Below, one piece after another: positions 1 through 63,911 of a DNA stretch of 63,911 nt. The notes under the pieces are model-generated. The model saw only the letters and a program-made list of their open reading frames with translations, was not told the origin of the DNA and searched no databases. Origin of the DNA: Methanocorpusculum sp. (lineage in GTDB: Archaea > Halobacteriota > Methanomicrobia > Methanomicrobiales > Methanocorpusculaceae). Within the stretch, counting starts at the first letter, position 1, and each line of letters begins with the position of its first letter. A program made the position numbers and the translations under genes. The DNA lies in NCBI RefSeq assembly GCF_030655665.1, contig NZ_JAUSPQ010000001.1, positions 1-63,911 on the forward strand. The letters run 5' to 3'.

Positions 1-141
1 CTGGCGATCAGGGCGTTTATACGCATGGAATGGATCAGGGTCATGAAGAATATGTCGTTCTTTGAGCAAAAGATGAGTACGGGCAGAAGGGCAGTCTATA
101 TGAAAATGAACGAGTTAGACAAGGAACTGCGATTCTTCTAA
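1..141 (+). CDS. C-terminal end of an unidentified protein (partial)
   Basis: An open frame runs in from the left edge and stops with TAA, giving 46 residues rich in Met, Arg and Lys and ending in ELRFF. The upstream part lies outside the window, so neither length nor family can be judged. The frame is uninterrupted and is followed by a plausible intergenic region before argG, which is why I accept it. I do not recognise the family. Confidence 0.5.
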   Translation: MAIRAFIRMEWIRVMKNMSFFEQKMSTGRRAVYMKMNELDKELRFF

Positions 142-297
142 GTTTTATGGGGAAAGAACACCGCGTAAGTCCTATTTTAATCAAACCAAATTAACAGGGG
201 ATTCATTTGACAAACCACAAATGAAACCACTCCTGCAAGCCACAGTATTGAATATCTCCCGCACACAAATACTATTCAGTATTTATCGGAGACTCTT

Positions 298-1506
298 ATG
301 ACAGATACAAATGAGAAAACAGGGAAAGGCACTGTTGTCCTCGCCTTTTCCGGAGGTCTTGACACCTCAATTTGTGTTCCTATTTTGAAGAACATGTACG
401 GATACGACCGTGTGATCACGGTCGCGGCAGATGTTGGTCAGCCCGAAAGCGAAGTCAAGATGGCGACCGACAAAGGAAATCTCATCGCTGACAAGCATTA
501 CACCGTTAATCTTAAGGATGCATTTGTCAAAAACCATGTCTTCCCGGCAATCAAGGCAAACGCGCTTTACGAAGGATATCCGATGGGAACATCCCTCGCC
601 CGTCCGATCATCGCCGAAGAGATCGTAAAGATCGCAAAAAAGGAGAATGCGGCTGCAATCGGACACGGATGCACGGGAAAAGGAAACGATCAGCTCAGAT
701 TCGATTACATCTTCCGCATGCATGGATTTGACATCGTTGCTCCAATGCGTGAACACAATATGACCCGTGAATGGGAAATCGATTACGCAGAACAGAACAA
801 TATCCCGATCCCGGTAAAAAAGTCCACACCATGGAGTGTTGATGAAAACATCTGGTCCCGCAGCATCGAAGGCGGCCGCCTTGAAGAACCTGATTACCAC
901 CCGCCTGAGGAGATTTATCACTGGACAGTAGCGTTGAAAGATGCGCCAAACGAACCGGAGGTCATCACCATCGGATTTGAAAACGGTGTGCCGACATCAC
1001 TGAACGGCAAAAAGATGAACGGCGTCGAGCTGATCGTTAGCCTCAACAAGCTTGCCGGAAAACACAGTGTCGGCAGAAACGATATGGTCGAGGACCGTGT
1101 TCTCGGTTTGAAAGCCAGAGAGAACTACGAACACCCGGCAGCCACCGTTCTGATCACAGCACACAAAGATCTCGAGAAACTGACCCTCTCCAGAGCAGAA
1201 CTGAAGTTCAAGAACATGGTTGATGATCAGTGGGCAGAGCTCGCTTACATGGGACTTATCCATGAACCGCTCTATCATGACCTGAATGCATTCATCGACA
1301 AGACCCAGGAACGGGTTACCGGAACCGTAGATATCCAGCTCTATAAAGGCGGTCTTCACATCTTGGGCAGAACCTCACCGAATGCGATCTACTCTATGGA
1401 TATGGTCTCCTTCGATTCAACAACCATCGATCAGCGTGATGCGATAGGCTACTCAAAATATTTCGGTATCCAGGGCAGAATGCTCTGGCAGCTCCAGAAT
1501 AAGTAA
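298..1506 (+). CDS. argG: Argininosuccinate synthase
   Basis: ATP-dependent ligation of citrulline and aspartate to argininosuccinate, the penultimate step of arginine synthesis in the cytoplasm. At 402 aa it has the usual full length. The N-terminal PP-loop signature AFSGGLDTS lies at residues 16-24, and [11 protein letters not shown] follows in the middle, both typical of the family. The ATG at 298 is preceded by a GGAG Shine-Dalgarno sequence at about 285-290, with a TATA-like AGTATTTATC just before it. The glycosyltransferase gene starts 6 bp downstream on the same strand, so the two are probably cotranscribed, although no functional link is evident. Confidence 0.96.
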
Positions 1507-1512
1507 CATACA

Positions 1513-2442
1513 ATGAATAAAGACGACGTCTGCGTGCTGATCCCAACGCTCAATGAAAAAACAACGATCGGCCCACTCATTGAGGAACTGCAAAGTCTCG
1601 GCTACAGAAATATCCTGATCGTCGACGGTCACTCTTCAGATGGAACACCTGAAATTGCATCCAAGCTTGGTGCCAGGGTTATGACCCAAAACGGCAAAGG
1701 AAAAGGTGCTGCGATGATCGAAGCTTTCAGGCAGATCACCGAGCCCTATATTCTGATGATGGACGGGGACGGGACTAACCCCCCCGAATACGCCGATCAG
1801 ATGCTCGAACCGCTCATGTCAGGACGGGCAGACCATGTAATTGGTGATCGCCTCGGCAGTTCTGAACAAGGAGCACTCACCCGTTTGAACCATCTTGGAA
1901 ACACAGTAATGAACAAGTTTTTCAAATGGGCACACGGGGTCTATATGACCGATATTCTTTCGGGATATCGGGCATTCACCAGAGAATCAATTGAAAAGAT
2001 GAATCTCTCCGAGGCAGGATTTGAAATTGAAACTGAGATCAGCTCAGCAGTAGTTCATCATAATCTCAGATTTGAAGTCGTCCCAACGTATTACAAGAAG
2101 CGCCCCGGATCACCCACGAAACTGAATCCATTCCGTGACGGATACAAAATCATCAGGGCCATAAACAGATACGGGAAGATGAACAATCCATTGTTCCATT
2201 TCAGCGTTCTTGGAATACTCCTGGGTCTCGCGGGTTTTATCACCGGCATCTATGTTCTTATCGATTGGTTTAAGGGAATCGAACATCTGCCGATGACCAT
2301 TCTGACAATGCTCTTGATTGTAACAGGTATTTTGACATTTATGATCGGACTTATCAGTGACATGATCCTCGCCTACCACCGAGAACAGATCATGGAAATG
2401 GAACAGATTCGGGCTGATCTTAAAGAGCTGAAAAAAAAGTAA
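1513..2442 (+). CDS. aglJ: AglJ-type dolichyl-phosphate hexosyltransferase (GT2)
   Basis: Family 2 glycosyltransferase, 309 aa. Residues 5-15 (VCVLIPTLNEK) begin the GT-A nucleotide-binding fold, and the metal-binding DGD lies at 84-86. Two hydrophobic helices at roughly 225-250 and 258-290 anchor the C-terminus in the membrane. The pattern matches the archaeal AglJ family, which loads the first sugar onto dolichyl phosphate for N-glycosylation of the S-layer. The family assignment is confident, but the sugar is unknown. It follows argG by 6 bp. The last codons are A-rich and run into an A/T tract that may serve as terminator. Confidence 0.82.
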   Translation: MNKDDVCVLIPTLNEKTTIGPLIEELQSLGYRNILIVDGHSSDGTPEIASKLGARVMTQNGKGKGAAMIEAFRQITEPYILMMDGDGTNPPEYADQMLEPLMSGRADHVIGDRLGSSEQGALTRLNHLGNTVMNKFFKWAHGVYMTDILSGYRAFTRESIEKMNLSEAGFEIETEISSAVVHHNLRFEVVPTYYKKRPGSPTKLNPFRDGYKIIRAINRYGKMNNPLFHFSVLGILLGLAGFITGIYVLIDWFKGIEHLPMTILTMLLIVTGILTFMIGLISDMILAYHREQIMEMEQIRADLKELKKK

Positions 2443-2462
2443 AATAAAAAAAATAGTACTTT

Positions 2463-3113
2463 TTAGCTGGTTGTTAAGTAACCAACCATTTTGATATCTA
2501 TTGTGTCGGTACCATACTGCAGAGTCAGGCTGTCATCAGTTTTCGCAGTAACAACACATACACGATATGCTTTTGCTGCTTCGCCATCTTCGTTGGTATA
2601 TTCTACCGTAATAAATACCCTATCATCAACTTTCATATCATCAAATACCAGACCAGAAGTCTCAGCTTCTTCCTTAGTTAACTGATACGCTAGATTAGAC
2701 CCGGACCCGGCAACAGTCTTACTTTCCCCAGGTATAAGACCAATAACTCCGGATGATATCTGATTAAACTCTGTTGCATAGATTACAAATGGGTAATCAT
2801 ATCCTTCAATGGATACGTAAAGAGATTGATTCACTTCTGATCCTGCATTAAATCCCATAGCATTCTCGAATACTGCGGAACCACCAATATTCATGGTGTA
2901 ATTAACATAAACGGGATTTCCTGCAACAACTGCACCTGTACCAGTTGTACCGTCACCGTTGATGAGATTACCAAAAGCATTCGGCAAACCACTAAAGGAT
3001 ACTATGCACATGAACACTATCAGGACACAAAAGCCGATAACGCCGACCTGCGTCCAGTTTATTTTCTTCTTCGGACCTTTATCCTCAGATTTGGACTTCG
3101 TCTGTACTGCCAT
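2463..3113 (-). CDS. Membrane-anchored FKBP-like protein
   Basis: 216 aa with a Lys-rich N-terminus, one transmembrane helix at about 22-45, then an extracytoplasmic domain. The pattern VYVNYTMNIGGSAVFENA, the later ISSGVIGLIPGESKTVA and a C-terminal beta-rich part fit a diverged FKBP-type peptidyl-prolyl isomerase domain of the SlyD-like type common in methanogens. The active-site aromatic residues are not clearly kept, so catalytic activity is uncertain. It is convergent with aglJ and divergent from hsp20. Confidence 0.6.
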   Translation of the reverse strand: MAVQTKSKSEDKGPKKKINWTQVGVIGFCVLIVFMCIVSFSGLPNAFGNLINGDGTTGTGAVVAGNPVYVNYTMNIGGSAVFENAMGFNAGSEVNQSLYVSIEGYDYPFVIYATEFNQISSGVIGLIPGESKTVAGSGSNLAYQLTKEEAETSGLVFDDMKVDDRVFITVEYTNEDGEAAKAYRVCVVTAKTDDSLTLQYGTDTIDIKMVGYLTTS

Positions 3114-3182
3114 TTAGCTATAATATGAAGATGTAATATCATAAACATCTTCTCTTCCGATACGTATTTTTGCTTTGAAAAA

Positions 3183-3192
3183 CTATATATAT
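3183..3192 (+). promoter_or_regulatory. TATA box of the Hsp20 gene
   Basis: CTATATATAT preceded by A-rich BRE-like sequence lies about 60-69 bp before the Hsp20 ATG, predicting a leader of about 40 nt. The intergenic region is AT-rich and also serves the divergent FKBP-like gene. Confidence 0.6.
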
Positions 3193-3251
3193 TATTGTGA
3201 CTTACTATTAGTAAATAACATTGGATGATGAAATAACAGAAGGTACATACT

Positions 3252-3731
3252 ATGTCAATCAGATCTTACCCATTCAGCTTTGGAACAATAGGTTCCGAAC
3301 TCGACACATTTTTCTCCGAAATGGAGGAGCGTGCCGAAAGCTTTGCATCGCATTCCGACAGCATCAAGACGATGGCAAAAAATGCCATCCCGAGAATCAC
3401 CGGTGATTTCTACGTAGATCTTTGTGAAACACCATCAGAAATCATCATTACCTGCGACCTCCCCGGTATCGAAAAAGAGGATGTCTCGGTAAAACTTCTG
3501 AATGAAACCACTCTTCAGATCAAAACGAAATATGATCGTGACGTTTCAAACACTGACGCCTCCGGCATCTATCATTTACGTGAACGCAGATCCGGAGCAG
3601 GAGAGAGAATTATTCGTCTGCCCGTCGAAGTCATCGCAGAAGGTGCAAAAGCCTCGTTCAAAAACGGAATCATGGAAATCACCCTCCCTAAATCTGTAAA
3701 AGATCCAGGTGTACCGATCGAAATCGAGTGA
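3252..3731 (+). CDS. Hsp20/alpha-crystallin small heat-shock protein
   Basis: ATP-independent holdase chaperone that binds unfolding cytoplasmic proteins. It has 159 aa: an N-terminal arm of about 50 residues with a hydrophobic, Phe-containing segment, an alpha-crystallin domain (DLPGIEKEDVSVKL in the middle, then a FKNGIMEITLPKS strand), and a short C-terminal tail ending VPIEIE, which supplies the I/V-x-I/V oligomerisation motif. A good TATA box lies upstream and a T-rich stretch follows at 3770-3780 as a likely terminator. The gene is monocistronic. Confidence 0.94.
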   Translation: MSIRSYPFSFGTIGSELDTFFSEMEERAESFASHSDSIKTMAKNAIPRITGDFYVDLCETPSEIIITCDLPGIEKEDVSVKLLNETTLQIKTKYDRDVSNTDASGIYHLRERRSGAGERIIRLPVEVIAEGAKASFKNGIMEITLPKSVKDPGVPIEIE

Positions 3732-3823
3732 CACCAGAAACTGCAGGGTCATTACCCCACCCCACAAAATCCTTTTTTTTAACAAGATTGATGTTCTAGG
3801 CTCACGAATAGTAGGTTTAAGCG

Positions 3824-5362
3824 ATGGAAAAAAAACAGATCCGCGACTACATGACGCATGATGTTATAAGCATTGATGCGTCCGGAACGGTAGGAGATGT
3901 GATCCACCTGATCCATACCACAGATCATGATGGTTTTCCTGTCCTCAGAGCTGGAAAAGTTGTAGGGTATATCTCTGCACGGGACATCATCGGTGAACAT
4001 CCCTCAACGAAAGTTGAACTGCGGATGACACGCCACCCGATCACTGCACGGCCCGAGGTTACGATCACCGAGGTGGCGCGGCGGATCTTCAGAACAGGTA
4101 TCCAGAAACTCCCCGTGGTCGGACCCGACAACGAACTTCTGGGCATCATCTCCAATATGGATGTGATAAGATCGCAGATCGAGCGGGTAACACCAGAGAA
4201 AGTATTCAATTTTATGCGGGCACTTCATGCCCTGTATGGAGTAGAAACACACCTCAAGCGTGAGCTGGTCCCCGTCAAAGATATTCAGCCGACACAAAGT
4301 TCCGTTCATCAGGACGAACTGGAGGGAAGAACATATGAACTCCAGAAACATCTCGCAGAGCCAGTCATCGTGGTGAAATCCGGAGGACGAACCATTCTTG
4401 TGGATGGTCATCATCGGGCGGTCGCGGCTGAAAAACTTGGATTAAAAGAGCTGGATGCTTATGTTGTGTATCTGGATGCCGACATCGAACTAGGACTCGA
4501 AAAAACCGCACACTCCATGAAAATATTCCGGATAAAAGACATCAAAATCGATGATAATCCTGAAAGATCTCTTGTGCGGCCCACGCACCCGAAACTGATC
4601 CCGACAGAAAAGAAATTCGTCAGAGAGTATATGACAACGAATGTGATCAGTCTTGACGCGGGAAAAACGGTCAAGGATGTCATCGGGCTTATTCGAACAA
4701 CAACACATGACGGATTTCCGGTATTAAGCAATGGAAAAGTTGTCGGCCTCATCGCCGCAAGGGACATCATCGATGCAAAAGCGACGGACAGTATCGCACC
4801 CCTGATGCAGCCGGTGATCCTCAAAACCCAGCCTAACGAAGGTATGACCGATGTCGCACGCAAGATGTTCAGGTTCTGTGTCCAGAAGCTCCCAGTAGTT
4901 GATAAGGACGGGAGATTCGTCGGCATCATAACGAATGCAGATGTGATCAGATCCCAAATCGAGCGGGTGACACCGGAGAAAGTGTTCGATTACATGACTA
5001 CCCTGAAAACCCTGTACGGATTGACCCCTCTGCTGTCACGTGGAATGGTCCCGGTCAAGAGTCTTATTCCGACCCAGTCCAAAGTGTATATGGATGAACT
5101 GGACGGCAGAGCATATGAGATCAAAAAAGGTCTTGCCGAGCCACTGATCGTCGTTCACCGCGGAGATAAATACATCCTGATCGACGGGCATCACCGGGCA
5201 GTCGCGGCCAACAGGATGCGCGTTCCGGAACTGGAGGCCTATCTTATCGACATCGACTCGGACACAGAACTCGGTATCGAAAAGACCTCACGGAACATGC
5301 GTCTGTGGTCACTTGATGATGTGCAGATCATGGACGAGTCACGCTGTGCATTTCTCGCATAA
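3824..5362 (+). CDS. CBS-pair/ParB-like protein, internally duplicated
   Basis: 512 aa built as two tandem copies of one module. Residues about 5-120 hold a CBS pair (IRDYMTHDVISI, then a second CBS ending RSQIERVTPEKVF). A ParB/sulfiredoxin-like domain with DGHHRAVAAEK follows near 194. The whole arrangement repeats from about residue 265, with DGHHRAVAANR near 452. CBS pairs bind adenosyl nucleotides and the ParB-like fold may bind or hydrolyse nucleotides, so an energy- or ligand-sensing regulator is plausible. No DNA-binding HTH is visible. The exact role is unknown. Confidence 0.85.
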   Translation: MEKKQIRDYMTHDVISIDASGTVGDVIHLIHTTDHDGFPVLRAGKVVGYISARDIIGEHPSTKVELRMTRHPITARPEVTITEVARRIFRTGIQKLPVVGPDNELLGIISNMDVIRSQIERVTPEKVFNFMRALHALYGVETHLKRELVPVKDIQPTQSSVHQDELEGRTYELQKHLAEPVIVVKSGGRTILVDGHHRAVAAEKLGLKELDAYVVYLDADIELGLEKTAHSMKIFRIKDIKIDDNPERSLVRPTHPKLIPTEKKFVREYMTTNVISLDAGKTVKDVIGLIRTTTHDGFPVLSNGKVVGLIAARDIIDAKATDSIAPLMQPVILKTQPNEGMTDVARKMFRFCVQKLPVVDKDGRFVGIITNADVIRSQIERVTPEKVFDYMTTLKTLYGLTPLLSRGMVPVKSLIPTQSKVYMDELDGRAYEIKKGLAEPLIVVHRGDKYILIDGHHRAVAANRMRVPELEAYLIDIDSDTELGIEKTSRNMRLWSLDDVQIMDESRCAFLA

Positions 5363-5385
5363 GATAAACACCGGCGAATATTTTG

Positions 5386-6501
5386 TCAGAGAGTGAACGA
5401 GCCGTATTGGCCGCCGCCACCCGGAATCAGCGTGACGCGGCCTTCACGCATCGACAATACCGCCTCGGCAACCTGGGGTGATACCTCGGCAAGATCGGCA
5501 TACGGCACCTCGAGCAAAATGACGATCTCATTATCGAATGCCTCGATGAATGCAGAATAAAGTGCCCGTGCTTTTTTGGTGTTTGGCGAGGAAACTCCCA
5601 AAACGCGCGCGATAACATCACCCAGTGGAATTATCTTCAGATAAGGCGGACGATCCGTCGGCGGAATCGTGGAAAGCTGTTCAGCCCGTTCCTTCACACC
5701 GAGTTTAATCCTGCCTTTGTCATGGGGACATTTCCAGTGAAAATGTTCCGCTTCGGCAAGGGAGAACTGAGTATAACACCGCGTGCAGGCAGTACGGTTG
5801 TACTTTCCTTCCTCTGGGAAAAATCCGGCATTCAGCACGACCGAACCTTTTTTTATCGCTTCAAGAACAGCACTTATCGACGGAGACGAAAGATCCATCC
5901 GCGTGAACTCGCGTCCAAGTTTTTCCGGCGCGGCACTGTGAGCATCCGAGTTCGACAAAAAAGGAACGCCGACAAACTCTTCGATACCGGCACCATATGA
6001 CGAGTCAGCTGAGAGACCCAGTTCGCAGAACTCGATAGACTCTTCGCCATAACAGTCGGACGGACGATCGAATGCGGCAAAGAGAGAAGTCCACGGGGTG
6101 AACGCATGGGCAGGGCCAATCAGCCCGCCGAGTTCATGTACCTCACGGGCGATCTCTTCTCCTGACATATGCAGATGAGGACGGCCTGCCGTCGTCAGAT
6201 GACTACATGCAGAGGTAAAACGCTGCTGAAGTTCAGCAAACTGGTCAAAGGTTTCCATCAGGATCAGATGATGAACACGGGAGGAATCCTCTACTTCAGT
6301 TTGGGGAACGACCGTGATGCCCAGGTCATTCTCTACAAACGGCCCCCACATCTCACGCCAGCGGGGATGAAGAGCATCACCGCTTCCAACAACATGGATA
6401 CCTTTTGTCCGGCAGCCGGCAAGGATTTTTTGGGGAACCATTTCCGGCGACGTCGCCATAGAAAAACAGGAGTGAAGATGCATATCCACGTTTCGCTGCA
6501 T
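5386..6501 (-). CDS. Endonuclease Q-like PHP-domain protein
   Basis: 371 aa. The N-terminus VDMHLHSCFSMA begins a PHP metal-dependent hydrolase domain, with further metal-ligand motifs in GSGDALHP and SNSDAHS. A zinc-ribbon-like pair (CTRC and CPHDKG, residues about 240-262) is followed by RPPYLKIIPLGDVIARVLG. This order matches the archaeal EndoQ family, which nicks DNA 5' to uracil, hypoxanthine and abasic sites in repair. The family call is good; the biochemical activity is by homology. It starts 5 bp after the stop of the PAC2 gene and ends the leftward information-processing cluster. Confidence 0.8.
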   Translation of the reverse strand: MQRNVDMHLHSCFSMATSPEMVPQKILAGCRTKGIHVVGSGDALHPRWREMWGPFVENDLGITVVPQTEVEDSSRVHHLILMETFDQFAELQQRFTSACSHLTTAGRPHLHMSGEEIAREVHELGGLIGPAHAFTPWTSLFAAFDRPSDCYGEESIEFCELGLSADSSYGAGIEEFVGVPFLSNSDAHSAAPEKLGREFTRMDLSSPSISAVLEAIKKGSVVLNAGFFPEEGKYNRTACTRCYTQFSLAEAEHFHWKCPHDKGRIKLGVKERAEQLSTIPPTDRPPYLKIIPLGDVIARVLGVSSPNTKKARALYSAFIEAFDNEIVILLEVPYADLAEVSPQVAEAVLSMREGRVTLIPGGGGQYGSFTL

Positions 6502-6506
6502 AGATA

Positions 6507-7265
6507 TTATCCTATGTAACTCAGATCGTCTGCATTGTTTCGCTGGATCGTGGAGGCAATAGCGGAAACCTCGGTCATCATCTGACCGGCAAGCTCAGTG
6601 AGATCGGTCCGGTCTGCTTTGATTCCAGTAAGGTTCTCCAAGACATCCAAAACGGCAGTCGAGCTGACAGGATCCACCAGATATCCGGATGTTTCGCCAA
6701 GCAGAGCAATCCCCTCCATACCAACCAGACGGCCAAGGGTAATCAGAAGACCGGCAGCGCCGATGATCCCGCCGACCGGTTCGTCTTTGTTCAAAACAGC
6801 GCCGGCAGAAAGAACCTCTTCCTTCAAAGATGAGGAGGAAAGCGCGGCAAGAATCCGCGGTTGTTCCACCAGACGGCCAACACCGTATCCACCAAGAGTA
6901 TATATCCGTTTCACGCCCAGAAGCTCAAAGACACGAATATATGCATCACCCAGCTTATAATGTCCCTCAGGCGTTGTACTCTGACAATCTCCTGCGAGAA
7001 GGAGGACAGACGGAGTGGTCTCTGAACCGGGCGCAAAAAATAGCTCATTTCTTGGCATGCGAAGGACCGCATCATCTGAGAGATACATCTGCGGAGGGAA
7101 CAGGGTTGAAGTGATCTCAGCAACTTTCACGGCTGAAAGAACATGAACAAGATGATCGACAACCAGTTTTCCAACATGTCCGACTCCGGGAAGTCCAACG
7201 ATCACGACCGGAGATGAATGGGACGAGACATCCTCAACATACCATCTGACATTTACCTGTTCCAT
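6507..7265 (-). CDS. PAC2-family proteasome assembly chaperone-like protein
   Basis: 252 aa. The N-terminal VVIVGLPGVGHVGKLVVDHL, then IYTLGGYGVGR and the central GIIGAAGLLITLGRLVGMEGIALLGETSGY, are typical of the PAC2/COG2047 family. Archaeal members include the chaperone PbaB and relatives that bind proteasome alpha rings. Whether this protein acts on the proteasome is inferred. Its start overlaps the end of nop10 by 13 bp, so translation is probably coupled, consistent with the conserved archaeal nop10-PAC2 neighbourhood. Confidence 0.88.
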   Translation of the reverse strand: MEQVNVRWYVEDVSSHSSPVVIVGLPGVGHVGKLVVDHLVHVLSAVKVAEITSTLFPPQMYLSDDAVLRMPRNELFFAPGSETTPSVLLLAGDCQSTTPEGHYKLGDAYIRVFELLGVKRIYTLGGYGVGRLVEQPRILAALSSSSLKEEVLSAGAVLNKDEPVGGIIGAAGLLITLGRLVGMEGIALLGETSGYLVDPVSSTAVLDVLENLTGIKADRTDLTELAGQMMTEVSAIASTIQRNNADDLSYIG

Positions 7266-7414
7266 GCTTTTACCTTCCTTCGATACTCACCATAAGGATC
7301 CTCGGGAGAATACTTAGCTGGATGGACAGATACCGTTGGACATCCGCATTTCTGACAGGTGACAAAAAGAGTGTAGGTGTTACATTCAGGGCATGTACGA
7401 ATATGACCCGTCAT
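7253..7414 (-). CDS. nop10: H/ACA RNP protein Nop10
   Basis: Only 53 aa. The reverse-strand translation begins MTGHIRTCPECNTYTLF and continues with CQKCGC, giving the zinc-binding CxxC...CxxC of archaeal Nop10, then the conserved tail YSPEDPYGEYRRKVK. Nop10 stabilises Cbf5 in the H/ACA pseudouridylation complex. The ATG at 7412-7414 follows the aIF2-alpha stop by about 15 bp, and the TAA at 7253-7255 lies inside the PAC2 gene. The aIF2-alpha-nop10 pairing is widespread in archaea, which supports the call. Confidence 0.93.
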   Translation of the reverse strand: MTGHIRTCPECNTYTLFVTCQKCGCPTVSVHPAKYSPEDPYGEYRRKVKAWNR

Positions 7415-7429
7415 AGAAAACACCAGATA

Positions 7430-8203
7430 TTACTTTTGTTTCCGGATGAGTTTGCCGGAACCTTCTGCACGTTCCATTACACCGATCGCTGCTTCGGATG
7501 CTTTGATCAGTGCTTTTTCTGCAGTTTTATAATCCGGGGCAACAACTTTTACCCGGTAGTGCGGTGCGCCGAGATAGAGCAATTCGATCTCGGCACCATC
7601 TACTTTCGGTTCAGCACTCCGGAGTGCACGGCGGATAATGTTTACACCGTCGGGTTTGGTGGAGGTCAGCTCCAAGACCGCACTGACGGTGACCTTGGGG
7701 ACCTTGACATTTTCGGAAGCGACCTTTGCGAGAGCAAGGGTCCCCTCAGGGGGCAGGGAGAATTTGGCGAGTGTTGCGTCACCATATAAAGCGATGGCCT
7801 CGAATGCAGCATAAAGCGATCCAAACTCGGCATACATCGCCTCTTCGAACGTCTTGACGTCGACGTTCGACTCGGTTGAGGCAAACCCTATCCACTTGTG
7901 TGCCTTCTGCTCATTCTTCCAGTCCTGGATCTTCTCCCGGCGCTGGTGTTCATTGACATCTTTGAGAGAAAGATCGATGTGACCACGGTGTTCATCTACA
8001 TGAAGGACTTTACAGACAACCTTCTGTCCTTCACGGATGTAATCCCGGATGTGTTTGATCCAGCCACGGGCAATCTCTGCGATAGGGATTAACCCCTGAC
8101 GTCCTTCATATTCATCCAGGTTTACAAATGCCGCGAAGTCCTTGACTTCTGCAACGCTGCAGACGACAAGTTCTCCATCTATTGGCCAATCTCTTTCACT
8201 CAT
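7430..8203 (-). CDS. Translation initiation factor aIF2 subunit alpha
   Basis: 257 aa, full length. An N-terminal S1 domain (GELVVCSVAEVKDFAAFVNL through HIDLSLKDV, residues 9-90), a central helical domain, and a C-terminal alpha-beta domain that contacts the gamma subunit are all recognisable. As part of the aIF2 heterotrimer it delivers initiator Met-tRNA to the ribosome. It lies between rps27e and nop10 in the common archaeal translation cluster. The start begins MSERDWP, 17 bp after the rps27e stop. Confidence 0.96.
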   Translation of the reverse strand: MSERDWPIDGELVVCSVAEVKDFAAFVNLDEYEGRQGLIPIAEIARGWIKHIRDYIREGQKVVCKVLHVDEHRGHIDLSLKDVNEHQRREKIQDWKNEQKAHKWIGFASTESNVDVKTFEEAMYAEFGSLYAAFEAIALYGDATLAKFSLPPEGTLALAKVASENVKVPKVTVSAVLELTSTKPDGVNIIRRALRSAEPKVDGAEIELLYLGAPHYRVKVVAPDYKTAEKALIKASEAAIGVMERAEGSGKLIRKQK

Positions 8204-8220
8204 TAGATAATTTTCCAGAT

Positions 8221-8409
8221 TTATTCAAATGTTGCTACGATATCTGCTTTGATTACAGCCTTGCCGCCGGTCGGCTCTGCAAGGACACGTCCGCAGACGG
8301 TACATTCAACAACGGAGGTCGCTTTCTCGAATACGAGCTGTTCGTTTTCACAGTCCGGACATTTTACCTTCAGGAACTTGCTCCGGGTTTCTCGGGATGC
8401 TTTTACCAT
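8221..8409 (-). CDS. rps27e: Ribosomal protein S27e
   Basis: Small-subunit zinc-ribbon protein. I take the ATG at 8409 (MVKASRETRSKF, 62 aa), because an in-frame GTG at 8418 falls within the end of rpl44e and a GGAG Shine-Dalgarno sequence sits correctly before 8409. CPDC and CTVC form the zinc site, and the IKADIVATFE tail is typical of archaeal S27e. It follows rpl44e immediately. Confidence 0.95.
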   Translation of the reverse strand: MVKASRETRSKFLKVKCPDCENEQLVFEKATSVVECTVCGRVLAEPTGGKAVIKADIVATFE

Positions 8410-8414
8410 ATTAC

Positions 8415-8693
8415 TCACTCCGTAAGTTCGAATTTGCCTGCACGGAAACCTTTTCTTAAGTGGGCTTTACCGCATTCTTTGCACCGGTAACGCATGTTGA
8501 TCTTCTTGGTCGGTTTGTCTCCTCCCGGAACTTTGCCGAATTTACCACGGTTACCAACTTTGCTGCGGCGTGCTTTCTGACGGTCAATCCAGTGGAGACC
8601 GGTCGTCTTGCCTTTCTTTACCCTCTCAACCTCGTGCTCGGTGTGTTTCCGGCAGTATGGGCAGTAGGTGTTAAATTTTACTGGTTTCTTCAT
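8415..8693 (-). CDS. rpl44e: Ribosomal protein L44e
   Basis: 92 aa zinc-binding large-subunit protein. [14 protein letters not shown] at the N-terminus and [19 protein letters not shown] at the C-terminus give the two CxxC halves. It is highly basic and lies near the ribosomal E site. A purine-rich GGGG precedes the ATG. It is the first gene of the L44e-S27e-aIF2-alpha-nop10 string, 41 bp after the GINS gene upstream. Confidence 0.96.
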
Positions 8694-8734
8694 GAATATT
8701 TACCCCTTTAAAACGGGAATACCAAATACCATAC

Positions 8735-9427
8735 TTATTTGCGAAGCCTGATACTTAAGGCTTTGTTGTCTTTACACAGAACATCTGCCATCTGGGGTGG
8801 CAGCGATACGACATCTCCTGGCGAAAGAGCGTAAATTCGTCCGCTATAATCCTGAAATTCTGGAAGATTTTCATATACCGCTATCACACGGTATGACTCG
8901 GGAGCAGGGGCATCGGCGGACGTAACGTTCACTTCATCTGCGCACAACTCATCCGGAGTTTCGTTCACAGGTTTCGACTGGACCGGAGCTTGTTCGGTCG
9001 AAACCTCTGCTGGAACGAAATGGTATGCAGTGGTCTCTAATGTTGGTTTCCCATCTAAAAGAGTCTTTCTGCAGGAGACCGCGGATTCGTAGACAACATC
9101 AAACAACATGCGCTCGCCCGGAACCATCATCCTGACTTCATCACGGTTGATTTCTTCGCCGTTTGCCCGAGCCAGGGCAAGTGCGAGGATTTTCCGGGTC
9201 CTGACCGAATACAGGTCACGGATATATTCGCGCAGGCTTTCGCGCTCCTTCAACAGACTCTGCGCACCTTCCCCAAATGGGTCGTCGTGCGCGGCGGCCT
9301 GTTTATACAGCGCAAGGATGTCCACATGAATTTCCTCATATATCGTCGGCGGGATCTCTGCAAGAGAACCTGTGTTCCGCTCATCGATCAGGTATCCATG
9401 CAGGTCGGAAATGCTGATTCTGCCCAT
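8735..9427 (-). CDS. GINS complex subunit (Sld5/Psf1-like, GINS15/51 type)
   Basis: 230 aa. An N-terminal alpha-helical A domain (residues about 30-120, with ESLREYIRDLYSVRTRKILALALARA) is followed by a linker and a small C-terminal beta domain (YSGRIYALSPGDVVSLPPQMADVLC). The A-then-B domain order is that of the Gins51/15 class. GINS links Cdc45/RecJ and MCM in the replicative helicase. The gene starts next to the stop of priS, the usual archaeal arrangement of primase and GINS. Confidence 0.85.
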   Translation of the reverse strand: MGRISISDLHGYLIDERNTGSLAEIPPTIYEEIHVDILALYKQAAAHDDPFGEGAQSLLKERESLREYIRDLYSVRTRKILALALARANGEEINRDEVRMMVPGERMLFDVVYESAVSCRKTLLDGKPTLETTAYHFVPAEVSTEQAPVQSKPVNETPDELCADEVNVTSADAPAPESYRVIAVYENLPEFQDYSGRIYALSPGDVVSLPPQMADVLCKDNKALSIRLRK

Positions 9428-10570
9428 CTATACACCTCCGGACAGCTCAGCGATCCCCCGGCAGCAGAGGAAAACTCCCAGTGCCTCAGGAACGGTGTTA
9501 CGACCAGTGGTCAGTGTGTAGGTGCTACCAAGGATCGGCATGGACATGTTGAATGCACAATCAATGGAGATACTGCGTTCACCAAACACCACCGCATCAA
9601 TGAGCGGATCGAACGCATCCAGCTGATCAATGGGAATCGGAACCACGCGCATACCTGAGCCGCCGTGGAGGGAGCCGGGATGACGGATCAGACGCTTCAC
9701 ATCGGTCGTCACAGGCTCGTCAGCCTGGGCTGCGCGGGAGAGGACACCCGACTGAAAGGGTTCATTTTCTGAATTAGCGATCGCCCGGATCACTTTGTTT
9801 GCAAGAAGCACTTCCGATTTTTCCTGAAGCGTCTTCTGGGTAGTTTTGATATTTTTCAAAAACCCAGTCATATCCTTCGTTGAAATGCCAGATAACCCAG
9901 ACAGGTAAGAAAATGCATCCTCCTGAGGCAGAGCCGCGATACGGGAGAGTTCATCCGCCAGCGCGTCGTGATACCTGACCTGCCAGCCCGACTTCTTTGA
10001 TGATACCATCATACTGTCAAAAGAGAGTCCAGTCCCGGAAACATAATTCACCAGCTCACGCCGCTCGGCGGTATCCCAGCCCCGAACGGAAAGAAGCGGG
10101 AGATGGACATGATACCCGCGCCCGCCGGAAAAGTTGATACGCAGATCACGTTTTGCGAACCCAAGCTCGTCTGTGAGCATATCGATGAGTTTGAACAACT
10201 CCTCTTTGACCCGTGCAAGCATAACGTCATACGGACCACGGACGATATGATCAGCATCCAGATCGAAGATTACGTCGGCTCCGAGCCAGTCTTTATCTGC
10301 CATCTGGGCAGCCCCGGGGTGAGTATAATACGCAGTTGAGTAATACACATGGGCGGGAACCATATTTTTCATATAGGAATTGAGTTCCTCAGATGACGTA
10401 AAAGAAATGTGACGCCGCATCCCGGACCGCTGATTTTCTGTAAAGAAAAGAAATCCCCATTCCCGTTCGGTCAGGGACTCGGGCGTATACACCGCGCCCG
10501 CTCCCTGAATGGTTCCGTTGTAGTAGGCGGAAAATCGTTGCCTCAGAAACTCGAGCGTGGCAGGTTTCAT
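9428..10570 (-). CDS. priS: DNA primase small (catalytic) subunit PriS
   Basis: 380 aa. Catalytic aspartates lie in FDLDADH (D103, D105, D107), and the nucleotide-binding SGGRGYHVH follows at 148-156. The archaeo-eukaryotic primase synthesises RNA primers and can also extend DNA. Its ATG overlaps the elp3 stop by 4 bp (ATGA), so translation is coupled, and the GINS gene follows directly. The large subunit PriL is not in the window. Confidence 0.96.
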   Translation of the reverse strand: MKPATLEFLRQRFSAYYNGTIQGAGAVYTPESLTEREWGFLFFTENQRSGMRRHISFTSSEELNSYMKNMVPAHVYYSTAYYTHPGAAQMADKDWLGADVIFDLDADHIVRGPYDVMLARVKEELFKLIDMLTDELGFAKRDLRINFSGGRGYHVHLPLLSVRGWDTAERRELVNYVSGTGLSFDSMMVSSKKSGWQVRYHDALADELSRIAALPQEDAFSYLSGLSGISTKDMTGFLKNIKTTQKTLQEKSEVLLANKVIRAIANSENEPFQSGVLSRAAQADEPVTTDVKRLIRHPGSLHGGSGMRVVPIPIDQLDAFDPLIDAVVFGERSISIDCAFNMSMPILGSTYTLTTGRNTVPEALGVFLCCRGIAELSGGV

Positions 10571-12129
10571 AGATTCTTAATCATATATGGACCTAAACGC
10601 TGATATCCCTGTCTATGATAGTAAGGTCTGACCCCGACACCACTCATCACAGCCACAGAGGTATACCCAGCCTCACGTGCAGTCTCTTCGGCACGTAACA
10701 GAAGCTGCTGACCATATGACCTGTGCTGACGTTTTGCTCCCGAGCCGTGTTCGCCGAGCGGGACGATTTCGCCATACACATGAAGCTCCCGAACCAGAGC
10801 GGCTCCCTCGAGTTCCGGTCTGAACACCGTTCCGGGGAACCGAAGACGAATAAAACCGACCAGTGACTCGCCGGCGACCGTCGAAAGGAAATGTTCTGTC
10901 CCCCCACAGCAGGGATATATCAGTGTTTTCTCTTCATCACAGGCGTTGCTTGGCCGGCGGCCGATCTCCCGACATCGAATACACCGGCAGCTCCCCCCCT
11001 GCTCTTTCAGCCTGGCAGCCGCCATCTGACGAATATGCCCATGAATCGATCCGGAAACGATAAGTTTTGCCGGGATATCCCGCTGGATCCGCTGGAGTCG
11101 GACATACTCGGGAAGCCTGCTTTTTGCATAGGCAAGAAGATCGACAAGCTCGTCCTCATCATACGTGATATACTCCCCCTTTTGCCAGAGTTCTTCAAGT
11201 TCTGCGCCGGGCGTGACCAATGTGGGGTAGATCTTCAGGAAATCCGGACAAAATCTGGGATCGGTGAAGAGCTGATCGAACATCTCCCGGTCACGCGGAA
11301 TAGTGCTTCCATACAGATTCGGCATTACATGGAAGCCCACTTTGATGCCGGCATCACGAAGGAGAGTGTTTGCACGAACACTATCCGAAACTGTGTGTCC
11401 GCGTTTGTTTAACAACAGGAGCTCATCATCGGTGTGCTGAAACCCAAGCTCGACCTTGGTCACACCTAGTTCGAGCATCTTATTGATATGCTCCTCACGA
11501 CACCAGTCCGGGCGGGTCTCAAAGGTCGTCGCGATACAGCGGACATCGGATTTTTCGTTTTCGAGCATCAGCTCATTCACGGATCCGGCAGTGGATTTTT
11601 TTCCGGAGAACTCGTTCATGGCCCGAAGACACTCGGAAACGAACCACTCCTGATACTGCTGATCACGGGCAGTCATCGTCCCGCCCATGACGATCAGTTC
11701 AGCTTTGTCAACGTGATGCCCAAGACGTTTGAACTGTCCTAAGCGGGCGTTCACCTGACGATACGGGTCATACTCGTTCTGACGTGCACGCAGAGCCGCC
11801 GGCTCCTCTCCGGTATAACTCTGAGGAGAGTTGAAAATATGATCAGGTCCGCCAGGACAGGGCAGACATTTACCGTGCGGACATGCACACGGAGATGTCA
11901 TCACTGCGACCGGAGCGACACCAGAGAGTGTCCGTGTCGGTTTTATCATCAGAACACGGCGAAGGGCTTCATACTCCTCAGGTTTCGCAGCGGCGAGAAT
12001 CGAGGAATTCTTCGGCATCACGTCAAGAGCATATCTGCGGCAGACCGAGAGTTTGATATGCTGGATATCCGGATTTGGATCGGAAAAAATGAGTGAGATG
12101 ATCTCACGATAAATGGCGTGCTCTTCCAT
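10567..12129 (-). CDS. elp3: tRNA uridine(34) acetyltransferase Elp3
   Basis: 520 aa radical-SAM/GNAT enzyme. Residues 81-93 hold the cluster-binding cysteines in CACPHGKCLPCPGG, followed by a Rossmann-like SAM domain. A zinc-binding CRCIRCREIG and an acetyl-CoA-binding GNAT domain (EHGSGAKRQHRSYGQQLL, residues about 450-510) complete it. Archaeal Elp3 alone makes cm5U-type modifications at wobble uridine. It heads the leftward cluster and its stop overlaps priS. Confidence 0.96.
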   Translation of the reverse strand: MEEHAIYREIISLIFSDPNPDIQHIKLSVCRRYALDVMPKNSSILAAAKPEEYEALRRVLMIKPTRTLSGVAPVAVMTSPCACPHGKCLPCPGGPDHIFNSPQSYTGEEPAALRARQNEYDPYRQVNARLGQFKRLGHHVDKAELIVMGGTMTARDQQYQEWFVSECLRAMNEFSGKKSTAGSVNELMLENEKSDVRCIATTFETRPDWCREEHINKMLELGVTKVELGFQHTDDELLLLNKRGHTVSDSVRANTLLRDAGIKVGFHVMPNLYGSTIPRDREMFDQLFTDPRFCPDFLKIYPTLVTPGAELEELWQKGEYITYDEDELVDLLAYAKSRLPEYVRLQRIQRDIPAKLIVSGSIHGHIRQMAAARLKEQGGSCRCIRCREIGRRPSNACDEEKTLIYPCCGGTEHFLSTVAGESLVGFIRLRFPGTVFRPELEGAALVRELHVYGEIVPLGEHGSGAKRQHRSYGQQLLLRAEETAREAGYTSVAVMSGVGVRPYYHRQGYQRLGPYMIKNL

Positions 12130-12140
12130 TAGTGATAAGA

Positions 12141-12404
12141 TCAGTGTTCTGCAACAATAGTCTGGCTTGGTTCCTGGACAAACGGAGTCTGGGTTGCCTG
12201 GGCGGAGTTCATCTCGGAAACGATCTCATTTCCTAGAGTGAGAAGAGCAACGCGATGCAGATTCTTATTTTTATGAATATGGATCGGCGAGATCTGCAAT
12301 GCATCGTATTCAGCAGTGTGAACGCTTTTTCCGGAGACGGATTCATAATACTTCTTGACCTGAACCATCAGCATGTGTAAATGGAGTAACTCTTCTTTCT
12401 GCAT
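12141..12404 (-). CDS. UPF0058 family protein
   Basis: 87 aa, starting MQKEELLHLHMLMVQVKKY with the central YDALQISPIHIHKNKNLHRVA, a pattern I recognise as the archaeal UPF0058 family. The clustered histidines (HLH, HIHKNKNLH) suggest metal binding. Function is unknown. It lies 11 bp upstream of elp3 and probably opens that transcription unit. A TATA-like sequence on the same strand (rc of ACATATAGG, about 12460) precedes it. Confidence 0.8.
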   Translation of the reverse strand: MQKEELLHLHMLMVQVKKYYESVSGKSVHTAEYDALQISPIHIHKNKNLHRVALLTLGNEIVSEMNSAQATQTPFVQEPSQTIVAEH

Positions 12405-12658
12405 TATTTTGTAACACCTCTTATCAAAAAATCTTCCTTATTCTTGTCTATCATATCGACACATATAGGTTACTCGTCATATTTATATCAGAGTTCATGA
12501 CAAGCTGTGTTTTTCGGTTAAATGACAGAGAGAAAATTCACCATATTGCTTCAATTAAAAAATAACACCCGAATCTATCTCAAATTTTCGGCGCGTGACT
12601 CGCGGTTAAACGCGATTTTCAGACAGCCTTATATGTAAGGACAGTGTAGGTGATGACA

Positions 12659-13510
12659 ATGAAGGATGATCGGTATGCAGGAATTTTCGGAGGGCTGTTC
12701 GGTTGTGCGGTCGGCGATGCTCTCGGATCATCATTTGAAGGGGCATACAGGGATGAGAATAGAGACGTCGAGATGACAGGAGGCGGGCAGTTCGATCTCA
12801 AAAAAGGCGAGGTCACCGACGACACGCTGATGATGCTCGCACTTGCAGAAACATTCTGTGAAACTGGAGAGTTCACCCGGGATCTTTTTCTCCAGAAGGT
12901 CATCCTCACCCTTCGTGAAGATGACACCACGTTTGGCAGAACAACAAAGACCATTACCTCACTTCTGGAACAGGGATGCACGCCCGAAGAGGCAGTATAC
13001 TCCATCCATATCACGTGCGGGAGCAGAACGAACGGCAGTGTTATGCGGACCATACCTGTCGGTCTCGTGATGCAGGATGATGTTGAAACGACCGCCCGCA
13101 GAGCCTCGGCGTTCACGCATTATGACAGGGATGCGGGAGACTGTTGTGCAGTAATTTCCAAAGCAGCTGCCAGTTTGGCTGCGGGAAAATCAAAAGCCGA
13201 GGTTCTGGCAGATATCCCGGCGAAGTATCTCTCTGGAGAGCTTATACCCTCCATTGACCCAGTCGAGACAACCAGATGCGCCCTCGCCTGTTTTCGGGAT
13301 GGGGACGGATATACTGATGTGATCCGCCGTGCCTGCGTTTTAGGCGGAGACACGGATACGATTGCCTGTATAGCAGGTGGACTCGCCGGGATTTTGTGGG
13401 GTGTACCGCAAAAATGGATAGACACGTTACTCCTGAAGGACAGGATCACGCAGGTCGTCGAACAGCTCAGCAATAAAGCTGCAGAAAGTAGCTCCACTGA
13501 GAAAAAATGA
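12659..13510 (+). CDS. ADP-ribosylglycohydrolase (DraG-like)
   Basis: Metal-dependent removal of ADP-ribose from proteins or other substrates. The start of the domain is FGGLFGCAVGDALGSSFEG, the magnesium ligands occur in VTDDTLMML, and the C-terminal VLGGDTDTIACIAGG supplies the second metal motif. About 283 aa is normal for the family. I place the start at the ATG 12659, about 28 bp after the TATA sequence CTTATATGTA (12629-12638); an ATG at 12653 and a GTG at 12650 in the same frame are alternatives. The gene is divergent from UPF0058, with no toxin-like ADP-ribosyltransferase beside it. Confidence 0.9.
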   Translation: MKDDRYAGIFGGLFGCAVGDALGSSFEGAYRDENRDVEMTGGGQFDLKKGEVTDDTLMMLALAETFCETGEFTRDLFLQKVILTLREDDTTFGRTTKTITSLLEQGCTPEEAVYSIHITCGSRTNGSVMRTIPVGLVMQDDVETTARRASAFTHYDRDAGDCCAVISKAAASLAAGKSKAEVLADIPAKYLSGELIPSIDPVETTRCALACFRDGDGYTDVIRRACVLGGDTDTIACIAGGLAGILWGVPQKWIDTLLLKDRITQVVEQLSNKAAESSSTEKK

Positions 13511-13514
13511 GGGA

Positions 13515-13973
13515 TCAGGTAGGAACGGAACGCATCTCAACAAGCTTCAGGTTCTTCGTACCCTTCGGACATTCAGTGTAGGAACCGAGGACCTCCAAAA
13601 CCACATATCTGCCATTATCCGCGAGACCGTCCGGATGACAGAAGGCATACCCTTTACAGAAAACATCGTCGCAGACAGGAGTATAGGTTATTCGTGTCCT
13701 GCGTGTTGCCTGACTTGTTGGAATCACCGCCGTGATAATCGTTTCGGCAACTTCCACGGCCTTTGCCCCGCCTTCATGAACGGCGCAGTCATGTTTCGTT
13801 TTCCTGACCGAGACAACACGGTACCGTTTTCCCTCATGGAGTTTGGCATTGTGGCAGACCTTTGCTACCTTACATGTTTCGCATTCGGCTGCTTTACCTG
13901 CATACACGAACTCGGCATCCTCATGGGCAAAGACCGAGCCGACAATGGTCACGATTGTTTCTTCCTTTTCCAT
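13515..13973 (-). CDS. UPF0179 family protein
   Basis: 152 aa with cysteines spaced CETCKVAKVC, then CAVHEGG and a C-terminal CDDVFCKGYAFCHPDGL, probably two metal or iron-sulfur sites. This cysteine pattern is that of the archaeal UPF0179 family (COG1860), whose function is unknown. It lies 3 bp downstream of the egsA stop and is likely cotranscribed with it. Its end converges on the ADP-ribosylglycohydrolase gene. Confidence 0.8.
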   Translation of the reverse strand: MEKEETIVTIVGSVFAHEDAEFVYAGKAAECETCKVAKVCHNAKLHEGKRYRVVSVRKTKHDCAVHEGGAKAVEVAETIITAVIPTSQATRRTRITYTPVCDDVFCKGYAFCHPDGLADNGRYVVLEVLGSYTECPKGTKNLKLVEMRSVPT

Positions 13974-13976
13974 AAT

Positions 13977-15059
13977 TTACTCCTTATACAGCTGGGCAAC
14001 GAGGCATGCCGCCCTATCCTGCGTGATCTCTTCATCAAAAATCGTGTAGCGTTCGGGCCGGATCTCTTTTGCCCGAATGATCGCCTCGATAACGATCTCA
14101 TCAGAAACACCCAGCTCTTTTGGTGTAGTCGGGGCGCCGATCGTCCGAAGGGAGTTTCGGATCTTCTGCCAGTCACCCCCATGCATGATCATACTGATGA
14201 TCGTCCCGACCCCGCAGGCTTCCCCGTGAAGGACTTTGCCTGGAACGAGCCGTTCGATCATATGGGCAAACTTATGTTCCCCGCCGGACGCCGGTCTGGA
14301 GCTTCCGGCAATGCTCATCGCCACCCCGGAGGCAAACAGCGCCTTCACGACGATCCAGGCGGCATTCTCGTCGAAAGCTTTGATCTTATCAGCGTTTTCC
14401 ACCATCAGCTCCGCCGTTATCATCGAAAGCGTCATCGCATACTCGCTGACCTGTTCACCGGTTTTTGTTTTGGAAAGATCCCAGTCAAGAACCGCGGTGT
14501 AGTTCGCAACCATATCTGCGTAACCGGCTGCCATCAGCCTATGAGGAGCCCCCGCGATTATTCCCGTGTCGGCAACGATGGCGAGTGGAGGGTGGGCCGC
14601 CACACTGACATTGCCGCCATCGGTCATCACCGAAGCACGCGATGAGGCGATACCGTCGTGGGAAGCGGCTGTTGGAACACTGATAAACTGGATGTCGAGA
14701 TTGTAGGAGACGACCTTTGCCGTATCGATGACCCGACCCCCTCCTACCGCGATGATCAGCACGATCCCGGCGTCCCGGGCAAGATCCTCGATCCGTCCGA
14801 TCTCCTCATAGTTGATCTCCCCTACGATGGCTGAGATCACCTGACGGCCTTCCAGAAGGCTGAGGACCTTGCAGCCCACGTTCTGCATGGTAGTATTTCC
14901 TGAAAGAAGAAGAAGCGGACCGGTGATACCCAGATCGGTGATGACGTTGGGCAGCTGAAGAAGGGCATCATGCCCCGCGATTACATCCCTCGGCATCTGT
15001 ATCCACCGGGATTTGTCAAAGGTTTTATCCTTGAGTATCCTATTATTCTTAGCTTTCAT
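13977..15059 (-). CDS. egsA: sn-Glycerol-1-phosphate dehydrogenase
   Basis: Reduces dihydroxyacetone phosphate to sn-glycerol-1-phosphate, the backbone of archaeal lipids. The 360 aa include the NAD(P)-binding GGGRVIDTAK, the substrate motif VPTAASHDGIASSRAS with a metal-ligand aspartate, and histidine ligands in GGEHKFAH and LHGEACGVG. The length matches the family. It is divergent from the DUF63 membrane protein, 14 bp away, so promoters must overlap the coding ends. Confidence 0.96.
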   Translation of the reverse strand: MKAKNNRILKDKTFDKSRWIQMPRDVIAGHDALLQLPNVITDLGITGPLLLLSGNTTMQNVGCKVLSLLEGRQVISAIVGEINYEEIGRIEDLARDAGIVLIIAVGGGRVIDTAKVVSYNLDIQFISVPTAASHDGIASSRASVMTDGGNVSVAAHPPLAIVADTGIIAGAPHRLMAAGYADMVANYTAVLDWDLSKTKTGEQVSEYAMTLSMITAELMVENADKIKAFDENAAWIVVKALFASGVAMSIAGSSRPASGGEHKFAHMIERLVPGKVLHGEACGVGTIISMIMHGGDWQKIRNSLRTIGAPTTPKELGVSDEIVIEAIIRAKEIRPERYTIFDEEITQDRAACLVAQLYKE

Positions 15060-15073
15060 AGTCGTGATCCAAT

Positions 15074-15910
15074 ATGTTTAATGAATTATATGAATGGATA
15101 GTCGAACTGGAAGGATCAACATATACGGTCATCCAGACGATATTGTATGCATTATTAGTGCTCGTGGGACTGTATATACTTTACCGCTGTCTGAAAAAGG
15201 CAAATATTGCGATCGATACACCCCTAATTCTCACCGGTCTTACTTATATTATTCTTGGCGGGCTTCTCCGCGTTGTGGAGGATACCGGGATGGTCCCCGA
15301 ACCCTGGTGGATCCTGTTTGTGACCCCGCAGGTCTATTTCCTTACCATGTTCTTTGCAATGGCGATGTTGTTTATCTCCTACCAACTGCAGAAGAACAAG
15401 GTCGTTGTGTCATATACGACACCATTCATGCTCGGCGGAGTAATTTCATCTCTTATCACAGCCGGATTTTTGGTATGGTTCGGTTTTACCCAGGCGACCG
15501 ACGTGGATGTGGGTGCGGGAATACTGGTCGTCCTGATAGCGGCGGCGGCGGCCATAGCTCTCTGGGCGGTCCTTAGGTATATTTTACGCTGGGAATATAT
15601 CAATCAGCCATTGTATCTGGTTTTGATTGCCGGTCATATGCTGGATGCCTCGGCGACAAGTTATGCCCTTGCGTTCAAGGGATACATCGAACAGCATGTT
15701 CTTGGTAGCACGCTGATCGATCTTACGGGAACACCGTATGTGATGTTCGCGCTGAAGATCGTGGTCCTGATCCCCGCCATCTGGGTCCTGGAAAAATTCC
15801 GAAAAGAGCCGGGAATGGACAGTATCTGGCATTTGGTGCTGCTCGCGATGATCGTGGTCGGTCTTGCCCCGGGTCTCCGGGACGTGCTGCGCATGGTCCT
15901 CGGTATCTAA
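15074..15910 (+). CDS. DUF63 family multi-pass membrane protein
   Basis: 278 aa with about eight hydrophobic segments, beginning near residues 18-38 and ending near 255-275. ANIAIDTPLILTGLTYIILGG and the PEPWWILFVTPQVYF segment are characteristic of the archaeal DUF63 family. No enzymatic motif is evident and the function is unknown. It sits back-to-back with egsA, which fits a membrane or lipid role, but that is only context. A T-rich stretch at 15930-15950 probably terminates it. Confidence 0.82.
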   Translation: MFNELYEWIVELEGSTYTVIQTILYALLVLVGLYILYRCLKKANIAIDTPLILTGLTYIILGGLLRVVEDTGMVPEPWWILFVTPQVYFLTMFFAMAMLFISYQLQKNKVVVSYTTPFMLGGVISSLITAGFLVWFGFTQATDVDVGAGILVVLIAAAAAIALWAVLRYILRWEYINQPLYLVLIAGHMLDASATSYALAFKGYIEQHVLGSTLIDLTGTPYVMFALKIVVLIPAIWVLEKFRKEPGMDSIWHLVLLAMIVVGLAPGLRDVLRMVLGI

Positions 15911-16026
15911 GATCCCGACATCTCACCCCGCCTCCTTTTTTTAACATTTTTTCCTGATCGTCATCCGTTTTCCTTCATCACATCACCCCACAATACTCAT
16001 ATCCCCTTACAGCAAATATACAGAGA

Positions 16027-17205
16027 ATGAAAGCCTGCATTATGTGCGGCGGAGAAGGGACCCGCCTTCGTCCGTTAACATTTGAGCGTCCAAAACCCTG
16101 TATTCCGATAGCAAATAAACCATCGATCGTACACCTGGTGACGCACCTTGCAAACCTCGGATTTACCGACATCGTTCTGACCATAGGATATTTAGGTGAC
16201 GATATCCAGAATGCACTCGGCGACGGATCGCTTTACGGAGCAAATATCACTTACGTCTCCGAAGAGGTAAAACTCGGTACGGCCGGCAGTGTCAAAAACG
16301 CTCAGAAGTATCTTGAAGATGCCCCGTTCCTTGTGGTCGGGGGCGACCACATGACCGATCTCAACCTTCTGGAATTTTACCGGGACCATATGAATTCCCC
16401 GGCGATCACCTCGATCGGTCTGATCAGTATCGAGGACCCGCGTGAATTCGGTATCGCCGAGATCGACGCTTCCCTTCGGATCCAGAGATTCAGGGAAAAG
16501 CCTGCACCGGGAGAAATCTTCTCCAACCTTGCAAGTACCGGCATCTACGTCTGCGACCCGAAGATCTTCGAATTCATCCCGGAAAACACCAAGTTCGACT
16601 TCGCCAAAGATCTGTTCCCGCTCCTTATGGGGAAAGGATATCAGCTCAACGGCTGGCTTGCACGCGGCAACTGGACGGATGTCGGGAACCCGGAGATGCT
16701 GCGTGCCGCAGAGAAGTGGATCCTGCAGGAAAAAACCGTGACCAGCGTTTCAGGCACGCTGAATGTCAAGGACGCACACATCACCGGACCGGTCACCTTC
16801 GGCGACGGGATCACGCTCGGCGCAGGTTCACGGGTCGTCGGCCCGGTCCTGGTCGGCAATGGTGTGATGATCGGAGAAAACGTCATCATCGGCCCGTACA
16901 CAAGCATCGGAGACAACTGTGTGATCAAAGCCAACGCGAAAATCTTCTCCTCCTCAATTTATAACGGTGTCATCGTCGGATCCAACACCACGATCTCAGG
17001 AAGCATCGTCGATGTCAATACGAATATAGGGGACAACTGTTCGATAGAACACAACACCGTGATCGGTCCGCGGTCCATCCTGCAGAATGATGTCACCATC
17101 CACTCGGGAACAAGGCTCTGGCCCGAGGTCATCGTTCCGGAAGGTTCCGTGATAAAGGTACACCTGCTCAACAGCAAATTCGACTCGCGATTCGAAGGCT
17201 CGTAA
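16027..17205 (+). CDS. Sugar-1-phosphate nucleotidylyltransferase with left-handed beta-helix domain
   Basis: 392 aa. The N-terminal MCGGEGTRLRPLTFERPKP is the nucleotidyltransferase signature, and VVGGDHMTDLNLLEFY contains the metal-binding aspartate. From about residue 250, hexapeptide repeats (ITLGAGSRVVG, GVMIGENVIIG, TTISGSIVDV) form a left-handed beta-helix. Archaeal relatives are bifunctional GlmU-like or mannose-1-phosphate guanylyltransferase-like enzymes feeding glycoprotein sugars. The substrate cannot be set from sequence by eye. A short U-tract follows the gene. Confidence 0.88.
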   Translation: MKACIMCGGEGTRLRPLTFERPKPCIPIANKPSIVHLVTHLANLGFTDIVLTIGYLGDDIQNALGDGSLYGANITYVSEEVKLGTAGSVKNAQKYLEDAPFLVVGGDHMTDLNLLEFYRDHMNSPAITSIGLISIEDPREFGIAEIDASLRIQRFREKPAPGEIFSNLASTGIYVCDPKIFEFIPENTKFDFAKDLFPLLMGKGYQLNGWLARGNWTDVGNPEMLRAAEKWILQEKTVTSVSGTLNVKDAHITGPVTFGDGITLGAGSRVVGPVLVGNGVMIGENVIIGPYTSIGDNCVIKANAKIFSSSIYNGVIVGSNTTISGSIVDVNTNIGDNCSIEHNTVIGPRSILQNDVTIHSGTRLWPEVIVPEGSVIKVHLLNSKFDSRFEGS

Positions 17206-17223
17206 AAAAGAGATATTATTTTT

Positions 17224-18153
17224 TTATGACCGGGCAGCCTTTTCTTTGGCTTCCCGGCATTTATTGATCAGTTCACGATCATTTCCGTTCGCAAACGAGA
17301 GAGCTTTGTCAAAGGACACGATCGAATCCGCATATTTCCCAAGAAGCATCTGTTCATACCCTTTGTTATACCAGGTATTCGCGTCATTTGGAAGAGCGAG
17401 AAGAACACGCCGGAAACAGTCATACGCCTCCTCATGTTTTCCAAGGCAGCTGAGCGCCATCCCTTTATTGTTCATCGCGCCCGTCATTGAACGTTCATAC
17501 TTCAGAGCTTTATCATAATAGAAGAGCGATTCCTCATATTTTCCCTGGGATGAAAGAGCATTCGCACAGTTGAAGTAACTTACCGCATGACCCGGAGCGA
17601 TAGTGACGGCAGCTTTGTAACAGGAGATCGCGTCATCGACCTTGCCGCAGTCAAAGAGCATCGTGGCACGATTGAACCAGTGTTCCGGACCGCGGGGTTC
17701 AAGATCGCAGACCCTCGCCATGATATCGTCGGCCTCCTTATACTTTTTTGCGAGGGAAAGCATCCGTGCATGACTCGTGAGAAAGACCACATCGTCAGGA
17801 GCAAGAGATAGAGCCTTTTTGAAACATTCATCCGCCTCGCCGTACCGATGAAACGTTGCGAGAGTATCCCCTTTATTGTGATAATAGACCGCTGAATCCG
17901 GACGGAGTTCGATCGCCCGATCATAACAAGGGATCGATGCTTTCTCTTCATTGACCATCGCAAGGATACGTCCCTTTTCATGCCAGGCAAGCGGATTTTC
18001 CTTATCGCAGGAGATCGCTTTGTCAAGACAGTGAAGAGCGTCGGTATACCGTTTCAGCCGAATATACGACTCAGCCTGTGCAAGCCACATTGCAGAATCA
18101 GCTTCGTTTGGAGCGGCATTCTCCTGTTTTTTGAACTTATCGAACAATCCCAT
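17224..18153 (-). CDS. Tetratricopeptide-repeat protein
   Basis: 309 aa made almost wholly of TPR units of about 34 residues from residue 20 onward (for example LAWHEKGRILAMVNEEKASI, ANTWYNKGYEQMLLGKYADS). No signal peptide or catalytic domain is seen. It is probably a cytoplasmic protein-interaction scaffold; the partner is unknown. It is divergent from the coiled-coil gene at 18265. Confidence 0.85.
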   Translation of the reverse strand: MGLFDKFKKQENAAPNEADSAMWLAQAESYIRLKRYTDALHCLDKAISCDKENPLAWHEKGRILAMVNEEKASIPCYDRAIELRPDSAVYYHNKGDTLATFHRYGEADECFKKALSLAPDDVVFLTSHARMLSLAKKYKEADDIMARVCDLEPRGPEHWFNRATMLFDCGKVDDAISCYKAAVTIAPGHAVSYFNCANALSSQGKYEESLFYYDKALKYERSMTGAMNNKGMALSCLGKHEEAYDCFRRVLLALPNDANTWYNKGYEQMLLGKYADSIVSFDKALSFANGNDRELINKCREAKEKAARS

Positions 18154-18264
18154 GTAGTAATAAATCAGTTTGCGTTGAAAGATGATGAACGATTCGGAAA
18201 CAGAGAGGAAATAATCCCGAGTTACCGTAAAATGCTTATAACAACCCCTCTAAATTGTTAGTCA

Positions 18265-19857
18265 ATGATACCCTCCTCGTCCCTCTCAGAATTTTTCGCA
18301 GGTCTACGCAGCATAGGACTCTTCAAACGGCTGTTTTCCTGGAAACAGGTGATACGCCGCGCCGACGACGCATATGTGCAGTATCAGGCCGAAGCAAATG
18401 AAACGGGGAGAAGATACCGGGAGATCGAAATCCAGCTCGACCAGCTTTCGGGCGAACTGCAGAGGGAAAGGGGTAAATACGCATCACTTGATGCCTTACG
18501 GGAAGCAGAGAGAAAATCCTCTCAGGATACGAGGGACAGGTTTGAAGTGACGGCACGGGAACTTGAAGTCGCCAGAGGGAAGCTGTTCGGCCTTGAGAGG
18601 ATACGCGAGGAGCAGAGCCTTGCCGAAGCCGAGCGCAGACGGGAGGAGAGGGAGAGATACCAGAGCCTTGAGAGTGAATACGGCCAGCTCTTTGAACAGA
18701 TCACCGCAGCCAAAGGAAAAATTGCCGCAATGGAGGGGGCACGCGAAGAGCTGGACCTCGCTGAAGCCGAGCGAAGACAGGAAGAGCGGGAAAGATACCA
18801 GAGACTTGAGGCAGCATCCACCGAGCTCTCCGAGCAGCTGAGCCAGGCAAAAGGCAGGGTCGCAGGCCTCGAAAGCCTGCGGGATGAGTTAGTATCGGCA
18901 GAGACCTCACGAAGAAAAGAGGAAGCTCAGAAGTATCTGGAACTTAAGGAAAATCTGGACGCAGTAACACGTGATCTGATCGCCGCAAAAGAGCTTATCT
19001 CCGCATATGACAGTGTCAGAGAGGAACAGACGGCAGAATACAACCGGAAGATCGAACGGATCAACACCCTTTATGATCAGCTGAAATGCGACCGGGAAAC
19101 ACTTGCAAATGAACAGATGAACCTCCTGGTGAGAAAACAGGAGGAACTTGCCGTCTCATGGCAGAAACATGAGAACGAGGTCGCGGAAAGTATCAGAACG
19201 ATCTGCAGAAAGCATGATTTCGTATGGTGTGAAAAGTGCGAGTACCCCCACCCGGGCACGCCCGACAACGTTGTGCTGATCGGGAAGATGTACACCATCT
19301 TCGATGCAAAGAGTCCGAAAAATCCCGAAGAGCTTGAAAACTTCCCGGTCTATCTGAAAAATCAGGCTGAGGCAATGAAAAAATACTGTAAACACGATGA
19401 CGTCAGAAAAGAGGTGTTCCTCGTGGTCCCTTCAAGCACGCTTGATGTTCTGACGACCTATCAGTATGATCTGGCTGAGTATGTTGTCTACATCATCACA
19501 CCAGAATCACTGATCCCAATCCTCCAGACCCTCAGACAGATCGAGAACTATGAGTTCACTGAAACAATGAGCCCGGAGGATCAGGACAAACTCTGCAGGT
19601 TTATCGGAAAACTCTCCCATGCAACCAAAAGAAAGATCCAGATAGATACCTACTTTTCCCGGGAACTCATCGATGCTCTGAGAGGGATCGATATGATTCC
19701 TGAAGATTTCGCCGCCGAGATCGGAAAATATGAACAAAAAGCAAAACTCAATCCGCCGATGGAAAAACGAGTCAAGATGATCGAGATCGACGATGTCGAG
19801 AATGAAGTCAGAAGAATGGAAACAGAGATCGCGGTGAGGACCGCGGTCGGTGAGTGA
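18265..19857 (+). CDS. Coiled-coil protein with RmuC-like nuclease domain candidate
   Basis: 530 aa. Residues about 35-310 are a long charged coiled coil with internal repeats of a roughly 45-residue unit (SLAEAERRREERERYQSLE and near copies). The C-terminal 200 residues are globular: CRKHDFVWCEKCEYPH suggests a metal site, and GKMYTIFDAKSP followed by FLVVPSS and YVVYIITPESL resembles the PD-(D/E)xK core of RmuC proteins. RmuC proteins limit DNA rearrangement in bacteria, so a DNA-related role is possible but unproven. Its TGA is adjacent to the end of the convergent HEAT-repeat gene. Confidence 0.65.
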   Translation: MIPSSSLSEFFAGLRSIGLFKRLFSWKQVIRRADDAYVQYQAEANETGRRYREIEIQLDQLSGELQRERGKYASLDALREAERKSSQDTRDRFEVTARELEVARGKLFGLERIREEQSLAEAERRREERERYQSLESEYGQLFEQITAAKGKIAAMEGAREELDLAEAERRQEERERYQRLEAASTELSEQLSQAKGRVAGLESLRDELVSAETSRRKEEAQKYLELKENLDAVTRDLIAAKELISAYDSVREEQTAEYNRKIERINTLYDQLKCDRETLANEQMNLLVRKQEELAVSWQKHENEVAESIRTICRKHDFVWCEKCEYPHPGTPDNVVLIGKMYTIFDAKSPKNPEELENFPVYLKNQAEAMKKYCKHDDVRKEVFLVVPSSTLDVLTTYQYDLAEYVVYIITPESLIPILQTLRQIENYEFTETMSPEDQDKLCRFIGKLSHATKRKIQIDTYFSRELIDALRGIDMIPEDFAAEIGKYEQKAKLNPPMEKRVKMIEIDDVENEVRRMETEIAVRTAVGE

Positions 19858-20943
19858 TCACTTTTTTCCTTCCGCAGTCATCAAAGCATTTTTAATGATC
19901 CCGGCGAGGATCGGATTTTCTGTATTTGCCGCTTCCTTAAGCGCCAGTATCACCGGCTGACCGCCGATACTTCCAAGAGAAGCCGCGGCCGCAGCACGGA
20001 TACCGGGTTTTGGATCGCCAAGACAGGCAATCAGGGCGGGGACCACATCCGACCTCTCCGAGTTGCCAAGAGCCGAAGCGGCCGCACGGCGGACTCCCGG
20101 GACCGGATCAGATAGAAGCGGGAGAAGCGTGTCTTCCAGATGGAGTTTTTGTTTTCGAACCGACTCGGCCGCCGCTGATCTCACCGACGGATCAGCATCC
20201 CCGCACAAGGTGATGAGAACCGGGATCTCAGCCGTCACCGAAGCAAGGGCCCGGCGAACATACGGTGACGAGTCAGCCGTGAGGCTGCCCGGAGTCAGGC
20301 CGTCCAGAACATATACGGCGGCGGCCCGGATATCCTCGCGTTCATCAGTAAGTGAGAGGGAGACTGCCGAAAGTTCCTCTGCGGAGAGCTGCCTGCCCCG
20401 GAGACCTGAGAGTGCCGCAAGCCGGACCGTGGGGATATCCTGTAATGCGGAGACAAGGGTTGGAACAACGGCCTGATCATGATAGATCCCAAGCGACATA
20501 ACGGCGATCTCGCGGATATCCTGCTCAGATGAAGAAGAAGCAGATATCAGCGCAGGGATCGCGCCTGGAACTCTGAACTGTCCTAGAGCCTGAACGGAAG
20601 CATACTGCGTCGGCATATCCGCAGAGGATATCCCCGCGACCAGAGTGTCTACCGCAGGCTGCCCGCCATCCATAAACAACATAAGGGCAGCTTCCCGGAC
20701 ACCGAGATCCTCTGAAGAAAGATAATGGAGATACTGCGCATAATCCAGCTCAGAAGAATAATTCCGCAAGGCCCAGAGCATAACGCGCTGAGTGAGAGGG
20801 TCTTCCTCTTTCAGAACGCACAAAATATGGGAGAGGGAAACCGGATCTTTCAAGGCACAGACCTTGTTCGCCGCATCCTCCTGCCTTGCGATATCATCAC
20901 TCCTGATCGCGGCGATAAAATCATCAAAGGCAGATTTTTTCAT
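19858..20943 (-). CDS. HEAT-repeat protein
   Basis: 361 aa with serial HEAT/PBS-lyase-like repeats of about 30 residues (PGVRRAAASALGNSERSDVVPALIACL-type units) across nearly the full length. These form an alpha-solenoid for protein binding; in other proteins such repeats serve chromophore lyases and modification enzymes. It follows the parvulin gene by 6 bp, and the whole set runs on the mmp10 strand. No direct evidence ties it to MCR modification. Confidence 0.82.
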   Translation of the reverse strand: MKKSAFDDFIAAIRSDDIARQEDAANKVCALKDPVSLSHILCVLKEEDPLTQRVMLWALRNYSSELDYAQYLHYLSSEDLGVREAALMLFMDGGQPAVDTLVAGISSADMPTQYASVQALGQFRVPGAIPALISASSSSEQDIREIAVMSLGIYHDQAVVPTLVSALQDIPTVRLAALSGLRGRQLSAEELSAVSLSLTDEREDIRAAAVYVLDGLTPGSLTADSSPYVRRALASVTAEIPVLITLCGDADPSVRSAAAESVRKQKLHLEDTLLPLLSDPVPGVRRAAASALGNSERSDVVPALIACLGDPKPGIRAAAAASLGSIGGQPVILALKEAANTENPILAGIIKNALMTAEGKK

Positions 20944-20949
20944 AGAGAA

Positions 20950-21231
20950 TCAGTTCTTAACGTCGGTCACTTTGATGATATGCCAGCCGAACTGGGTTTT
21001 GACCGGACCCACAACATCGCCTGCGTTTGCCTTGAGACATGCATCCTCGAAGGGTTTGACCATCTGCCCTTTGCCAAAGTAGCCAAGGTCCCCGCCGGCA
21101 TTTCCGGAAGGACACTGCGAATAGAGCTTGGCGAGTTTCGCGAAATCATCGCCCGCAGCGATCTTCTGCATGATCTGTTTTGCTTCAGACTCGGTCTTTA
21201 CTAAAATGTGGGATGCTTTTACCCGTACCAT
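20950..21231 (-). CDS. Parvulin-type peptidyl-prolyl isomerase
   Basis: 93 aa, a stand-alone cytoplasmic PpiC-like domain. VKASHILVKTESEAKQIM at the N-terminus, the central GGDLGYFGKGQMVKPFEDA and the C-terminal QFGWHIIKV are canonical parvulin motifs. It has no signal peptide, unlike secreted PrsA types. It catalyses cis-trans isomerisation of X-Pro bonds. It lies between the RNase III-like and HEAT-repeat genes on the same strand. Confidence 0.93.
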   Translation of the reverse strand: MVRVKASHILVKTESEAKQIMQKIAAGDDFAKLAKLYSQCPSGNAGGDLGYFGKGQMVKPFEDACLKANAGDVVGPVKTQFGWHIIKVTDVKN

Positions 21232-21265
21232 ATTTCTATCATATCGTTTTCACTGCCAATAAGCT

Positions 21266-21712
21266 CTATGGTTTCTCCGGCGTCCAGAGGTGATCGAGGA
21301 TGGCCGCAGAAGCCTCCACGCCGCCGTCCAGATACGCGGCCCCCATCAACGCTTCGAAGCATTCTGCAGATACCCGGCCGCTCGTCCATATCTGCATGCG
21401 GAGCTCGCCTTTTCCCCATCGCATATACTCCGGAAGACCGATATCCTCGGCGAGCCGGCGGACAACGGTCATGTTCACGAGATCGATTTTCTTCCGGGTG
21501 ATCTCGCCTTTGTCGAACTCACCGTCCTCGATGAGCTTACGGATCACGATCAGATCAAGAACCGCGTCGCCGAGTACGGCCAGCGAATCCATCGTCTCGC
21601 TCATGGAAAGTTCATTTTCCCGGGCATAGGCCGTGCGAGTCAGGGCATGGAGGAGGAGATCCTCATTCGTAAACGTGTAGCCGATCTTTGCATACAGGTC
21701 TGCGTACTTCAT
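21266..21712 (-). CDS. RNase III-domain protein with altered catalytic residues
   Basis: 148 aa holding only an RNase III catalytic domain, with no dsRNA-binding domain, similar in size to Mini-RNase III. The signature region reads LAVLGDAVLDLIV and the C-terminal part FEALMGAAYLDGG. Compared with the ERLEFLGD core of bacterial RNase III, the first glutamate is aspartate and the second is alanine, while the GD aspartate and the FEA glutamate are kept. It may therefore be weak or inactive as a nuclease, or use a different metal site. The ATG overlaps the mmp10 stop by 4 bp. Confidence 0.85.
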   Translation of the reverse strand: MKYADLYAKIGYTFTNEDLLLHALTRTAYARENELSMSETMDSLAVLGDAVLDLIVIRKLIEDGEFDKGEITRKKIDLVNMTVVRRLAEDIGLPEYMRWGKGELRMQIWTSGRVSAECFEALMGAAYLDGGVEASAAILDHLWTPEKP

Positions 21713-22932
21713 GCGGCCCTCCCGTACTGATTGATGAGCTGGATCAGATGAGTGAACCCTTCCATTTCCATCGTCAGGACGCCGGTAAGGTCCATACCCA
21801 TACTGGTTTCGCCGTCTGCAGAAAGGGTCTCAGGACCCCGTATGACCCTCCGGTCGAGAACCGATTCGGCCTCCGGATCATGAACAAATGCACGCCCCGG
21901 AATGATAACAGTCTCTTCGAGCAGAGACGGATCAAGTTTTTTCAGATCATCGATCGTGATGAGGCAGGAGATCTCTTTGTCAACCGGAACGACCATGCCT
22001 TCCGGCGCCCCGCATGCACCAAGGATCTCCGCGATATAGGGAGCTGCAATACTCCCGGTGATGACCGACACCCGACCGGTGATCCGGGGCAGATGAGCAA
22101 GGAGCTCAGGCTCGTTCCGGATCGCAAACGGCGAGTCGAACGCAGGATCATACAGTGGAGTCGCCGAGAGACGAAGGTTCGGGAAACGGGCCGCAGCTTC
22201 GCGGACCAGATCCCGGAACTCCGCAACGGTATGAACACGCTGGTTTTCGATGACAGGAGCATTATCCAGAATAAGCCCCTGGTTTTCCCGGTTGGCAAAT
22301 CTCATCATAATGACGCCTTTGACGCCGATCTTTTCGAGCCATGCAAGAGTGTTCCAGAGGACCTCTCCATCGTTGACATCGGGGAGAATCACGAGAGCGG
22401 CGTACACATCGATCTTTGCCGCAAGCCGTTCGATCACGTCGAGCGAAGCCTGCGGGGTCGGATCATGCATGTATTTTTCCCGAAGAACAGGGTCACTCGC
22501 AAAAATCGTGAAGGAGATCTCCTTCAGGTTGTTATCGATCAGGAAATCGGCGATACCGGCGTCATCGAATCCTTTTCCGCTGGTATATCCGATATGAAGA
22601 GGGACGTTGAGGGATCCGAGGATCTCTATTAAGGGAGTAAACTCCGGATAGCAACTCGGGTCACCTCCGCCCGATATCGTGATCTTCGTGATGTCACCCG
22701 CGACCATCTGCAGATCGGCAAGGAAATGATCGGCAACGTCCTGAAGCGAGTAGAAGCCGGCATACTCTTCTTTGACGCCTTTGGCACAATACTCGCATCC
22801 TTTTTTGAACGGCATACAGTATCTGCAGCCGAACGGCGGTACATCTTTTGCATGCTTGAAATAGCAGTAAGAGCAAAAACCCCGGCAGTCTTTACCGGGT
22901 TTTCCTCCGATATCAAGTGTGAGATGTACCAT
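21709..22932 (-). CDS. mmp10: Methyl-coenzyme M reductase arginine methyltransferase Mmp10
   Basis: Radical-SAM, B12-dependent enzyme that 5-C-methylates an active-site-region arginine of McrA; restricted to methanogens. The 407 aa begin LTLDIGGKPGKDCRGFCSYC with SAM-cluster cysteines C16, C20 and C23. A second cysteine group, CRYCMPFKKGCEYC (C36, C39, C46, C49), follows. ISGGGDPSCYPE and a C-terminal domain complete the family pattern. A TATA-like sequence (rc of CTATATTGG, about 22945) precedes it. It opens a leftward group with the RNase III-like, parvulin and HEAT-repeat genes. Confidence 0.93.
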   Translation of the reverse strand: MVHLTLDIGGKPGKDCRGFCSYCYFKHAKDVPPFGCRYCMPFKKGCEYCAKGVKEEYAGFYSLQDVADHFLADLQMVAGDITKITISGGGDPSCYPEFTPLIEILGSLNVPLHIGYTSGKGFDDAGIADFLIDNNLKEISFTIFASDPVLREKYMHDPTPQASLDVIERLAAKIDVYAALVILPDVNDGEVLWNTLAWLEKIGVKGVIMMRFANRENQGLILDNAPVIENQRVHTVAEFRDLVREAAARFPNLRLSATPLYDPAFDSPFAIRNEPELLAHLPRITGRVSVITGSIAAPYIAEILGACGAPEGMVVPVDKEISCLITIDDLKKLDPSLLEETVIIPGRAFVHDPEAESVLDRRVIRGPETLSADGETSMGMDLTGVLTMEMEGFTHLIQLINQYGRAA

Positions 22933-22992
22933 GTTCTCTATCTATATTGGCGTCACTGAATATGAAACCAATCAGTTGCAGGCTCTTTCTCT

Positions 22993-23709
22993 TTACTTTC
23001 TTCGAAGAATTATCGCGATGAAGTTCATGTACTTCCCGCCGCCGGCTTCCATGGTCTTCCGGTCGCCGACTGCATACGGGTTGTCGCTGGCGAGCCAGTC
23101 GTTCCAGACGTCTTCATTACTTTCCATCTCATGGATCGAAAGGATCTCGATGCCTTCCGTGGCACGGATGATGTCTTCCCAGTATACGGCGTCGTGAATA
23201 TAGTCGAGCAGTTCAGGGGTCCATGAGAGCAGGAGTTCGGGGGACAGATTGTCGTGACAGTCTTTTTTCATTCCCGGAATGACGAAGTAGAGGTATCCAC
23301 CGTGTTTGACGAACGGGAGGAGGTGCTCTCCGAGATACGCTTTGTCCCTGCCAAAGAAGTTGTATGCATCTATGCAGACAACTGCATCGAAGAACTCTTC
23401 TGCGAAGGGAAGGTCGGTCGCGTCAGCATGGAGAGGGATGATCTGCTCGCTTGTTAAGCCCATCTGTTCGAAGAACCGCATGTTCTCCGATGGATTGCTC
23501 CAGAGGTCGGCGGCGAACACGCGAAATCCGTACTCTTTTGCAAGGAAGACGGAAGTGAGCCCCTGGCCGCTGCCAAGATCCATGACAGTGGATCCGGGCC
23601 GAATCTTGTGGCCCTGCAGAATTTCTTCGGTTAATTTGATGGGGTTTGGCCCCATGATCTTTTCATTCACGATCTTTGGATCGTAATTTTTGCTTTTGAT
23701 ATATTCCAT
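22993..23709 (-). CDS. SAM-dependent methyltransferase (class I)
   Basis: 238 aa. Motif I is VMDLGSGQGLTSVFLAKEYG, followed by FAADLWSNP and LPFAEEFFDAVVCIDAYNFFG, a typical class I Rossmann methyltransferase. Substrate is not evident; the N-terminus (YDPKIVNEKIMGPNPIKLTEE) resembles a family of small-molecule methyltransferases seen in methanogens and Firmicutes. It is upstream of mmp10 on the same strand, separated by 60 bp. Confidence 0.88.
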   Translation of the reverse strand: MEYIKSKNYDPKIVNEKIMGPNPIKLTEEILQGHKIRPGSTVMDLGSGQGLTSVFLAKEYGFRVFAADLWSNPSENMRFFEQMGLTSEQIIPLHADATDLPFAEEFFDAVVCIDAYNFFGRDKAYLGEHLLPFVKHGGYLYFVIPGMKKDCHDNLSPELLLSWTPELLDYIHDAVYWEDIIRATEGIEILSIHEMESNEDVWNDWLASDNPYAVGDRKTMEAGGGKYMNFIAIILRRK

Positions 23710-23775
23710 TTTTTTGTACCTGTCGTATGCGTAAAACTATGCATGTATAGAGCTCGCGCTCGTTAAAAACCACCA

Positions 23776-23919
23776 ATGGATACTGAAGATGTATGCGAGG
23801 TTCAGATCGTCAGAACCGATTCTGCATTCATCTTCGTCGACACGGTCTCCAAGTCACCACAGTATGTTATTGTCATCTTATTCACCTATGGGAAATATAT
23901 TCGTCATACTATTATTTGA
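23776..23919 (+). CDS. Possible small protein, 47 aa
   Basis: ATG 23776 begins MDTEDVCEVQIVRTDS and ends with a hydrophobic VIVILFTYGKYI segment before TGA. A TATA-like TGTATAGA lies about 26-33 bp upstream, which would give a leaderless message. There is no homology I can name and no Shine-Dalgarno sequence. Composition alone is weak support. Confidence 0.28.
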   Translation: MDTEDVCEVQIVRTDSAFIFVDTVSKSPQYVIVILFTYGKYIRHTII

Positions 23920-24132
23920 GAATTTGGTGAAATCTTAGATCGACGGATCCGTTTTTGGGGATCAGCTTTGCGAGCGGGCGACCCGCGGGGGGAATCCTCT
24001 GATTTAGGATGCTGTGAAAGTTATGCTCTTTTTTGCGGGATTTTTAGCTGATTTCCTGTAGGGAATATGTGTGGAAAAATAGAAGAAATTCGCCGGCAGA
24101 GGTGTGTTCACCTCTGCCCAGCGAGAAAGTTC

Positions 24133-24149
24133 GCAAACCTTCGGTTTGC
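24133..24149. repeat. REP-like hairpin GCAAACC-TTC-GGTTTGC
   Basis: Perfect 7-bp inverted repeat with a 3-nt loop, the first member of a family scattered through 24-45 kb. Here it is followed by TTTGCTGAGG, resembling the flank of other copies (GCTCAGCTAAGG, GCTCGGCTAAGG). Confidence 0.75.
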
Positions 24150-24169
24150 TTTGCTGAGGCCGTCCGCTT

Positions 24170-24268
24170 TCAGCGTCCAACCCAACCATCTACAAGCTTC
24201 CCAAAGAGTATGATGAGAAACCCGAGGAACACAAGGATCAGCTTCCTAAGGCGGCGGGAGATCTGCAT
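24170..24268 (-). CDS. Small single-pass membrane peptide, 32 aa
   Basis: Starts MQISRRLRKLILVFLGFLII, continuing with LFGKLVDG; a basic N-terminus and one transmembrane helix at about residues 8-24. A GGGAG Shine-Dalgarno sequence lies just before the ATG, and the frame starts 13 bp after the stop of the unknown gene at 24281-24772, so the two are probably one operon. Function unknown; an accessory or immunity-like peptide for the upstream protein is one possibility, purely by arrangement. Confidence 0.5.
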   Translation of the reverse strand: MQISRRLRKLILVFLGFLIILFGKLVDGWVGR

Positions 24269-24280
24269 CTCCGGTCTCCC

Positions 24281-24772
24281 TCAGTTCAGGGCCGGCTTGG
24301 TGTCTGCCCAGGCGTCGACTGCTGCAAGGGTGGCGTCGTCGGCATAGCCGGAGACGGTCATCGAATCGCGGTTGAGACTGATCTGGAAGGTATCGGTCCC
24401 AAGCTTCGCGGAAATGCGGACGTTCCACGTTGCTTCGATACCGATCTCGGTCGTCTCCGCGGTCCCGCCGTTCCCGAATGCGGCCTTGAGATCCGCACTG
24501 CCGGTAAGGGCGGTGATCGCTGCGGCGTATTCGGCCCGCGTGTAGGCGGTGACCTGGACCTTGCCGTTCATTTCGGAGGTGTTCGGGTCGAAGTAGCCGA
24601 CATAGGTCTTGTAGGTCTGCTTCCCGAGTTCGACTTCGGCGAGACCGAGGGGGTTTTCCACGCCGGTAATTTCTGCGATGATCGCATCATACGCGGCGGC
24701 GTTCGTAAACTCTGCGGTGAAGATCCGCTTTGCGGACTTCGAGATTGCTGTCTGAATGAAATCTGCTGTCAT
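24281..24772 (-). CDS. Uncharacterised protein, 163 aa
   Basis: I place the start at the ATG of MTADFIQTAISKSAKRIF (24772), because a good TATA box (ACTATATAAC on this strand, about 24826-24836) lies between it and any longer frame. The protein is a soluble alpha-beta type with repeated ITALTGSADLKAAFGNG-like segments and ends ADTKPALN. GC content is high, like the chromosome and unlike the neighbouring Roc gene. I do not recognise the family. A 32-aa membrane peptide follows immediately. Confidence 0.72.
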   Translation of the reverse strand: MTADFIQTAISKSAKRIFTAEFTNAAAYDAIIAEITGVENPLGLAEVELGKQTYKTYVGYFDPNTSEMNGKVQVTAYTRAEYAAAITALTGSADLKAAFGNGGTAETTEIGIEATWNVRISAKLGTDTFQISLNRDSMTVSGYADDATLAAVDAWADTKPALN

Positions 24773-24825
24773 ATTGTATCGTATTTTATCGAAGCCGACC
24801 CACTGCTCGAAGGCGTCCGCTCTGT

Positions 24826-24836
24826 TATATAGTATC
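24826..24836 (-). promoter_or_regulatory. TATA box of the 24281-24772 gene
   Basis: On the reverse strand the sequence reads ACTATATAACAG. It sits about 54-64 nt before ATG 24772, predicting a leader near 30 nt. It argues against the longer frame starting at 24901. The rest of 24837-25144 is very AT-rich and carries no gene I can support. Confidence 0.55.
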
Positions 24837-25144
24837 GTTATCGTATTGTATTTCGATATTTGGCGGGAGTTCTTCGGCGGTGTGCCGACCTCTACTACCA
24901 TATTGGATGGGAACCGGGATATAACGAGGGGGAAATGTCTTGAATTCTCTGTATTTTTGATGAGATCTATCTAAAATTCATCGTGCAATATTTCAGAAAG
25001 TGCCCGATTTATCATATTTATAAAAATAATAATAATACTCAGGAGTTATATTTTTGTTTAAAATCAAATCATTTTCCCAATATCAGCTATAAATTATATT
25101 TTTTGATAGAAAGAGTCAAATAGTATCTATGATGATTTAATTTT

Positions 25145-28100
25145 ATGGATGAGCAGCGATACATATACAATCTTGCAAAAATTTTGGATATCCCTATAAA
25201 GGAACAACCATATAATCCATCTGAATCTCCAACAGCATGGCTTCAAGCGCTTCCAACCACTATTAACACACTAGGATTTAACAAACTAGGATATGAGGAG
25301 CGTGCGGATTTTTCAGAATACTCAACGGGATGTATCATATTTTCTATAAGAAATGAATATATCAGATGTTTAGCCATTTATCTTCCTACAGAAAAACATT
25401 ACAATAATTTTAAAAATGTGATATTTCCTGAAATTAATAAAATATCTGAGTTAACATATCTCGAAATATTATATTTTCACAGCAAAGCTTTCAATCTTCC
25501 AAGATCAATTGAAAATCTTTCAAAACTCAAATGTCTTGATTTATGGGGGCGAGTCCAGAAAACACTAGAATATGGATATTTCAAAAATCTTTCTGAAGTT
25601 CAATATTTGTATTTATATGGGAATAATTTGCAAACATTCCAAAGAACGCTTGAAAATATTGTTAATAACTTCCCAAATATTACAGATTTGGATTTACGTA
25701 ACAATCACCTGAGTTCAATCCCCGAAAGTATAGGTAAACTTACTAAATTAAGGAAGTTAGATTTACGTGAGAATACTCTGACATGTATTCCTGATAGTAT
25801 AGGTACTCTTACCCAACTCAAAGAAATATATTTAAGTAAAAATCAAATTAGCAGAATTTCACCTGCTCTTGGAAAGCTCAGTGAACTTGAACGGTTGGAT
25901 TTAGGGGGAAACAACCTCTCTTCACAGGAAATTCAGGGATGGATTGAGCAACTAGTAAAACTAAAAAATCTCGATTTGAGGGATAACGCACTTGACTCTA
26001 TCCCAGAATCTTTTGGAACTTTGTCACAATTAAAAATATTGAATCTAAGTAATAATTATGGTATAAAGACGATTGATGATTTAAAACCTATTGGAGAAAT
26101 CCAGCAATTATCTCAGTTGTTTTTAAATTATACAAATATACGAAAAATTCCTCATTCATTTATTGAGTTGAATAAGTTATTTACATTTCAAATATATGAA
26201 ACACCATTACTAAAACTGTTACCTCCAGAAATTCTTTGCCAGTCTCCAAAAGAACTCATTCGATATATTTTAGATATACAACAGGATTCCAAGAAGCTAA
26301 ACGAATCGAAATTATTGATTGTTGGAGAGGGAGGGGTGGGAAAAACTTGTACTTTAAAAATGCTTACAGATGATGATTATGTTTTTAACCCTCACGAAGT
26401 ATCAACAGAAGGTATTGATATAGATAAGTGGGTATTTACTGAAGACGGAAATGAGTATAAATTGAATATTTGGGATTTTGGAGGTCAGGAAATCTACCAT
26501 GCAACCCATCAATTTTTCTTATCACGTCGATCCTTGTATTTGCTCATGTGGAGTGCGAGAAGTGATGCTACTGCTGGAAGGGTTGATTATTGGCTTAAAA
26601 CCATTACTACTCTTGCAGGCAATAGTCCAATTATTTTAGTTATTAATCAATGTGATGAAGGGCAACGCATTACTCCATTCAATATTGCAGAATATCAAGC
26701 GAAGTATTCGCAAATTAAAGATTATATTAAAATTAGTTGTAAAGATAATATTTCTGAGAATAGAATGGCCCTTCGAGAATGCATACGAAAAGAGGTGAAA
26801 AAATTACCATTAATGGAAGAAAAGTGGAGTTTAAAAAGATATGGTGTTAGAGAGGAGCTAGAAAAATGTGTCTCCTCGAATTATATCCCATATGAAAAAT
26901 ATAAAGAGATATGTCAGGAGAAATTGTTATCCGACAATATTGATATTGAAAGTCTAATTAAGCAATTAAATGATTTAGGCATAGTTACGTATCATAGTAA
27001 TGACAGTGAGCTACAAGGATATGTTATATTAGCTCCAGAATGGATTACAAATGCAGTATATAGTATCATTGATGAACAACAAAAAACCCTCAAAGACAGA
27101 AATGGCATTCTGAAGATATCTGATCTACCTAAAATATGGACAGATGAAAATCAGTACCCAAAATATATGTACACTTTTCTTTTAAAGATGATGGAAAGTT
27201 TTGATTTAGTCTTTCATATTGTTGATAACCAATATCTAATCGCAGAATTGTTAGAGGCGGAGCCACTTCCATCACCATGGGAATTTAATTCAAAGTCAAC
27301 ACGTAGATTTAATTATTATTATAAAGACTATCTGCCCGCCGGGATTATGACACGTTTTATCGTGAGAATAAATGAATTTCTGTATACAGATAGACATAAT
27401 AAAAAAAGTTGCTGGCGTTATGGTGCGTATTTGGAGCACAATGATGTGCAAGCATCTGTTAAATTAAGAGAAACAGATAAAACCCTCAGTATTGAAGTAT
27501 GTGGGGAAAATGGAATAAGTCGAAAAGATTTTTTGACAATTATTAGAAGTCACATTGATACAATAAATAATGATTATTCTAATCTTAATGTTACGAGAAA
27601 TGTACCTTGTTGTTGTAATTCGGAATGTAAATATGAATTTGATTATGATCAACTTCTTGAAAGAAAACAAAAAGGAAAACCCACTGCAGAATGTGGATTC
27701 TCCTTTGATGATGTAAGTATTAATAAGTTGATAGATGATATTAAAGACATTAATGATTACTACTTAAATCTATTTGATATCCTTGTTAGGGATGTAAAAG
27801 CTGATAATGATTGGAGTCGTTCTGTCAGAGATCTTCTGTATATCGAATTCTCAGGAGTGAAAAAAGACGATGCATGGCATTTTTATGTAAAGCGAATTAT
27901 AGATACACTCGTTGATCAGAGTCTATCAAATGAAGATAAATATGCCAATATAACATCAATAACATCACATATAACTAGTCGTGAGACAAGACCTTTTGAT
28001 GATCCAAATAATTATTTCCGGTGGGTACATCTTTCTGACATCCATATAGGATATAATGAAGGGGGAATTAGTTGCCTCGATTTCAGGAAAGCTCTTCCAA

Positions 28101-29056
28101 ACTATCTAAAAGACAAATTAAAAGATAAACAGCTTGATGGTTTGTTTATTACAGGTGATTTGCGTTATGCAAAAACTGAGGACAGTCCGTTAGAATATAC
28201 AAAAGAAATGGTAGATTTTGTAAAAAAACTGAAGGAAGAACTGAACATTGCTGACGATTGTCTATTTATAGTTCCTGGAAATCATGATCTTCAAAGACGG
28301 GATAAAGATGGATCAGATAAGATATTGAAAGATCGGAATAAAATAATAAAAAAACTGAAAACGACATATTGGCCTAGTTCAGGAAAAATAAATAAGGAAA
28401 TTTTGGAAAAATTAGCCTCTAATCTTAATGAATATGAGCAAATATATAAAGATTTAACTAGTAGAGAATGGGAGGGTGCACCTAAAATGGGTGAGATAAT
28501 AAAGCCACATTTTGTAATTCCAACACCAAAAACAAACATACTGCACTTAAATACAGTTTTAACCATTTCTAATATATATGAGACGGATTTGATTGTCGGT
28601 AGAGAACGTCTAGAGAGGGCATGTGAAAATATAGATACGAATAAACCTACAATCGTATTAGCACATTACCCTTTTGAAGATATTTTAGAAAGTGAACGAA
28701 GGGTGATTGAAACTGACCTGAGAGATAAAGCAAATACCATACTTTATCTTTGTGGTCACAGCCATACAACTGCGCATATATTAATTGCTGCTACGAATGA
28801 GTCTCGCCCAATTCATGAATTCCGTTGTGGAACAAATATGGTTTCGGAGGGTACACCCAACTGGCAACCAGAATTAGTTGTTTATAGTGGTTGTATGGAA
28901 CTATCATCTAAAAGTGGTTATGTAGAGGCATATAAATGGGTTAAGAATTCAAACTGGGTATTGGATACCACATTTTCTTTACCACAAAAATGTGCAGAAG
29001 ATGGAAGAATATATTTTCCAGAGAGTGCAAGAGACGAGAAAGAGAAGTTCCCATAA
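25145..29056 (+). CDS. LRR-Roc-COR GTPase fused to calcineurin-like phosphoesterase
   Basis: 1303 aa, AT-rich and unlike the flanks. Residues about 90-360 are leucine-rich repeats (LTKLRKLDLRENTLTCIPDS units of 23 residues). Residues about 385-560 form a Roc GTPase: P-loop VGEGGVGKTCTLK near 391-403, DFGGQEIYHATHQFF near 443, and G4-like NQCDE near 500. A COR domain with a Cys-rich stretch (PCCCNSECKYEF, about 820) follows. Residues 958-1290 are a metallophosphoesterase: HLSDIHIG near 961, ITGDLRY, PGNHD near 1044, AHYPF and CGHSH near 1204, so all five metal motifs are present. LRR sensing, GTP-driven dimerisation and phosphodiesterase output would suit an immune switch. The function is inferred; there is no partner gene on its strand. 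Confidence 0.93.
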   Translation: MDEQRYIYNLAKILDIPIKEQPYNPSESPTAWLQALPTTINTLGFNKLGYEERADFSEYSTGCIIFSIRNEYIRCLAIYLPTEKHYNNFKNVIFPEINKISELTYLEILYFHSKAFNLPRSIENLSKLKCLDLWGRVQKTLEYGYFKNLSEVQYLYLYGNNLQTFQRTLENIVNNFPNITDLDLRNNHLSSIPESIGKLTKLRKLDLRENTLTCIPDSIGTLTQLKEIYLSKNQISRISPALGKLSELERLDLGGNNLSSQEIQGWIEQLVKLKNLDLRDNALDSIPESFGTLSQLKILNLSNNYGIKTIDDLKPIGEIQQLSQLFLNYTNIRKIPHSFIELNKLFTFQIYETPLLKLLPPEILCQSPKELIRYILDIQQDSKKLNESKLLIVGEGGVGKTCTLKMLTDDDYVFNPHEVSTEGIDIDKWVFTEDGNEYKLNIWDFGGQEIYHATHQFFLSRRSLYLLMWSARSDATAGRVDYWLKTITTLAGNSPIILVINQCDEGQRITPFNIAEYQAKYSQIKDYIKISCKDNISENRMALRECIRKEVKKLPLMEEKWSLKRYGVREELEKCVSSNYIPYEKYKEICQEKLLSDNIDIESLIKQLNDLGIVTYHSNDSELQGYVILAPEWITNAVYSIIDEQQKTLKDRNGILKISDLPKIWTDENQYPKYMYTFLLKMMESFDLVFHIVDNQYLIAELLEAEPLPSPWEFNSKSTRRFNYYYKDYLPAGIMTRFIVRINEFLYTDRHNKKSCWRYGAYLEHNDVQASVKLRETDKTLSIEVCGENGISRKDFLTIIRSHIDTINNDYSNLNVTRNVPCCCNSECKYEFDYDQLLERKQKGKPTAECGFSFDDVSINKLIDDIKDINDYYLNLFDILVRDVKADNDWSRSVRDLLYIEFSGVKKDDAWHFYVKRIIDTLVDQSLSNEDKYANITSITSHITSRETRPFDDPNNYFRWVHLSDIHIGYNEGGISCLDFRKALPNYLKDKLKDKQLDGLFITGDLRYAKTEDSPLEYTKEMVDFVKKLKEELNIADDCLFIVPGNHDLQRRDKDGSDKILKDRNKIIKKLKTTYWPSSGKINKEILEKLASNLNEYEQIYKDLTSREWEGAPKMGEIIKPHFVIPTPKTNILHLNTVLTISNIYETDLIVGRERLERACENIDTNKPTIVLAHYPFEDILESERRVIETDLRDKANTILYLCGHSHTTAHILIAATNESRPIHEFRCGTNMVSEGTPNWQPELVVYSGCMELSSKSGYVEAYKWVKNSNWVLDTTFSLPQKCAEDGRIYFPESARDEKEKFP

Positions 29057-29147
29057 TGCAAGCAAATATATCTGGGTGTAAATATTACTGCATAGTTAAT
29101 AGAACATAATAAGAGAAAAAATAGGGATTCTACTCCCTCTTCCGCTC

Positions 29148-29164
29148 GCAAACCTTCGGTTTGC
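29148..29164. repeat. REP-like hairpin GCAAACC-TTC-GGTTTGC
   Basis: Identical 17-bp hairpin to that at 24133, here flanked by CTCGGCTAAGGCCGCC and a second hairpin (GCCCCTTCGGGGC, about 29176-29190). It lies at the 3' end of the leftward small-gene cassette. Confidence 0.75.
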
Positions 29165-29168
29165 TCGG

Positions 29169-29384
29169 CTAAGGCCGCCCCTTCGGGGCAGCCCGCCGGA
29201 TAAACCGCGGCATCACCCCCCGCTGCCCCTTTGCCGTAAGCCCGTGCCGCTTCAAAGCCGTCTCCACACACTGCCGCGAACACCCCGCCCGAAGCGACAG
29301 CTCCCGGACACTCAGCCCCGCATCCACCAGCTCTTTTAACTTCGTTCTATCAAGTAATTCAGCAAAATCATACCAGTGTTTCAT
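29169..29384 (-). CDS. Small HTH-like protein, 71 aa
   Basis: MKHWYDFAELLDRTKLKELV, then VRELSLRAGCSRQCVETALKRHG, a good helix-turn-helix pattern at residues about 28-50, and a basic tail. The last codons run into the hairpin region, so the natural C-terminus may have been altered by it. It is the last gene of the coupled cassette. Such DNA-recognition segments resemble the end domains of HNH homing endonucleases. Function unknown. Confidence 0.6.
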   Translation of the reverse strand: MKHWYDFAELLDRTKLKELVDAGLSVRELSLRAGCSRQCVETALKRHGLTAKGQRGVMPRFIRRAAPKGRP

Positions 29385-29488
29385 CAGGGGTAACCCCCTT
29401 CTTCGCCACTGGTCTTCAGCCGCAAGGAAAAACCTTGCTCCACTAAGGGCGAACCTGTCGGTTCACCCCGTTCGTACCAGTGCTTCAC
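29384..29488 (-). CDS. Small linking frame, 34 aa
   Basis: A GTG at 29488 overlaps the stop of the 174-aa gene as GTGA, and its TGA overlaps the next ATG as TGATG. It begins VKHWYERGE, nearly repeating the MKHWYDFAE start of the following gene, while its middle translates hairpin DNA (GCAAGGAAAAACCTTGC region). It may be a disrupted first copy of the next gene's start rather than a functional peptide. Confidence 0.3.
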   Translation of the reverse strand: MKHWYERGEPTGSPLVEQGFSLRLKTSGEEGGYP

Positions 29489-29976
29489 GACTTCACCTCA
29501 ATCACATACCCCTTCGGGACCACCCGCTCCGACACATACCGGGAAAACTCCGGTGCCGGAAGCCGCGTCTCCAGATCCTTCAGATTCACCTGCTCATAAT
29601 TCACGATCCGGTCCTTGATCAGCTTCTTCGTCGCATCATACAGGAACTTCTTCGACAGAAGCTTCCCCGCATCCGCCGGCGAAACAAACACCACCTCCGC
29701 AAACAGATCCGGCATCTCCTCGCGAAGCAGAGGAACATTCACGGTCTTGTTCTTCTTCTCCTCCCGCCGGAGAACAAACTCCGCAGACTCAAGACCGCCG
29801 GCTCTGATCTCATCGACCGTCTCCAGAAACCGGGTCTTATACTCCTTCGCCGCCGCTTCCAGCGCCGCCGTCATCTCCTGACAGAAAAACGCATCCGCAT
29901 ACTCCTCGGCAGGGTGAGGAAACGCCGTCTCCAGAATGGAGAGGACACATCCCGACTCCATCTTACCTGTGGGCAT
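29485..29976 (-). CDS. Uncharacterised cassette protein, about 163 aa
   Basis: The ATG at 29976 (MPTGKMESGCVLSIL) overlaps the stop of the zinc-ribbon gene; a longer frame reaches 30009. The protein is mostly helical with a charged centre (FVLRREEKKNKTVNV) and ends YVSERVVPKGYVIEVKS. No motif I can name. GC-rich, with the same base usage as its cassette neighbours, and coupled by 4-bp overlap to the frame downstream. A plasmid or virus origin is likely from context only. Confidence 0.62.
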   Translation of the reverse strand: MPTGKMESGCVLSILETAFPHPAEEYADAFFCQEMTAALEAAAKEYKTRFLETVDEIRAGGLESAEFVLRREEKKNKTVNVPLLREEMPDLFAEVVFVSPADAGKLLSKKFLYDATKKLIKDRIVNYEQVNLKDLETRLPAPEFSRYVSERVVPKGYVIEVKS

Positions 29977-30217
29977 AGTGATCTTCCTCCTGCCGGGCGA
30001 TGGCATCATGCATCTTCCGCAGCGCTATCTTTGACAGCGAGACAAGGTACTCCTCCTTCTCCGAATCGACCCGGAGCATCACCGATCCGCAGACTGGGCA
30101 CCGGATCCTCTTCCGCCGCAGTTCGTCAAGGTCCCGGACCCAGAACTCCTTCGCCTCCACCGCAAAACAGTGCGGACAGGCAAACTTCACCGTGCGCCGA
30201 TACTCGGATCCGTTCAC
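29963..30217 (-). CDS. Zinc-ribbon protein, 84 aa
   Basis: Two cysteine pairs, CPHC (residues about 14-17) and CPVC (about 40-43), separated by EAKEFWVRDLDELRRKRIR, make a four-Cys zinc ribbon. A basic helical tail follows. Its ATG overlaps the HNH gene stop by 4 bp. Probably nucleic-acid binding; function unknown. Confidence 0.7.
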   Translation of the reverse strand: MNGSEYRRTVKFACPHCFAVEAKEFWVRDLDELRRKRIRCPVCGSVMLRVDSEKEEYLVSLSKIALRKMHDAIARQEEDHYAHR

Positions 30218-30741
30218 AGGCCCACCTCCGCATAGGTCCGCCGGGAAACGATTCGGTGTATCGTGGACTTGTTCACGCCAAACTCCGCGGCGAGAAAACG
30301 CGGAGGTTCGCCGTCCGCATACCGTCGTCGGATCTCCCCCGTCTGCTCATCCGTAAAGATCCGCTTTTTTCGCCCGGATAGCGGGTGGTTATTGTCCCAG
30401 AACGGGATCAGCCGAAGGTTTGCGAGCCGGCAGTCCTCGATATTCCCGTTGATGTGGTCGATATGCAGATTCAGATCCACCGGCAGATCGTCCATCGTTC
30501 TGCAGGTCCCGCCGATGTAAACGGCCCGGTGCTTGGTGATGTTCACCCGGAATCCCTTATATCGGCACGGAGTGGAGAGATACCCGTTGTTTTGATAGGA
30601 AAATTTCAGAGGCTTTCCGGTGTTCCGCGAGATGATCTCGCCATTTTCCGCATCGACTCTCCAGGTCCCGGCAAGGATCCGCGAGAGGATCACCCGGTCC
30701 GCGATCCGGAGACCGAGGCAGGGGTTATGCTCCTGCGTCAT
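30214..30741 (-). CDS. HNH endonuclease with C-terminal HTH
   Basis: 175 aa. The central DLNLHIDHINGNIEDCRLAN holds the HNH core (first His-Asp-His and the downstream Asn of the HNH_3 type). The C-terminus FGVNKSTIHRIVSRRTY is a helix-turn-helix that would read DNA. This layout is typical of phage-type homing or free-standing HNH nucleases. The ATG overlaps the upstream stop as ATGA. It is the only gene in the cassette with a clear enzymatic family. Confidence 0.85.
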   Translation of the reverse strand: MTQEHNPCLGLRIADRVILSRILAGTWRVDAENGEIISRNTGKPLKFSYQNNGYLSTPCRYKGFRVNITKHRAVYIGGTCRTMDDLPVDLNLHIDHINGNIEDCRLANLRLIPFWDNNHPLSGRKKRIFTDEQTGEIRRRYADGEPPRFLAAEFGVNKSTIHRIVSRRTYAEVGL

Positions 30742-31163
30742 TCTTCCTCCGGCCGTTCATTCGAGAACGTGATCTTGATGGTAAAGGTTTGACCGTCGAG
30801 GACCCGGTAGGGGAGGGCCTTCTCTTTAAGCTCTTCGAGGATGAGGTGGGCAAAGCGTTCGTGCATCGTGTTGACGATCGCCGCACATTGAATTGTCTTG
30901 GGGATTTCAAGGGAGTTGATGATCAGATCGATAACAGGAGATGCTTCGTAGTCGGTCTGGCTCCATATCCGGTTTTTGGTGTTTCGGTTTTGGGGATCGC
31001 TGGTGCCTGCGGGTCCGAAGGGGCGGACGGTGGGTTTTTCTGGTCTCGGGTCGAATCTGTTTTTGCCTGTTCCCTGAAACTGTTTAGACGCTGGTTTAGG
31101 GCAGGCATGTTTTTCGCGAATGGTTTCGCTGCTTGTGGTTTGTTTCTTTCTGTTCTGTCTCAT
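30738..31163 (-). CDS. Uncharacterised cassette protein, 141 aa
   Basis: The first 70 residues are basic, low-complexity and probably disordered (KKQTTSSETIREKHACPKPA); the last 70 form a compact helical-beta part ending GQTFTIKITFSNERPEEE. No family recognised. Both ends are joined to neighbours by 4-bp overlaps (31160-31163, 30738-30741). Confidence 0.6.
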   Translation of the reverse strand: MRQNRKKQTTSSETIREKHACPKPASKQFQGTGKNRFDPRPEKPTVRPFGPAGTSDPQNRNTKNRIWSQTDYEASPVIDLIINSLEIPKTIQCAAIVNTMHERFAHLILEELKEKALPYRVLDGQTFTIKITFSNERPEEE

Positions 31164-31531
31164 TGTGTGATTCCTGTGATTTTTGCTAAGCGGGGATAGT
31201 TTTCTTTGAACTGTGCAATAACATCGAGGTAGATATCGGGATGTTTTTTCGCGAGGATGTCTGTCCTGTTTTTGAGGGCGAGTCTCGCACTTTCTCTGGT
31301 CTCAAAGAGGTAGAGGAAGGTGTTTTCGCTTTCGATGTCGCCGAAATAGATCTGATAGATGTCCTGGTCTGATGTTGCCGCCGGGTTTTGCTGCCCTATG
31401 CTCGCGATGTTTTCGAGGGCTTTTTCCATGAATCCAACGATCATGCCGGAAGCGTCTTTGCCGAACTGTTCTTTATATTGGTAAAGAAGAGGGGCTTTTG
31501 CTTCGGGGATGTAGACTTTGTAGTCAGGCAT
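31160..31531 (-). CDS. Uncharacterised cassette protein, 123 aa
   Basis: Begins MPDYKVYIPEAKAPLLYQYK and looks like a helical DNA- or protein-binding protein with a central region FLYLFETRESARLALKNR. No known domain is evident. Its ATG at 31531 overlaps the stop (31524-31526) of the small RHH-like gene, keeping the cassette fully coupled. Confidence 0.62.
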   Translation of the reverse strand: MPDYKVYIPEAKAPLLYQYKEQFGKDASGMIVGFMEKALENIASIGQQNPAATSDQDIYQIYFGDIESENTFLYLFETRESARLALKNRTDILAKKHPDIYLDVIAQFKENYPRLAKITGITQ

Positions 31532-31682
31532 CGGTTTCTCCGTGGTCGTTTAGGTGTTTTCTCATGAGACCGAGGATCATTTTGGATGTGTGCGGTCTTT
31601 GGTACTTTCTGGAGAAGGCTTCGAAGGTTTTTCGATCCGGTTCTCCGATGTACATGGTGAATGTCAGTCCTATGTTTTTCAC
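31524..31682 (-). CDS. Small RHH-like protein opening the cassette, 52 aa
   Basis: GTG at 31680-31682 begins VKNIGLTFTMYIGEPDRKTF and the frame ends RKHLNDHGETDA with TGA overlapping the next start. A short strand (GLTFTMYIGEP) followed by two helices (RKTFEAFSRKY, SKMILGLMRKHL) is the ribbon-helix-helix plan of small repressors. An ATG at 31655 is an alternative start. If right, it likely represses its own operon. Confidence 0.5.
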   Translation of the reverse strand: MKNIGLTFTMYIGEPDRKTFEAFSRKYQRPHTSKMILGLMRKHLNDHGETDA

Positions 31683-31739
31683 TTCCTTGTTTGTTCGGTT
31701 TTTGGCAAGTCGTATGACTTACAAGGATAGATGGGTTTT

Positions 31740-32115
31740 GCAGATATTTAATATTAATTATTTGCATCAAATAGTATGTAAATTTGCATATTTTGTGTTT
31801 GAACAGGTATGTGGAAAGGTATGTGTGTATGTAGATATATGTGGTGAAAAAAAAGGATAGGGGGGTAAGGACTACGTCCGTAAGTAAGTAAATACGGGAA
31901 GAAAATTGCTCATCAATCACTTTTTTTTTATAAGTATAGTATGTACTTTGTTTTGTACAGAAGAGAGAGAGAGAGAGAGAGAGAGAAAGCAAAAACACAT
32001 TTGTCTATGTGTGTATGTAAGTACGTCTTTCCTTCCGTCCGGACGTAGTCGGGAGGGAGGTATCGTTTTTTTTTATTTTGTGTATGTAGGTACATGTGTA
32101 GATACATGCATAGTA
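31740..32115. repeat. Iteron-like region with GTATGT repeats and a GA tract
   Basis: Upstream of the cassette the DNA is AT-rich and carries many GTATGT(A/G) repeats (near 31772, 31806, 31815, 31823, 32010, 32083) and their inverses, a (GA)n tract at about 31962-31985, and an 11-bp inverted repeat GACTACGTCCG at 31870-31880 with its complement at 32040-32050. No gene is supported here. Iterated short repeats beside a small RHH-type gene recall plasmid origins or partition sites. Confidence 0.45.
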
Positions 32116-32201
32116 TTTCGCGGTGTTGTGATCCAGAGCGGGAAAAACTGGGGTCTTTATGAGATGTACTTCGATTTCGTGTATGGGAAGGTGCACAAGC
32201 A

Positions 32202-32649
32202 TGAGAAAAAAAACCAACCGCGAATCGGCGCGAATCCGCCCTTCGGGCGAGGCGAATCGGATTTGCTTATCCTCACTTTCGCAACCCAGCTTCGCTGTCT
32301 TGCTCATCCCTTCATCGGGACCGTTCGGGCAAATCCTGTCGGCACCCCAGCGCCTCCCGGGGATTATTTCCTCCCCGTTTCATTTTGAGATTGTCAGAAA
32401 AGAACAATTACCTCATTTAGTAATGCTGAATGAACATCTCACTCAAAGGAGCCGCTGGGGCGGCGACAGGATTTGCCCGAACGGTCCCGATGAAGGGACG
32501 AGCAAGTCGAGGGCGGGGTGAGCCGATAGGCTCGCCCTTAGCTGAGCAAACCGAAGGTTTGCGAGAGACTTGCGAGAGTGAGGATCAGCAAATCCGATTT
32601 TTCTCGCCCGTAGGGCGGATTCGCGCCGATTCGCGGTTGGTTTTTCTCA
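32202..32649. mobile_element. Long inverted-repeat element 1 (non-coding)
   Basis: Left arm 32202-32352 and right arm 32453-32649 are reverse complements with few mismatches: TGAGAAA...ACCAACCGCGAATCGG on the left is matched by CCGATTCGCGGTTGGT...TTTCTCA on the right. The right arm carries about 50-60 extra bp that include a REP-like hairpin (32546-32562). The 100-bp loop has no gene. It could fold into a giant hairpin; I find no transposase, so a MITE-like passenger is the simplest reading. Confidence 0.7.
32546..32562. repeat. REP-like hairpin inside the long-IR element
   Basis: GCAAACC-GAA-GGTTTGC, the reverse complement of the copies at 24133 and 29148, preceded by CTTAGCTGA. It has no counterpart in the left arm, so it was probably inserted after the element formed. 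Confidence 0.75.
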
Positions 32650-32820
32650 GGTTTCTACAATCCAACAAACTCCTTTCCGAATTGGATCCCCACCAACACC
32701 GTGTACCTCCTGCTTAACAAAAGATGGGGTCGCAGATATTCGCAAAGCTCCCAATGAAAAAAAACGCTGCGGGTTCGCTGCGAGGGGTCAAAGACCCGAA
32801 TAAAAGAGGTTGAATACGGA

Positions 32821-33045
32821 TCAGGTTTTCCCCTGTCCTTTTTCCAGGATCTCTTTGATGCATCCAAGAATTAATGGTGAAAACAGGGTCCGGATGCATG
32901 GATCTCTGTAGTCTATCTGGGCCAAAATGCCTCGCTGTGCGTCGGGGTACTGCCATTGGTGGCTCCCCTTCGTCAGATACTGCGGTGTAATTGTTTGGTT
33001 CTTCTGATTCAGATAGGATTCTGCCCCGCTGAGTTTGTGGTCCAT
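32821..33045 (-). CDS. Possible small protein, 74 aa
   Basis: Begins MDHKLSGAESYLNQKNQTIT and ends SPLILGCIKEILEKGQGKT. A TATA-like GTATATAATACC on this strand (about 33101-33112) lies upstream, divergent from the gene at 33142. Residue composition is protein-like in the second half, but two overlapping frames are also open, so this is uncertain. No family recognised. The rest of 32650-33141 shows nothing else. Confidence 0.35.
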   Translation of the reverse strand: MDHKLSGAESYLNQKNQTITPQYLTKGSHQWQYPDAQRGILAQIDYRDPCIRTLFSPLILGCIKEILEKGQGKT

Positions 33046-33115
33046 TGGGGTCTAATGAATACATAGGTTTTTTTGATATTTAATTGCTGTTGTTTTGTAT
33101 TGGTATTATATACTC

Positions 33116-33127
33116 TGGCGTATATAA
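33116..33127 (+). promoter_or_regulatory. TATA box of the 33142 gene (leaderless)
   Basis: GGCGTATATAAG ends about 15 bp before ATG 33142, with the TATA centre about 20-22 bp upstream. This spacing predicts a transcript that starts at or within a few bases of the ATG. The divergent GTATATAATACC about 10 bp further upstream would serve the opposite strand. Confidence 0.55.
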
Positions 33128-33141
33128 GTTTACATACAGAC

Positions 33142-33387
33142 ATGGTTGCAGTGAAAAGTAAGAAGCCTTTGCTGAGCACACGGGTGAGCTGGGAGGTTTA
33201 TGATCGTGTGATCGCTTTGACGAAGGGGGAGAAGCCGCAGTTTGAGTCGATCAGTGATTATCTGACGGCGACGATTTTGACGGATCTTGCACGGAGAGAT
33301 ATGGGGATCGATGCGGAGAAGGCGAAGATGCTTTTGATGCTGCAGGATCCGGAGATCCAGAAGGAGCTGTGCAGAAGGCTGCTGTGA
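33142..33387 (+). CDS. Small RHH-like DNA-binding candidate, 81 aa
   Basis: MVAVKSKKPLLSTRVSWEVYD, then RVIALTKGEKPQFESISDYL and LTDLARRDMGI. A strand (LLSTRVSWEVY) followed by two helices suits a ribbon-helix-helix or CopG-like plasmid regulator. Translation appears leaderless. It is alone between the iteron-like region and a REP cluster. Function inferred. Confidence 0.6.
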   Translation: MVAVKSKKPLLSTRVSWEVYDRVIALTKGEKPQFESISDYLTATILTDLARRDMGIDAEKAKMLLMLQDPEIQKELCRRLL

Positions 33388-33420
33388 GCGGGCCATCCCT
33401 TTAGGGGCGGTCTCAGCCAA

Positions 33421-33518
33421 GCAAGTCATCAGACTTGCGACCAAATCTTTGATTTGCGACTGCGGATCGGCGGCGCAGCCGGCGATCTTAGCCGAGCAAG
33501 TTTTCGAAGGAAACTTGC
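33421..33518. repeat. Cluster of REP-like hairpins
   Basis: GCAAGTC-ATCA-GACTTGC at 33421-33438, an AAATC-TTT-GATTT hairpin next to it (about 33442-33455), and GCAAGTTTTCGAAGGAAACTTGC at 33496-33518. All share the GCAA/TTGC ends and GCGAC or CTTAGCCGAG flanks. The stretch 33388-33625 holds no gene otherwise. Confidence 0.7.
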
Positions 33519-33625
33519 GACTGGATGGGTCGAAGGATTTTGGGATCGGGCCTTAGCCCGGGCAGACTCACGTTCGATCAGCGTAAAAAAAGAACGTGGA
33601 GACCTGATCCGTTTTCTGTCCAGCG

Positions 33626-33958
33626 TTACAGGCTTTGCCCATCAGCAGCTGCCGCAGCAAATCCAAGGGCAAAAATACGGGCGAGGCAGGCATCCCACTC
33701 TATATTGAGCTTTTTTCGCTGCTCTTCGATGCTGTCCATATGTTTTTGCGTGATACAGATCTGCATTGCCGGTATCTCGTCCTGTGGTCGATCGGGATAG
33801 AGCTCAGAATCCCCATAACCTTTTGGAAAAGCCTCTTCTGCTCCCTCGATATGGGATACTTGTTTTTCGTTAAAAACGTAGGTCATTCCTGAAAAATACA
33901 GAACATCTTTCTCGAGAATGGTGAAATCCACTTCTACTTCATTGTCTTTTTCTGACAT
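33626..33958 (-). CDS. Uncharacterised protein, 110 aa
   Basis: I choose ATG 33958 (MSEKDNEVEVDFTILEKDVL), because the TATA sequence GATTTATATT (33981-33990 on this strand) is placed 25-30 bp upstream, giving a leaderless start; a longer frame to 33982 would overlap the TATA box. Acidic, probably a small alpha-beta protein; no family recognised. Its promoter block is repeated at 39557-39640 in inverted orientation. Confidence 0.6.
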   Translation of the reverse strand: MSEKDNEVEVDFTILEKDVLYFSGMTYVFNEKQVSHIEGAEEAFPKGYGDSELYPDRPQDEIPAMQICITQKHMDSIEEQRKKLNIEWDACLARIFALGFAAAAADGQSL

Positions 33959-33980
33959 ATATACAACATCTGCATAGATC

Positions 33981-34063
33981 AATATAAATCCCTAACCGCG
34001 CGGTGCGATAATGCCTCCGCTTTTGGCGGAAACACGGTGCTCAGTGAGAGAGATGGGTTACAA
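33981..34063 (-). repeat. Promoter-containing block, inverted copy of 39557-39640
   Basis: On the reverse strand this reads CCCATCTCTCTCACTGAG, about 25 diverged bases, then GGCATTATCGCACCGCGCGG and TTAGGGATTTATATT. The same order occurs on the forward strand at 39557-39640. It includes the TATA box of the 33958 gene. The two copies face each other across the hsdM-hsdS region. Confidence 0.7.
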
Positions 34064-34240
34064 AAATTGAGGAAAAAGTGGAGAGGATACCATTTTGGAG
34101 AGGATGGCCGGATTTTTGGTTGTGCCGGTATTTTCTCCACCTCGTGCTGAAATTTTCGATTGATTTATTAGAATTGGCATGCAATTTACTGTCATTGTAC
34201 TTCTTTCCAAGAGTATGTAATTTCTTTTTGGAGTAAATCT

Positions 34241-35956
34241 ATGAGTTTAGGGTCAAATATATCTGAGAAAGCAAATCTTATCTGGGCAATTGCTGATAAA
34301 TTGACCGGGACATACAAGCCGCATGAATACGGGGAAGTCGTCCTTCCCCTGACGGTTATCCGGCGGTTTGACTGTATTCTCGTGGATAAAAAGGCCGCGG
34401 TGCTTGCCGAGTACGAGAAGCAGAAGTCTCTTCCAAATCCGGATCCGATCCTTCGCATAGTTGCCGGGTATGATTTTTACAATACCAGTAAATTTACGAT
34501 GAAAACCCTGCTGGATGATCCGGACAATATCGAGGCAAACTTCCGGAATTATCTGAATGGTTTTTCGAAGAATGTGCAGGAGATCATTGAGAAGTTCCGG
34601 TTCGACGCCCATATCACGATGATGGCGACGAAGGGGATTCTGTATAATGTGCTGAAGGAGTTTACGACGGAGAAGGCGAATCTTCATCCAGATCATATCT
34701 CGAATCTTGAGATGGGATATATTTTCGAGGAGCTTGTACGGAAGTTTTCAGAGGCGCACAATGAGGATGCGGGTCAGCACTATACGCCGCGTGAAGTGAT
34801 CGAACTGATGGTGAATATTCTGTTCGAGGATGACGGCGAGGCTTTGACAGGTTCGAAGGTGATGAAGACGTTGTATGATCCGGCGTGCGGGACGGGTGGT
34901 ATGCTTTCGGTGGCGTCGGAGCATTTGCAGGAGATGAATGCCGATCTGCAGCTTTTGTGTTTTGGTCAGGAGCTGAATGATCAGACGTTTGCGATCTGTA
35001 AGGCGGATCTTTTGATCAAGGGCGGGGATGCGGATCAGATCAAGTGCGGGAATACGCTTTCGGGCGATGCATTTACAGGGATGCATTTCGATTATATTTT
35101 GTCGAATCCGCCGTTTGGGCGTGAGTGGAAGAATGAGAAGACGGCGGTTGATCGTGAGGCGAAGCTTGGGTTTGCGGGCCGGTTTGGTCCGGGTCTTCCG
35201 GCGATCGGTGATTCGCAGCTGTTGTTTTTGCTGACGGCTCTTTCGAAGATGAAGGCTGAGGGGTCGCGTGCGGCGATCATTCATAACGGGTCTCCGCTGT
35301 TTACGGGGGATGCGGGAAGCGGTCCGTCGGAGATCCGCCGCTATATTCTGGAGCATGATCTTTTGGATGCGATCATTGCTATGCCAAATGATATTTTCTA
35401 TAATACGGGCATTGCGACCTACATCTGGGTTTTGTCGAATAAGAAGGCTGAGCATCGGATAGGTAAGGTCCAGCTGATCAATGGGAATCAGATGTTTGAG
35501 AAGAGGCGGAAGTCGCTTGGGAGTAAGAGGAATGATATCCCGAGGAGTGCGATCGATGAGATCACGCGTCTGTATGGGGATTTCCGCGAGTCTGAGGTTT
35601 CGAAGATTTTCAGGAATGAGGAGTTTGGGTACCGGAAGATCACGGTGGAGCGGCCGCTTCTGGACGCGTCAGGGAAGCCGGTTTTGAAGAAGGGGAAGGT
35701 GCAGGCTGATGCTTCGCTGCGGGATACGGAGAGCGTGCCTCTTGGAGAGGATGTGGATGCGTATCTGACGCGGGAGGTTTTGCCGTTTGCGCCGGGTGCC
35801 TGGGTGGATGAGTCGAAGACGAAGATCGGGTATGAGATCCCGTTCACGCGGTATTTCTATACGTATGAGGCTCCAAGACGGAGTGAGGAGATAAGAGCGG
35901 AGATCTTAGCTTTGGAGAAGGAGCTTGACGGGAGCCTGGCGGAGATCTTTCGATGA
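34241..35956 (+). CDS. hsdM: Type I restriction-modification methyltransferase subunit HsdM
   Basis: N6-adenine methyltransferase subunit of a type I enzyme, 571 aa. The N-terminal helical domain (SEKANLIWAIADKLTG) precedes the catalytic fold: SAM-binding DPACGTGGMLSVA near 212 and the catalytic NPPFGREW near 289. Full length. GGAG precedes the ATG. The stop overlaps the next start as ATGA. Base use (T- and G-ending codons) differs from hsdR, suggesting separate histories. Confidence 0.95.
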   Translation: MSLGSNISEKANLIWAIADKLTGTYKPHEYGEVVLPLTVIRRFDCILVDKKAAVLAEYEKQKSLPNPDPILRIVAGYDFYNTSKFTMKTLLDDPDNIEANFRNYLNGFSKNVQEIIEKFRFDAHITMMATKGILYNVLKEFTTEKANLHPDHISNLEMGYIFEELVRKFSEAHNEDAGQHYTPREVIELMVNILFEDDGEALTGSKVMKTLYDPACGTGGMLSVASEHLQEMNADLQLLCFGQELNDQTFAICKADLLIKGGDADQIKCGNTLSGDAFTGMHFDYILSNPPFGREWKNEKTAVDREAKLGFAGRFGPGLPAIGDSQLLFLLTALSKMKAEGSRAAIIHNGSPLFTGDAGSGPSEIRRYILEHDLLDAIIAMPNDIFYNTGIATYIWVLSNKKAEHRIGKVQLINGNQMFEKRRKSLGSKRNDIPRSAIDEITRLYGDFRESEVSKIFRNEEFGYRKITVERPLLDASGKPVLKKGKVQADASLRDTESVPLGEDVDAYLTREVLPFAPGAWVDESKTKIGYEIPFTRYFYTYEAPRRSEEIRAEILALEKELDGSLAEIFR

Positions 35957-36786
35957 GGGGGGAGGGAGAGATGAGCGAAAATGAACCGCCCCGCTCAAAA
36001 GAATGTATTGTGGCATATTTAGATTTGCTCGGCGTCAAAGAAAAAATTCTCAATGATGATGATAGTGAAACAAATCTTGCAATAATAAGAAAATTGTATA
36101 ATGAGGTTATCGCTCTCCAAAACGAAAAAAACCCGACTCTCAAGATATTTCAGACATGCAAATTCAAAATATTCTCAGACAATATCGTGTTTATACAGGA
36201 ACTATCTAATGATCCCAATGATTCAATAGACGCTATTGAGGGATTATTTCGAATATTTGGAGTTGTTGCTGATTTCCAGTATTGTGCATTTTTAAATTAC
36301 CGTTGGTTATTACGCGGAGGGATTGTTCAGGGTCCACTCTATTCGGATGAGGATATCGTTTGGGGTAAGGCTCTTGTAGCCTCGCATTATTTGGAAGATA
36401 AACTTGCAATATTTCCAAGGGTAATTATTGATGAGCAATTACATCAGCTAATATTGAAATCTGAATCTCACATTAAGGATATCAGGATAAAGATCGATTC
36501 TGATGGTTATTCTTATGTTGATTATTTAAATTTCATGTTTATTGATGGACTAAACCCATATCAGTTGACTCCATTTCTGACTATGGAGTTCCCCAAAATA
36601 CAAAATACTTTCATAGATATGCTTTCAAAAGTACCAACAGATGCAAAACCAGAATCTAAAAGTATTCGTGCGAAATACAGGTGGCAAATTAATTATTATA
36701 ATGGGGCATGCAAAGAGACTGGTTTTGAGGAATATTGTGTCGATCCCGGGTTAATTTTGTCTTATGAGGAGGGCATATCAGAATGA
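35953..36786 (+). CDS. Class III nucleotidyl-cyclase-like protein inside the RM operon
   Basis: 277 aa, AT-rich. The order of motifs resembles a diverged class III cyclase domain: CIVAYLDLLGVKEKI (first metal aspartate, like the xDxxGF strand), then CKFKIFSDNIVFIQ (second aspartate, like the GD loop), then LRGGIVQGPLYSDEDIVWG with KALVASHYLE (like GIHxG...G...NxAxRLE). The purine-specifying and transition-state residues are not clearly kept, so activity is open. It lies between hsdM and hsdS with ATGA overlaps at both ends. ATG 35971, with a GGGAGGG before it, is an alternative start. Confidence 0.72.
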   Translation: MRGEGEMSENEPPRSKECIVAYLDLLGVKEKILNDDDSETNLAIIRKLYNEVIALQNEKNPTLKIFQTCKFKIFSDNIVFIQELSNDPNDSIDAIEGLFRIFGVVADFQYCAFLNYRWLLRGGIVQGPLYSDEDIVWGKALVASHYLEDKLAIFPRVIIDEQLHQLILKSESHIKDIRIKIDSDGYSYVDYLNFMFIDGLNPYQLTPFLTMEFPKIQNTFIDMLSKVPTDAKPESKSIRAKYRWQINYYNGACKETGFEEYCVDPGLILSYEEGISE

Positions 36787-38018
36787 ATTCTATTCCAACT
36801 GGATGGACTAAAAACAGAATGAAATACTGTGTTACTCTTAATCCTAGTTATTCCAAAAATCTGAATGATTCGGATTCAATATCATTCATTCCCATGGAAT
36901 GTTTAACAAATGGCTCCATCTGTCCTAAAACAGATGTTGTTGGAAGAGTTAAGACAGGGTATACATTTTTTGCTGATGGGGATATTATTATGGCAAAAGT
37001 CACCCCTTGTTTTGAAAACGGAAACATAGCCATAGTACATAATCTCTTGAATGGAGTTGGGTTTGGAACATCCGAATTGTATGTTTTCCGATCTAAAACA
37101 ATAGATACTGTATATCTTTTCTATTATTTACAAAATGATCAGTTCAAACAACTCTGTATAGGTACGATGTATGGAACCGGCGGTTTGAAACGAGTTTCAT
37201 TAGATTTCATTCGCAATTATACATTTTATGTACCACCATTCGCAAAACAACAACAGATCGCCTCTTTCCTCGACACAAAATGCTCCTTGATCGATTCCAC
37301 CATCGAAAAAGAACGCGAGGTCATTGAGAAGCTGAAGGAATACCGGCAGGCGGTCATCACCGAGGCGGTGACCAAAGGGATCCGTCCCGGTGTTTTGATG
37401 AAGGACAGCGGGGTCGAGTGGATCGGGGAGATCCCGGAAGGGTGGGATGTATTCCGGGTAAAATATCTATTGACTGAGTGTGAAGAGCGATCATTAAACG
37501 GCACCGAAGAACCTCTCTCCATGAGTCAAAAATATGGTATAATTAAATCGTCTGATCTGGATATTCCAAATCCTGCATCATCCTATGTTGGAGGTAAATT
37601 GGTTTTTGAAGAGGATCTTGTCTTCAATAAACTCAAAGCTCATTTAGGCGTCTTTTCCCTGTCTAAATATATGGGTGTAGTCAGCCCGGATTATGCTGTA
37701 TATCATGGAATAAATGATACAAATGCCAAGTTTCTCGAATACTTGTTTAAGACAGGAAAATGTATTTGTGAATTTAAAAAATATATCCGTGGTGTTGGGG
37801 CTGGCTTAAGTCGATTATATACTTCTGACCTCTTTAATATCAAAGTTGCAATTCCTCTGTGTGATGAACAACAATTAATTGTTGAATTTCTTAACTCAAA
37901 ATGCTCTGATATCGACGCGACCATCCAAAAACGGGAGCTTGCTATCGAAAAGCTGACCGCGTATAAACAGAGCCTCATCTACGAGTGCGTCACCGGAAAG
38001 AAGGAAGTTTTAGCGTGA
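36783..38018 (+). CDS. hsdS: Type I restriction-modification specificity subunit HsdS
   Basis: 411 aa with two target-recognition domains. TRD1 (about 1-150) ends in AKQQQIASFLDTKCSLID, followed by the helical conserved region IEKLKEYRQAVITEAVTKG. TRD2 begins GEIPEGWDVFRVKYLL near 217 and ends in QQLIVEFLNSKCSDIDATIQKR. The helical spacers are GC-rich whereas the TRDs are AT-rich, as expected when TRDs are exchanged by recombination. Start overlaps the cyclase-like gene by 4 bp; the stop overlaps the next GTG. Confidence 0.94.
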   Translation: MNSIPTGWTKNRMKYCVTLNPSYSKNLNDSDSISFIPMECLTNGSICPKTDVVGRVKTGYTFFADGDIIMAKVTPCFENGNIAIVHNLLNGVGFGTSELYVFRSKTIDTVYLFYYLQNDQFKQLCIGTMYGTGGLKRVSLDFIRNYTFYVPPFAKQQQIASFLDTKCSLIDSTIEKEREVIEKLKEYRQAVITEAVTKGIRPGVLMKDSGVEWIGEIPEGWDVFRVKYLLTECEERSLNGTEEPLSMSQKYGIIKSSDLDIPNPASSYVGGKLVFEEDLVFNKLKAHLGVFSLSKYMGVVSPDYAVYHGINDTNAKFLEYLFKTGKCICEFKKYIRGVGAGLSRLYTSDLFNIKVAIPLCDEQQLIVEFLNSKCSDIDATIQKRELAIEKLTAYKQSLIYECVTGKKEVLA

Positions 38019-38767
38019 GTGAAGAGGAAGAAAAGCAGTTAGCTTATCAAAATAATGAGGAGGTGCAAAACAGGTTGATGGATTTATATAATCAAATAAG
38101 TGAGTGTAATTGGGCAAAAACTCAATACGAACTTCGCAATCTGAAAAACACCCTGTATATTTTTGAAGAAAATTACAAAGAACTGGTTAACCATTTTAAA
38201 TCTTTTCAATACCAAGGCAAAATAGACCTCAGGCCTAATCTATCTCAAGATGAATATGAAAATATCCAGCTCAAATCCGCACGATATCTTTACAACTATT
38301 TGTCTGCTGCAAGAACTTTGCATTATCATACTAAAATATTCATGAATAAATATAAGAACACCTCATTTGATGAAGCTGCCATGAAAAAAGTCTCATCACT
38401 TTTCCCGGATGAATTAAACAAATTCCTTCCAGAGTTAAGAAATTACATGGTTCACCAAGGCCTCTATCATCATTGTCTCCTGACAGACATCACCAAACAA
38501 CCAAGAGAAATAAGGATGGTTTTTAATAAAAATGAATTATTGGAGTCTAAAAAGTGGTCTGAGGATAGTCGAAAATATATACTTTCTTGGGACGGAGATT
38601 TTGAGCTGGAACTATTTTGTGAGGACTATCATGAGAAAGCGACCGAATATTATACTTGGTTCTTCTCCGCTCTAATGGAATATCATGATAAGGATTTGAA
38701 AGAATATGAGAAATTAAATAATGAATATAAACTGACTGCATCTAAATATAATAGGAAACGTCAATAA
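38015..38767 (+). CDS. HEPN-motif candidate protein at the end of the RM operon
   Basis: GTG 38015 overlaps the hsdS stop as GTGA, with AAGGAAG before it, so I prefer it to the longer frame from 37985. The 250 aa are helical, with PELRNYMVHQG near residue 139-148. R-x4-H in a helix, preceded by a predicted helical bundle, is the signature of HEPN ribonucleases and related toxins. The rest is unrecognised. As the last gene of hsdM-cyclase-like-hsdS-this, it is likely made with the methylase and may be an RNase effector, which is inference. Confidence 0.65.
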   Translation: MSEEEEKQLAYQNNEEVQNRLMDLYNQISECNWAKTQYELRNLKNTLYIFEENYKELVNHFKSFQYQGKIDLRPNLSQDEYENIQLKSARYLYNYLSAARTLHYHTKIFMNKYKNTSFDEAAMKKVSSLFPDELNKFLPELRNYMVHQGLYHHCLLTDITKQPREIRMVFNKNELLESKKWSEDSRKYILSWDGDFELELFCEDYHEKATEYYTWFFSALMEYHDKDLKEYEKLNNEYKLTASKYNRKRQ

Positions 38768-38983
38768 CATCTTCATCAAAAAAAAGTAGATTTATATTTA
38801 TTTTGTGTGGGAGTTATTACAAGCGGTTAGTTCCTGATGTATATCTCAGAACAACACGAAATCGCTTTTTTTTCTTTTTTACTGATCGCTCACTCTCGGG
38901 GGGATTTCTTTGGAAGAAGTCGGGAGATTCTTTTTTTCTCTTTTTTTAGAGCATTCGCTTTCGTGCACGGGATTCCTCGGAAC

Positions 38984-39484
38984 TATGAGATATCCCACCG
39001 CGAATAATCGCGAATAAACGCGAATCGCATTTTTCCTGTTCCGCCCTCTTGACCTTCGGTCGCGTCACTACGCTCCGCCTAATCGGCTCCGCGTGGTCGT
39101 GACGGCGGAACGAAAAATGCTGGAAAACCCGCGTCGCGGGTTTTCTTTAAAGAAGTTCAAATCCTTGTAATAAAAAACATATCTGTATTTAATCGGGAGA
39201 AAACCCGCGACGCGGGTTTTCCAGCATTTGTCCAAGAGCCAAGGCTCTTGAGACGTCTCACGAGCTTACAGCTCGTGGACTTTCCACGCTGGCGTTCCGG
39301 CCACGCGGAGCCGATGAGGCGCAGCGTAGGAACGCGGCCGAGGAGTGAAACGACGAGGACAAGAAGACAGCGTAAGGAAAATGCGATTCGCGTAGGCGTG
39401 CAAACCTTCGGTTTGCGTGCCGCCTCAAACGGACTATGTCCGTTTGGGCTTATTCGCGATTATTCGCGGTGGGCTATCTCATGT
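38984..39484. mobile_element. Long inverted-repeat element 2 (non-coding)
   Basis: Left arm about 38984-39138 and right arm 39197-39484 are reverse complements. The ends read TGAGATATCCCACCGCGAAT on the left and ATTCGCGGTGGGCTATCTCA on the right, and the centre has AAAACCCGCGTCGCGGGTTTT facing its complement. The right arm has a roughly 50-bp insertion with a REP-like hairpin (39400-39416). CGCGAAT repeats at the ends resemble element 1. No transposase is seen. Confidence 0.7.
39400..39416. repeat. REP-like hairpin inside element 2
   Basis: GCAAACC-TTC-GGTTTGC, identical to those at 24133 and 29148. It is absent from the opposite arm, as in element 1. Confidence 0.75.
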
Positions 39485-39556
39485 TTCCACACCCTGCCGT
39501 ACCCTTCCCGAATCTAACTCCCCCTCCCCCTCACTCATTTTTTTGCATCGTAAAAC

Positions 39557-39640
39557 CCCATCCTCTCTCAGTGAGAAGCCAACTCACACAGCCAAGGGGG
39601 GGCATTATCGCACCGCGCGGTCAGGGGTTTATATAATTCA
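39557..39640 (+). repeat. Promoter-containing block, inverted copy of 33981-34063
   Basis: CCCATCCTCTCTCAGTGAG, then GGCATTATCGCACCGCGCGG and TCAGGGGTTTATATAA, matching the reverse strand of 33981-34063. It includes a TATA box (39629-39636) pointing right. The stretch between the two copies contains the whole hsdM operon and element 2. Confidence 0.7.
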
Positions 39641-39654
39641 GCATCGAATCAGAA

Positions 39655-39818
39655 TAGTGAGGGCAGAAGAGGTAATCTTCATCTCTCTGTCCGATCGGTC
39701 TGCAGCGGGTTTTTTGCGTTTTCCCGTTCAGATCGACAATACTCTGTCGTTAGAACTCAACTTTCACCCGGATGGTGCCGCCCCTTCCATATTCTCGCGG
39801 GAAGGGGCTTCTTTTTTT
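39655..39818 (+). ncRNA. Candidate small RNA with terminator hairpin
   Basis: A TATA box at 39629-39636 predicts a start near 39655-39660. GCCCCTTCC (39780-39788) pairs with GGAAGGGGC (39800-39808), followed by TTCTTTTTTT, a clear intrinsic-type terminator. The result would be an RNA of about 160 nt. A leaderless GTG frame (39657-39869, 70 aa) overlaps but runs through the terminator, which makes it less likely. No RNA family recognised. Confidence 0.42.
39780..39818 (+). terminator. Hairpin-plus-T-tract terminator
   Basis: A 9-bp perfect stem (GCCCCTTCC/GGAAGGGGC) with an 11-nt loop, followed by a run of Ts. It is one of the few bacterial-style intrinsic terminators in the window. Confidence 0.65.
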
Positions 39819-39890
39819 CCTGGATTTTCACCGCTTCACACGGAGAGCGAAGCGGAGCTTTCCGAATAAGTGAGTGAAGCGAAACGAAGA

Positions 39891-39907
39891 GCAAATCTCT
39901 GATTTGC
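39891..39907. repeat. REP-like hairpin GCAAATC-TCT-GATTTGC
   Basis: A variant of the same hairpin family, with ATC/GAT in place of ACC/GGT. The remainder of 39819-40084 shows no gene I can support. Confidence 0.65.
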
Positions 39908-40084
39908 GATTCCCGATTCGTTCTTTTGCATGTATCCACACCCCCCAATCTATTCATACCTGATTCTCTCCGGGTATGCAGATCCGCACCCCCCTCCCCC
40001 TCATAAACCCGGCAGAAGAATTCAGAAAAACCATAATTATCACCCAGATTCAGAAAAAACCTCCATATAACTCTTCATCATCAA

Positions 40085-40173
40085 GGTATGTAACACAAAC
40101 CATAAAACACGAAAAACTGCATACCTTCAATCAGGTATGTAACAAATACTATAATCACCACAAAGTTACATAC
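40085..40173 (+). promoter_or_regulatory. Operator-like repeats around the Fic promoter
   Basis: GGTATGTAAC occurs at 40085-40094 and 40134-40143, and its inverse GTTACATAC at 40165-40173; a CATACC half-site sits at 40120-40125. A TATA-like ACTATAATC (about 40147-40155) lies between the second and third sites. A bound repressor would block the Fic promoter. No dedicated regulator gene is adjacent. Confidence 0.55.
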
Positions 40174-40192
40174 TTAATATATTGCAGCACCC

Positions 40193-41197
40193 ATGGATCT
40201 AAACCTAAGAATAGAAAAACGCCCCTCGGCATCAGGAGACAAATATTATCTCGTCAGAGATATCCGTGTCGGGAAAAAGGGAACAAAAGTCTCCCGTCTC
40301 ATCAAAACAGGTTCACCTCCAACACCTGAAGAAGAATATGCAGCCAAAGAAACCCACGGACCCGATATACTGGAACAGGCTGTAAACAAATACGGAGAAC
40401 TCAGATCAGAAACTCTCAAATATGCATACATCCCAAAATCCATCGGCCGTGAAATAGAAAAGATCCGCTATATCCACAAAATATTACAGGACACCCTCAC
40501 CTCTCACGAACTCGAAGAATACGAAAAAAACTGCGAATACCAGTACGTCCACGGAACCACCTCCATCGAAGGAAACACCCTTGACCTTCGTGAGACAAAA
40601 CAACTCCTAAACGACAACATCGCTCCCGACAACAAACTCCTGCGTGAAATCAACGAAGTCCAGAACTTTAGACTCGTCAAAAAATACCGTGACTCCTCCA
40701 AAAAACCCGTCACCATTGAATTCATCCTGAAAATCCACCAGCTCATCATGACCAACATCGACATAGAAATGGCAGGCGTATTCCGCCGATCGAACGCCAT
40801 TGGCATCGTCGGATATGACGGGCTGCTCCCTCCGGCAGACATCATCGAAGAAAGCCTCCAGGGAATCATCGACGAATACTACCGGAAAGTATCAGAAGGA
40901 TACTGCCCCTTCGAACAGGCAGTACTCTTCCACCACAGATTTGAATGCATTCACCCGTTCAATGATGGAAACGGAAGAACCGGGAGGGAGATCTTCAACT
41001 ACCTCCTTATCAGAGACAAATTCCCCAGAATGTTCTTCATCGCAGAAAACTTCCGCAAACAATACCTTGCTGCACTCAACAGAGGGGACAAAGAAGATTA
41101 TGCGGGCATGATCGCACTCTTCGCCTCTATGATCATAAAACAACATAACAACGTCATGGAAAGATTAATGGAACAAAACCCCAAAAAACCACAATAA
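40193..41197 (+). CDS. Fic-domain protein (AMPylase-type)
   Basis: 334 aa. The core motif HPFNDGNGRTGR (near 254-265) carries the catalytic His, and residues about 122-128 (TTSIEGN) match the inhibitory (S/T)xxxE(G/N) helix, placed N-terminal to the core as in class II Fic proteins, which are auto-inhibited. Such enzymes usually transfer AMP to target proteins. An N-terminal extension rich in Lys (YYLVRDIRVGKKGTKV) resembles a beta-rich nucleic-acid-binding region often found with archaeal Fic proteins. It lies between the hsdS operon and hsdR. Confidence 0.92.
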   Translation: MDLNLRIEKRPSASGDKYYLVRDIRVGKKGTKVSRLIKTGSPPTPEEEYAAKETHGPDILEQAVNKYGELRSETLKYAYIPKSIGREIEKIRYIHKILQDTLTSHELEEYEKNCEYQYVHGTTSIEGNTLDLRETKQLLNDNIAPDNKLLREINEVQNFRLVKKYRDSSKKPVTIEFILKIHQLIMTNIDIEMAGVFRRSNAIGIVGYDGLLPPADIIEESLQGIIDEYYRKVSEGYCPFEQAVLFHHRFECIHPFNDGNGRTGREIFNYLLIRDKFPRMFFIAENFRKQYLAALNRGDKEDYAGMIALFASMIIKQHNNVMERLMEQNPKKPQ

Positions 41198-41243
41198 TTT
41201 ATTACCTCATCGTATTCCATATACTATTCAGTGACAAAACCCC

Positions 41244-44200
41244 ATGCCGGACCCGATATTAAACGAAAAACAACTCGAAGAAGATATTGAAACCTACCTC
41301 ACCGAACATGGGGGATACGAACACGGCGACCCCAAACGATTCGACAGGAACCTCGCCCTCGACAAACAGACCCTCCTCACCTTCATACAAACCACCCAGC
41401 CCAAAACCTGGGAAAAATACACCACCATATACGGCGAAAAAAGCGAAACCCAATTCATCCGGCGGGTCACCGAAGAAATCAACCGGCAAGGCCTTCTCAA
41501 GATCCTCAGAACCGAAATCGCCGACCGGGGACTCCGGTTCAAACTCATCTACTGGAAACCTGAAACCTCCATAAACAAAGAAACCTCTGCCCTCTACGAG
41601 CAAAACATTCTCCACTGTACCCGGCAGCTTCACTACTCCCCCTCATCAGAAAACAGTGTCGACATCGTCCTCTTCATAAACGGCATACCCTTAATCTCCC
41701 TCGAACTCAAAAACCAGTTCACCGGTCAAAACGTCACCAACGCAATAAGCCAGTACAAATTCGACCGAAGCGGCCGCGACCCCATCTTCGAATTCAAAAA
41801 CCGGATCCTCGTCCACTTCGCCGTCGACCTCTACGAAGTCTGGATGACCACCCGCCTTGCAGGCACCCGGACCCGGTTCCTCCCCTTCAACCAGGGATCA
41901 AACGGCCCGGGCGTCACCGGCGGAAAAGGTAACCCTGCCTCCCCTGATGGAAGCTACCCCTCATCCTACCTCTGGAAAGAGATCCTCCAAAAAGACACCC
42001 TCCTTGAACTCCTCCACAAATACCTCCACATCGCAAAAGACGACAAAACCGGCAGAGAAGCCCTCATCTTCCCCAGATACCACCAGCTCGACGTCGTCAC
42101 AAAAATCCTCAGAAACGTCAAAACAAACGGATCCGGCAAAAACTACCTCATTCAGCACAGTGCAGGATCCGGCAAGTCCAACTCCATCGCCTGGCTCGCT
42201 CACCGGCTCATGGGACTCCATGACGATACAAACACCAAAATATTCCAGTCCGTCATCGTCGTAACCGACCGAAAAGTCCTCGACTCCCAGCTCCAGGAAA
42301 CCATCTACCAGTTTGACCACGTCCCGGGCGTCGTCATAAAAATCGACAAAAACTCCTCCCAGCTCAAAGACGCCATCAATGCAGGGGTCCCCATCATCAT
42401 CACCACCCTCCAGAAATTCCCCGTCATCTACGAAGAGATCGAAAGCAAAAACCGGAATTTTGCTGTCATCGTAGACGAAGCACACTCATCGCAGACCGGC
42501 GAATCCGCCAAAAAACTCAAAAAAGCCCTGGCAGAAACCGAAGACCTCGAAGAATACGCCAGAGTTGAAAACGCCGAAGAAGACCAGAGACCCGACGGAG
42601 AAGACAAACTCAACGAAGAACTCAGAACCCACGGTCAACACAAAAACCTCAGCTTCTTCGCCTTCACTGCGACCCCGAAACACACCACCCTCCAGGTCTT
42701 CGGCGAAAAACAGCCCGATGGAAGCTACCTTCCGTTCCACATCTACTCAATGCGGCAGGCGATCGAAGAAGGCTTCATCCTCGACGTCCTCAAAAACTAC
42801 ACCACCTACCGGATGTATTACAAAATCATCAAATCCATCCCTGACGACCCTGAACTGGAAACCACCGCAGGCGTACGTGCCGTCAAAAAATACGAAAGCC
42901 TGCACCCTCACAACCTTGCACAGAAAACCGCCGTCATCGTAGAACATTTCAGAAACCAGACCAAAAACCAGATCGGCGGAAAAGCCAAGGCAATGCTCGT
43001 AACCTCCTCCAGACTGCACGCCGTTCGCTATCTCTTCGAGTTCAGACGCTACATAAAAGATCAAAAATACGACGACATCGACGTCCTCGTCGCATTCTCC
43101 GGAGAAATCAATGACGAAGGGGAAAGCTGGACAGAAGAGAAGATCAACAAAACACAAGACGGCGAGACCATCAAAGAAAAACAGCTCCCAAAAGAGTTCC
43201 ATGACAACTTCAACTTCCTCATCGTCGCAGAAAAATACCAGACAGGATTCGACGAACCCTACCTTCACACAATGTTCGTCGACAAAAAACTCTCCGGCAT
43301 AAAAGCCGTCCAAACCCTCTCCCGGCTCAACAGGACCATGGAAGGAAAAGAGGAGACCTTCGTCCTTGACTTCGTAAACACCGCCGAGGAGATCCGGGAC
43401 TCCTTCCAAACCTACTACGAAACCACCAGGCTTGAGGAAGAAACCGATCCCAACATCCTCTATGGTCTCAAATCCGACCTCGACGCCTACCAAATCTATA
43501 CCTATCCCGAAGTCGAAGCATTCGCAGCGAAATTCTTCAAATCCTCAGAAAACCAGGAAAAGGAACTTCTTGGAAAATTATCCGGCTACCTCAAACCCGC
43601 ACTCGACAGATACGCGGCAAAACCCGAAGAAGAACGCGACACCTTCAAATCGATTCTGGCAAGGTACATCAGGACCTACGGATTCATAACCCAGATCCAC
43701 CGGATGTATGACAAAGACCTGGAAAGATTCTACCTGTTTGCGAAGTTCCTGAACAAAGTCCTTCCCAAAGGGAAACAGATCGTCATCGAGATAGATGACA
43801 AGATCCTGATGGAATACTACCGGCTCGAAAAAACCTATAACGGTTCGCTGGTTCTGGAACCGGGCGTGGAGATAACGCTTAAACCGACCACCGGCTTTAC
43901 CGGGAAAAAGGAAGAGCTGAAAGATACTCTCACTGAGATCATCAGGAAGATCAACGAGAAGTACGGCACGGAGTTCACGAATCAGGATGTAGTTGCGAGA
44001 CAGCTCAGAGACATGATGATCGATGACTCCCATCTGGAATTTTTTGCACAACACGATTCTGAAGATATGTTTGCCACAAAGTTTAACAAAGACTTTGAGA
44101 CGAAACTGGTCAATCTGTATCTCCTGAATGACCAGTTCATGGGACTTATCATGCATGATGAAGCAGCAAAGAAGCTCCTTCGTGATGAACTGCGGCATGA

Positions 44201-44246
44201 GGTCTATCGGTATTTCAGAAAGGCAGGAGAAGCCGGGGTGTTGTGA
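41244..44246 (+). CDS. hsdR: Type I restriction endonuclease subunit HsdR
   Basis: 1000 aa motor-nuclease. The N-terminal PD-(D/E)xK nuclease contains DIVLFINGIPLISLELKNQ (near 135-155). The SF2 translocase has Walker A HSAGSGKSNSIAW near 303, DEAH in IVDEAHSSQTG near 411, FFAFTATPKHT, and a motif-VI region QTLSRLNRTMEGK. A helical C-terminus binds HsdM. Codons end largely in C, unlike hsdM. It has its own promoter (TATA-like CATATACTA about 30 bp upstream) rather than being in the hsdM operon. Confidence 0.95.
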   Translation: MPDPILNEKQLEEDIETYLTEHGGYEHGDPKRFDRNLALDKQTLLTFIQTTQPKTWEKYTTIYGEKSETQFIRRVTEEINRQGLLKILRTEIADRGLRFKLIYWKPETSINKETSALYEQNILHCTRQLHYSPSSENSVDIVLFINGIPLISLELKNQFTGQNVTNAISQYKFDRSGRDPIFEFKNRILVHFAVDLYEVWMTTRLAGTRTRFLPFNQGSNGPGVTGGKGNPASPDGSYPSSYLWKEILQKDTLLELLHKYLHIAKDDKTGREALIFPRYHQLDVVTKILRNVKTNGSGKNYLIQHSAGSGKSNSIAWLAHRLMGLHDDTNTKIFQSVIVVTDRKVLDSQLQETIYQFDHVPGVVIKIDKNSSQLKDAINAGVPIIITTLQKFPVIYEEIESKNRNFAVIVDEAHSSQTGESAKKLKKALAETEDLEEYARVENAEEDQRPDGEDKLNEELRTHGQHKNLSFFAFTATPKHTTLQVFGEKQPDGSYLPFHIYSMRQAIEEGFILDVLKNYTTYRMYYKIIKSIPDDPELETTAGVRAVKKYESLHPHNLAQKTAVIVEHFRNQTKNQIGGKAKAMLVTSSRLHAVRYLFEFRRYIKDQKYDDIDVLVAFSGEINDEGESWTEEKINKTQDGETIKEKQLPKEFHDNFNFLIVAEKYQTGFDEPYLHTMFVDKKLSGIKAVQTLSRLNRTMEGKEETFVLDFVNTAEEIRDSFQTYYETTRLEEETDPNILYGLKSDLDAYQIYTYPEVEAFAAKFFKSSENQEKELLGKLSGYLKPALDRYAAKPEEERDTFKSILARYIRTYGFITQIHRMYDKDLERFYLFAKFLNKVLPKGKQIVIEIDDKILMEYYRLEKTYNGSLVLEPGVEITLKPTTGFTGKKEELKDTLTEIIRKINEKYGTEFTNQDVVARQLRDMMIDDSHLEFFAQHDSEDMFATKFNKDFETKLVNLYLLNDQFMGLIMHDEAAKKLLRDELRHEVYRYFRKAGEAGVL

Positions 44247-44356
44247 GAGAGGTATATGCAGGGGGATATGTTGCGTGTGAAATATGGGGGCCACAGAAAA
44301 TAGGATACCCCACCGCGGGCCTTCCCTTGCCGGATCGCACGTCTATCGACTTGGTC

Positions 44357-44373
44357 GCAAATCAAAGATTTGC
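44357..44373. repeat. REP-like hairpin GCAAATC-AAA-GATTTGC
   Basis: Followed by TCAGCTAAGGGACC and another small hairpin. About 50 bp upstream, GGATACCCCACCGCGGG (44303-44319) resembles the end of long-IR element 2, so 44280-44460 may be a remnant of a third copy. Confidence 0.6.
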
Positions 44374-44475
44374 TCAGCTAAGGGACCTAAAGGTCCCCGC
44401 CTCGGCTGAGGTCGTCGACTTCGTCGCCGACCCGCAGTCACTCCCCGCACCCCCGAATTAGATAATATATCTATC

Positions 44476-44931
44476 TCAGACCTCTTCCGAGATATCCTCG
44501 TTCCAGACAGCCGGATTCTCTTCGATATAACTCTTCATCATCAAAATCAGCTCCGGATCATTCAGGATCGTCACCTTGACCCCGCGTGAACGCAGAAACG
44601 CGGGTTCTCCCGGATAATTGACATCCTCACCCACAACGACCTCCGGGATCTTATACAGCAGGATAGCGCCGGAACACATTATGCATGGTGAGAGGGTGGT
44701 GTACAGCGTGCATTCTTTGTAGAAAGACGCGGGATGCCGGCCCGAATTCGAAAGAGCATCCATCTCTCCGTGCAGGATCGGATTGCCCAACTGGACCCGC
44801 CGGTTATGTCCCCGCCCGACGATCTCTCCGTTTCGAACGATAACGGCCCCTATCGGGATCCCTCCTTCGCTTCGTCCGAGAAGTGCTTCCTCATATGCGG
44901 CCAGCATATACTGATCCATTGATTTCGTCAT
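44476..44931 (-). CDS. Nucleoside/cytosine deaminase-family protein
   Basis: Zinc-dependent deaminase, 151 aa from ATG 44931 (MTKSMDQYMLAAYEEALLG), chosen because the TATA-like CATATATAATTC lies 15-25 bp upstream. The zinc site is HGEMDAL with the proton-donor Glu, and SPCIMCSGAI gives the two Cys. YKIPEVVVGEDVNYPGE and a C-terminal helix follow. Similar to guanine or cytosine deaminases such as yeast Fcy1. It salvages bases or nucleosides; the exact substrate is not fixed. A deleted copy lies at 45607-45846. Confidence 0.9.
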   Translation of the reverse strand: MTKSMDQYMLAAYEEALLGRSEGGIPIGAVIVRNGEIVGRGHNRRVQLGNPILHGEMDALSNSGRHPASFYKECTLYTTLSPCIMCSGAILLYKIPEVVVGEDVNYPGEPAFLRSRGVKVTILNDPELILMMKSYIEENPAVWNEDISEEV

Positions 44932-45212
44932 GATGGTTCCCTGAATTATATATGCAGAGATGGGAACACAAGAGTGATAATTGTTCGTTTTGTGATGAGG
45001 ATATCTGAACCGGGACGAACCAACTATCATAAGCGCGGATGGGACAAGTGCACAAAAGATACGTAAACAAAACACGGGGACGTTATCGCCCGCATTCCTG
45101 GAGAGAGAAAAATAGAGATGAGGATGAGGATGATTTGTTGAGTGTATAAAGTAGAGAAAATGCACCAGGTAGATGAGGTATAGATAATATACGAGTTCTA
45201 TTAATAATCAGT

Positions 45213-45635
45213 ATGATACTAAACCAAAAATCTATAGAGGTGTCTTCAGACACTTTTCAACAGCTAAACAAGTATAAACTCTCCATCAATGTGGTTTCTG
45301 GGCGTACTATGAGTTTGGAGAACGCCATTTTGGATTTGCTGGACATAGCGCATTCGAAAGAGTATATGTGTGTTATCCCGCGTGACGCCACGACGATATA
45401 CGGTCTCGGTCGAACGGGTAACGAAGCTAAACGTGCCGCCTACAAATATCTGGGCGAGAATCGACCTGGCGACGCCCTCGCTGATTGTCTTGTTCTTGAA
45501 TGTACCCCCGAAGTATTTGCGTATGTTAACCAGCACGGGGGAATCCCTATCGACAGGGACTATTTCAGCATTACCCAACGTCAAAATAAAGCCCGGATCG
45601 TTACTCTTACCCGCATTCGTTCAGTAGAAGAGTGA
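45213..45635 (+). CDS. Uncharacterised protein, 140 aa
   Basis: MILNQKSIEVSSDTFQQLNK begins with a strand-helix that resembles a ribbon-helix-helix start (IEVSSDTFQQLNKYK), then a globular domain with ATTIYGLGRTGNEAKRAAYK. TATA-like GATAATATACG (45185-45195) gives a leaderless start. No family recognised. It lies between the intact deaminase and its deleted copy. Confidence 0.62.
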   Translation: MILNQKSIEVSSDTFQQLNKYKLSINVVSGRTMSLENAILDLLDIAHSKEYMCVIPRDATTIYGLGRTGNEAKRAAYKYLGENRPGDALADCLVLECTPEVFAYVNQHGGIPIDRDYFSITQRQNKARIVTLTRIRSVEE

Positions 45636-45846
45636 AATTATTCTTCTCTCTTTTAGACCTCGTTAACGCCTCGAGGATCTTGTACAGCAGGATCGGATTG
45701 CCCAACTGGACCCGCCGGTTATGTCCCCGCCCGACAATTTCTCCGTTTCGAACGAGAACGGCGCCGATCGGAATGCCCCCTTCGCTTCGTCCGGCAAGCG
45801 CCTCTTCATATGCGGCCCGCATATACGGGTCCATAGATTCCGTCAT
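45607..45846 (-). pseudogene. Deaminase gene copy with internal deletion
   Basis: Residues 1-48 (SEGGIPIGAVLVRNGEIVGR, HNRRVQLGNPIL) match the start of the 44476-44931 gene almost exactly, then jump to LLYKI, which in the intact protein comes after SGAI. The whole zinc site is lost, so it cannot be active. The junction falls at a short repeat, GCAGGAT, present at both ends of the missing stretch. After LLYKI the frame reads unrelated sequence. Confidence 0.8.
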
Positions 45847-46098
45847 GATGATCCCTTATCTCTGTATGCAAAAATAGACCTGCAGAAATGATAAACATAC
45901 GTTTTTCGGTGGGACCAAAACCCAACCAACCCCTGAAATACCCATCTCACCCGGCTTTCCTGTACCGAAATAAATATGCCTTTAAAAACCAAAATACATA
46001 AGAATATTTAGATCTGACCGTATCGGGAAAAAACCCGGCAGACACATATCTGAATGCCGTAAATAGAGTTGGAAAATACAAGGAAAAGGAAGTAATAC

Positions 46099-47859
46099 AT
46101 GAAAGTTATTTACAGCGATGGAACAATCGGCGAGTGCCCAAAAGAAGAAGAACTGCAGGTCATACGTCACACTGCAGCTCATGTATTGGCTCAGGCGGTC
46201 AAACGCCTGTACCCTCAGGCAGCTTTTGCCTACGGGCCTGCGACCGAGAAGGGTTTCTATTATGATGTTGACCTCGGAGACACAAAACTTTCAGACAGCG
46301 ATCTTGCCGCGATCGAACAGGAGATGCGGGAGATCATCAAGGCCAACCTGCAGATAAAACCGTCCATTCTCCCGCGTGCTGAAGCATTGAAGCTGATGGA
46401 AGAGCGAAACGAGCCGTACAAGATCGAGCATATCGCCGATCTGGACGAAAACGTGCCGCTGTGTTTCTACGAGCAGGGCGAATACATCGATATGTGCACC
46501 GGTCCGCACCTTACCTACACCAAGACCCTCAAAGCCTTCAAACTCACCGGACTGTCCGGCGCATACTGGAAAAACGACAGCAAAAACAAAATGCTGACGA
46601 GGATCAACGGGACCGCGTTTTCGACCGGAAAAGAGCTTGAGGATTTCCTCAAACTCCAGGAAGAAGCGGAACGCCGCGATCACCGCAAGATCGGGAAAGA
46701 AATGAAGCTCTTCATGTTCTCCGACGAGGGTCCGGGATTCCCGTTTTTCCTGCCGAACGGCATGATCGTGAGGAATGCTCTGCTCAATTACTGGCGTGAA
46801 CTTCATGCAGAGAACGGGTATCAGGAGATCTCGACACCTCTGATCATGAACCGCTGTCTTTGGGAAACCAGCGGTCACTGGGATCACTACAAGGACAATA
46901 TGTATGGAACAAAGATCGATGACGAGGATTACTGCATTAAACCGATGAACTGCCCGGGAGGCGTGATGGTCTACGCAAACGAGCCGCACAGCTATCGGGA
47001 ACTTCCGATGCGTCTTGCTGAACTCGGTCTAGTACACCGCCACGAGCTGAGAGGCACCCTTCAAGGCCTGTTCCGTGTCCGCTGTTTCACGCAGGACGAT
47101 GCACATATCTTCATGAGAAAGAACCAGATCGCAGATGAGATCGCAGGCGTTGTCCGGCTCATCAACGAGGTCTACACCAAGTTCGGCTTCGAGTATTTCC
47201 TGGAACTCTCCACCCGCCCGGAAAACAGTATGGGCAGCGATGAGGACTGGGAAGCGGCTACCAACGGTCTGAAGGATGCGCTTGATCAGCTGAAGCTCCC
47301 TTACACGATCAACGAAGGGGACGGAGCATTCTACGGCCCGAAGATCGATTTCCACTTAAAGGACTGTCTCGGCCGAACCTGGCAGTGCGGCACGATCCAG
47401 CTCGATTTCCAGATGCCGATCAACTTCGATCTTTCCTATGTGGATGAGAATGATGAGAAACAGCGGCCGATCATGATCCACCGGGTCTGCTTTGGTTCGA
47501 TCGAGCGGTTTATCGGCATCCTGACCGAGCATTTCGCCGGCAGGTTCCCGGTCTGGCTCGCACCGATGCAGGCAAAGATCCTTCTCGTGACAAAGAAGAG
47601 CGAGAGTTATGCAGAAGAGATCTATGCGATGCTGAAAGATGCAAAAATTCGCTGCGAGCTTGACAACCGCAATGAGAAGATCGGGTATATGATCAGGCAG
47701 GCGAATTACACCGAGCGTGTCGCGTACATGATCATTATCGGCGAGAAGGAGCTGGAGGAGCACACCTTGTCGATCCGTACCCGCGACGGTAAGACTGTCA
47801 CGATGACGCCGGATGAGTTCCTGACGAAGATCAAATACGATATCGAAAACAGAGTCTGA
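46099..47859 (+). CDS. thrS: Threonyl-tRNA synthetase, bacterial type
   Basis: Charges tRNA-Thr. The 586 aa comprise the SAD editing domain (HTAAHVLAQAVKRLYP near residues 28-43, YIDMCTGPHL near 133), then the class II core (KPMNCPGG, GLFRVRCFTQDDAHIF) and the anticodon-binding domain at the end. It is of the bacterial type, not the archaeal type with the D-Tyr-like editing domain, and lacks the N-terminal TGS domain (E. coli ThrRS is 642 aa). Shine-Dalgarno GGAAG precedes the ATG. A leader of about 100 nt with a CGGGAAAAAACCCG hairpin is present. Confidence 0.93.
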   Translation: MKVIYSDGTIGECPKEEELQVIRHTAAHVLAQAVKRLYPQAAFAYGPATEKGFYYDVDLGDTKLSDSDLAAIEQEMREIIKANLQIKPSILPRAEALKLMEERNEPYKIEHIADLDENVPLCFYEQGEYIDMCTGPHLTYTKTLKAFKLTGLSGAYWKNDSKNKMLTRINGTAFSTGKELEDFLKLQEEAERRDHRKIGKEMKLFMFSDEGPGFPFFLPNGMIVRNALLNYWRELHAENGYQEISTPLIMNRCLWETSGHWDHYKDNMYGTKIDDEDYCIKPMNCPGGVMVYANEPHSYRELPMRLAELGLVHRHELRGTLQGLFRVRCFTQDDAHIFMRKNQIADEIAGVVRLINEVYTKFGFEYFLELSTRPENSMGSDEDWEAATNGLKDALDQLKLPYTINEGDGAFYGPKIDFHLKDCLGRTWQCGTIQLDFQMPINFDLSYVDENDEKQRPIMIHRVCFGSIERFIGILTEHFAGRFPVWLAPMQAKILLVTKKSESYAEEIYAMLKDAKIRCELDNRNEKIGYMIRQANYTERVAYMIIIGEKELEEHTLSIRTRDGKTVTMTPDEFLTKIKYDIENRV

Positions 47860-47865
47860 TTTTTT

Positions 47866-47897
47866 GACGGGGCGGGGAATAACCCCGTTTTATTTTG
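47866..47897 (+). terminator. Terminator of thrS
   Basis: CGGGG-AATAA-CCCCG followed by TTTTATTTTG just after the thrS stop: a GC stem with T-tract. Confidence 0.65.
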
Positions 47898-47924
47898 TAT
47901 CGATGTGATGTGGATATTTCCAAA

Positions 47925-48626
47925 TCACAAAGATTTGGGACAAAACCGAATCCTGTCCTTATCTGTGGGAATACCATTACATACAGATTTCCACTCGCCG
48001 TTTTTGCAGACTTCATATTTTTCAAAAGCGCATGGGAGTCCGTTTGCCGTAGTTATGTCACTGCTGTCCATAAGCTGAAAATGCAGATGCGGAGCAAAAG
48101 AATTGCCGGAATGACCCACTCTCCCGATCATCTCACCCTTTTTAATTCTCTGTCCAACGGTCACCTGAACCGACCCTTTCTGCAGATGGACGAGCGCGGC
48201 ATATACATTTTCGCCGCATTCCATAACGATGTAGTTGCCAGCAATCACTTGTGCGTCGTCTTTTTCCGGATCGAAGTGATGCGCATTTTTATAAGCGTTG
48301 GACATGTCAGAAATCAAATTCGTCCGTGCCCGTTCTTCATAGCCATCCTGTGCCTGGACAACGATCCCGTCACACGGTGCATACACTTCCCGGCCCCAGC
48401 AGTAATATTCCATTAAAGGAACTCCGAATAATAGATAGTGCGGCAAACTCACGCGATAGGCAGGCCAGCCCTTTCTTGTCCAATCCACTTGAATAAAGTC
48501 ATAAGCATATCTTGTTCCGAACCGATTTGTGCCGTGACTCGGAATTTTTTTCCCGGGGGTGGTAGGAGAGAGCCATTCTCCCCTCAAAGGAAACTCTACT
48601 ATTATCGGCTCAGGTTCTTTACTCAT
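47925..48626 (-). CDS. M23-family metallopeptidase
   Basis: 233 aa. Residues RYAYDFI and the C-terminal GHSGNSFAPHLHFQL (with HLH) fit the LytM/M23 fold, whose bacterial members cut peptidoglycan cross-bridges. No signal peptide or transmembrane helix is seen. The first zinc histidine of the family (HxxxD) is not obvious, being Arg-Tyr-Ala-Tyr-Asp here. A bacterial-style AAAGGAGGT Shine-Dalgarno sequence precedes the ATG. Methanomicrobiales lack peptidoglycan, so transfer from a bacterium is likely. Confidence 0.85.
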   Translation of the reverse strand: MSKEPEPIIVEFPLRGEWLSPTTPGKKIPSHGTNRFGTRYAYDFIQVDWTRKGWPAYRVSLPHYLLFGVPLMEYYCWGREVYAPCDGIVVQAQDGYEERARTNLISDMSNAYKNAHHFDPEKDDAQVIAGNYIVMECGENVYAALVHLQKGSVQVTVGQRIKKGEMIGRVGHSGNSFAPHLHFQLMDSSDITTANGLPCAFEKYEVCKNGEWKSVCNGIPTDKDRIRFCPKSL

Positions 48627-48866
48627 CTGATACCTCCTTTCATTTTTTCACCACCAATAATGTTGATTGTTCGCTATCCATCATCGTTTATCTTGCGGTA
48701 GGATTTCGACCAACCCCATCACGCGGATGCGTTCATACCAGCGTTCTTTTTTTTTTGGAGGGAACACAGAAAAACAGCATAGCCAGCTCATTTCTGCATC
48801 AGAAAACGAATATGAAACAGCATCAATTCAATTGATCGTACGTTTGCAAAAAAAAGGACAATGTGA

Positions 48867-48939
48867 TGCCTTCAGCCGGAATTGAACCGGCGACAACTAG
48901 ATCTTCAGTCTAGCGCTCTCCCGACTGAGCTATAAAGGC
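48867..48939 (-). tRNA. tRNA-Phe (GAA)
   Basis: 73 nt. Acceptor GCCTTTA pairs with TGAAGGC (one G-T pair), discriminator A73, and no encoded CCA. The anticodon loop CTGAAGA gives anticodon GAA, and the T arm is GCCGGTTCAATTCCGGC. It ends about 95 bp before the divergent DHH gene. Confidence 0.95.
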
Positions 48940-49033
48940 TCTTGCGTAACTAATGTTAGTATAATAACTATTTATAATAATCTGATTGCATCTCTCAAAC
49001 ATCTTATACATTCCAAAAACGAATTACTACACA

Positions 49034-50005
49034 ATGGTCAAGAGCAATAATACAAAAAACGGGTCCAATAAGCAGACCCTCCAGGAAAAAATCGTTGGAC
49101 GAACCACAAATATCGTCCACCTGACCCACAACGACTTAGACGCCGCAGGATCGGACGCAGTCTGCCGGATGACATTCGGGAACGAGATCCTCACCCTCTT
49201 CTCCTCAGTTGGAAAATTCACCTGGTTCACAGCGCAGGTCAGCGGATGCAACGGAAAAGGAGATACCCTCATCATCAGTGATCTGGGCTATCAGAACGGG
49301 ATCGAAGACCAGATACGAAAAGCCCACGCTGCAGGATGGGTCATTCAGTGGTACGATCACCACAAATGGACCGATGCAGAAAAACACAAGGTCACGCCGT
49401 TTGTCCAGACCCTTATCGTGGACACAACGAAATGCGCCACAGGCGTTGTGGCCTCGGTGCTTGCCAAAGATAACCAAAGCGCACGCGAAGTCGCCAGCGT
49501 CGTCTGCGATTACGATCTCTGGAAACACCAGGACCCAAGATCCGCAAAACTCGGCATCGTCACCTCCAAACAGGAAAACCTCAGACTCATCAGGGACAAA
49601 CTTACCCAAGGCATCATCATCGACGACGAGATCTCCAGCATCTTTGAAAAAATCGAGCATGACAAGAACAAATGCATGAAAAAAAGTATCAGGGCTGCGA
49701 AAATCTTCCGGGGAAAATACACCATCGCCGTCATGCCGGCCTACGGCTACCCGAGCGAAACCTCAGCAGAAGCACGCAGACAACTTGGGACCGACATGGA
49801 ACTCCTTGTCTTTGACAATGGAAAGTTCTCCCTCCGCAGTGTTCCGGAGATCAGCCACCTTATCGCCAAACAGTTCGGCGGCGGAGGCCACCCGAATGCA
49901 TCTGGGGGGAGCTTCAACTATACCTGGAAGGAGAAGTGGATGCTCAAACTCTTCAGGAAAGTATCCCGGGCAGACAGCTTCATAACTGCCGCGCAGAACC
50001 TCTGA
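49034..50005 (+). CDS. DHH-family phosphoesterase
   Basis: 323 aa from ATG 49034; a TATA box TTTATAATA (about 48968-48979) lies before it. THNDLDAAGSDAV near 31-43 and IQWYDHHKW near 104 are DHH metal motifs, and the C-terminal GGGGHPNASGGSFNY is the DHHA1 substrate-binding glycine loop. Similar to NrnA/RecJ-like enzymes that degrade short oligonucleotides or cyclic-dinucleotide products. The substrate is not settled from sequence. Confidence 0.9.
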   Translation: MVKSNNTKNGSNKQTLQEKIVGRTTNIVHLTHNDLDAAGSDAVCRMTFGNEILTLFSSVGKFTWFTAQVSGCNGKGDTLIISDLGYQNGIEDQIRKAHAAGWVIQWYDHHKWTDAEKHKVTPFVQTLIVDTTKCATGVVASVLAKDNQSAREVASVVCDYDLWKHQDPRSAKLGIVTSKQENLRLIRDKLTQGIIIDDEISSIFEKIEHDKNKCMKKSIRAAKIFRGKYTIAVMPAYGYPSETSAEARRQLGTDMELLVFDNGKFSLRSVPEISHLIAKQFGGGGHPNASGGSFNYTWKEKWMLKLFRKVSRADSFITAAQNL

Positions 50006-50042
50006 CCACACACTTTTTTTATTACCCGTCCAATACTAGGTT

Positions 50043-50840
50043 ATGACCAACCTGGCCGAAAGCATCAGAATAGATTATGGGACCTGTACGACCTGCGGAG
50101 CGTGCGTCAATGTTTGTCCGAGCAATATCATCCAGCGCGATGCAGACGCCTCACCAGTCGTTCATCCAGGCTTTGGCTGTATTTCCTGCGGACACTGCAT
50201 TGCGATCTGTCCAAGCGGCGCCATGAGTCTGGAAGCAGAGACCGAACCGGCAGGGATCGCAGACCCGGCGATCCTGGCACGCCATCTCAAGACCCGCCGG
50301 TCGATCCGTGTCTGGAAAGACATCACCGTAACCAACGAAGAATGCGAAGAACTCATCAGAATAACCGGCCATGCGCCATCCGGGTGTAATATTCACCCGG
50401 TCAAATGGGTCGTCGTAAACGATCCGGCAAAAGTGAAGGCGTTCGTCGCAGCCTCAGCTGAACTCCTGAGAGCGGTCCCAACGGAGAATCGCATGTACAG
50501 TCTTGCTGCAGGACTTCTGAGAAAACTGGACGCAGGCGATGATGTGCTCTGCAGAAACGCCCCGGCACTTCTTATAGCGGTCGCGAATCCCAACGAAGAC
50601 TTAGGTCTTGTGGACAGTATAATCTCCCTCACCTATGCAGACATCTACGCCCCGTCGATCGGGCTTGGGACCTGCTGGGCCGGATTTGTGATGATCCTTC
50701 TCGGCGTGTTCCCCTCACTTCAAAAAATCCTTGGCATCCCGGACGGATACAAAGCGCAGTATGCTCTCCTTGCAGGTCATCCAAAATACACATTCAAAAG
50801 TATTCCGCCAAGAGATATGCCCGAGATCTTCTGGACATAA
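50043..50840 (+). CDS. Nitroreductase with N-terminal ferredoxin domain
   Basis: 265 aa. Two [4Fe-4S] motifs, CTTCGACVNVCP (near 16-27) and CISCGHCIAICP (near 44-55), form an N-terminal bacterial-type ferredoxin. Then comes an FMN nitroreductase domain with TRRSIRVWKD and GLGTCWAGF. Such fusions in anaerobic archaea reduce unknown acceptors with ferredoxin electrons. It starts 37 bp after the DHH gene with a T-rich spacer between. Confidence 0.92.
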   Translation: MTNLAESIRIDYGTCTTCGACVNVCPSNIIQRDADASPVVHPGFGCISCGHCIAICPSGAMSLEAETEPAGIADPAILARHLKTRRSIRVWKDITVTNEECEELIRITGHAPSGCNIHPVKWVVVNDPAKVKAFVAASAELLRAVPTENRMYSLAAGLLRKLDAGDDVLCRNAPALLIAVANPNEDLGLVDSIISLTYADIYAPSIGLGTCWAGFVMILLGVFPSLQKILGIPDGYKAQYALLAGHPKYTFKSIPPRDMPEIFWT

Positions 50841-50848
50841 AAAAAAGA

Positions 50849-52042
50849 TTAGAGAGAGAGAAGTAAACGGGGCAGCTCAAGAGCGAGCCACGGATTTGCC
50901 TTGAATATCGCAATAACAAGTGATTTTACCGTGATCTCATCAAGGGAGAGATCGGTCATCGAATGGACGATGGAGTTCAGTTTGGCATCATCCATTTTGA
51001 TAAAAGCCTCTTTTACCGCATAATTTCTTGCAAGTGAATGACCAAGAGGGCCGTCACGCCAGGTGTTATCATAGACCATCAATGCCTTCTTGGATGTATC
51101 ACCTTTTTTCAGTGCCGCGGCAGCAACATCTCCCGCAAGCTTTCCGGTGTACATGGCATTATAGATGCCCCCGCCGGTGATCGGATCGGAGAGACGGGCT
51201 GCATCACCAACGATGATAAGATTGTCGGCGACCGTGCAGTCCAGCGGTTTACAGCCAGAGACACCGCCAATAATAAGTTCGGTGATCTTGCCGTTCGGGA
51301 ACTCGCGGGCAATAAACCGGTCGAGGTAATCCTTGGCACGGTGACCTTCACCGGATTTCGTACCGGCGATACCGATACCTATGTTCGCACACCGGTGACC
51401 TTTCGGGAAAACCCAGATGTATCCCCACGGGGCATCTGTATATGAGAAATAAAACAGATTTTCCCGCTCGTCAATATCGATATCGTTCACGATGTACTGG
51501 GCACAGGTCTCCAGCTCAGCCAGCGGAACGGTCGTATTGATACCCGCCCATTTGGTAAATTTCGACTCAACACCATCAGCCGCAATAACGACTTTGGCCC
51601 GGACCTCATACGTGTTTCCATGCTGGTGGATCACTGCGCCGGATACTTTGCCGTCAATCATGATCGGGGCTGAGGCACGTGCGTGAACCTGGATCTCAGC
51701 TCCGGCTTCAGCAGCCTGCCAGATCAGTTCACGGTCGAAGACCTTTCTGTCGAGAACGTACCCTACTTTACCCCCGGAATGACTATCACCTATGGTGAAC
51801 TTCGTCCCATCAGGTCCGACCAAAACTGCTTTGTCAAGATCGGCAGAGATCCACTTCGGATCAGGTTCGATAAACTCAGCCAGTGCTTCCTTCCCGATAC
51901 CCTCCGCACAGCGGACGGGTGCCCCGATTGCCGGACGTTTCTCGACGAGGAGAACTGACAAGCCCTGCTCAGCGGCAGTTTTTGCAGCCAGAGCTCCTCC
52001 CGGACCTCCGCCGACAACCAAAACATCGTATGCTTCCTTCAT
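50849..52042 (-). CDS. Geranylgeranyl reductase (archaeal lipid saturation)
   Basis: 397 aa from ATG 52042. The FAD Rossmann motif [21 protein letters not shown] at the N-terminus, [10 protein letters not shown], the FAD loop [21 protein letters not shown] and a C-terminal helical region match digeranylgeranylglycerophospholipid reductase. It saturates the isoprenoid chains of archaeal membrane lipids. The start overlaps the upstream ferredoxin as ATGA, so the ferredoxin is the likely electron donor. Confidence 0.94.
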
Positions 52043-52218
52043 TGTTCCTCCATCTTGATTGCACCAAGCGGGCAAACAGTATAACAAATCTTACATTTGC
52101 TTTTACAGAGGGTCTCATCAACAGTCAGATAGGCATCGATGAGTTCGAGGGCCCCTCTCGGACATACGGAGACACACGCACCGCAGTACCCGCAGACATC
52201 TCGTCGAATATGAATCAT
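52039..52218 (-). CDS. Two-[4Fe-4S] ferredoxin
   Basis: 59 aa: [20 protein letters not shown] supplies CxxCxxCxxxCP, and a second group [13 protein letters not shown] lies near 38-50. Both clusters appear intact. Its stop overlaps the geranylgeranyl reductase start by 4 bp, which argues it donates electrons to that reductase. ATG 52216-52218. Confidence 0.9.
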
Positions 52219-52296
52219 CGTCTTAATAATTTGTTTCAGGCGCTTAATAGTTTGCTCTGCGGGAGCCTTATATTGTCAGACAAACAACATGGTTGT

Positions 52297-52407
52297 ATGG
52301 ATGCGGAAGATAATACAAAACCGGGTCTGATGTATGTTATCCTGATGATCGTTGCGATCGGCTGTGTGATTTACGGCATCTACGGATGGGTCACCGGTCA
52401 GTGGTAA
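52297..52407 (+). CDS. Small single-pass membrane protein, 36 aa
   Basis: MDAEDNTKPG followed by LMYVILMIVAIGCVIYGIYG and WVTGQW. TATA-like TTATATTG (about 52268-52275) lies 22-29 bp upstream, predicting a leaderless transcript, and an A/T tract follows the stop. An acidic N-terminus then one helix recalls the many micropeptides of methanogens. Function unknown. Confidence 0.6.
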   Translation: MDAEDNTKPGLMYVILMIVAIGCVIYGIYGWVTGQW

Positions 52408-52422
52408 AAAAAAAGGAAAATT

Positions 52423-53112
52423 TTATTTTTTGGAGCCGGGCGCGGCGGTGACCTGCAGAAGGGCATCGGCAAGCTCCTCCAGTCTTTCAGCCGGGAAACC
52501 TGCAACCATCTCCTCGTCGGCGATGCCGGAAAACTTTCGGGAACCATCACACCCAAGCGAGAAGTTCGGCTCTCCGTTCAGCAAAACATAGGCTGTTGCA
52601 TCCGAACAGATGGACTGAATACCGGAAAACTCTGGATAGATCCGCCCGCCAAGTCTGAAAAGCGTGGACTGGGCAAGCTTCAACATCGAGAAGGGCTTCG
52701 CAAAGATGATGACAACATCAGGAACGAACGTCGCTTTTTCTAAGGGAGCATAAACGGTAGCATAGGTGTCCTGCGGAAGAGCAGGGACATTGTACACGGT
52801 TCTTTTGCTTGCGCCAAGCGAGCTGTACTTTCCCAGTTTAAGATAATGTTCGCCCGACTCCATCGACTCGCCAATTTCACGCAGACCGAGGACCCACGCG
52901 CCGCCGCCGCACTGATGCTTGGAATCAGGGGCGTAGAAGACCTTTCCTTCACGAGCGAGCGAGACCATCCGGCAATGACGAACGGTCTCCTCGATCTCCG
53001 GGACACCTGCGGGAAGTTTGTCCTCGGATAAGACTATTTTTACGGCGACCGGCGAACCGGTAAGGTGGAGAGCCTCCTTAAGGGTCGCGGAAATTTTTGC
53101 ATAATCTGTCAT
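52423..53112 (-). CDS. DUF169 family protein
   Basis: 229 aa. LHLTGSPVAVKIVLSEDKLP, then HCRMVSLAREGKVFYAPDSKHQCGGGAWVLGL and GGRIYPEFSGIQSICSDATA are the cysteine-containing blocks of archaeal and bacterial DUF169. The cysteines may bind a metal or cluster. Function unknown. Its ATG is at 53112, about 35 bp from the NAD kinase end. Confidence 0.85.
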   Translation of the reverse strand: MTDYAKISATLKEALHLTGSPVAVKIVLSEDKLPAGVPEIEETVRHCRMVSLAREGKVFYAPDSKHQCGGGAWVLGLREIGESMESGEHYLKLGKYSSLGASKRTVYNVPALPQDTYATVYAPLEKATFVPDVVIIFAKPFSMLKLAQSTLFRLGGRIYPEFSGIQSICSDATAYVLLNGEPNFSLGCDGSRKFSGIADEEMVAGFPAERLEELADALLQVTAAPGSKK

Positions 53113-53147
53113 AAAGTAGAATAGGTCATCCGATTATTTAAAAACGT

Positions 53148-53963
53148 TTATAGAAGACGTAATTTCTGCTCCACCTTATCGAAAAAGCCTCTCCCTACAT
53201 CAACAAAGAGAGCCGGATCAGGAGATTTTCGAATGATCAGCGTGGCATTTTCCCCAATTTCATACTGATCCTGACCGTCGATCACAAGAAGTGCAGGCTT
53301 GACCGAAATGAGGCGAATCTCCACCTCGCTCTTCGAGTTGATCAGGTACGGACGTGATGACAGCATGTACGGTGCAAGAGGAACCAGAAGCATTGCCTCG
53401 ATCGTCGAGTCAACAATAGGACCTCCCGCACTCATTGCATAGGCGGTAGAACCGGTCGGCGTTCCGATGATCAGACCGTCGGCACGGAATTCATCGATCT
53501 GCTTCCCGTTTACAAAGATCACAAACTTCAGGATCTTTGCCGGGCGCGAGGTAACGATGACCGCTTCATTGAGCGCTGAACCGACTGAAGTCCCATTGTA
53601 TTCAATGGATATCCTCATACGCGGATCAAGCGGGAGCGGCAGGGAGAGAGACGTTAAGATCTCTTCAGCTTTGTCTCGTTCGATATCGGTCAGGAACCCG
53701 ACCTGACCCTGATTGATCCCGACAACAGGAACCTGTTTTTCGAGCATCCTGACGGTCCTCAGCACACTTCCGTCTCCGCCGAGTATAATGACCAAATCAG
53801 CCGAGAAATCCTTCGAAAGAGATACCGGAGAATATCCTAGTTCAGCTGCGACCGACTGCTCATACACGACATCATGCCCCAGATCACGAAGCATCCATCC
53901 GAGTGACTGGGCAAGTTCGACCGGTTCTTTCAGATCGATCCGGGACACTATACATATCTTCAT
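53148..53963 (-). CDS. NAD kinase
   Basis: Phosphorylates NAD to NADP. The 271 aa have the family GGDGSVLRT near 62-70, the substrate-binding NEAVIVTSRP and PTGSTAYAMSAGGPI motifs, and a C-terminal beta sandwich. The ATG overlaps the stop of the FBPase/IMPase gene by 4 bp; the NAD kinase/IMPase-family pair is common in methanogens (fused in some). Confidence 0.95.
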   Translation of the reverse strand: MKICIVSRIDLKEPVELAQSLGWMLRDLGHDVVYEQSVAAELGYSPVSLSKDFSADLVIILGGDGSVLRTVRMLEKQVPVVGINQGQVGFLTDIERDKAEEILTSLSLPLPLDPRMRISIEYNGTSVGSALNEAVIVTSRPAKILKFVIFVNGKQIDEFRADGLIIGTPTGSTAYAMSAGGPIVDSTIEAMLLVPLAPYMLSSRPYLINSKSEVEIRLISVKPALLVIDGQDQYEIGENATLIIRKSPDPALFVDVGRGFFDKVEQKLRLL

Positions 53964-54784
53964 AGCAACCTCGTAATATCAGAGACTTTTTTATGGATCG
54001 CCGGAGTTGCGGCGAGAAGAGGGCGGCCTGAGCAGACATCATCCGGGAAAAACACCGGAGATCCATCAGGCAGAGTAACGATTCCCCCGGCCTCCTCACA
54101 GATGAGCATTCCCGCAGCCGCGTCGGTGATCCGGAGAGTGTTTCGAAGATCAAGGAACCCTTCGAGTCTTCCGCAGGCAACATAGCAGAGTTCTATCGCA
54201 GAAGCTCCAAGTTTTCTTCCCCGGCGGGCACGAAGCCCTCCCTCCAGAAGAGATATCATATCGGGGACGCGGGCATAGATGCTCATCGCAGCGGTGTTCA
54301 TCTCAGTTTTTTTCGAAACGCGAATCGGTTTTCCGTTGAGAAATGCACCTTTCCCGCGGATCGCCGTGAAGGTTTCGCCGTTCGCGAGATTCCTGACATA
54401 GCCGGCAATCATCATCTCACCATCAGATAGTCCGATGGATAGCGCATAGAACGGAATACCCACACCTGCATTGAAGGAACCGTCGACCGGATCAAGGTAG
54501 GCGATCCCTGAATCGCCGCCGATATCCCGAACCATGCCTGCCTCTTCGGAAAGAAGGGACTTGCACACTTTGCGCGATCTGAACACCGCGAGAATGATAT
54601 CCTCGGCGATTTTATCAAGACGTTCGGTCGGCGTATTATCCGCACCCATACATAGTTCTTCTGCACCATACTCTGTACCGATCAGAGGAGCTAACGCTTC
54701 CTCGACCATGGGAGCGACCATTTCACAAACAGAAAGAAACCCTGCAGAATCCATAATTGATAGTTCTATTGGCGGGATATCCAC
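53960..54784 (-). CDS. Fructose-1,6-bisphosphatase/inositol-monophosphatase family enzyme
   Basis: 274 aa, archaeal class IV FBPase / IMPase. Metal ligands occur in LLSEEAG (residues 78-84) and LDPVDGSFNAGVG (97-109), and the C-terminal LRITDAAAGMLICEEAGG contains the third aspartate. It acts in gluconeogenesis or inositol/phospho-inositol hydrolysis. It is coupled to NAD kinase downstream and divergent from the aIF5A gene. Confidence 0.93.
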   Translation of the reverse strand: MDIPPIELSIMDSAGFLSVCEMVAPMVEEALAPLIGTEYGAEELCMGADNTPTERLDKIAEDIILAVFRSRKVCKSLLSEEAGMVRDIGGDSGIAYLDPVDGSFNAGVGIPFYALSIGLSDGEMMIAGYVRNLANGETFTAIRGKGAFLNGKPIRVSKKTEMNTAAMSIYARVPDMISLLEGGLRARRGRKLGASAIELCYVACGRLEGFLDLRNTLRITDAAAGMLICEEAGGIVTLPDGSPVFFPDDVCSGRPLLAATPAIHKKVSDITRLL

Positions 54785-54856
54785 ATGAATACTTGCCTGG
54801 GGCTGATTGCCGTAACACTCTTAAGCAATTACCCCCCATACTTAGAGAGATATATT

Positions 54857-55240
54857 ATGAAGGAACAAACTGAAGTTGGAAAACTGAAAGAAGGTCGTTA
54901 CGTTGTTGTTGAAGACGAGCCATGCAAGATCCAGAGCATCTCCATCTCCAAACCAGGAAAACACGGAGCAGCAAAAGCAAGATTAGACGTTGTTGGTCTC
55001 TTTGACGGACAGAAACGCTCGGTTGTTTCCCCAACATCCGCAACGGTCTATGCACCGATCGTTGAGAGAAAGACCGCACAGATCCTGACGATCGCAGGAA
55101 ACGTTGTCACGTTCATGGATATGAAAGAATTCAATAACTTTGAACTCGTTGTGGAAGATGACCGTATTTTGGAAACCTTCAAGCCGGCTCAGGAAGTTCC
55201 TTACATCGAGTCACTCGGCAAGCGTAAGCTTGACCTCTAA
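54857..55240 (+). CDS. Translation factor aIF5A
   Basis: 127 aa from ATG 54857. The hypusine loop is ISKPGKHGAAKAR with K35 as the residue to be modified; a C-terminal OB domain completes it. It helps the ribosome through poly-proline stretches. A longer open frame from 54785 runs upstream but lacks the family's start. The agmatinase gene follows by 21 bp, linking the factor to polyamine supply for hypusine. Confidence 0.96.
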   Translation: MKEQTEVGKLKEGRYVVVEDEPCKIQSISISKPGKHGAAKARLDVVGLFDGQKRSVVSPTSATVYAPIVERKTAQILTIAGNVVTFMDMKEFNNFELVVEDDRILETFKPAQEVPYIESLGKRKLDL

Positions 55241-55260
55241 GACTGCACAATAATCCGTAT

Positions 55261-56121
55261 ATGCAGTCTTTCTCTAACACTCTTTTTGCAGATGCTGAAA
55301 CAGCATATGTAGACGCATCGTATGGAATATTCGGCGTTCCTTTTGATGGAACGACCTCTTATAAGGCAGGATGCCGGGATGCCCCCGCGGCGATCCGTCA
55401 GGCATCATACAATATCGAGACGTACAATCCCTATTACGATATAGACCTTCCCGACATCCCCTTTCATGATATGGGAGATATTTACACAGAATGTCTGCCG
55501 GATCTCGTTGTTGCCCAGGTGGAAGATGTTGTTCTTGATCTGATGAAGGACGGCAAAGTTCCCGTGATGATCGGCGGTGAACACTCGGTAACGATCGGCG
55601 CAGTCAGGGCTCTTTGCCCCACATGGTATGTGGTGTGTGATGCCCATCTGGATATGCAGGATGAATACCGTGGATCTGCATTTAATCATGATTGTGTAAC
55701 TGCACGCGTGAGTGAGATCACACAAAACATCATCATCCTCGGAGCACGGAGCGGGACAAAGGACGAGTTTACCTCTGCAAGAGAGAAGTATCATCTCTAC
55801 ACAGCTGATGATATCAAAAGCAAAGGTATCCGTTCAGTTCTGGACGAGGTCTCAGAACTTGTCGGAAACGATCCGCTGTATCTCTCGATCGATGCAGACT
55901 CGATCGACTGCTGTCTGACGCCAGGTCTTGGCACGCCCGAACCATTCGGTCTTACACCAACGGACATACGTGAGGTTGTCCGAACACTCGCAAAGAATGC
56001 TGTCGGGTTTGATTATGTTGAGGTCCTGCCAAATGATGCGGGTCAGACCGCAATGGTCGCGGCGCATCTCATCCGTGAATTCATCGCAGGTCACGCATGC
56101 AGATCGAAACACAACGACTGA
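55261..56121 (+). CDS. speB: Agmatinase
   Basis: Hydrolyses agmatine to putrescine and urea. The 286 aa keep the manganese ligands: IGGEHSVTIG (H108), CDAHLDMQDEY (near 126-136) and SIDADSIDCC (near 206-215). It follows aIF5A, a pairing seen in many archaea, because polyamine is needed for deoxyhypusine formation. It overlaps the GNAT gene by 25 bp. Confidence 0.93.
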   Translation: MQSFSNTLFADAETAYVDASYGIFGVPFDGTTSYKAGCRDAPAAIRQASYNIETYNPYYDIDLPDIPFHDMGDIYTECLPDLVVAQVEDVVLDLMKDGKVPVMIGGEHSVTIGAVRALCPTWYVVCDAHLDMQDEYRGSAFNHDCVTARVSEITQNIIILGARSGTKDEFTSAREKYHLYTADDIKSKGIRSVLDEVSELVGNDPLYLSIDADSIDCCLTPGLGTPEPFGLTPTDIREVVRTLAKNAVGFDYVEVLPNDAGQTAMVAAHLIREFIAGHACRSKHND

Positions 56122-56591
56122 AGATCATCCCTCTGGACCTTCAGCAGTTTTCTTTTTTCCTGAAAGATAAGGATGGACTAGAAAAAGACCTGGGGCTTAA
56201 ACCATCAGGTGTACCCCTCGATGTACACACAAAAGAGGCAATGACCGGTTTGTATGCAAAGTGTACAGATCATGATGGATCACTCTGGTTCACCTACTGG
56301 ATGATCATTTCCCGGGAACATAACACCGCAGTTGGCGGGCTGTGTTTTATGGGTGAACCGTTATCGGGTGTTGTAGAAGTAGGATACGGTATTGATCCCG
56401 GATTTCAGCATCAGGGATTCATGACCGAGACACTATCTGCAGTTACGACCTGGGCTCTTTCACATGGAGCCGTGTGTGTTACTGCCGAGACAGAAAAAGA
56501 CAATCCGGCATCTCAAAAAGTATTGACGAACAGTGGATTCCAATTTTCCAGAGAGGAGGGAGACTCCCTCTGGTGGGTTTACCATGACTGA
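56097..56591 (+). CDS. GNAT-family N-acetyltransferase
   Basis: 164 aa. MQIETQRLKIIPLDLQQFSF begins as in RimJ/RimL-type proteins, then VEVGYGIDPGFQHQGFMTE and AETEKDNPASQKVLTNSGF give the acetyl-CoA site and C-terminal motif. The acceptor is unknown. It starts inside the end of speB in another frame. Confidence 0.9.
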   Translation: MQIETQRLKIIPLDLQQFSFFLKDKDGLEKDLGLKPSGVPLDVHTKEAMTGLYAKCTDHDGSLWFTYWMIISREHNTAVGGLCFMGEPLSGVVEVGYGIDPGFQHQGFMTETLSAVTTWALSHGAVCVTAETEKDNPASQKVLTNSGFQFSREEGDSLWWVYHD

Positions 56592-56615
56592 GGTAAAAAG
56601 AGGGAGAAGTTTATG

Positions 56616-57644
56616 TTATGCCGGGACAAAAACCAGAAGTTGTTTTCCATCTTTGTCGGTAATGATCAGATTCGAATCAACAATCGAATAACCGGCTGAT
56701 TCTTTAAGCGCGGAGAAGAATGCAAACTCAGCATGCATCTGCTCTTCGGTTCCTGCCATCATCGTAGAGATGATATCATCGCCAACGGAAAGGGTGTTAC
56801 CCGAGATTGTATATGATCCACCGTAGACGTTGACAGGGGCCTGACCGCCTAATGAACCGCCTGGATTGAAGGTGACGGTAACATTTTTGTCGGAGGCAAG
56901 GAGCCATTTCCCGACGATTTCCGGCATTTCTTTGAAGGTCAGAATGGTAGTGCCGCTTTTGTCAGAGAGTACAAGTGATCCGTGAACGATCTTATAGCCG
57001 GAGACGTTTTGAAGAGCTGCGAAGAATGCAGATTCCTCCAGCATCGGCAGTTCCTCTCCTGCAATCAGCGTAGAGCCAATCGCAGAGAAGACAAGCCCGT
57101 TGTTGCCGGAAATCGTGTAGGTACCAAAGTAGAGGTTTACCGGAGCGCGACCGTTAAACGTACCATCAGGAAGGAAATTGATCGTTACCGCAGTATTATT
57201 ATCAAGAATCCAGCTGCCGGTTGGGATGGTTGCTGCATCTGCAAAGGTCAGGAGGATTTTCCCGTCATTGCCTGTCATAACCAAATTACCATCAATGATC
57301 TTGTAGCCAGTTACGTTTTTGAGTGCATTGTAGTATTCCTGCTCCTGAATCATCAGACTAGCAGGACCCGCCATTTTAGTCGATCCAAGATCGCTGATGA
57401 TCAGTTTCCCGCCCGAACCGATGGTAACGGAGCCGAAGTAGTTATTTACACCACTGTTTCCGGAGATGTTGGAGTCCGTGATCTCAATGGTGATGATTCC
57501 GGTCATTGGTGTGTTGTCAGGGCCTGAGCCGATGAGAACCCAGTTTCCCTTAACGTTCTCGCTTGCAGGGCTGATACACCCTGCTGCAAATATAACTGCC
57601 CCAATTATTACCAAGGCAAGGAACACGAGTGTTGTGTGCTTCAT
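56616..57644 (-). CDS. Lipoprotein with three META-like domains
   Basis: 342 aa. An N-terminal signal anchor ends in a lipobox (AVIFAAGC, Cys near 22), followed by three similar domains of about 105 aa: GNWVLIGSGPDN, GSWILDNNTAVTI and GKWLLASDKNVTV start them, and each ends with a YYNAL/FFAAL/FFSAL segment, then GYKIIDGNLVMTG-like strands. These match the META/HslJ-like fold. It is extracellular, probably membrane-tethered. Function unknown. Confidence 0.85.
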   Translation of the reverse strand: MKHTTLVFLALVIIGAVIFAAGCISPASENVKGNWVLIGSGPDNTPMTGIITIEITDSNISGNSGVNNYFGSVTIGSGGKLIISDLGSTKMAGPASLMIQEQEYYNALKNVTGYKIIDGNLVMTGNDGKILLTFADAATIPTGSWILDNNTAVTINFLPDGTFNGRAPVNLYFGTYTISGNNGLVFSAIGSTLIAGEELPMLEESAFFAALQNVSGYKIVHGSLVLSDKSGTTILTFKEMPEIVGKWLLASDKNVTVTFNPGGSLGGQAPVNVYGGSYTISGNTLSVGDDIISTMMAGTEEQMHAEFAFFSALKESAGYSIVDSNLIITDKDGKQLLVFVPA

Positions 57645-57834
57645 ACTATTTCATTAGACGCCTAAGGCTATAAGGCTGGCTTTAACTACAATTTTTTTAA
57701 CAGTTATAAGGACCCTGTTTTAAAAACAGACTGATATTTGAGATTATTCAGAATTAATGAGAATACAGGATCGGATAAAGGAAACCTGATGGAAGAAATA
57801 TTAATAAGTGAGGATTATCATACTGAATGTCTGT

Positions 57835-58122
57835 ATGGATACTAAAACTGATGAAATCATTGGCACATGGTACGCTGATCAGGAATATTCTGATGCAGGA
57901 ACCTACTATAATCTGAAATATATTTTCGCCTCGGATGGGACCGTTAGTGAATTCTGGTACGATCCAACAGAGGGGACACTTCAGCGCCAGTATGATCTTT
58001 TCTGGGAGAGAGACAATGATGGTGAGTATACGCTGAATGATGGTAAAGATTTTAGAAAGTATATGATATCCGATGCAAAACTTTGCGATGTGGACTTTGG
58101 GCTGTATTATCATCGCGAATAA
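57835..58122 (+). CDS. Uncharacterised protein, 95 aa
   Basis: I use ATG 57835 (MDTKTDEIIGTWYADQEYSD), 30-38 bp after a TATA-like ATATTAATAAG (57797-57807). IGTWY...YNLKYIFASDGTVSEFW resembles a small lipocalin-like beta-barrel domain seen in methanogen proteins. No signal peptide. Function unknown. Confidence 0.6.
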   Translation: MDTKTDEIIGTWYADQEYSDAGTYYNLKYIFASDGTVSEFWYDPTEGTLQRQYDLFWERDNDGEYTLNDGKDFRKYMISDAKLCDVDFGLYYHRE

Positions 58123-58276
58123 TTCTCTTTCTTTTTTCGTTTCCCTTTCTGTTATGCTGTATGCTGGATACCTCACGGTAGCCGGATAGATCACAGCAGA
58201 AAACGAAGACAAAACAAAACACGAGAGCTTACACTCAACATAAAAAAAAACACACAAACCATTTCAAAAGAATAAA

Positions 58277-58407
58277 GGGGGGGTGCAGCGTTGACCAGTT
58301 CCCGAGAATTCGCATATCTCAGTACAATGACCGACGCAAGAGAGCTTAACTGCCGGGTTCGGAATGGGTCCGGGTGGAACCTCTCTGCTATGGCCGCATG
58401 ATCCCCC
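58277..58407 (-). rRNA. 5S ribosomal RNA
   Basis: On the reverse strand GCGGCCATAGC, then CCCATTCCGAACCCGG and GGTACTG-like loop E sequences are typical 5S. The 5' GGGGG pairs with 3' CCCCC, giving a long helix I. Ends are approximate. It begins within 1-2 nt of the end of tRNA-Cys. Confidence 0.9.
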
Positions 58408-58408
58408 A

Positions 58409-58480
58409 AGCTAAGTTCCCGATTTGAACGGGAGTAGAGTTGCTCTGCAGGCAACCGCGTGGCCGCTCCGCCAACTTAGC
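58409..58480 (-). tRNA. tRNA-Cys (GCA)
   Basis: 72 nt. Acceptor GCTAAGT pairs perfectly with ACTTAGC; the anticodon stem GTTGC/GCAAC encloses CTGCAGA, giving anticodon GCA. The discriminator is U73, the identity base for Cys. No CCA encoded. It lies between 23S and 5S, directly abutting 5S. Confidence 0.93.
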
Positions 58481-58526
58481 ACAGTAATCTGGCATAATAT
58501 ATTAGCCGTTACTGTTTATAAAGGAT

Positions 58527-58553
58527 ATACCTTCATAGGTTTTGCATTCAGAT
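58527..58553 (-). other. Pre-23S processing stem, 3' strand
   Basis: Plus strand ATAGGTTTTGCATT is the reverse complement of AATGCAAAACCTAT at about 61856-61877 on the other side of 23S. This is the base of the stem that releases pre-23S in archaea. Complementarity continues inward for more than 200 bp on each side. Confidence 0.7.
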
Positions 58554-58714
58554 AACGTCTGGGCACAGCGGACACTTCAATATTAATCGGTAGTAGACAA
58601 ATTCTCGAAAGAGCAAAGGCACAATTTTCATGATGCCAAAGTCCATCTACCACTGCATTTCCATTGAAGTAACCAATCATCCTGTGTAAAATTATCGAGG
58701 CATACCAGTTCATA

Positions 58715-61640
<2,926 letters not shown>

Positions 61641-61877
61641 CTGATATTCCAAAGCTTGGAACACCAGAGGGTATGTCGATAAATTTTTTTTTCGATGATT
61701 GTTTGTTACAACAATGTATTATTTGTGGTAAATGGAATATTCAGCATCATGCTTTGTGCTGTTGCCAGGGTCCCTTTGTCTCTCTTAAAGTGTGTCGATC
61801 TACCGACAAATAACTTTCAGTAAAGAAAGGTTCCGCTGATACCCATTTAACGTCCAAATGCAAAACCTATACACGGC
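61641..61877 (-). other. Pre-23S 5' flank, extended complementary stem
   Basis: Minus-strand 5' flank pairs with the 3' flank 58527-58714. Examples of shared words (one as its complement) are GATGATTG, GTGGTA-ATGGA, GCATCATG, TCGATAA and AATGCAAAACCTAT. No gene is present. Confidence 0.65.
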
Positions 61878-61984
61878 CTCAAAGAGTCAGTGACTCTCGG
61901 CCCTTCCCCGGTAACTCGCGTTTCCGGGTGCATTGGTAACCGTAACCGGTGACAAAGAAAACTTTGTCACAGTCGGTTACGGAG

Positions 61985-62057
61985 TGGACGCGTGGGGATT
62001 TGAACCCCAGGCCTCGGCGTTGCAAACGCCGCGCTCTTCCAACTGAGCTACGCGCCC
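61985..62057 (-). tRNA. tRNA-Ala (TGC) in the 16S-23S spacer
   Basis: 73 nt. Acceptor GGGCGCG pairs with CGCGTCC and has the G3-U70 pair that identifies tRNA-Ala. Anticodon loop TTTGCAA gives TGC. The usual archaeal spacer tRNA. Confidence 0.96.
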
Positions 62058-62129
62058 CTCACACTACTTTATTCATTCGTTTGTTACTGTTTAACAAAAC
62101 ATACTGCGTGTGAGTATGATATTGATGTG

Positions 62130-62195
62130 TTGGTATTGTGGCGATTGTACGGTTCATTGAAATGACCATGCTAATTCAGTCATACAGGTTGTGTT
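62130..62195 (-). other. Pre-16S processing stem, 3' strand
   Basis: Plus-strand GTTGGTATTGTGGCGAT and TTCATTGAAATGACC are complementary to GCATCGCCACAATACCAAC and GGTCATTTCAATGAA at about 63745-63811, forming the stem cut during 16S maturation. Confidence 0.7.
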
Positions 62196-62207
62196 TGGAT
62201 CATTCTT

Positions 62208-63675
<1,468 letters not shown>

Positions 63676-63870
63676 TACTATTTTTTGTTTTCTTTCTTAT
63701 AGGCACACAGTTGTTGTTTCTACGACATAATCACAAAAACACAACCGTATGAAAGGAATCAGCGGTCATTTCAATGAATGTCCGCATCGCCACAATACCA
63801 ACGTCAGGACCAACAATCACTCCGGCCTTACCCGGATGATTCGCGTTTTGTCCTCCACTTAAACAGCTCT

Positions 63871-63900
63871 ACTATATCAGCATCAGATGCTTATATAGTC
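63871..63900 (-). promoter_or_regulatory. rRNA operon promoter
   Basis: On the minus strand ACTATATAAG (63891-63900), preceded by TTCGGTTCGAAG as a BRE, is a strong TATA box. A second TATA-like TGATATAGTA (63871-63880) lies 10 bp downstream. The 16S gene starts about 190 bp further on, after the processing stem. Confidence 0.7.
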
Positions 63901-63911
63901 TTCGAACCGAA

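Follow-up and report, generated by a model that had tools for sequence, protein, structure and literature searches.

Rocos are relatives of the Parkinson's kinase LRRK2, and to our knowledge almost no physiological role has been established for those of archaea and bacteria. What, then, might be the function of a Roco that carries an enzyme at its own C-terminus, as is encoded in the archaeon Methanocorpusculum sp.? The gene lies in the window analysed here, i.e., a stretch of 63,911 nucleotides of contig NZ_JAUSPQ010000001.1. Our preferred reading, to which we assign a probability of roughly 0.6, is that the protein is a single-gene, NLR-like intracellular sentinel for abortive infection. It would belong with the Roco (AP-GTPase) proteins by which prokaryotes are predicted to counter invaders, and its GTPase switch would free a phosphodiesterase.

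Domain Architecture of the Roco Protein

The gene (25145..29056, + strand), recognized by its ORF and by Pfam and PADLOC matches, starts with ATG and encodes 1303 amino acids without an internal stop. Its modules, all on the same strand, follow each other in one protein as leucine-rich repeats (LRRs), Roc, COR-A, COR-B, a linker and a calcineurin-like phosphoesterase (MPE). All Pfam domain calls are above the curated cut-offs, and the E-values exclude chance matches. LRR_8 matches three stretches N-terminal to Roc (4.8e-26); the repeats, the putative sensor, span approximately residues 100-350 (25442..26194; Pfam LRR_8, LRR_4 and LRR_14), their outer limits being estimated from the Roco alignment A1. 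The Roc GTPase domain (residues 389-504; 26309..26656; PF08477, 1.4e-26) contains the P-loop VGEGGVGKT (residues 393-401; 26321..26347), as seen in the translation and in A1, and the switch II motif DFGGQE (residues 444-449; 26474..26491); G394, G396, G399, K400, T401 and the whole of DFGGQE are invariant in A1. COR-A (residues 568-703; 26846..27253; PF16095, 1.8e-33) and COR-B (residues 721-865; 27305..27739; PF25497, 3.5e-33) are followed by a predicted helical linker (residues 866-957; 27740..28015) without a Pfam match, in which neither an EAD nor any other Pfam domain was found even at E 10. The MPE, the putative effector, comprises residues 958-1277 (28016..28975; PF00149, 1.5e-10). The preliminary description of this DNA had read LRRs, Roc-COR and a phosphoesterase in a single protein, which is borne out by the matches to LRR_8, PF08477, PF16095, PF25497 and PF00149; the motifs that it listed (VGEGGVGKT, DFGGQE, DIH, GDL, GNHD, AHYP and GHSH) are all present.

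Roco Relatives, Exchange of the C-Terminus and Origin

Roco relatives in the genome contigs were found by a scan with an alignment; a query with the single protein returned none. A COR protein occurs in only one of the 25 congeneric genomes, i.e., the window's own, and there as a single copy, so that several Roco paralogues with different effectors are not present in this genome. This does not disqualify the protein from the AP-GTPase class, in which such paralogues are frequent but not obligatory: Kaur et al. (2021; PMC8195603) say that they “can” occur. NB-ARC proteins were also searched for in the window's own genome and none was found.

The C-terminal tails of 76 Rocos contain TIR_2 (25), CHAT (3), EAD7 (3), cyclase (2), PNP (1) and MPE (1) domains, which confirms that this slot is interchangeable. 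The earlier view of a sensor, a switch and an effector in one chain is supported. The Rocos that lie nearest in the tree have a TM-like helix or coiled tails at their end and are devoid of an MPE; judged from these sequences, the effector of the window protein has evidently been exchanged relative to its nearest relatives. In the same tree its Roc-COR groups, on a long branch, with Bacillota and not with the other archaeal Rocos. This affinity, together with the status of the gene as island cargo (see below), suggests that it was probably laterally transferred from bacteria to archaea, a receptor moving between domains of life inside a defence-type island.

Fusions of Roc-COR and MPE occur at at least five further loci, one with an LRR sensor (L053) and four with a WD40 sensor (L129, L130, L186 and L201). 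The WD40-type Roc-COR aligns with that of the window over 442 columns at 99.5% probability, and one WD40-type Roc-COR protein (L203) has a different C-terminus, indicating that swapping takes place there too. As regards a possible single origin of the Roc-COR-MPE fusions, a branch of the MPE tree (92/96) sets five fused MPEs apart from the rest, but the branches are very long, and in the Roc-COR tree the fusions of the window and L053 require two changes. The MPE family of the window is also found N-terminally on archaeal NB-ARC-TPR, NACHT-FGE and TIR proteins. The fusion was not found in phage and plasmid sequences, which gave nothing beyond matches to Roc-COR or to LRRs and a single distant MPE from Priestia.

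The Phosphoesterase Domain

The metal-site motifs of the MPE, i.e., DIH (D965 and H967; 28037..28045), GD of GDL (G1004 and D1005; 28154..28159), GNHD (1045-1048; 28277..28288), the histidine of AHYP (H1174; 28664..28666) and G, H and H of GHSH (1204-1207; 28754..28765), are invariant at all motif positions in an alignment of 25 MPE relatives (A5). Residues 958-1277 align with positions 3-295 of the PADLOC profile PDLC00736 (“Effector,” “Endonuclease”), which is 561 positions long, with an E-value of 2.4e-32; the match stops at position ~295-305 and the protein ends shortly after, so that the C-terminal half of the profile is absent. The family also matches the candidate-defence profile PDC-S60.

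A structure model built from 25 sequences reached a pLDDT of 68, i.e., moderate confidence (57 with seven sequences). By sequence profile the closest solved structures are the phosphodiesterases Lmo2642, GpdQ and Rv0805. The fold closest to the model is that of YydB of Bacillus subtilis (9a6c_B; Z 25.3, 299 aligned, rmsd 3.5), followed by the nucleotide/lipid phosphodiesterases SMPDL3A, acid sphingomyelinase and Rv0805. SbcD and Mre11 appear in both lists, ranked below Lmo2642, GpdQ, Rv0805 and YydB. For the predicted substrate, these matches point to both nucleotide phosphodiesterases and Mre11/SbcD-like nucleases.

Because the folds nearest after YydB are those of nucleotide/lipid phosphodiesterases, ahead of Mre11/SbcD, a signalling role is possible, in which the MPE would be a class III-type phosphodiesterase lowering a nucleotide second messenger under GTPase control, as part of host physiology and not of immunity. 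This would agree with the closest solved sequences being phosphodiesterases, with SMPDL3A and Rv0805 outranking Mre11, and with the prediction of Kaur et al. (2020) that calcineurin effectors are nucleotidyl phosphodiesterases (PMC7159879). However, a physiological regulator is not readily reconciled with the presence of a COR protein in a single congeneric genome, with an AT-rich gene that is island cargo, with nearest Roco relatives that have no C-terminal enzyme, or with an MPE family shared with NB-ARC, NACHT and TIR proteins, and we consider it unlikely.

Genomic Island and Mobile Element

The gene is located in a 20.5-kb genomic island (23928..44471), in whose place three congeneric genomes (G003, G014 and G016), syntenic with the window on both sides of the island, have only ~0.5 kb. 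Within this island it sits between the left module (24049..24772, with an ORF at 24281-24901, - strand) and the right modules (29199..33392, with an ORF at 29485-30009, an HNH-HTH ORF at 30214-30741 and small ORFs) of a recurring element; both modules are genus-specific repeats, and at four other loci (L149, L150, L152 and L153) the left adjoins the right. Copies of the element in relatives either have nothing in this slot or carry a different gene there, in one copy that of a PD-(D/E)XK_3 protein. The island also contains genes for the type I methyltransferase HsdM (34241..35956, +), HsdS (36783..38018, +), a Fic-domain protein (40193..41197, +) and HsdR (41244..44246, +). The empty sites show that the Roco-MPE gene is cargo of a recurring integrated element in a variable defence-type island. 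Its GC content is 32.6% (GC3 23.8%) vs. 49.8% in the flanks. Both the AT-richness noted before and the earlier placement of the gene in an island with a type I RM system and Fic are thereby confirmed.

The position of the gene between conserved modules, the PD-(D/E)XK_3 protein in another copy of the slot, and the presence of Roco genes on predicted viral contigs could also mean that the protein is the mobile element's own weapon, serving to exclude rival elements or to destroy a host immune messenger (anti-defence). We regard this as quite improbable: sensing by LRRs and switching by a GTPase exceed what a constitutive messenger hydrolase would require, and the presence of TIR, CHAT or cyclase domains in the C-terminal slot of other Rocos fits host-arresting effectors better. 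Even less probable is a decayed or silent passenger without current function; the gene is the sole copy in the genus sample and of foreign composition, but a 3.9-kb AT-rich ORF with all GTPase and metal-site motifs intact is not expected under decay. Finally, an assembly chimera or contamination, which the Bacillota affinity of Roc-COR and the deviating base composition might evoke, can virtually be dismissed in view of the island flanks syntenic with congeners, the genus-specific repeats on either side of the gene, the single uninterrupted ORF and the Roc-COR-MPE fusions in other genomes.

The anticipated association of homologues with defence genes was encountered in part. Two of the nearest Rocos have such neighbours: L039 is directly followed by the type I RM genes HsdM-S-R, and L041 by Lamassu-type LmuAB. 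This does not extend to Rocos at large: among the types searched, RM or Lmu genes occur near two of the 80 Roco loci, and any tested kind of defence gene near three, one of them by Fic alone. The WD40-Roc-COR-MPE gene L130 is placed among housekeeping-looking ORFs. The idea that Rocos are generally linked to type I RM was rejected, since the queries used found it at 1 of 80 loci, the count covering Roco loci alone.

Proposed Function

For the trigger, the substrate and the defence role of an abortive-infection sentinel, we infer the following sequence of events. The LRRs would sense an invader-derived or infection-altered molecule, which would alter the nucleotide state of the Roc-COR switch. 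CtRoco, the best studied bacterial Roco, is monomeric and active with GTP and passes through a nucleotide-dependent dimer-monomer cycle (PMC5714945; PMC11052575). By analogy, Roc-COR may rest as an apo or GDP dimer and be active as a GTP-bound open monomer; the GTPase-driven dimerisation proposed in the preliminary description runs against this behaviour. The switch would then free or position the C-terminal two-metal phosphoesterase, which may cut phosphodiester bonds, with nucleic acids as our first guess and nucleotides as our second, and this cleavage would halt the infected cell.

More broadly, and only tentatively, Roc-COR could serve in prokaryotic immunity as a general activator of effectors, one of them being a dedicated phosphodiesterase domain common to NB-ARC, NACHT, TIR and CBASS-type proteins. 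If true, archaeal and bacterial Rocos would gain an enzymatic output and a function, i.e., abortive infection. Roco-MPE ties LRRK2-type GTPases to the effector pool of NLR-like STAND proteins and CBASS-type effectors. Because the enzyme is part of the Roco itself, the GTPase output also becomes readable as phosphodiesterase activity, toxicity or phage protection.

Comparison with Known Systems

The preliminary description knew of no Roc-COR protein ending in an MPE. We indeed found no paper in the open-access literature describing such a fusion, but the general plan is not new, and the further fusion loci reported above show that the window protein is not alone. In the prokaryotic LRR-Roc-COR proteins that Kaur et al. 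(2021) described and predicted to counter invaders, the C-terminal effector is interchangeable, with at least 24 types (PMC8195603). The window protein shares their N-terminal LRRs, Roc, COR and variable C-terminal effector; it differs, as far as the accessible part of that paper goes, in its MPE, its single copy and its archaeal host. The effectors named in the accessible text are GT4, TIR, DRHyd, caspase, trypsin, FGS and EADs, without MPE, which may already be among the types of their Figure 6D. A 2019 review placed all prokaryotic Rocos in the group with LRRs alone before Roc-COR (PMC6337361). CtRoco of Chlorobium tepidum and the archaeal LRR-Roco structures (4wnr, 6hlu and 8r4b) have the same LRR-Roc-COR arrangement, 4wnr being the best solved-structure match of the window protein (3.6e-68), but, unlike the latter, no C-terminal enzyme.

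The WD40-Roc-COR-MPE proteins likewise have the MPE after Roc-COR in one chain, but their sensor is a beta-propeller instead of LRRs, their COR falls below the Pfam thresholds and their MPE is distant from that of the window (17-20% identity). Archaeal MPE-NB-ARC-TPR and MPE-NACHT-FGE proteins (L176, L180, L181, L185, L190 and L131) combine the common MPE family with an NTPase switch and repeats; there the MPE is N-terminal and the switch a STAND ATPase, whereas in the window the MPE is C-terminal and the switch a Roc GTPase. YydB is a separate protein in an integrative model with YydD, in contrast to the fused MPE of the window, and the likeness is one of fold. A calcineurin-like domain is among the cell-killing domains of CBASS (PMC10419184), from which PDLC00736 is presumably the calcineurin-SAVED effector of that system. 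Its N-terminal MPE belongs to the same profile family as that of the window, but its C-terminal half, probably a SAVED-type sensor, is missing in the window protein, where Roc-COR holds the regulatory place.

Architecture of the Roco Protein and Its Relatives

The open reading frame at 25145-29056 (+) is intact and encodes one protein of 1303 aa, in which leucine-rich repeats (LRRs), Roc (residues 389-504; 1.4e-26), COR-A (568-703; 1.8e-33), COR-B (721-865; 3.5e-33) and a calcineurin-like metallophosphoesterase (MPE; Metallophos, from residue 959; 1.5e-10) all match Pfam above the curated cut-offs. This agrees with the preliminary description, which had reported these modules in a single protein, and every motif listed there was recovered. 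Residues 958-1277 also match PADLOC PDLC00736 (“Effector”, “Endonuclease”; 2.4e-32).

Among 109 Roc-COR sequences placed in a tree, the protein groups with Rocos of Oscillibacter (goat reticulum) and two Paenibacillus (SH-aLRT 96-97), apart from Methanosarcina-type archaeal Rocos; its exact sister is uncertain, given its long terminal branch and a warning from the tool about joins between long branches. The highest Roc-COR identity is also to a Paenibacillus Roco (L041; 46% over 461 columns). None of the three nearest Rocos carries an MPE; the C-terminal end is a TM-like stretch in L039 and a coiled tail in both L041 and L042.

Effectors are exchanged in this C-terminal slot. When the post-COR tails of 76 Rocos were scanned one by one, TIR_2 was found in 25, CHAT and EAD7 in three each, guanylate cyclase in two, and FGE-sulfatase, PNP, peptidase C25 and Metallophos in one each, the last in a 2013-aa LRR-Roc-COR-MPE-FGE protein of Blastocatellia (L053). 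Searching archaea with PDLC00736 yielded WD40-Roc-COR-MPE proteins (L129, L130, then L186), and a Roc-COR search with their sequences added a Roc-COR-MPE protein from the window's own order (L201), which by Roc-COR kinship with those three would also have WD40. The COR region of these four falls below Pfam thresholds; in a profile-profile comparison their Roc-COR aligns with that of the window over 442 columns (99.5%, 3.8e-23). Among other Roc-COR proteins, one of the same group (L203:2607-5807, -) has, by eye, a cyclase-like C-terminal end, and another (L202:3079-6528, -) a TIR-like start and a DUF4365-like C-terminal domain; the genome of G249:C2 encodes both L202, lacking an MPE, and L130. 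Roc-COR proteins also occur on predicted viral contigs (IMG/VR; L191-L194), with TIR-like ends in L193 and L194. In Candidatus Electronema aureum, a free-standing 275-aa MPE gene (L098:8867-9691, +) lies ~3 kb downstream of a Roco gene, possibly a two-gene version.

Genomic Island and Cargo Slot

Among 25 congeneric genomes, a COR-A match was obtained only in the source genome (1.81 Mb, 98% complete), which has methanogen-like archaea as relatives. The window is syntenic with congener G016, and in parts with G003 and G014, at 15.0-23.93 and 44.47-63.9 kb, flanks that lie ~0.5 kb apart there; 23.93-44.47 kb is therefore a 20.5-kb island. Besides the Roco gene it contains an HNH-HTH ORF, small ORFs, HsdM, HsdS, HsdR and a Fic protein, so the previously noted association with type I RM and Fic stands, as does the AT-richness of the gene (GC 32.6%, GC3 23.8%, versus 49.8% GC in the flanks). 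Pieces at 24.05-24.77 and 29.2-33.4 kb are adjacent elsewhere in G014 and G016 (L149, L150, L152, L153), spaced by 0.56-1.3 kb; the L149 slot (G014, 11836-12288) encodes a 151-aa GxxExxY-type PD-(D/E)XK_3 protein (PF13366, 1e-41) and the L150 slot (G016, 11572-12021) a similar ORF. The variable slot of a genus-wide element thus carries the Roco gene as cargo.

The stretches 24028-24781 and 32143-32711 are repeats dispersed in many copies across this genome and its relatives, the latter stretch with long, MITE-like inverted repeats. The Roco gene is bracketed by copies of a short repeat that forms a hairpin (TCGCAAACCTTCGGTTTGC and related sequences; 24131-24165, 29146-29180, 32533-32565, 44355-44384), which recurs close to each end of the island; congeners contain similar short repeats at scattered positions. 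Within the type I RM operon, a mosaic, HsdS and the ORF preceding it (35953-38018) have 39% and 36% GC against ~50% for HsdM and HsdR, and the specificity part was perhaps exchanged. Two ORFs of the RM region, 35953-36786 and 37985-38767, have no Pfam match and hit PHROGs of unknown function (phrog_23933, phrog_12680).

The MPE Domain and the Role of the Protein

The same MPE family is N-terminal on NB-ARC-TPR (L176, L180, L181, L185, L190), NACHT-FGE (L131; L132 by similarity) and TIR (L127) proteins, several of which also match candidate defence family PDC-S60. In one archaeal order, 15 of 50 genomes match PDLC00736, and MPE-NB-ARC-TPR proteins (L173-L190) are frequent there; they form a STAND family of archaea whose effector is a phosphoesterase. 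A CBASS review (PMC10419184) counts calcineurin-like domains among the cell-killing domains joined to SAVED, and Kaur 2020 (PMC7159879) names them the commonest effector of GAP1-N1 systems and predicts them to be nucleotidyl phosphodiesterases. An AlphaFold2 model from 25 sequences (pLDDT 68, pTM 0.75) best matches B. subtilis YydB (9a6c_B, itself an integrative/deep-learning model; Z 25.3, 299 aligned, rmsd 3.5), then SMPDL3A/B and acid sphingomyelinase (Z about 20), Rv0805 and GpdQ (Z 17), Lmo2642 (Z 16.9) and Mre11/SbcD (Z 14-15); profile searches rank Lmo2642, GpdQ, Rv0805 and then SbcD/Mre11. The domain is likely a phosphodiesterase acting on nucleic acid or nucleotides.

We favor a counter-invader role, with a probability of roughly 60%: the LRRs would recognize an invader signal, the Roc nucleotide state would control the protein, and the MPE would be released, leading to cell arrest. 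GTPase-driven dimerization, as initially proposed, is probably not the best default; CtRoco of Chlorobium tepidum is dimeric with GDP or without nucleotide and opens to a monomer with GTP (PMC5714945, PMC11052575), which argues for activation by monomerization. The expected defence neighborhood is seen at two of the nearest Rocos, L039 lying directly upstream of HsdM, HsdS and HsdR and L041 of LmuA and LmuB, but not generally: only 3 of 80 Roco loci had such markers, the third being L086 (Fic). A signalling role is an unlikely reading. That the protein serves the mobile element, in whose slot it is cargo, seems less probable still. Loss of function is very improbable; 25 aligned MPE sequences show no variation at the DxH, GD, GNHD, H and GHxH positions, so the site should be competent. 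An artefactual fusion is scarcely credible: six or more loci encode Roc-COR-MPE, with either LRR (window, L053) or WD40 (L129, L130, L186 and, by kinship, L201) as the sensor.

The protein is of interest mainly because an enzymatic output offers a way to test what prokaryotic Rocos do. LRR-Roc-COR is their typical form according to a 2014 review, and a 2019 review (PMC6337361) placed all of them in this plain group. The supposed novelty of the fusion holds in part: an MPE in the C-terminal slot is not named in the text of Kaur et al. (2021; PMC8195603), but the plan itself was known. In that text, LRR-AP-GTPase-COR proteins, whose C-terminal domains are of at least 24 types, are predicted to act as counter-invader systems of prokaryotes, and the window Roco follows the same plan of LRR-Roc-COR plus C-terminal domain.
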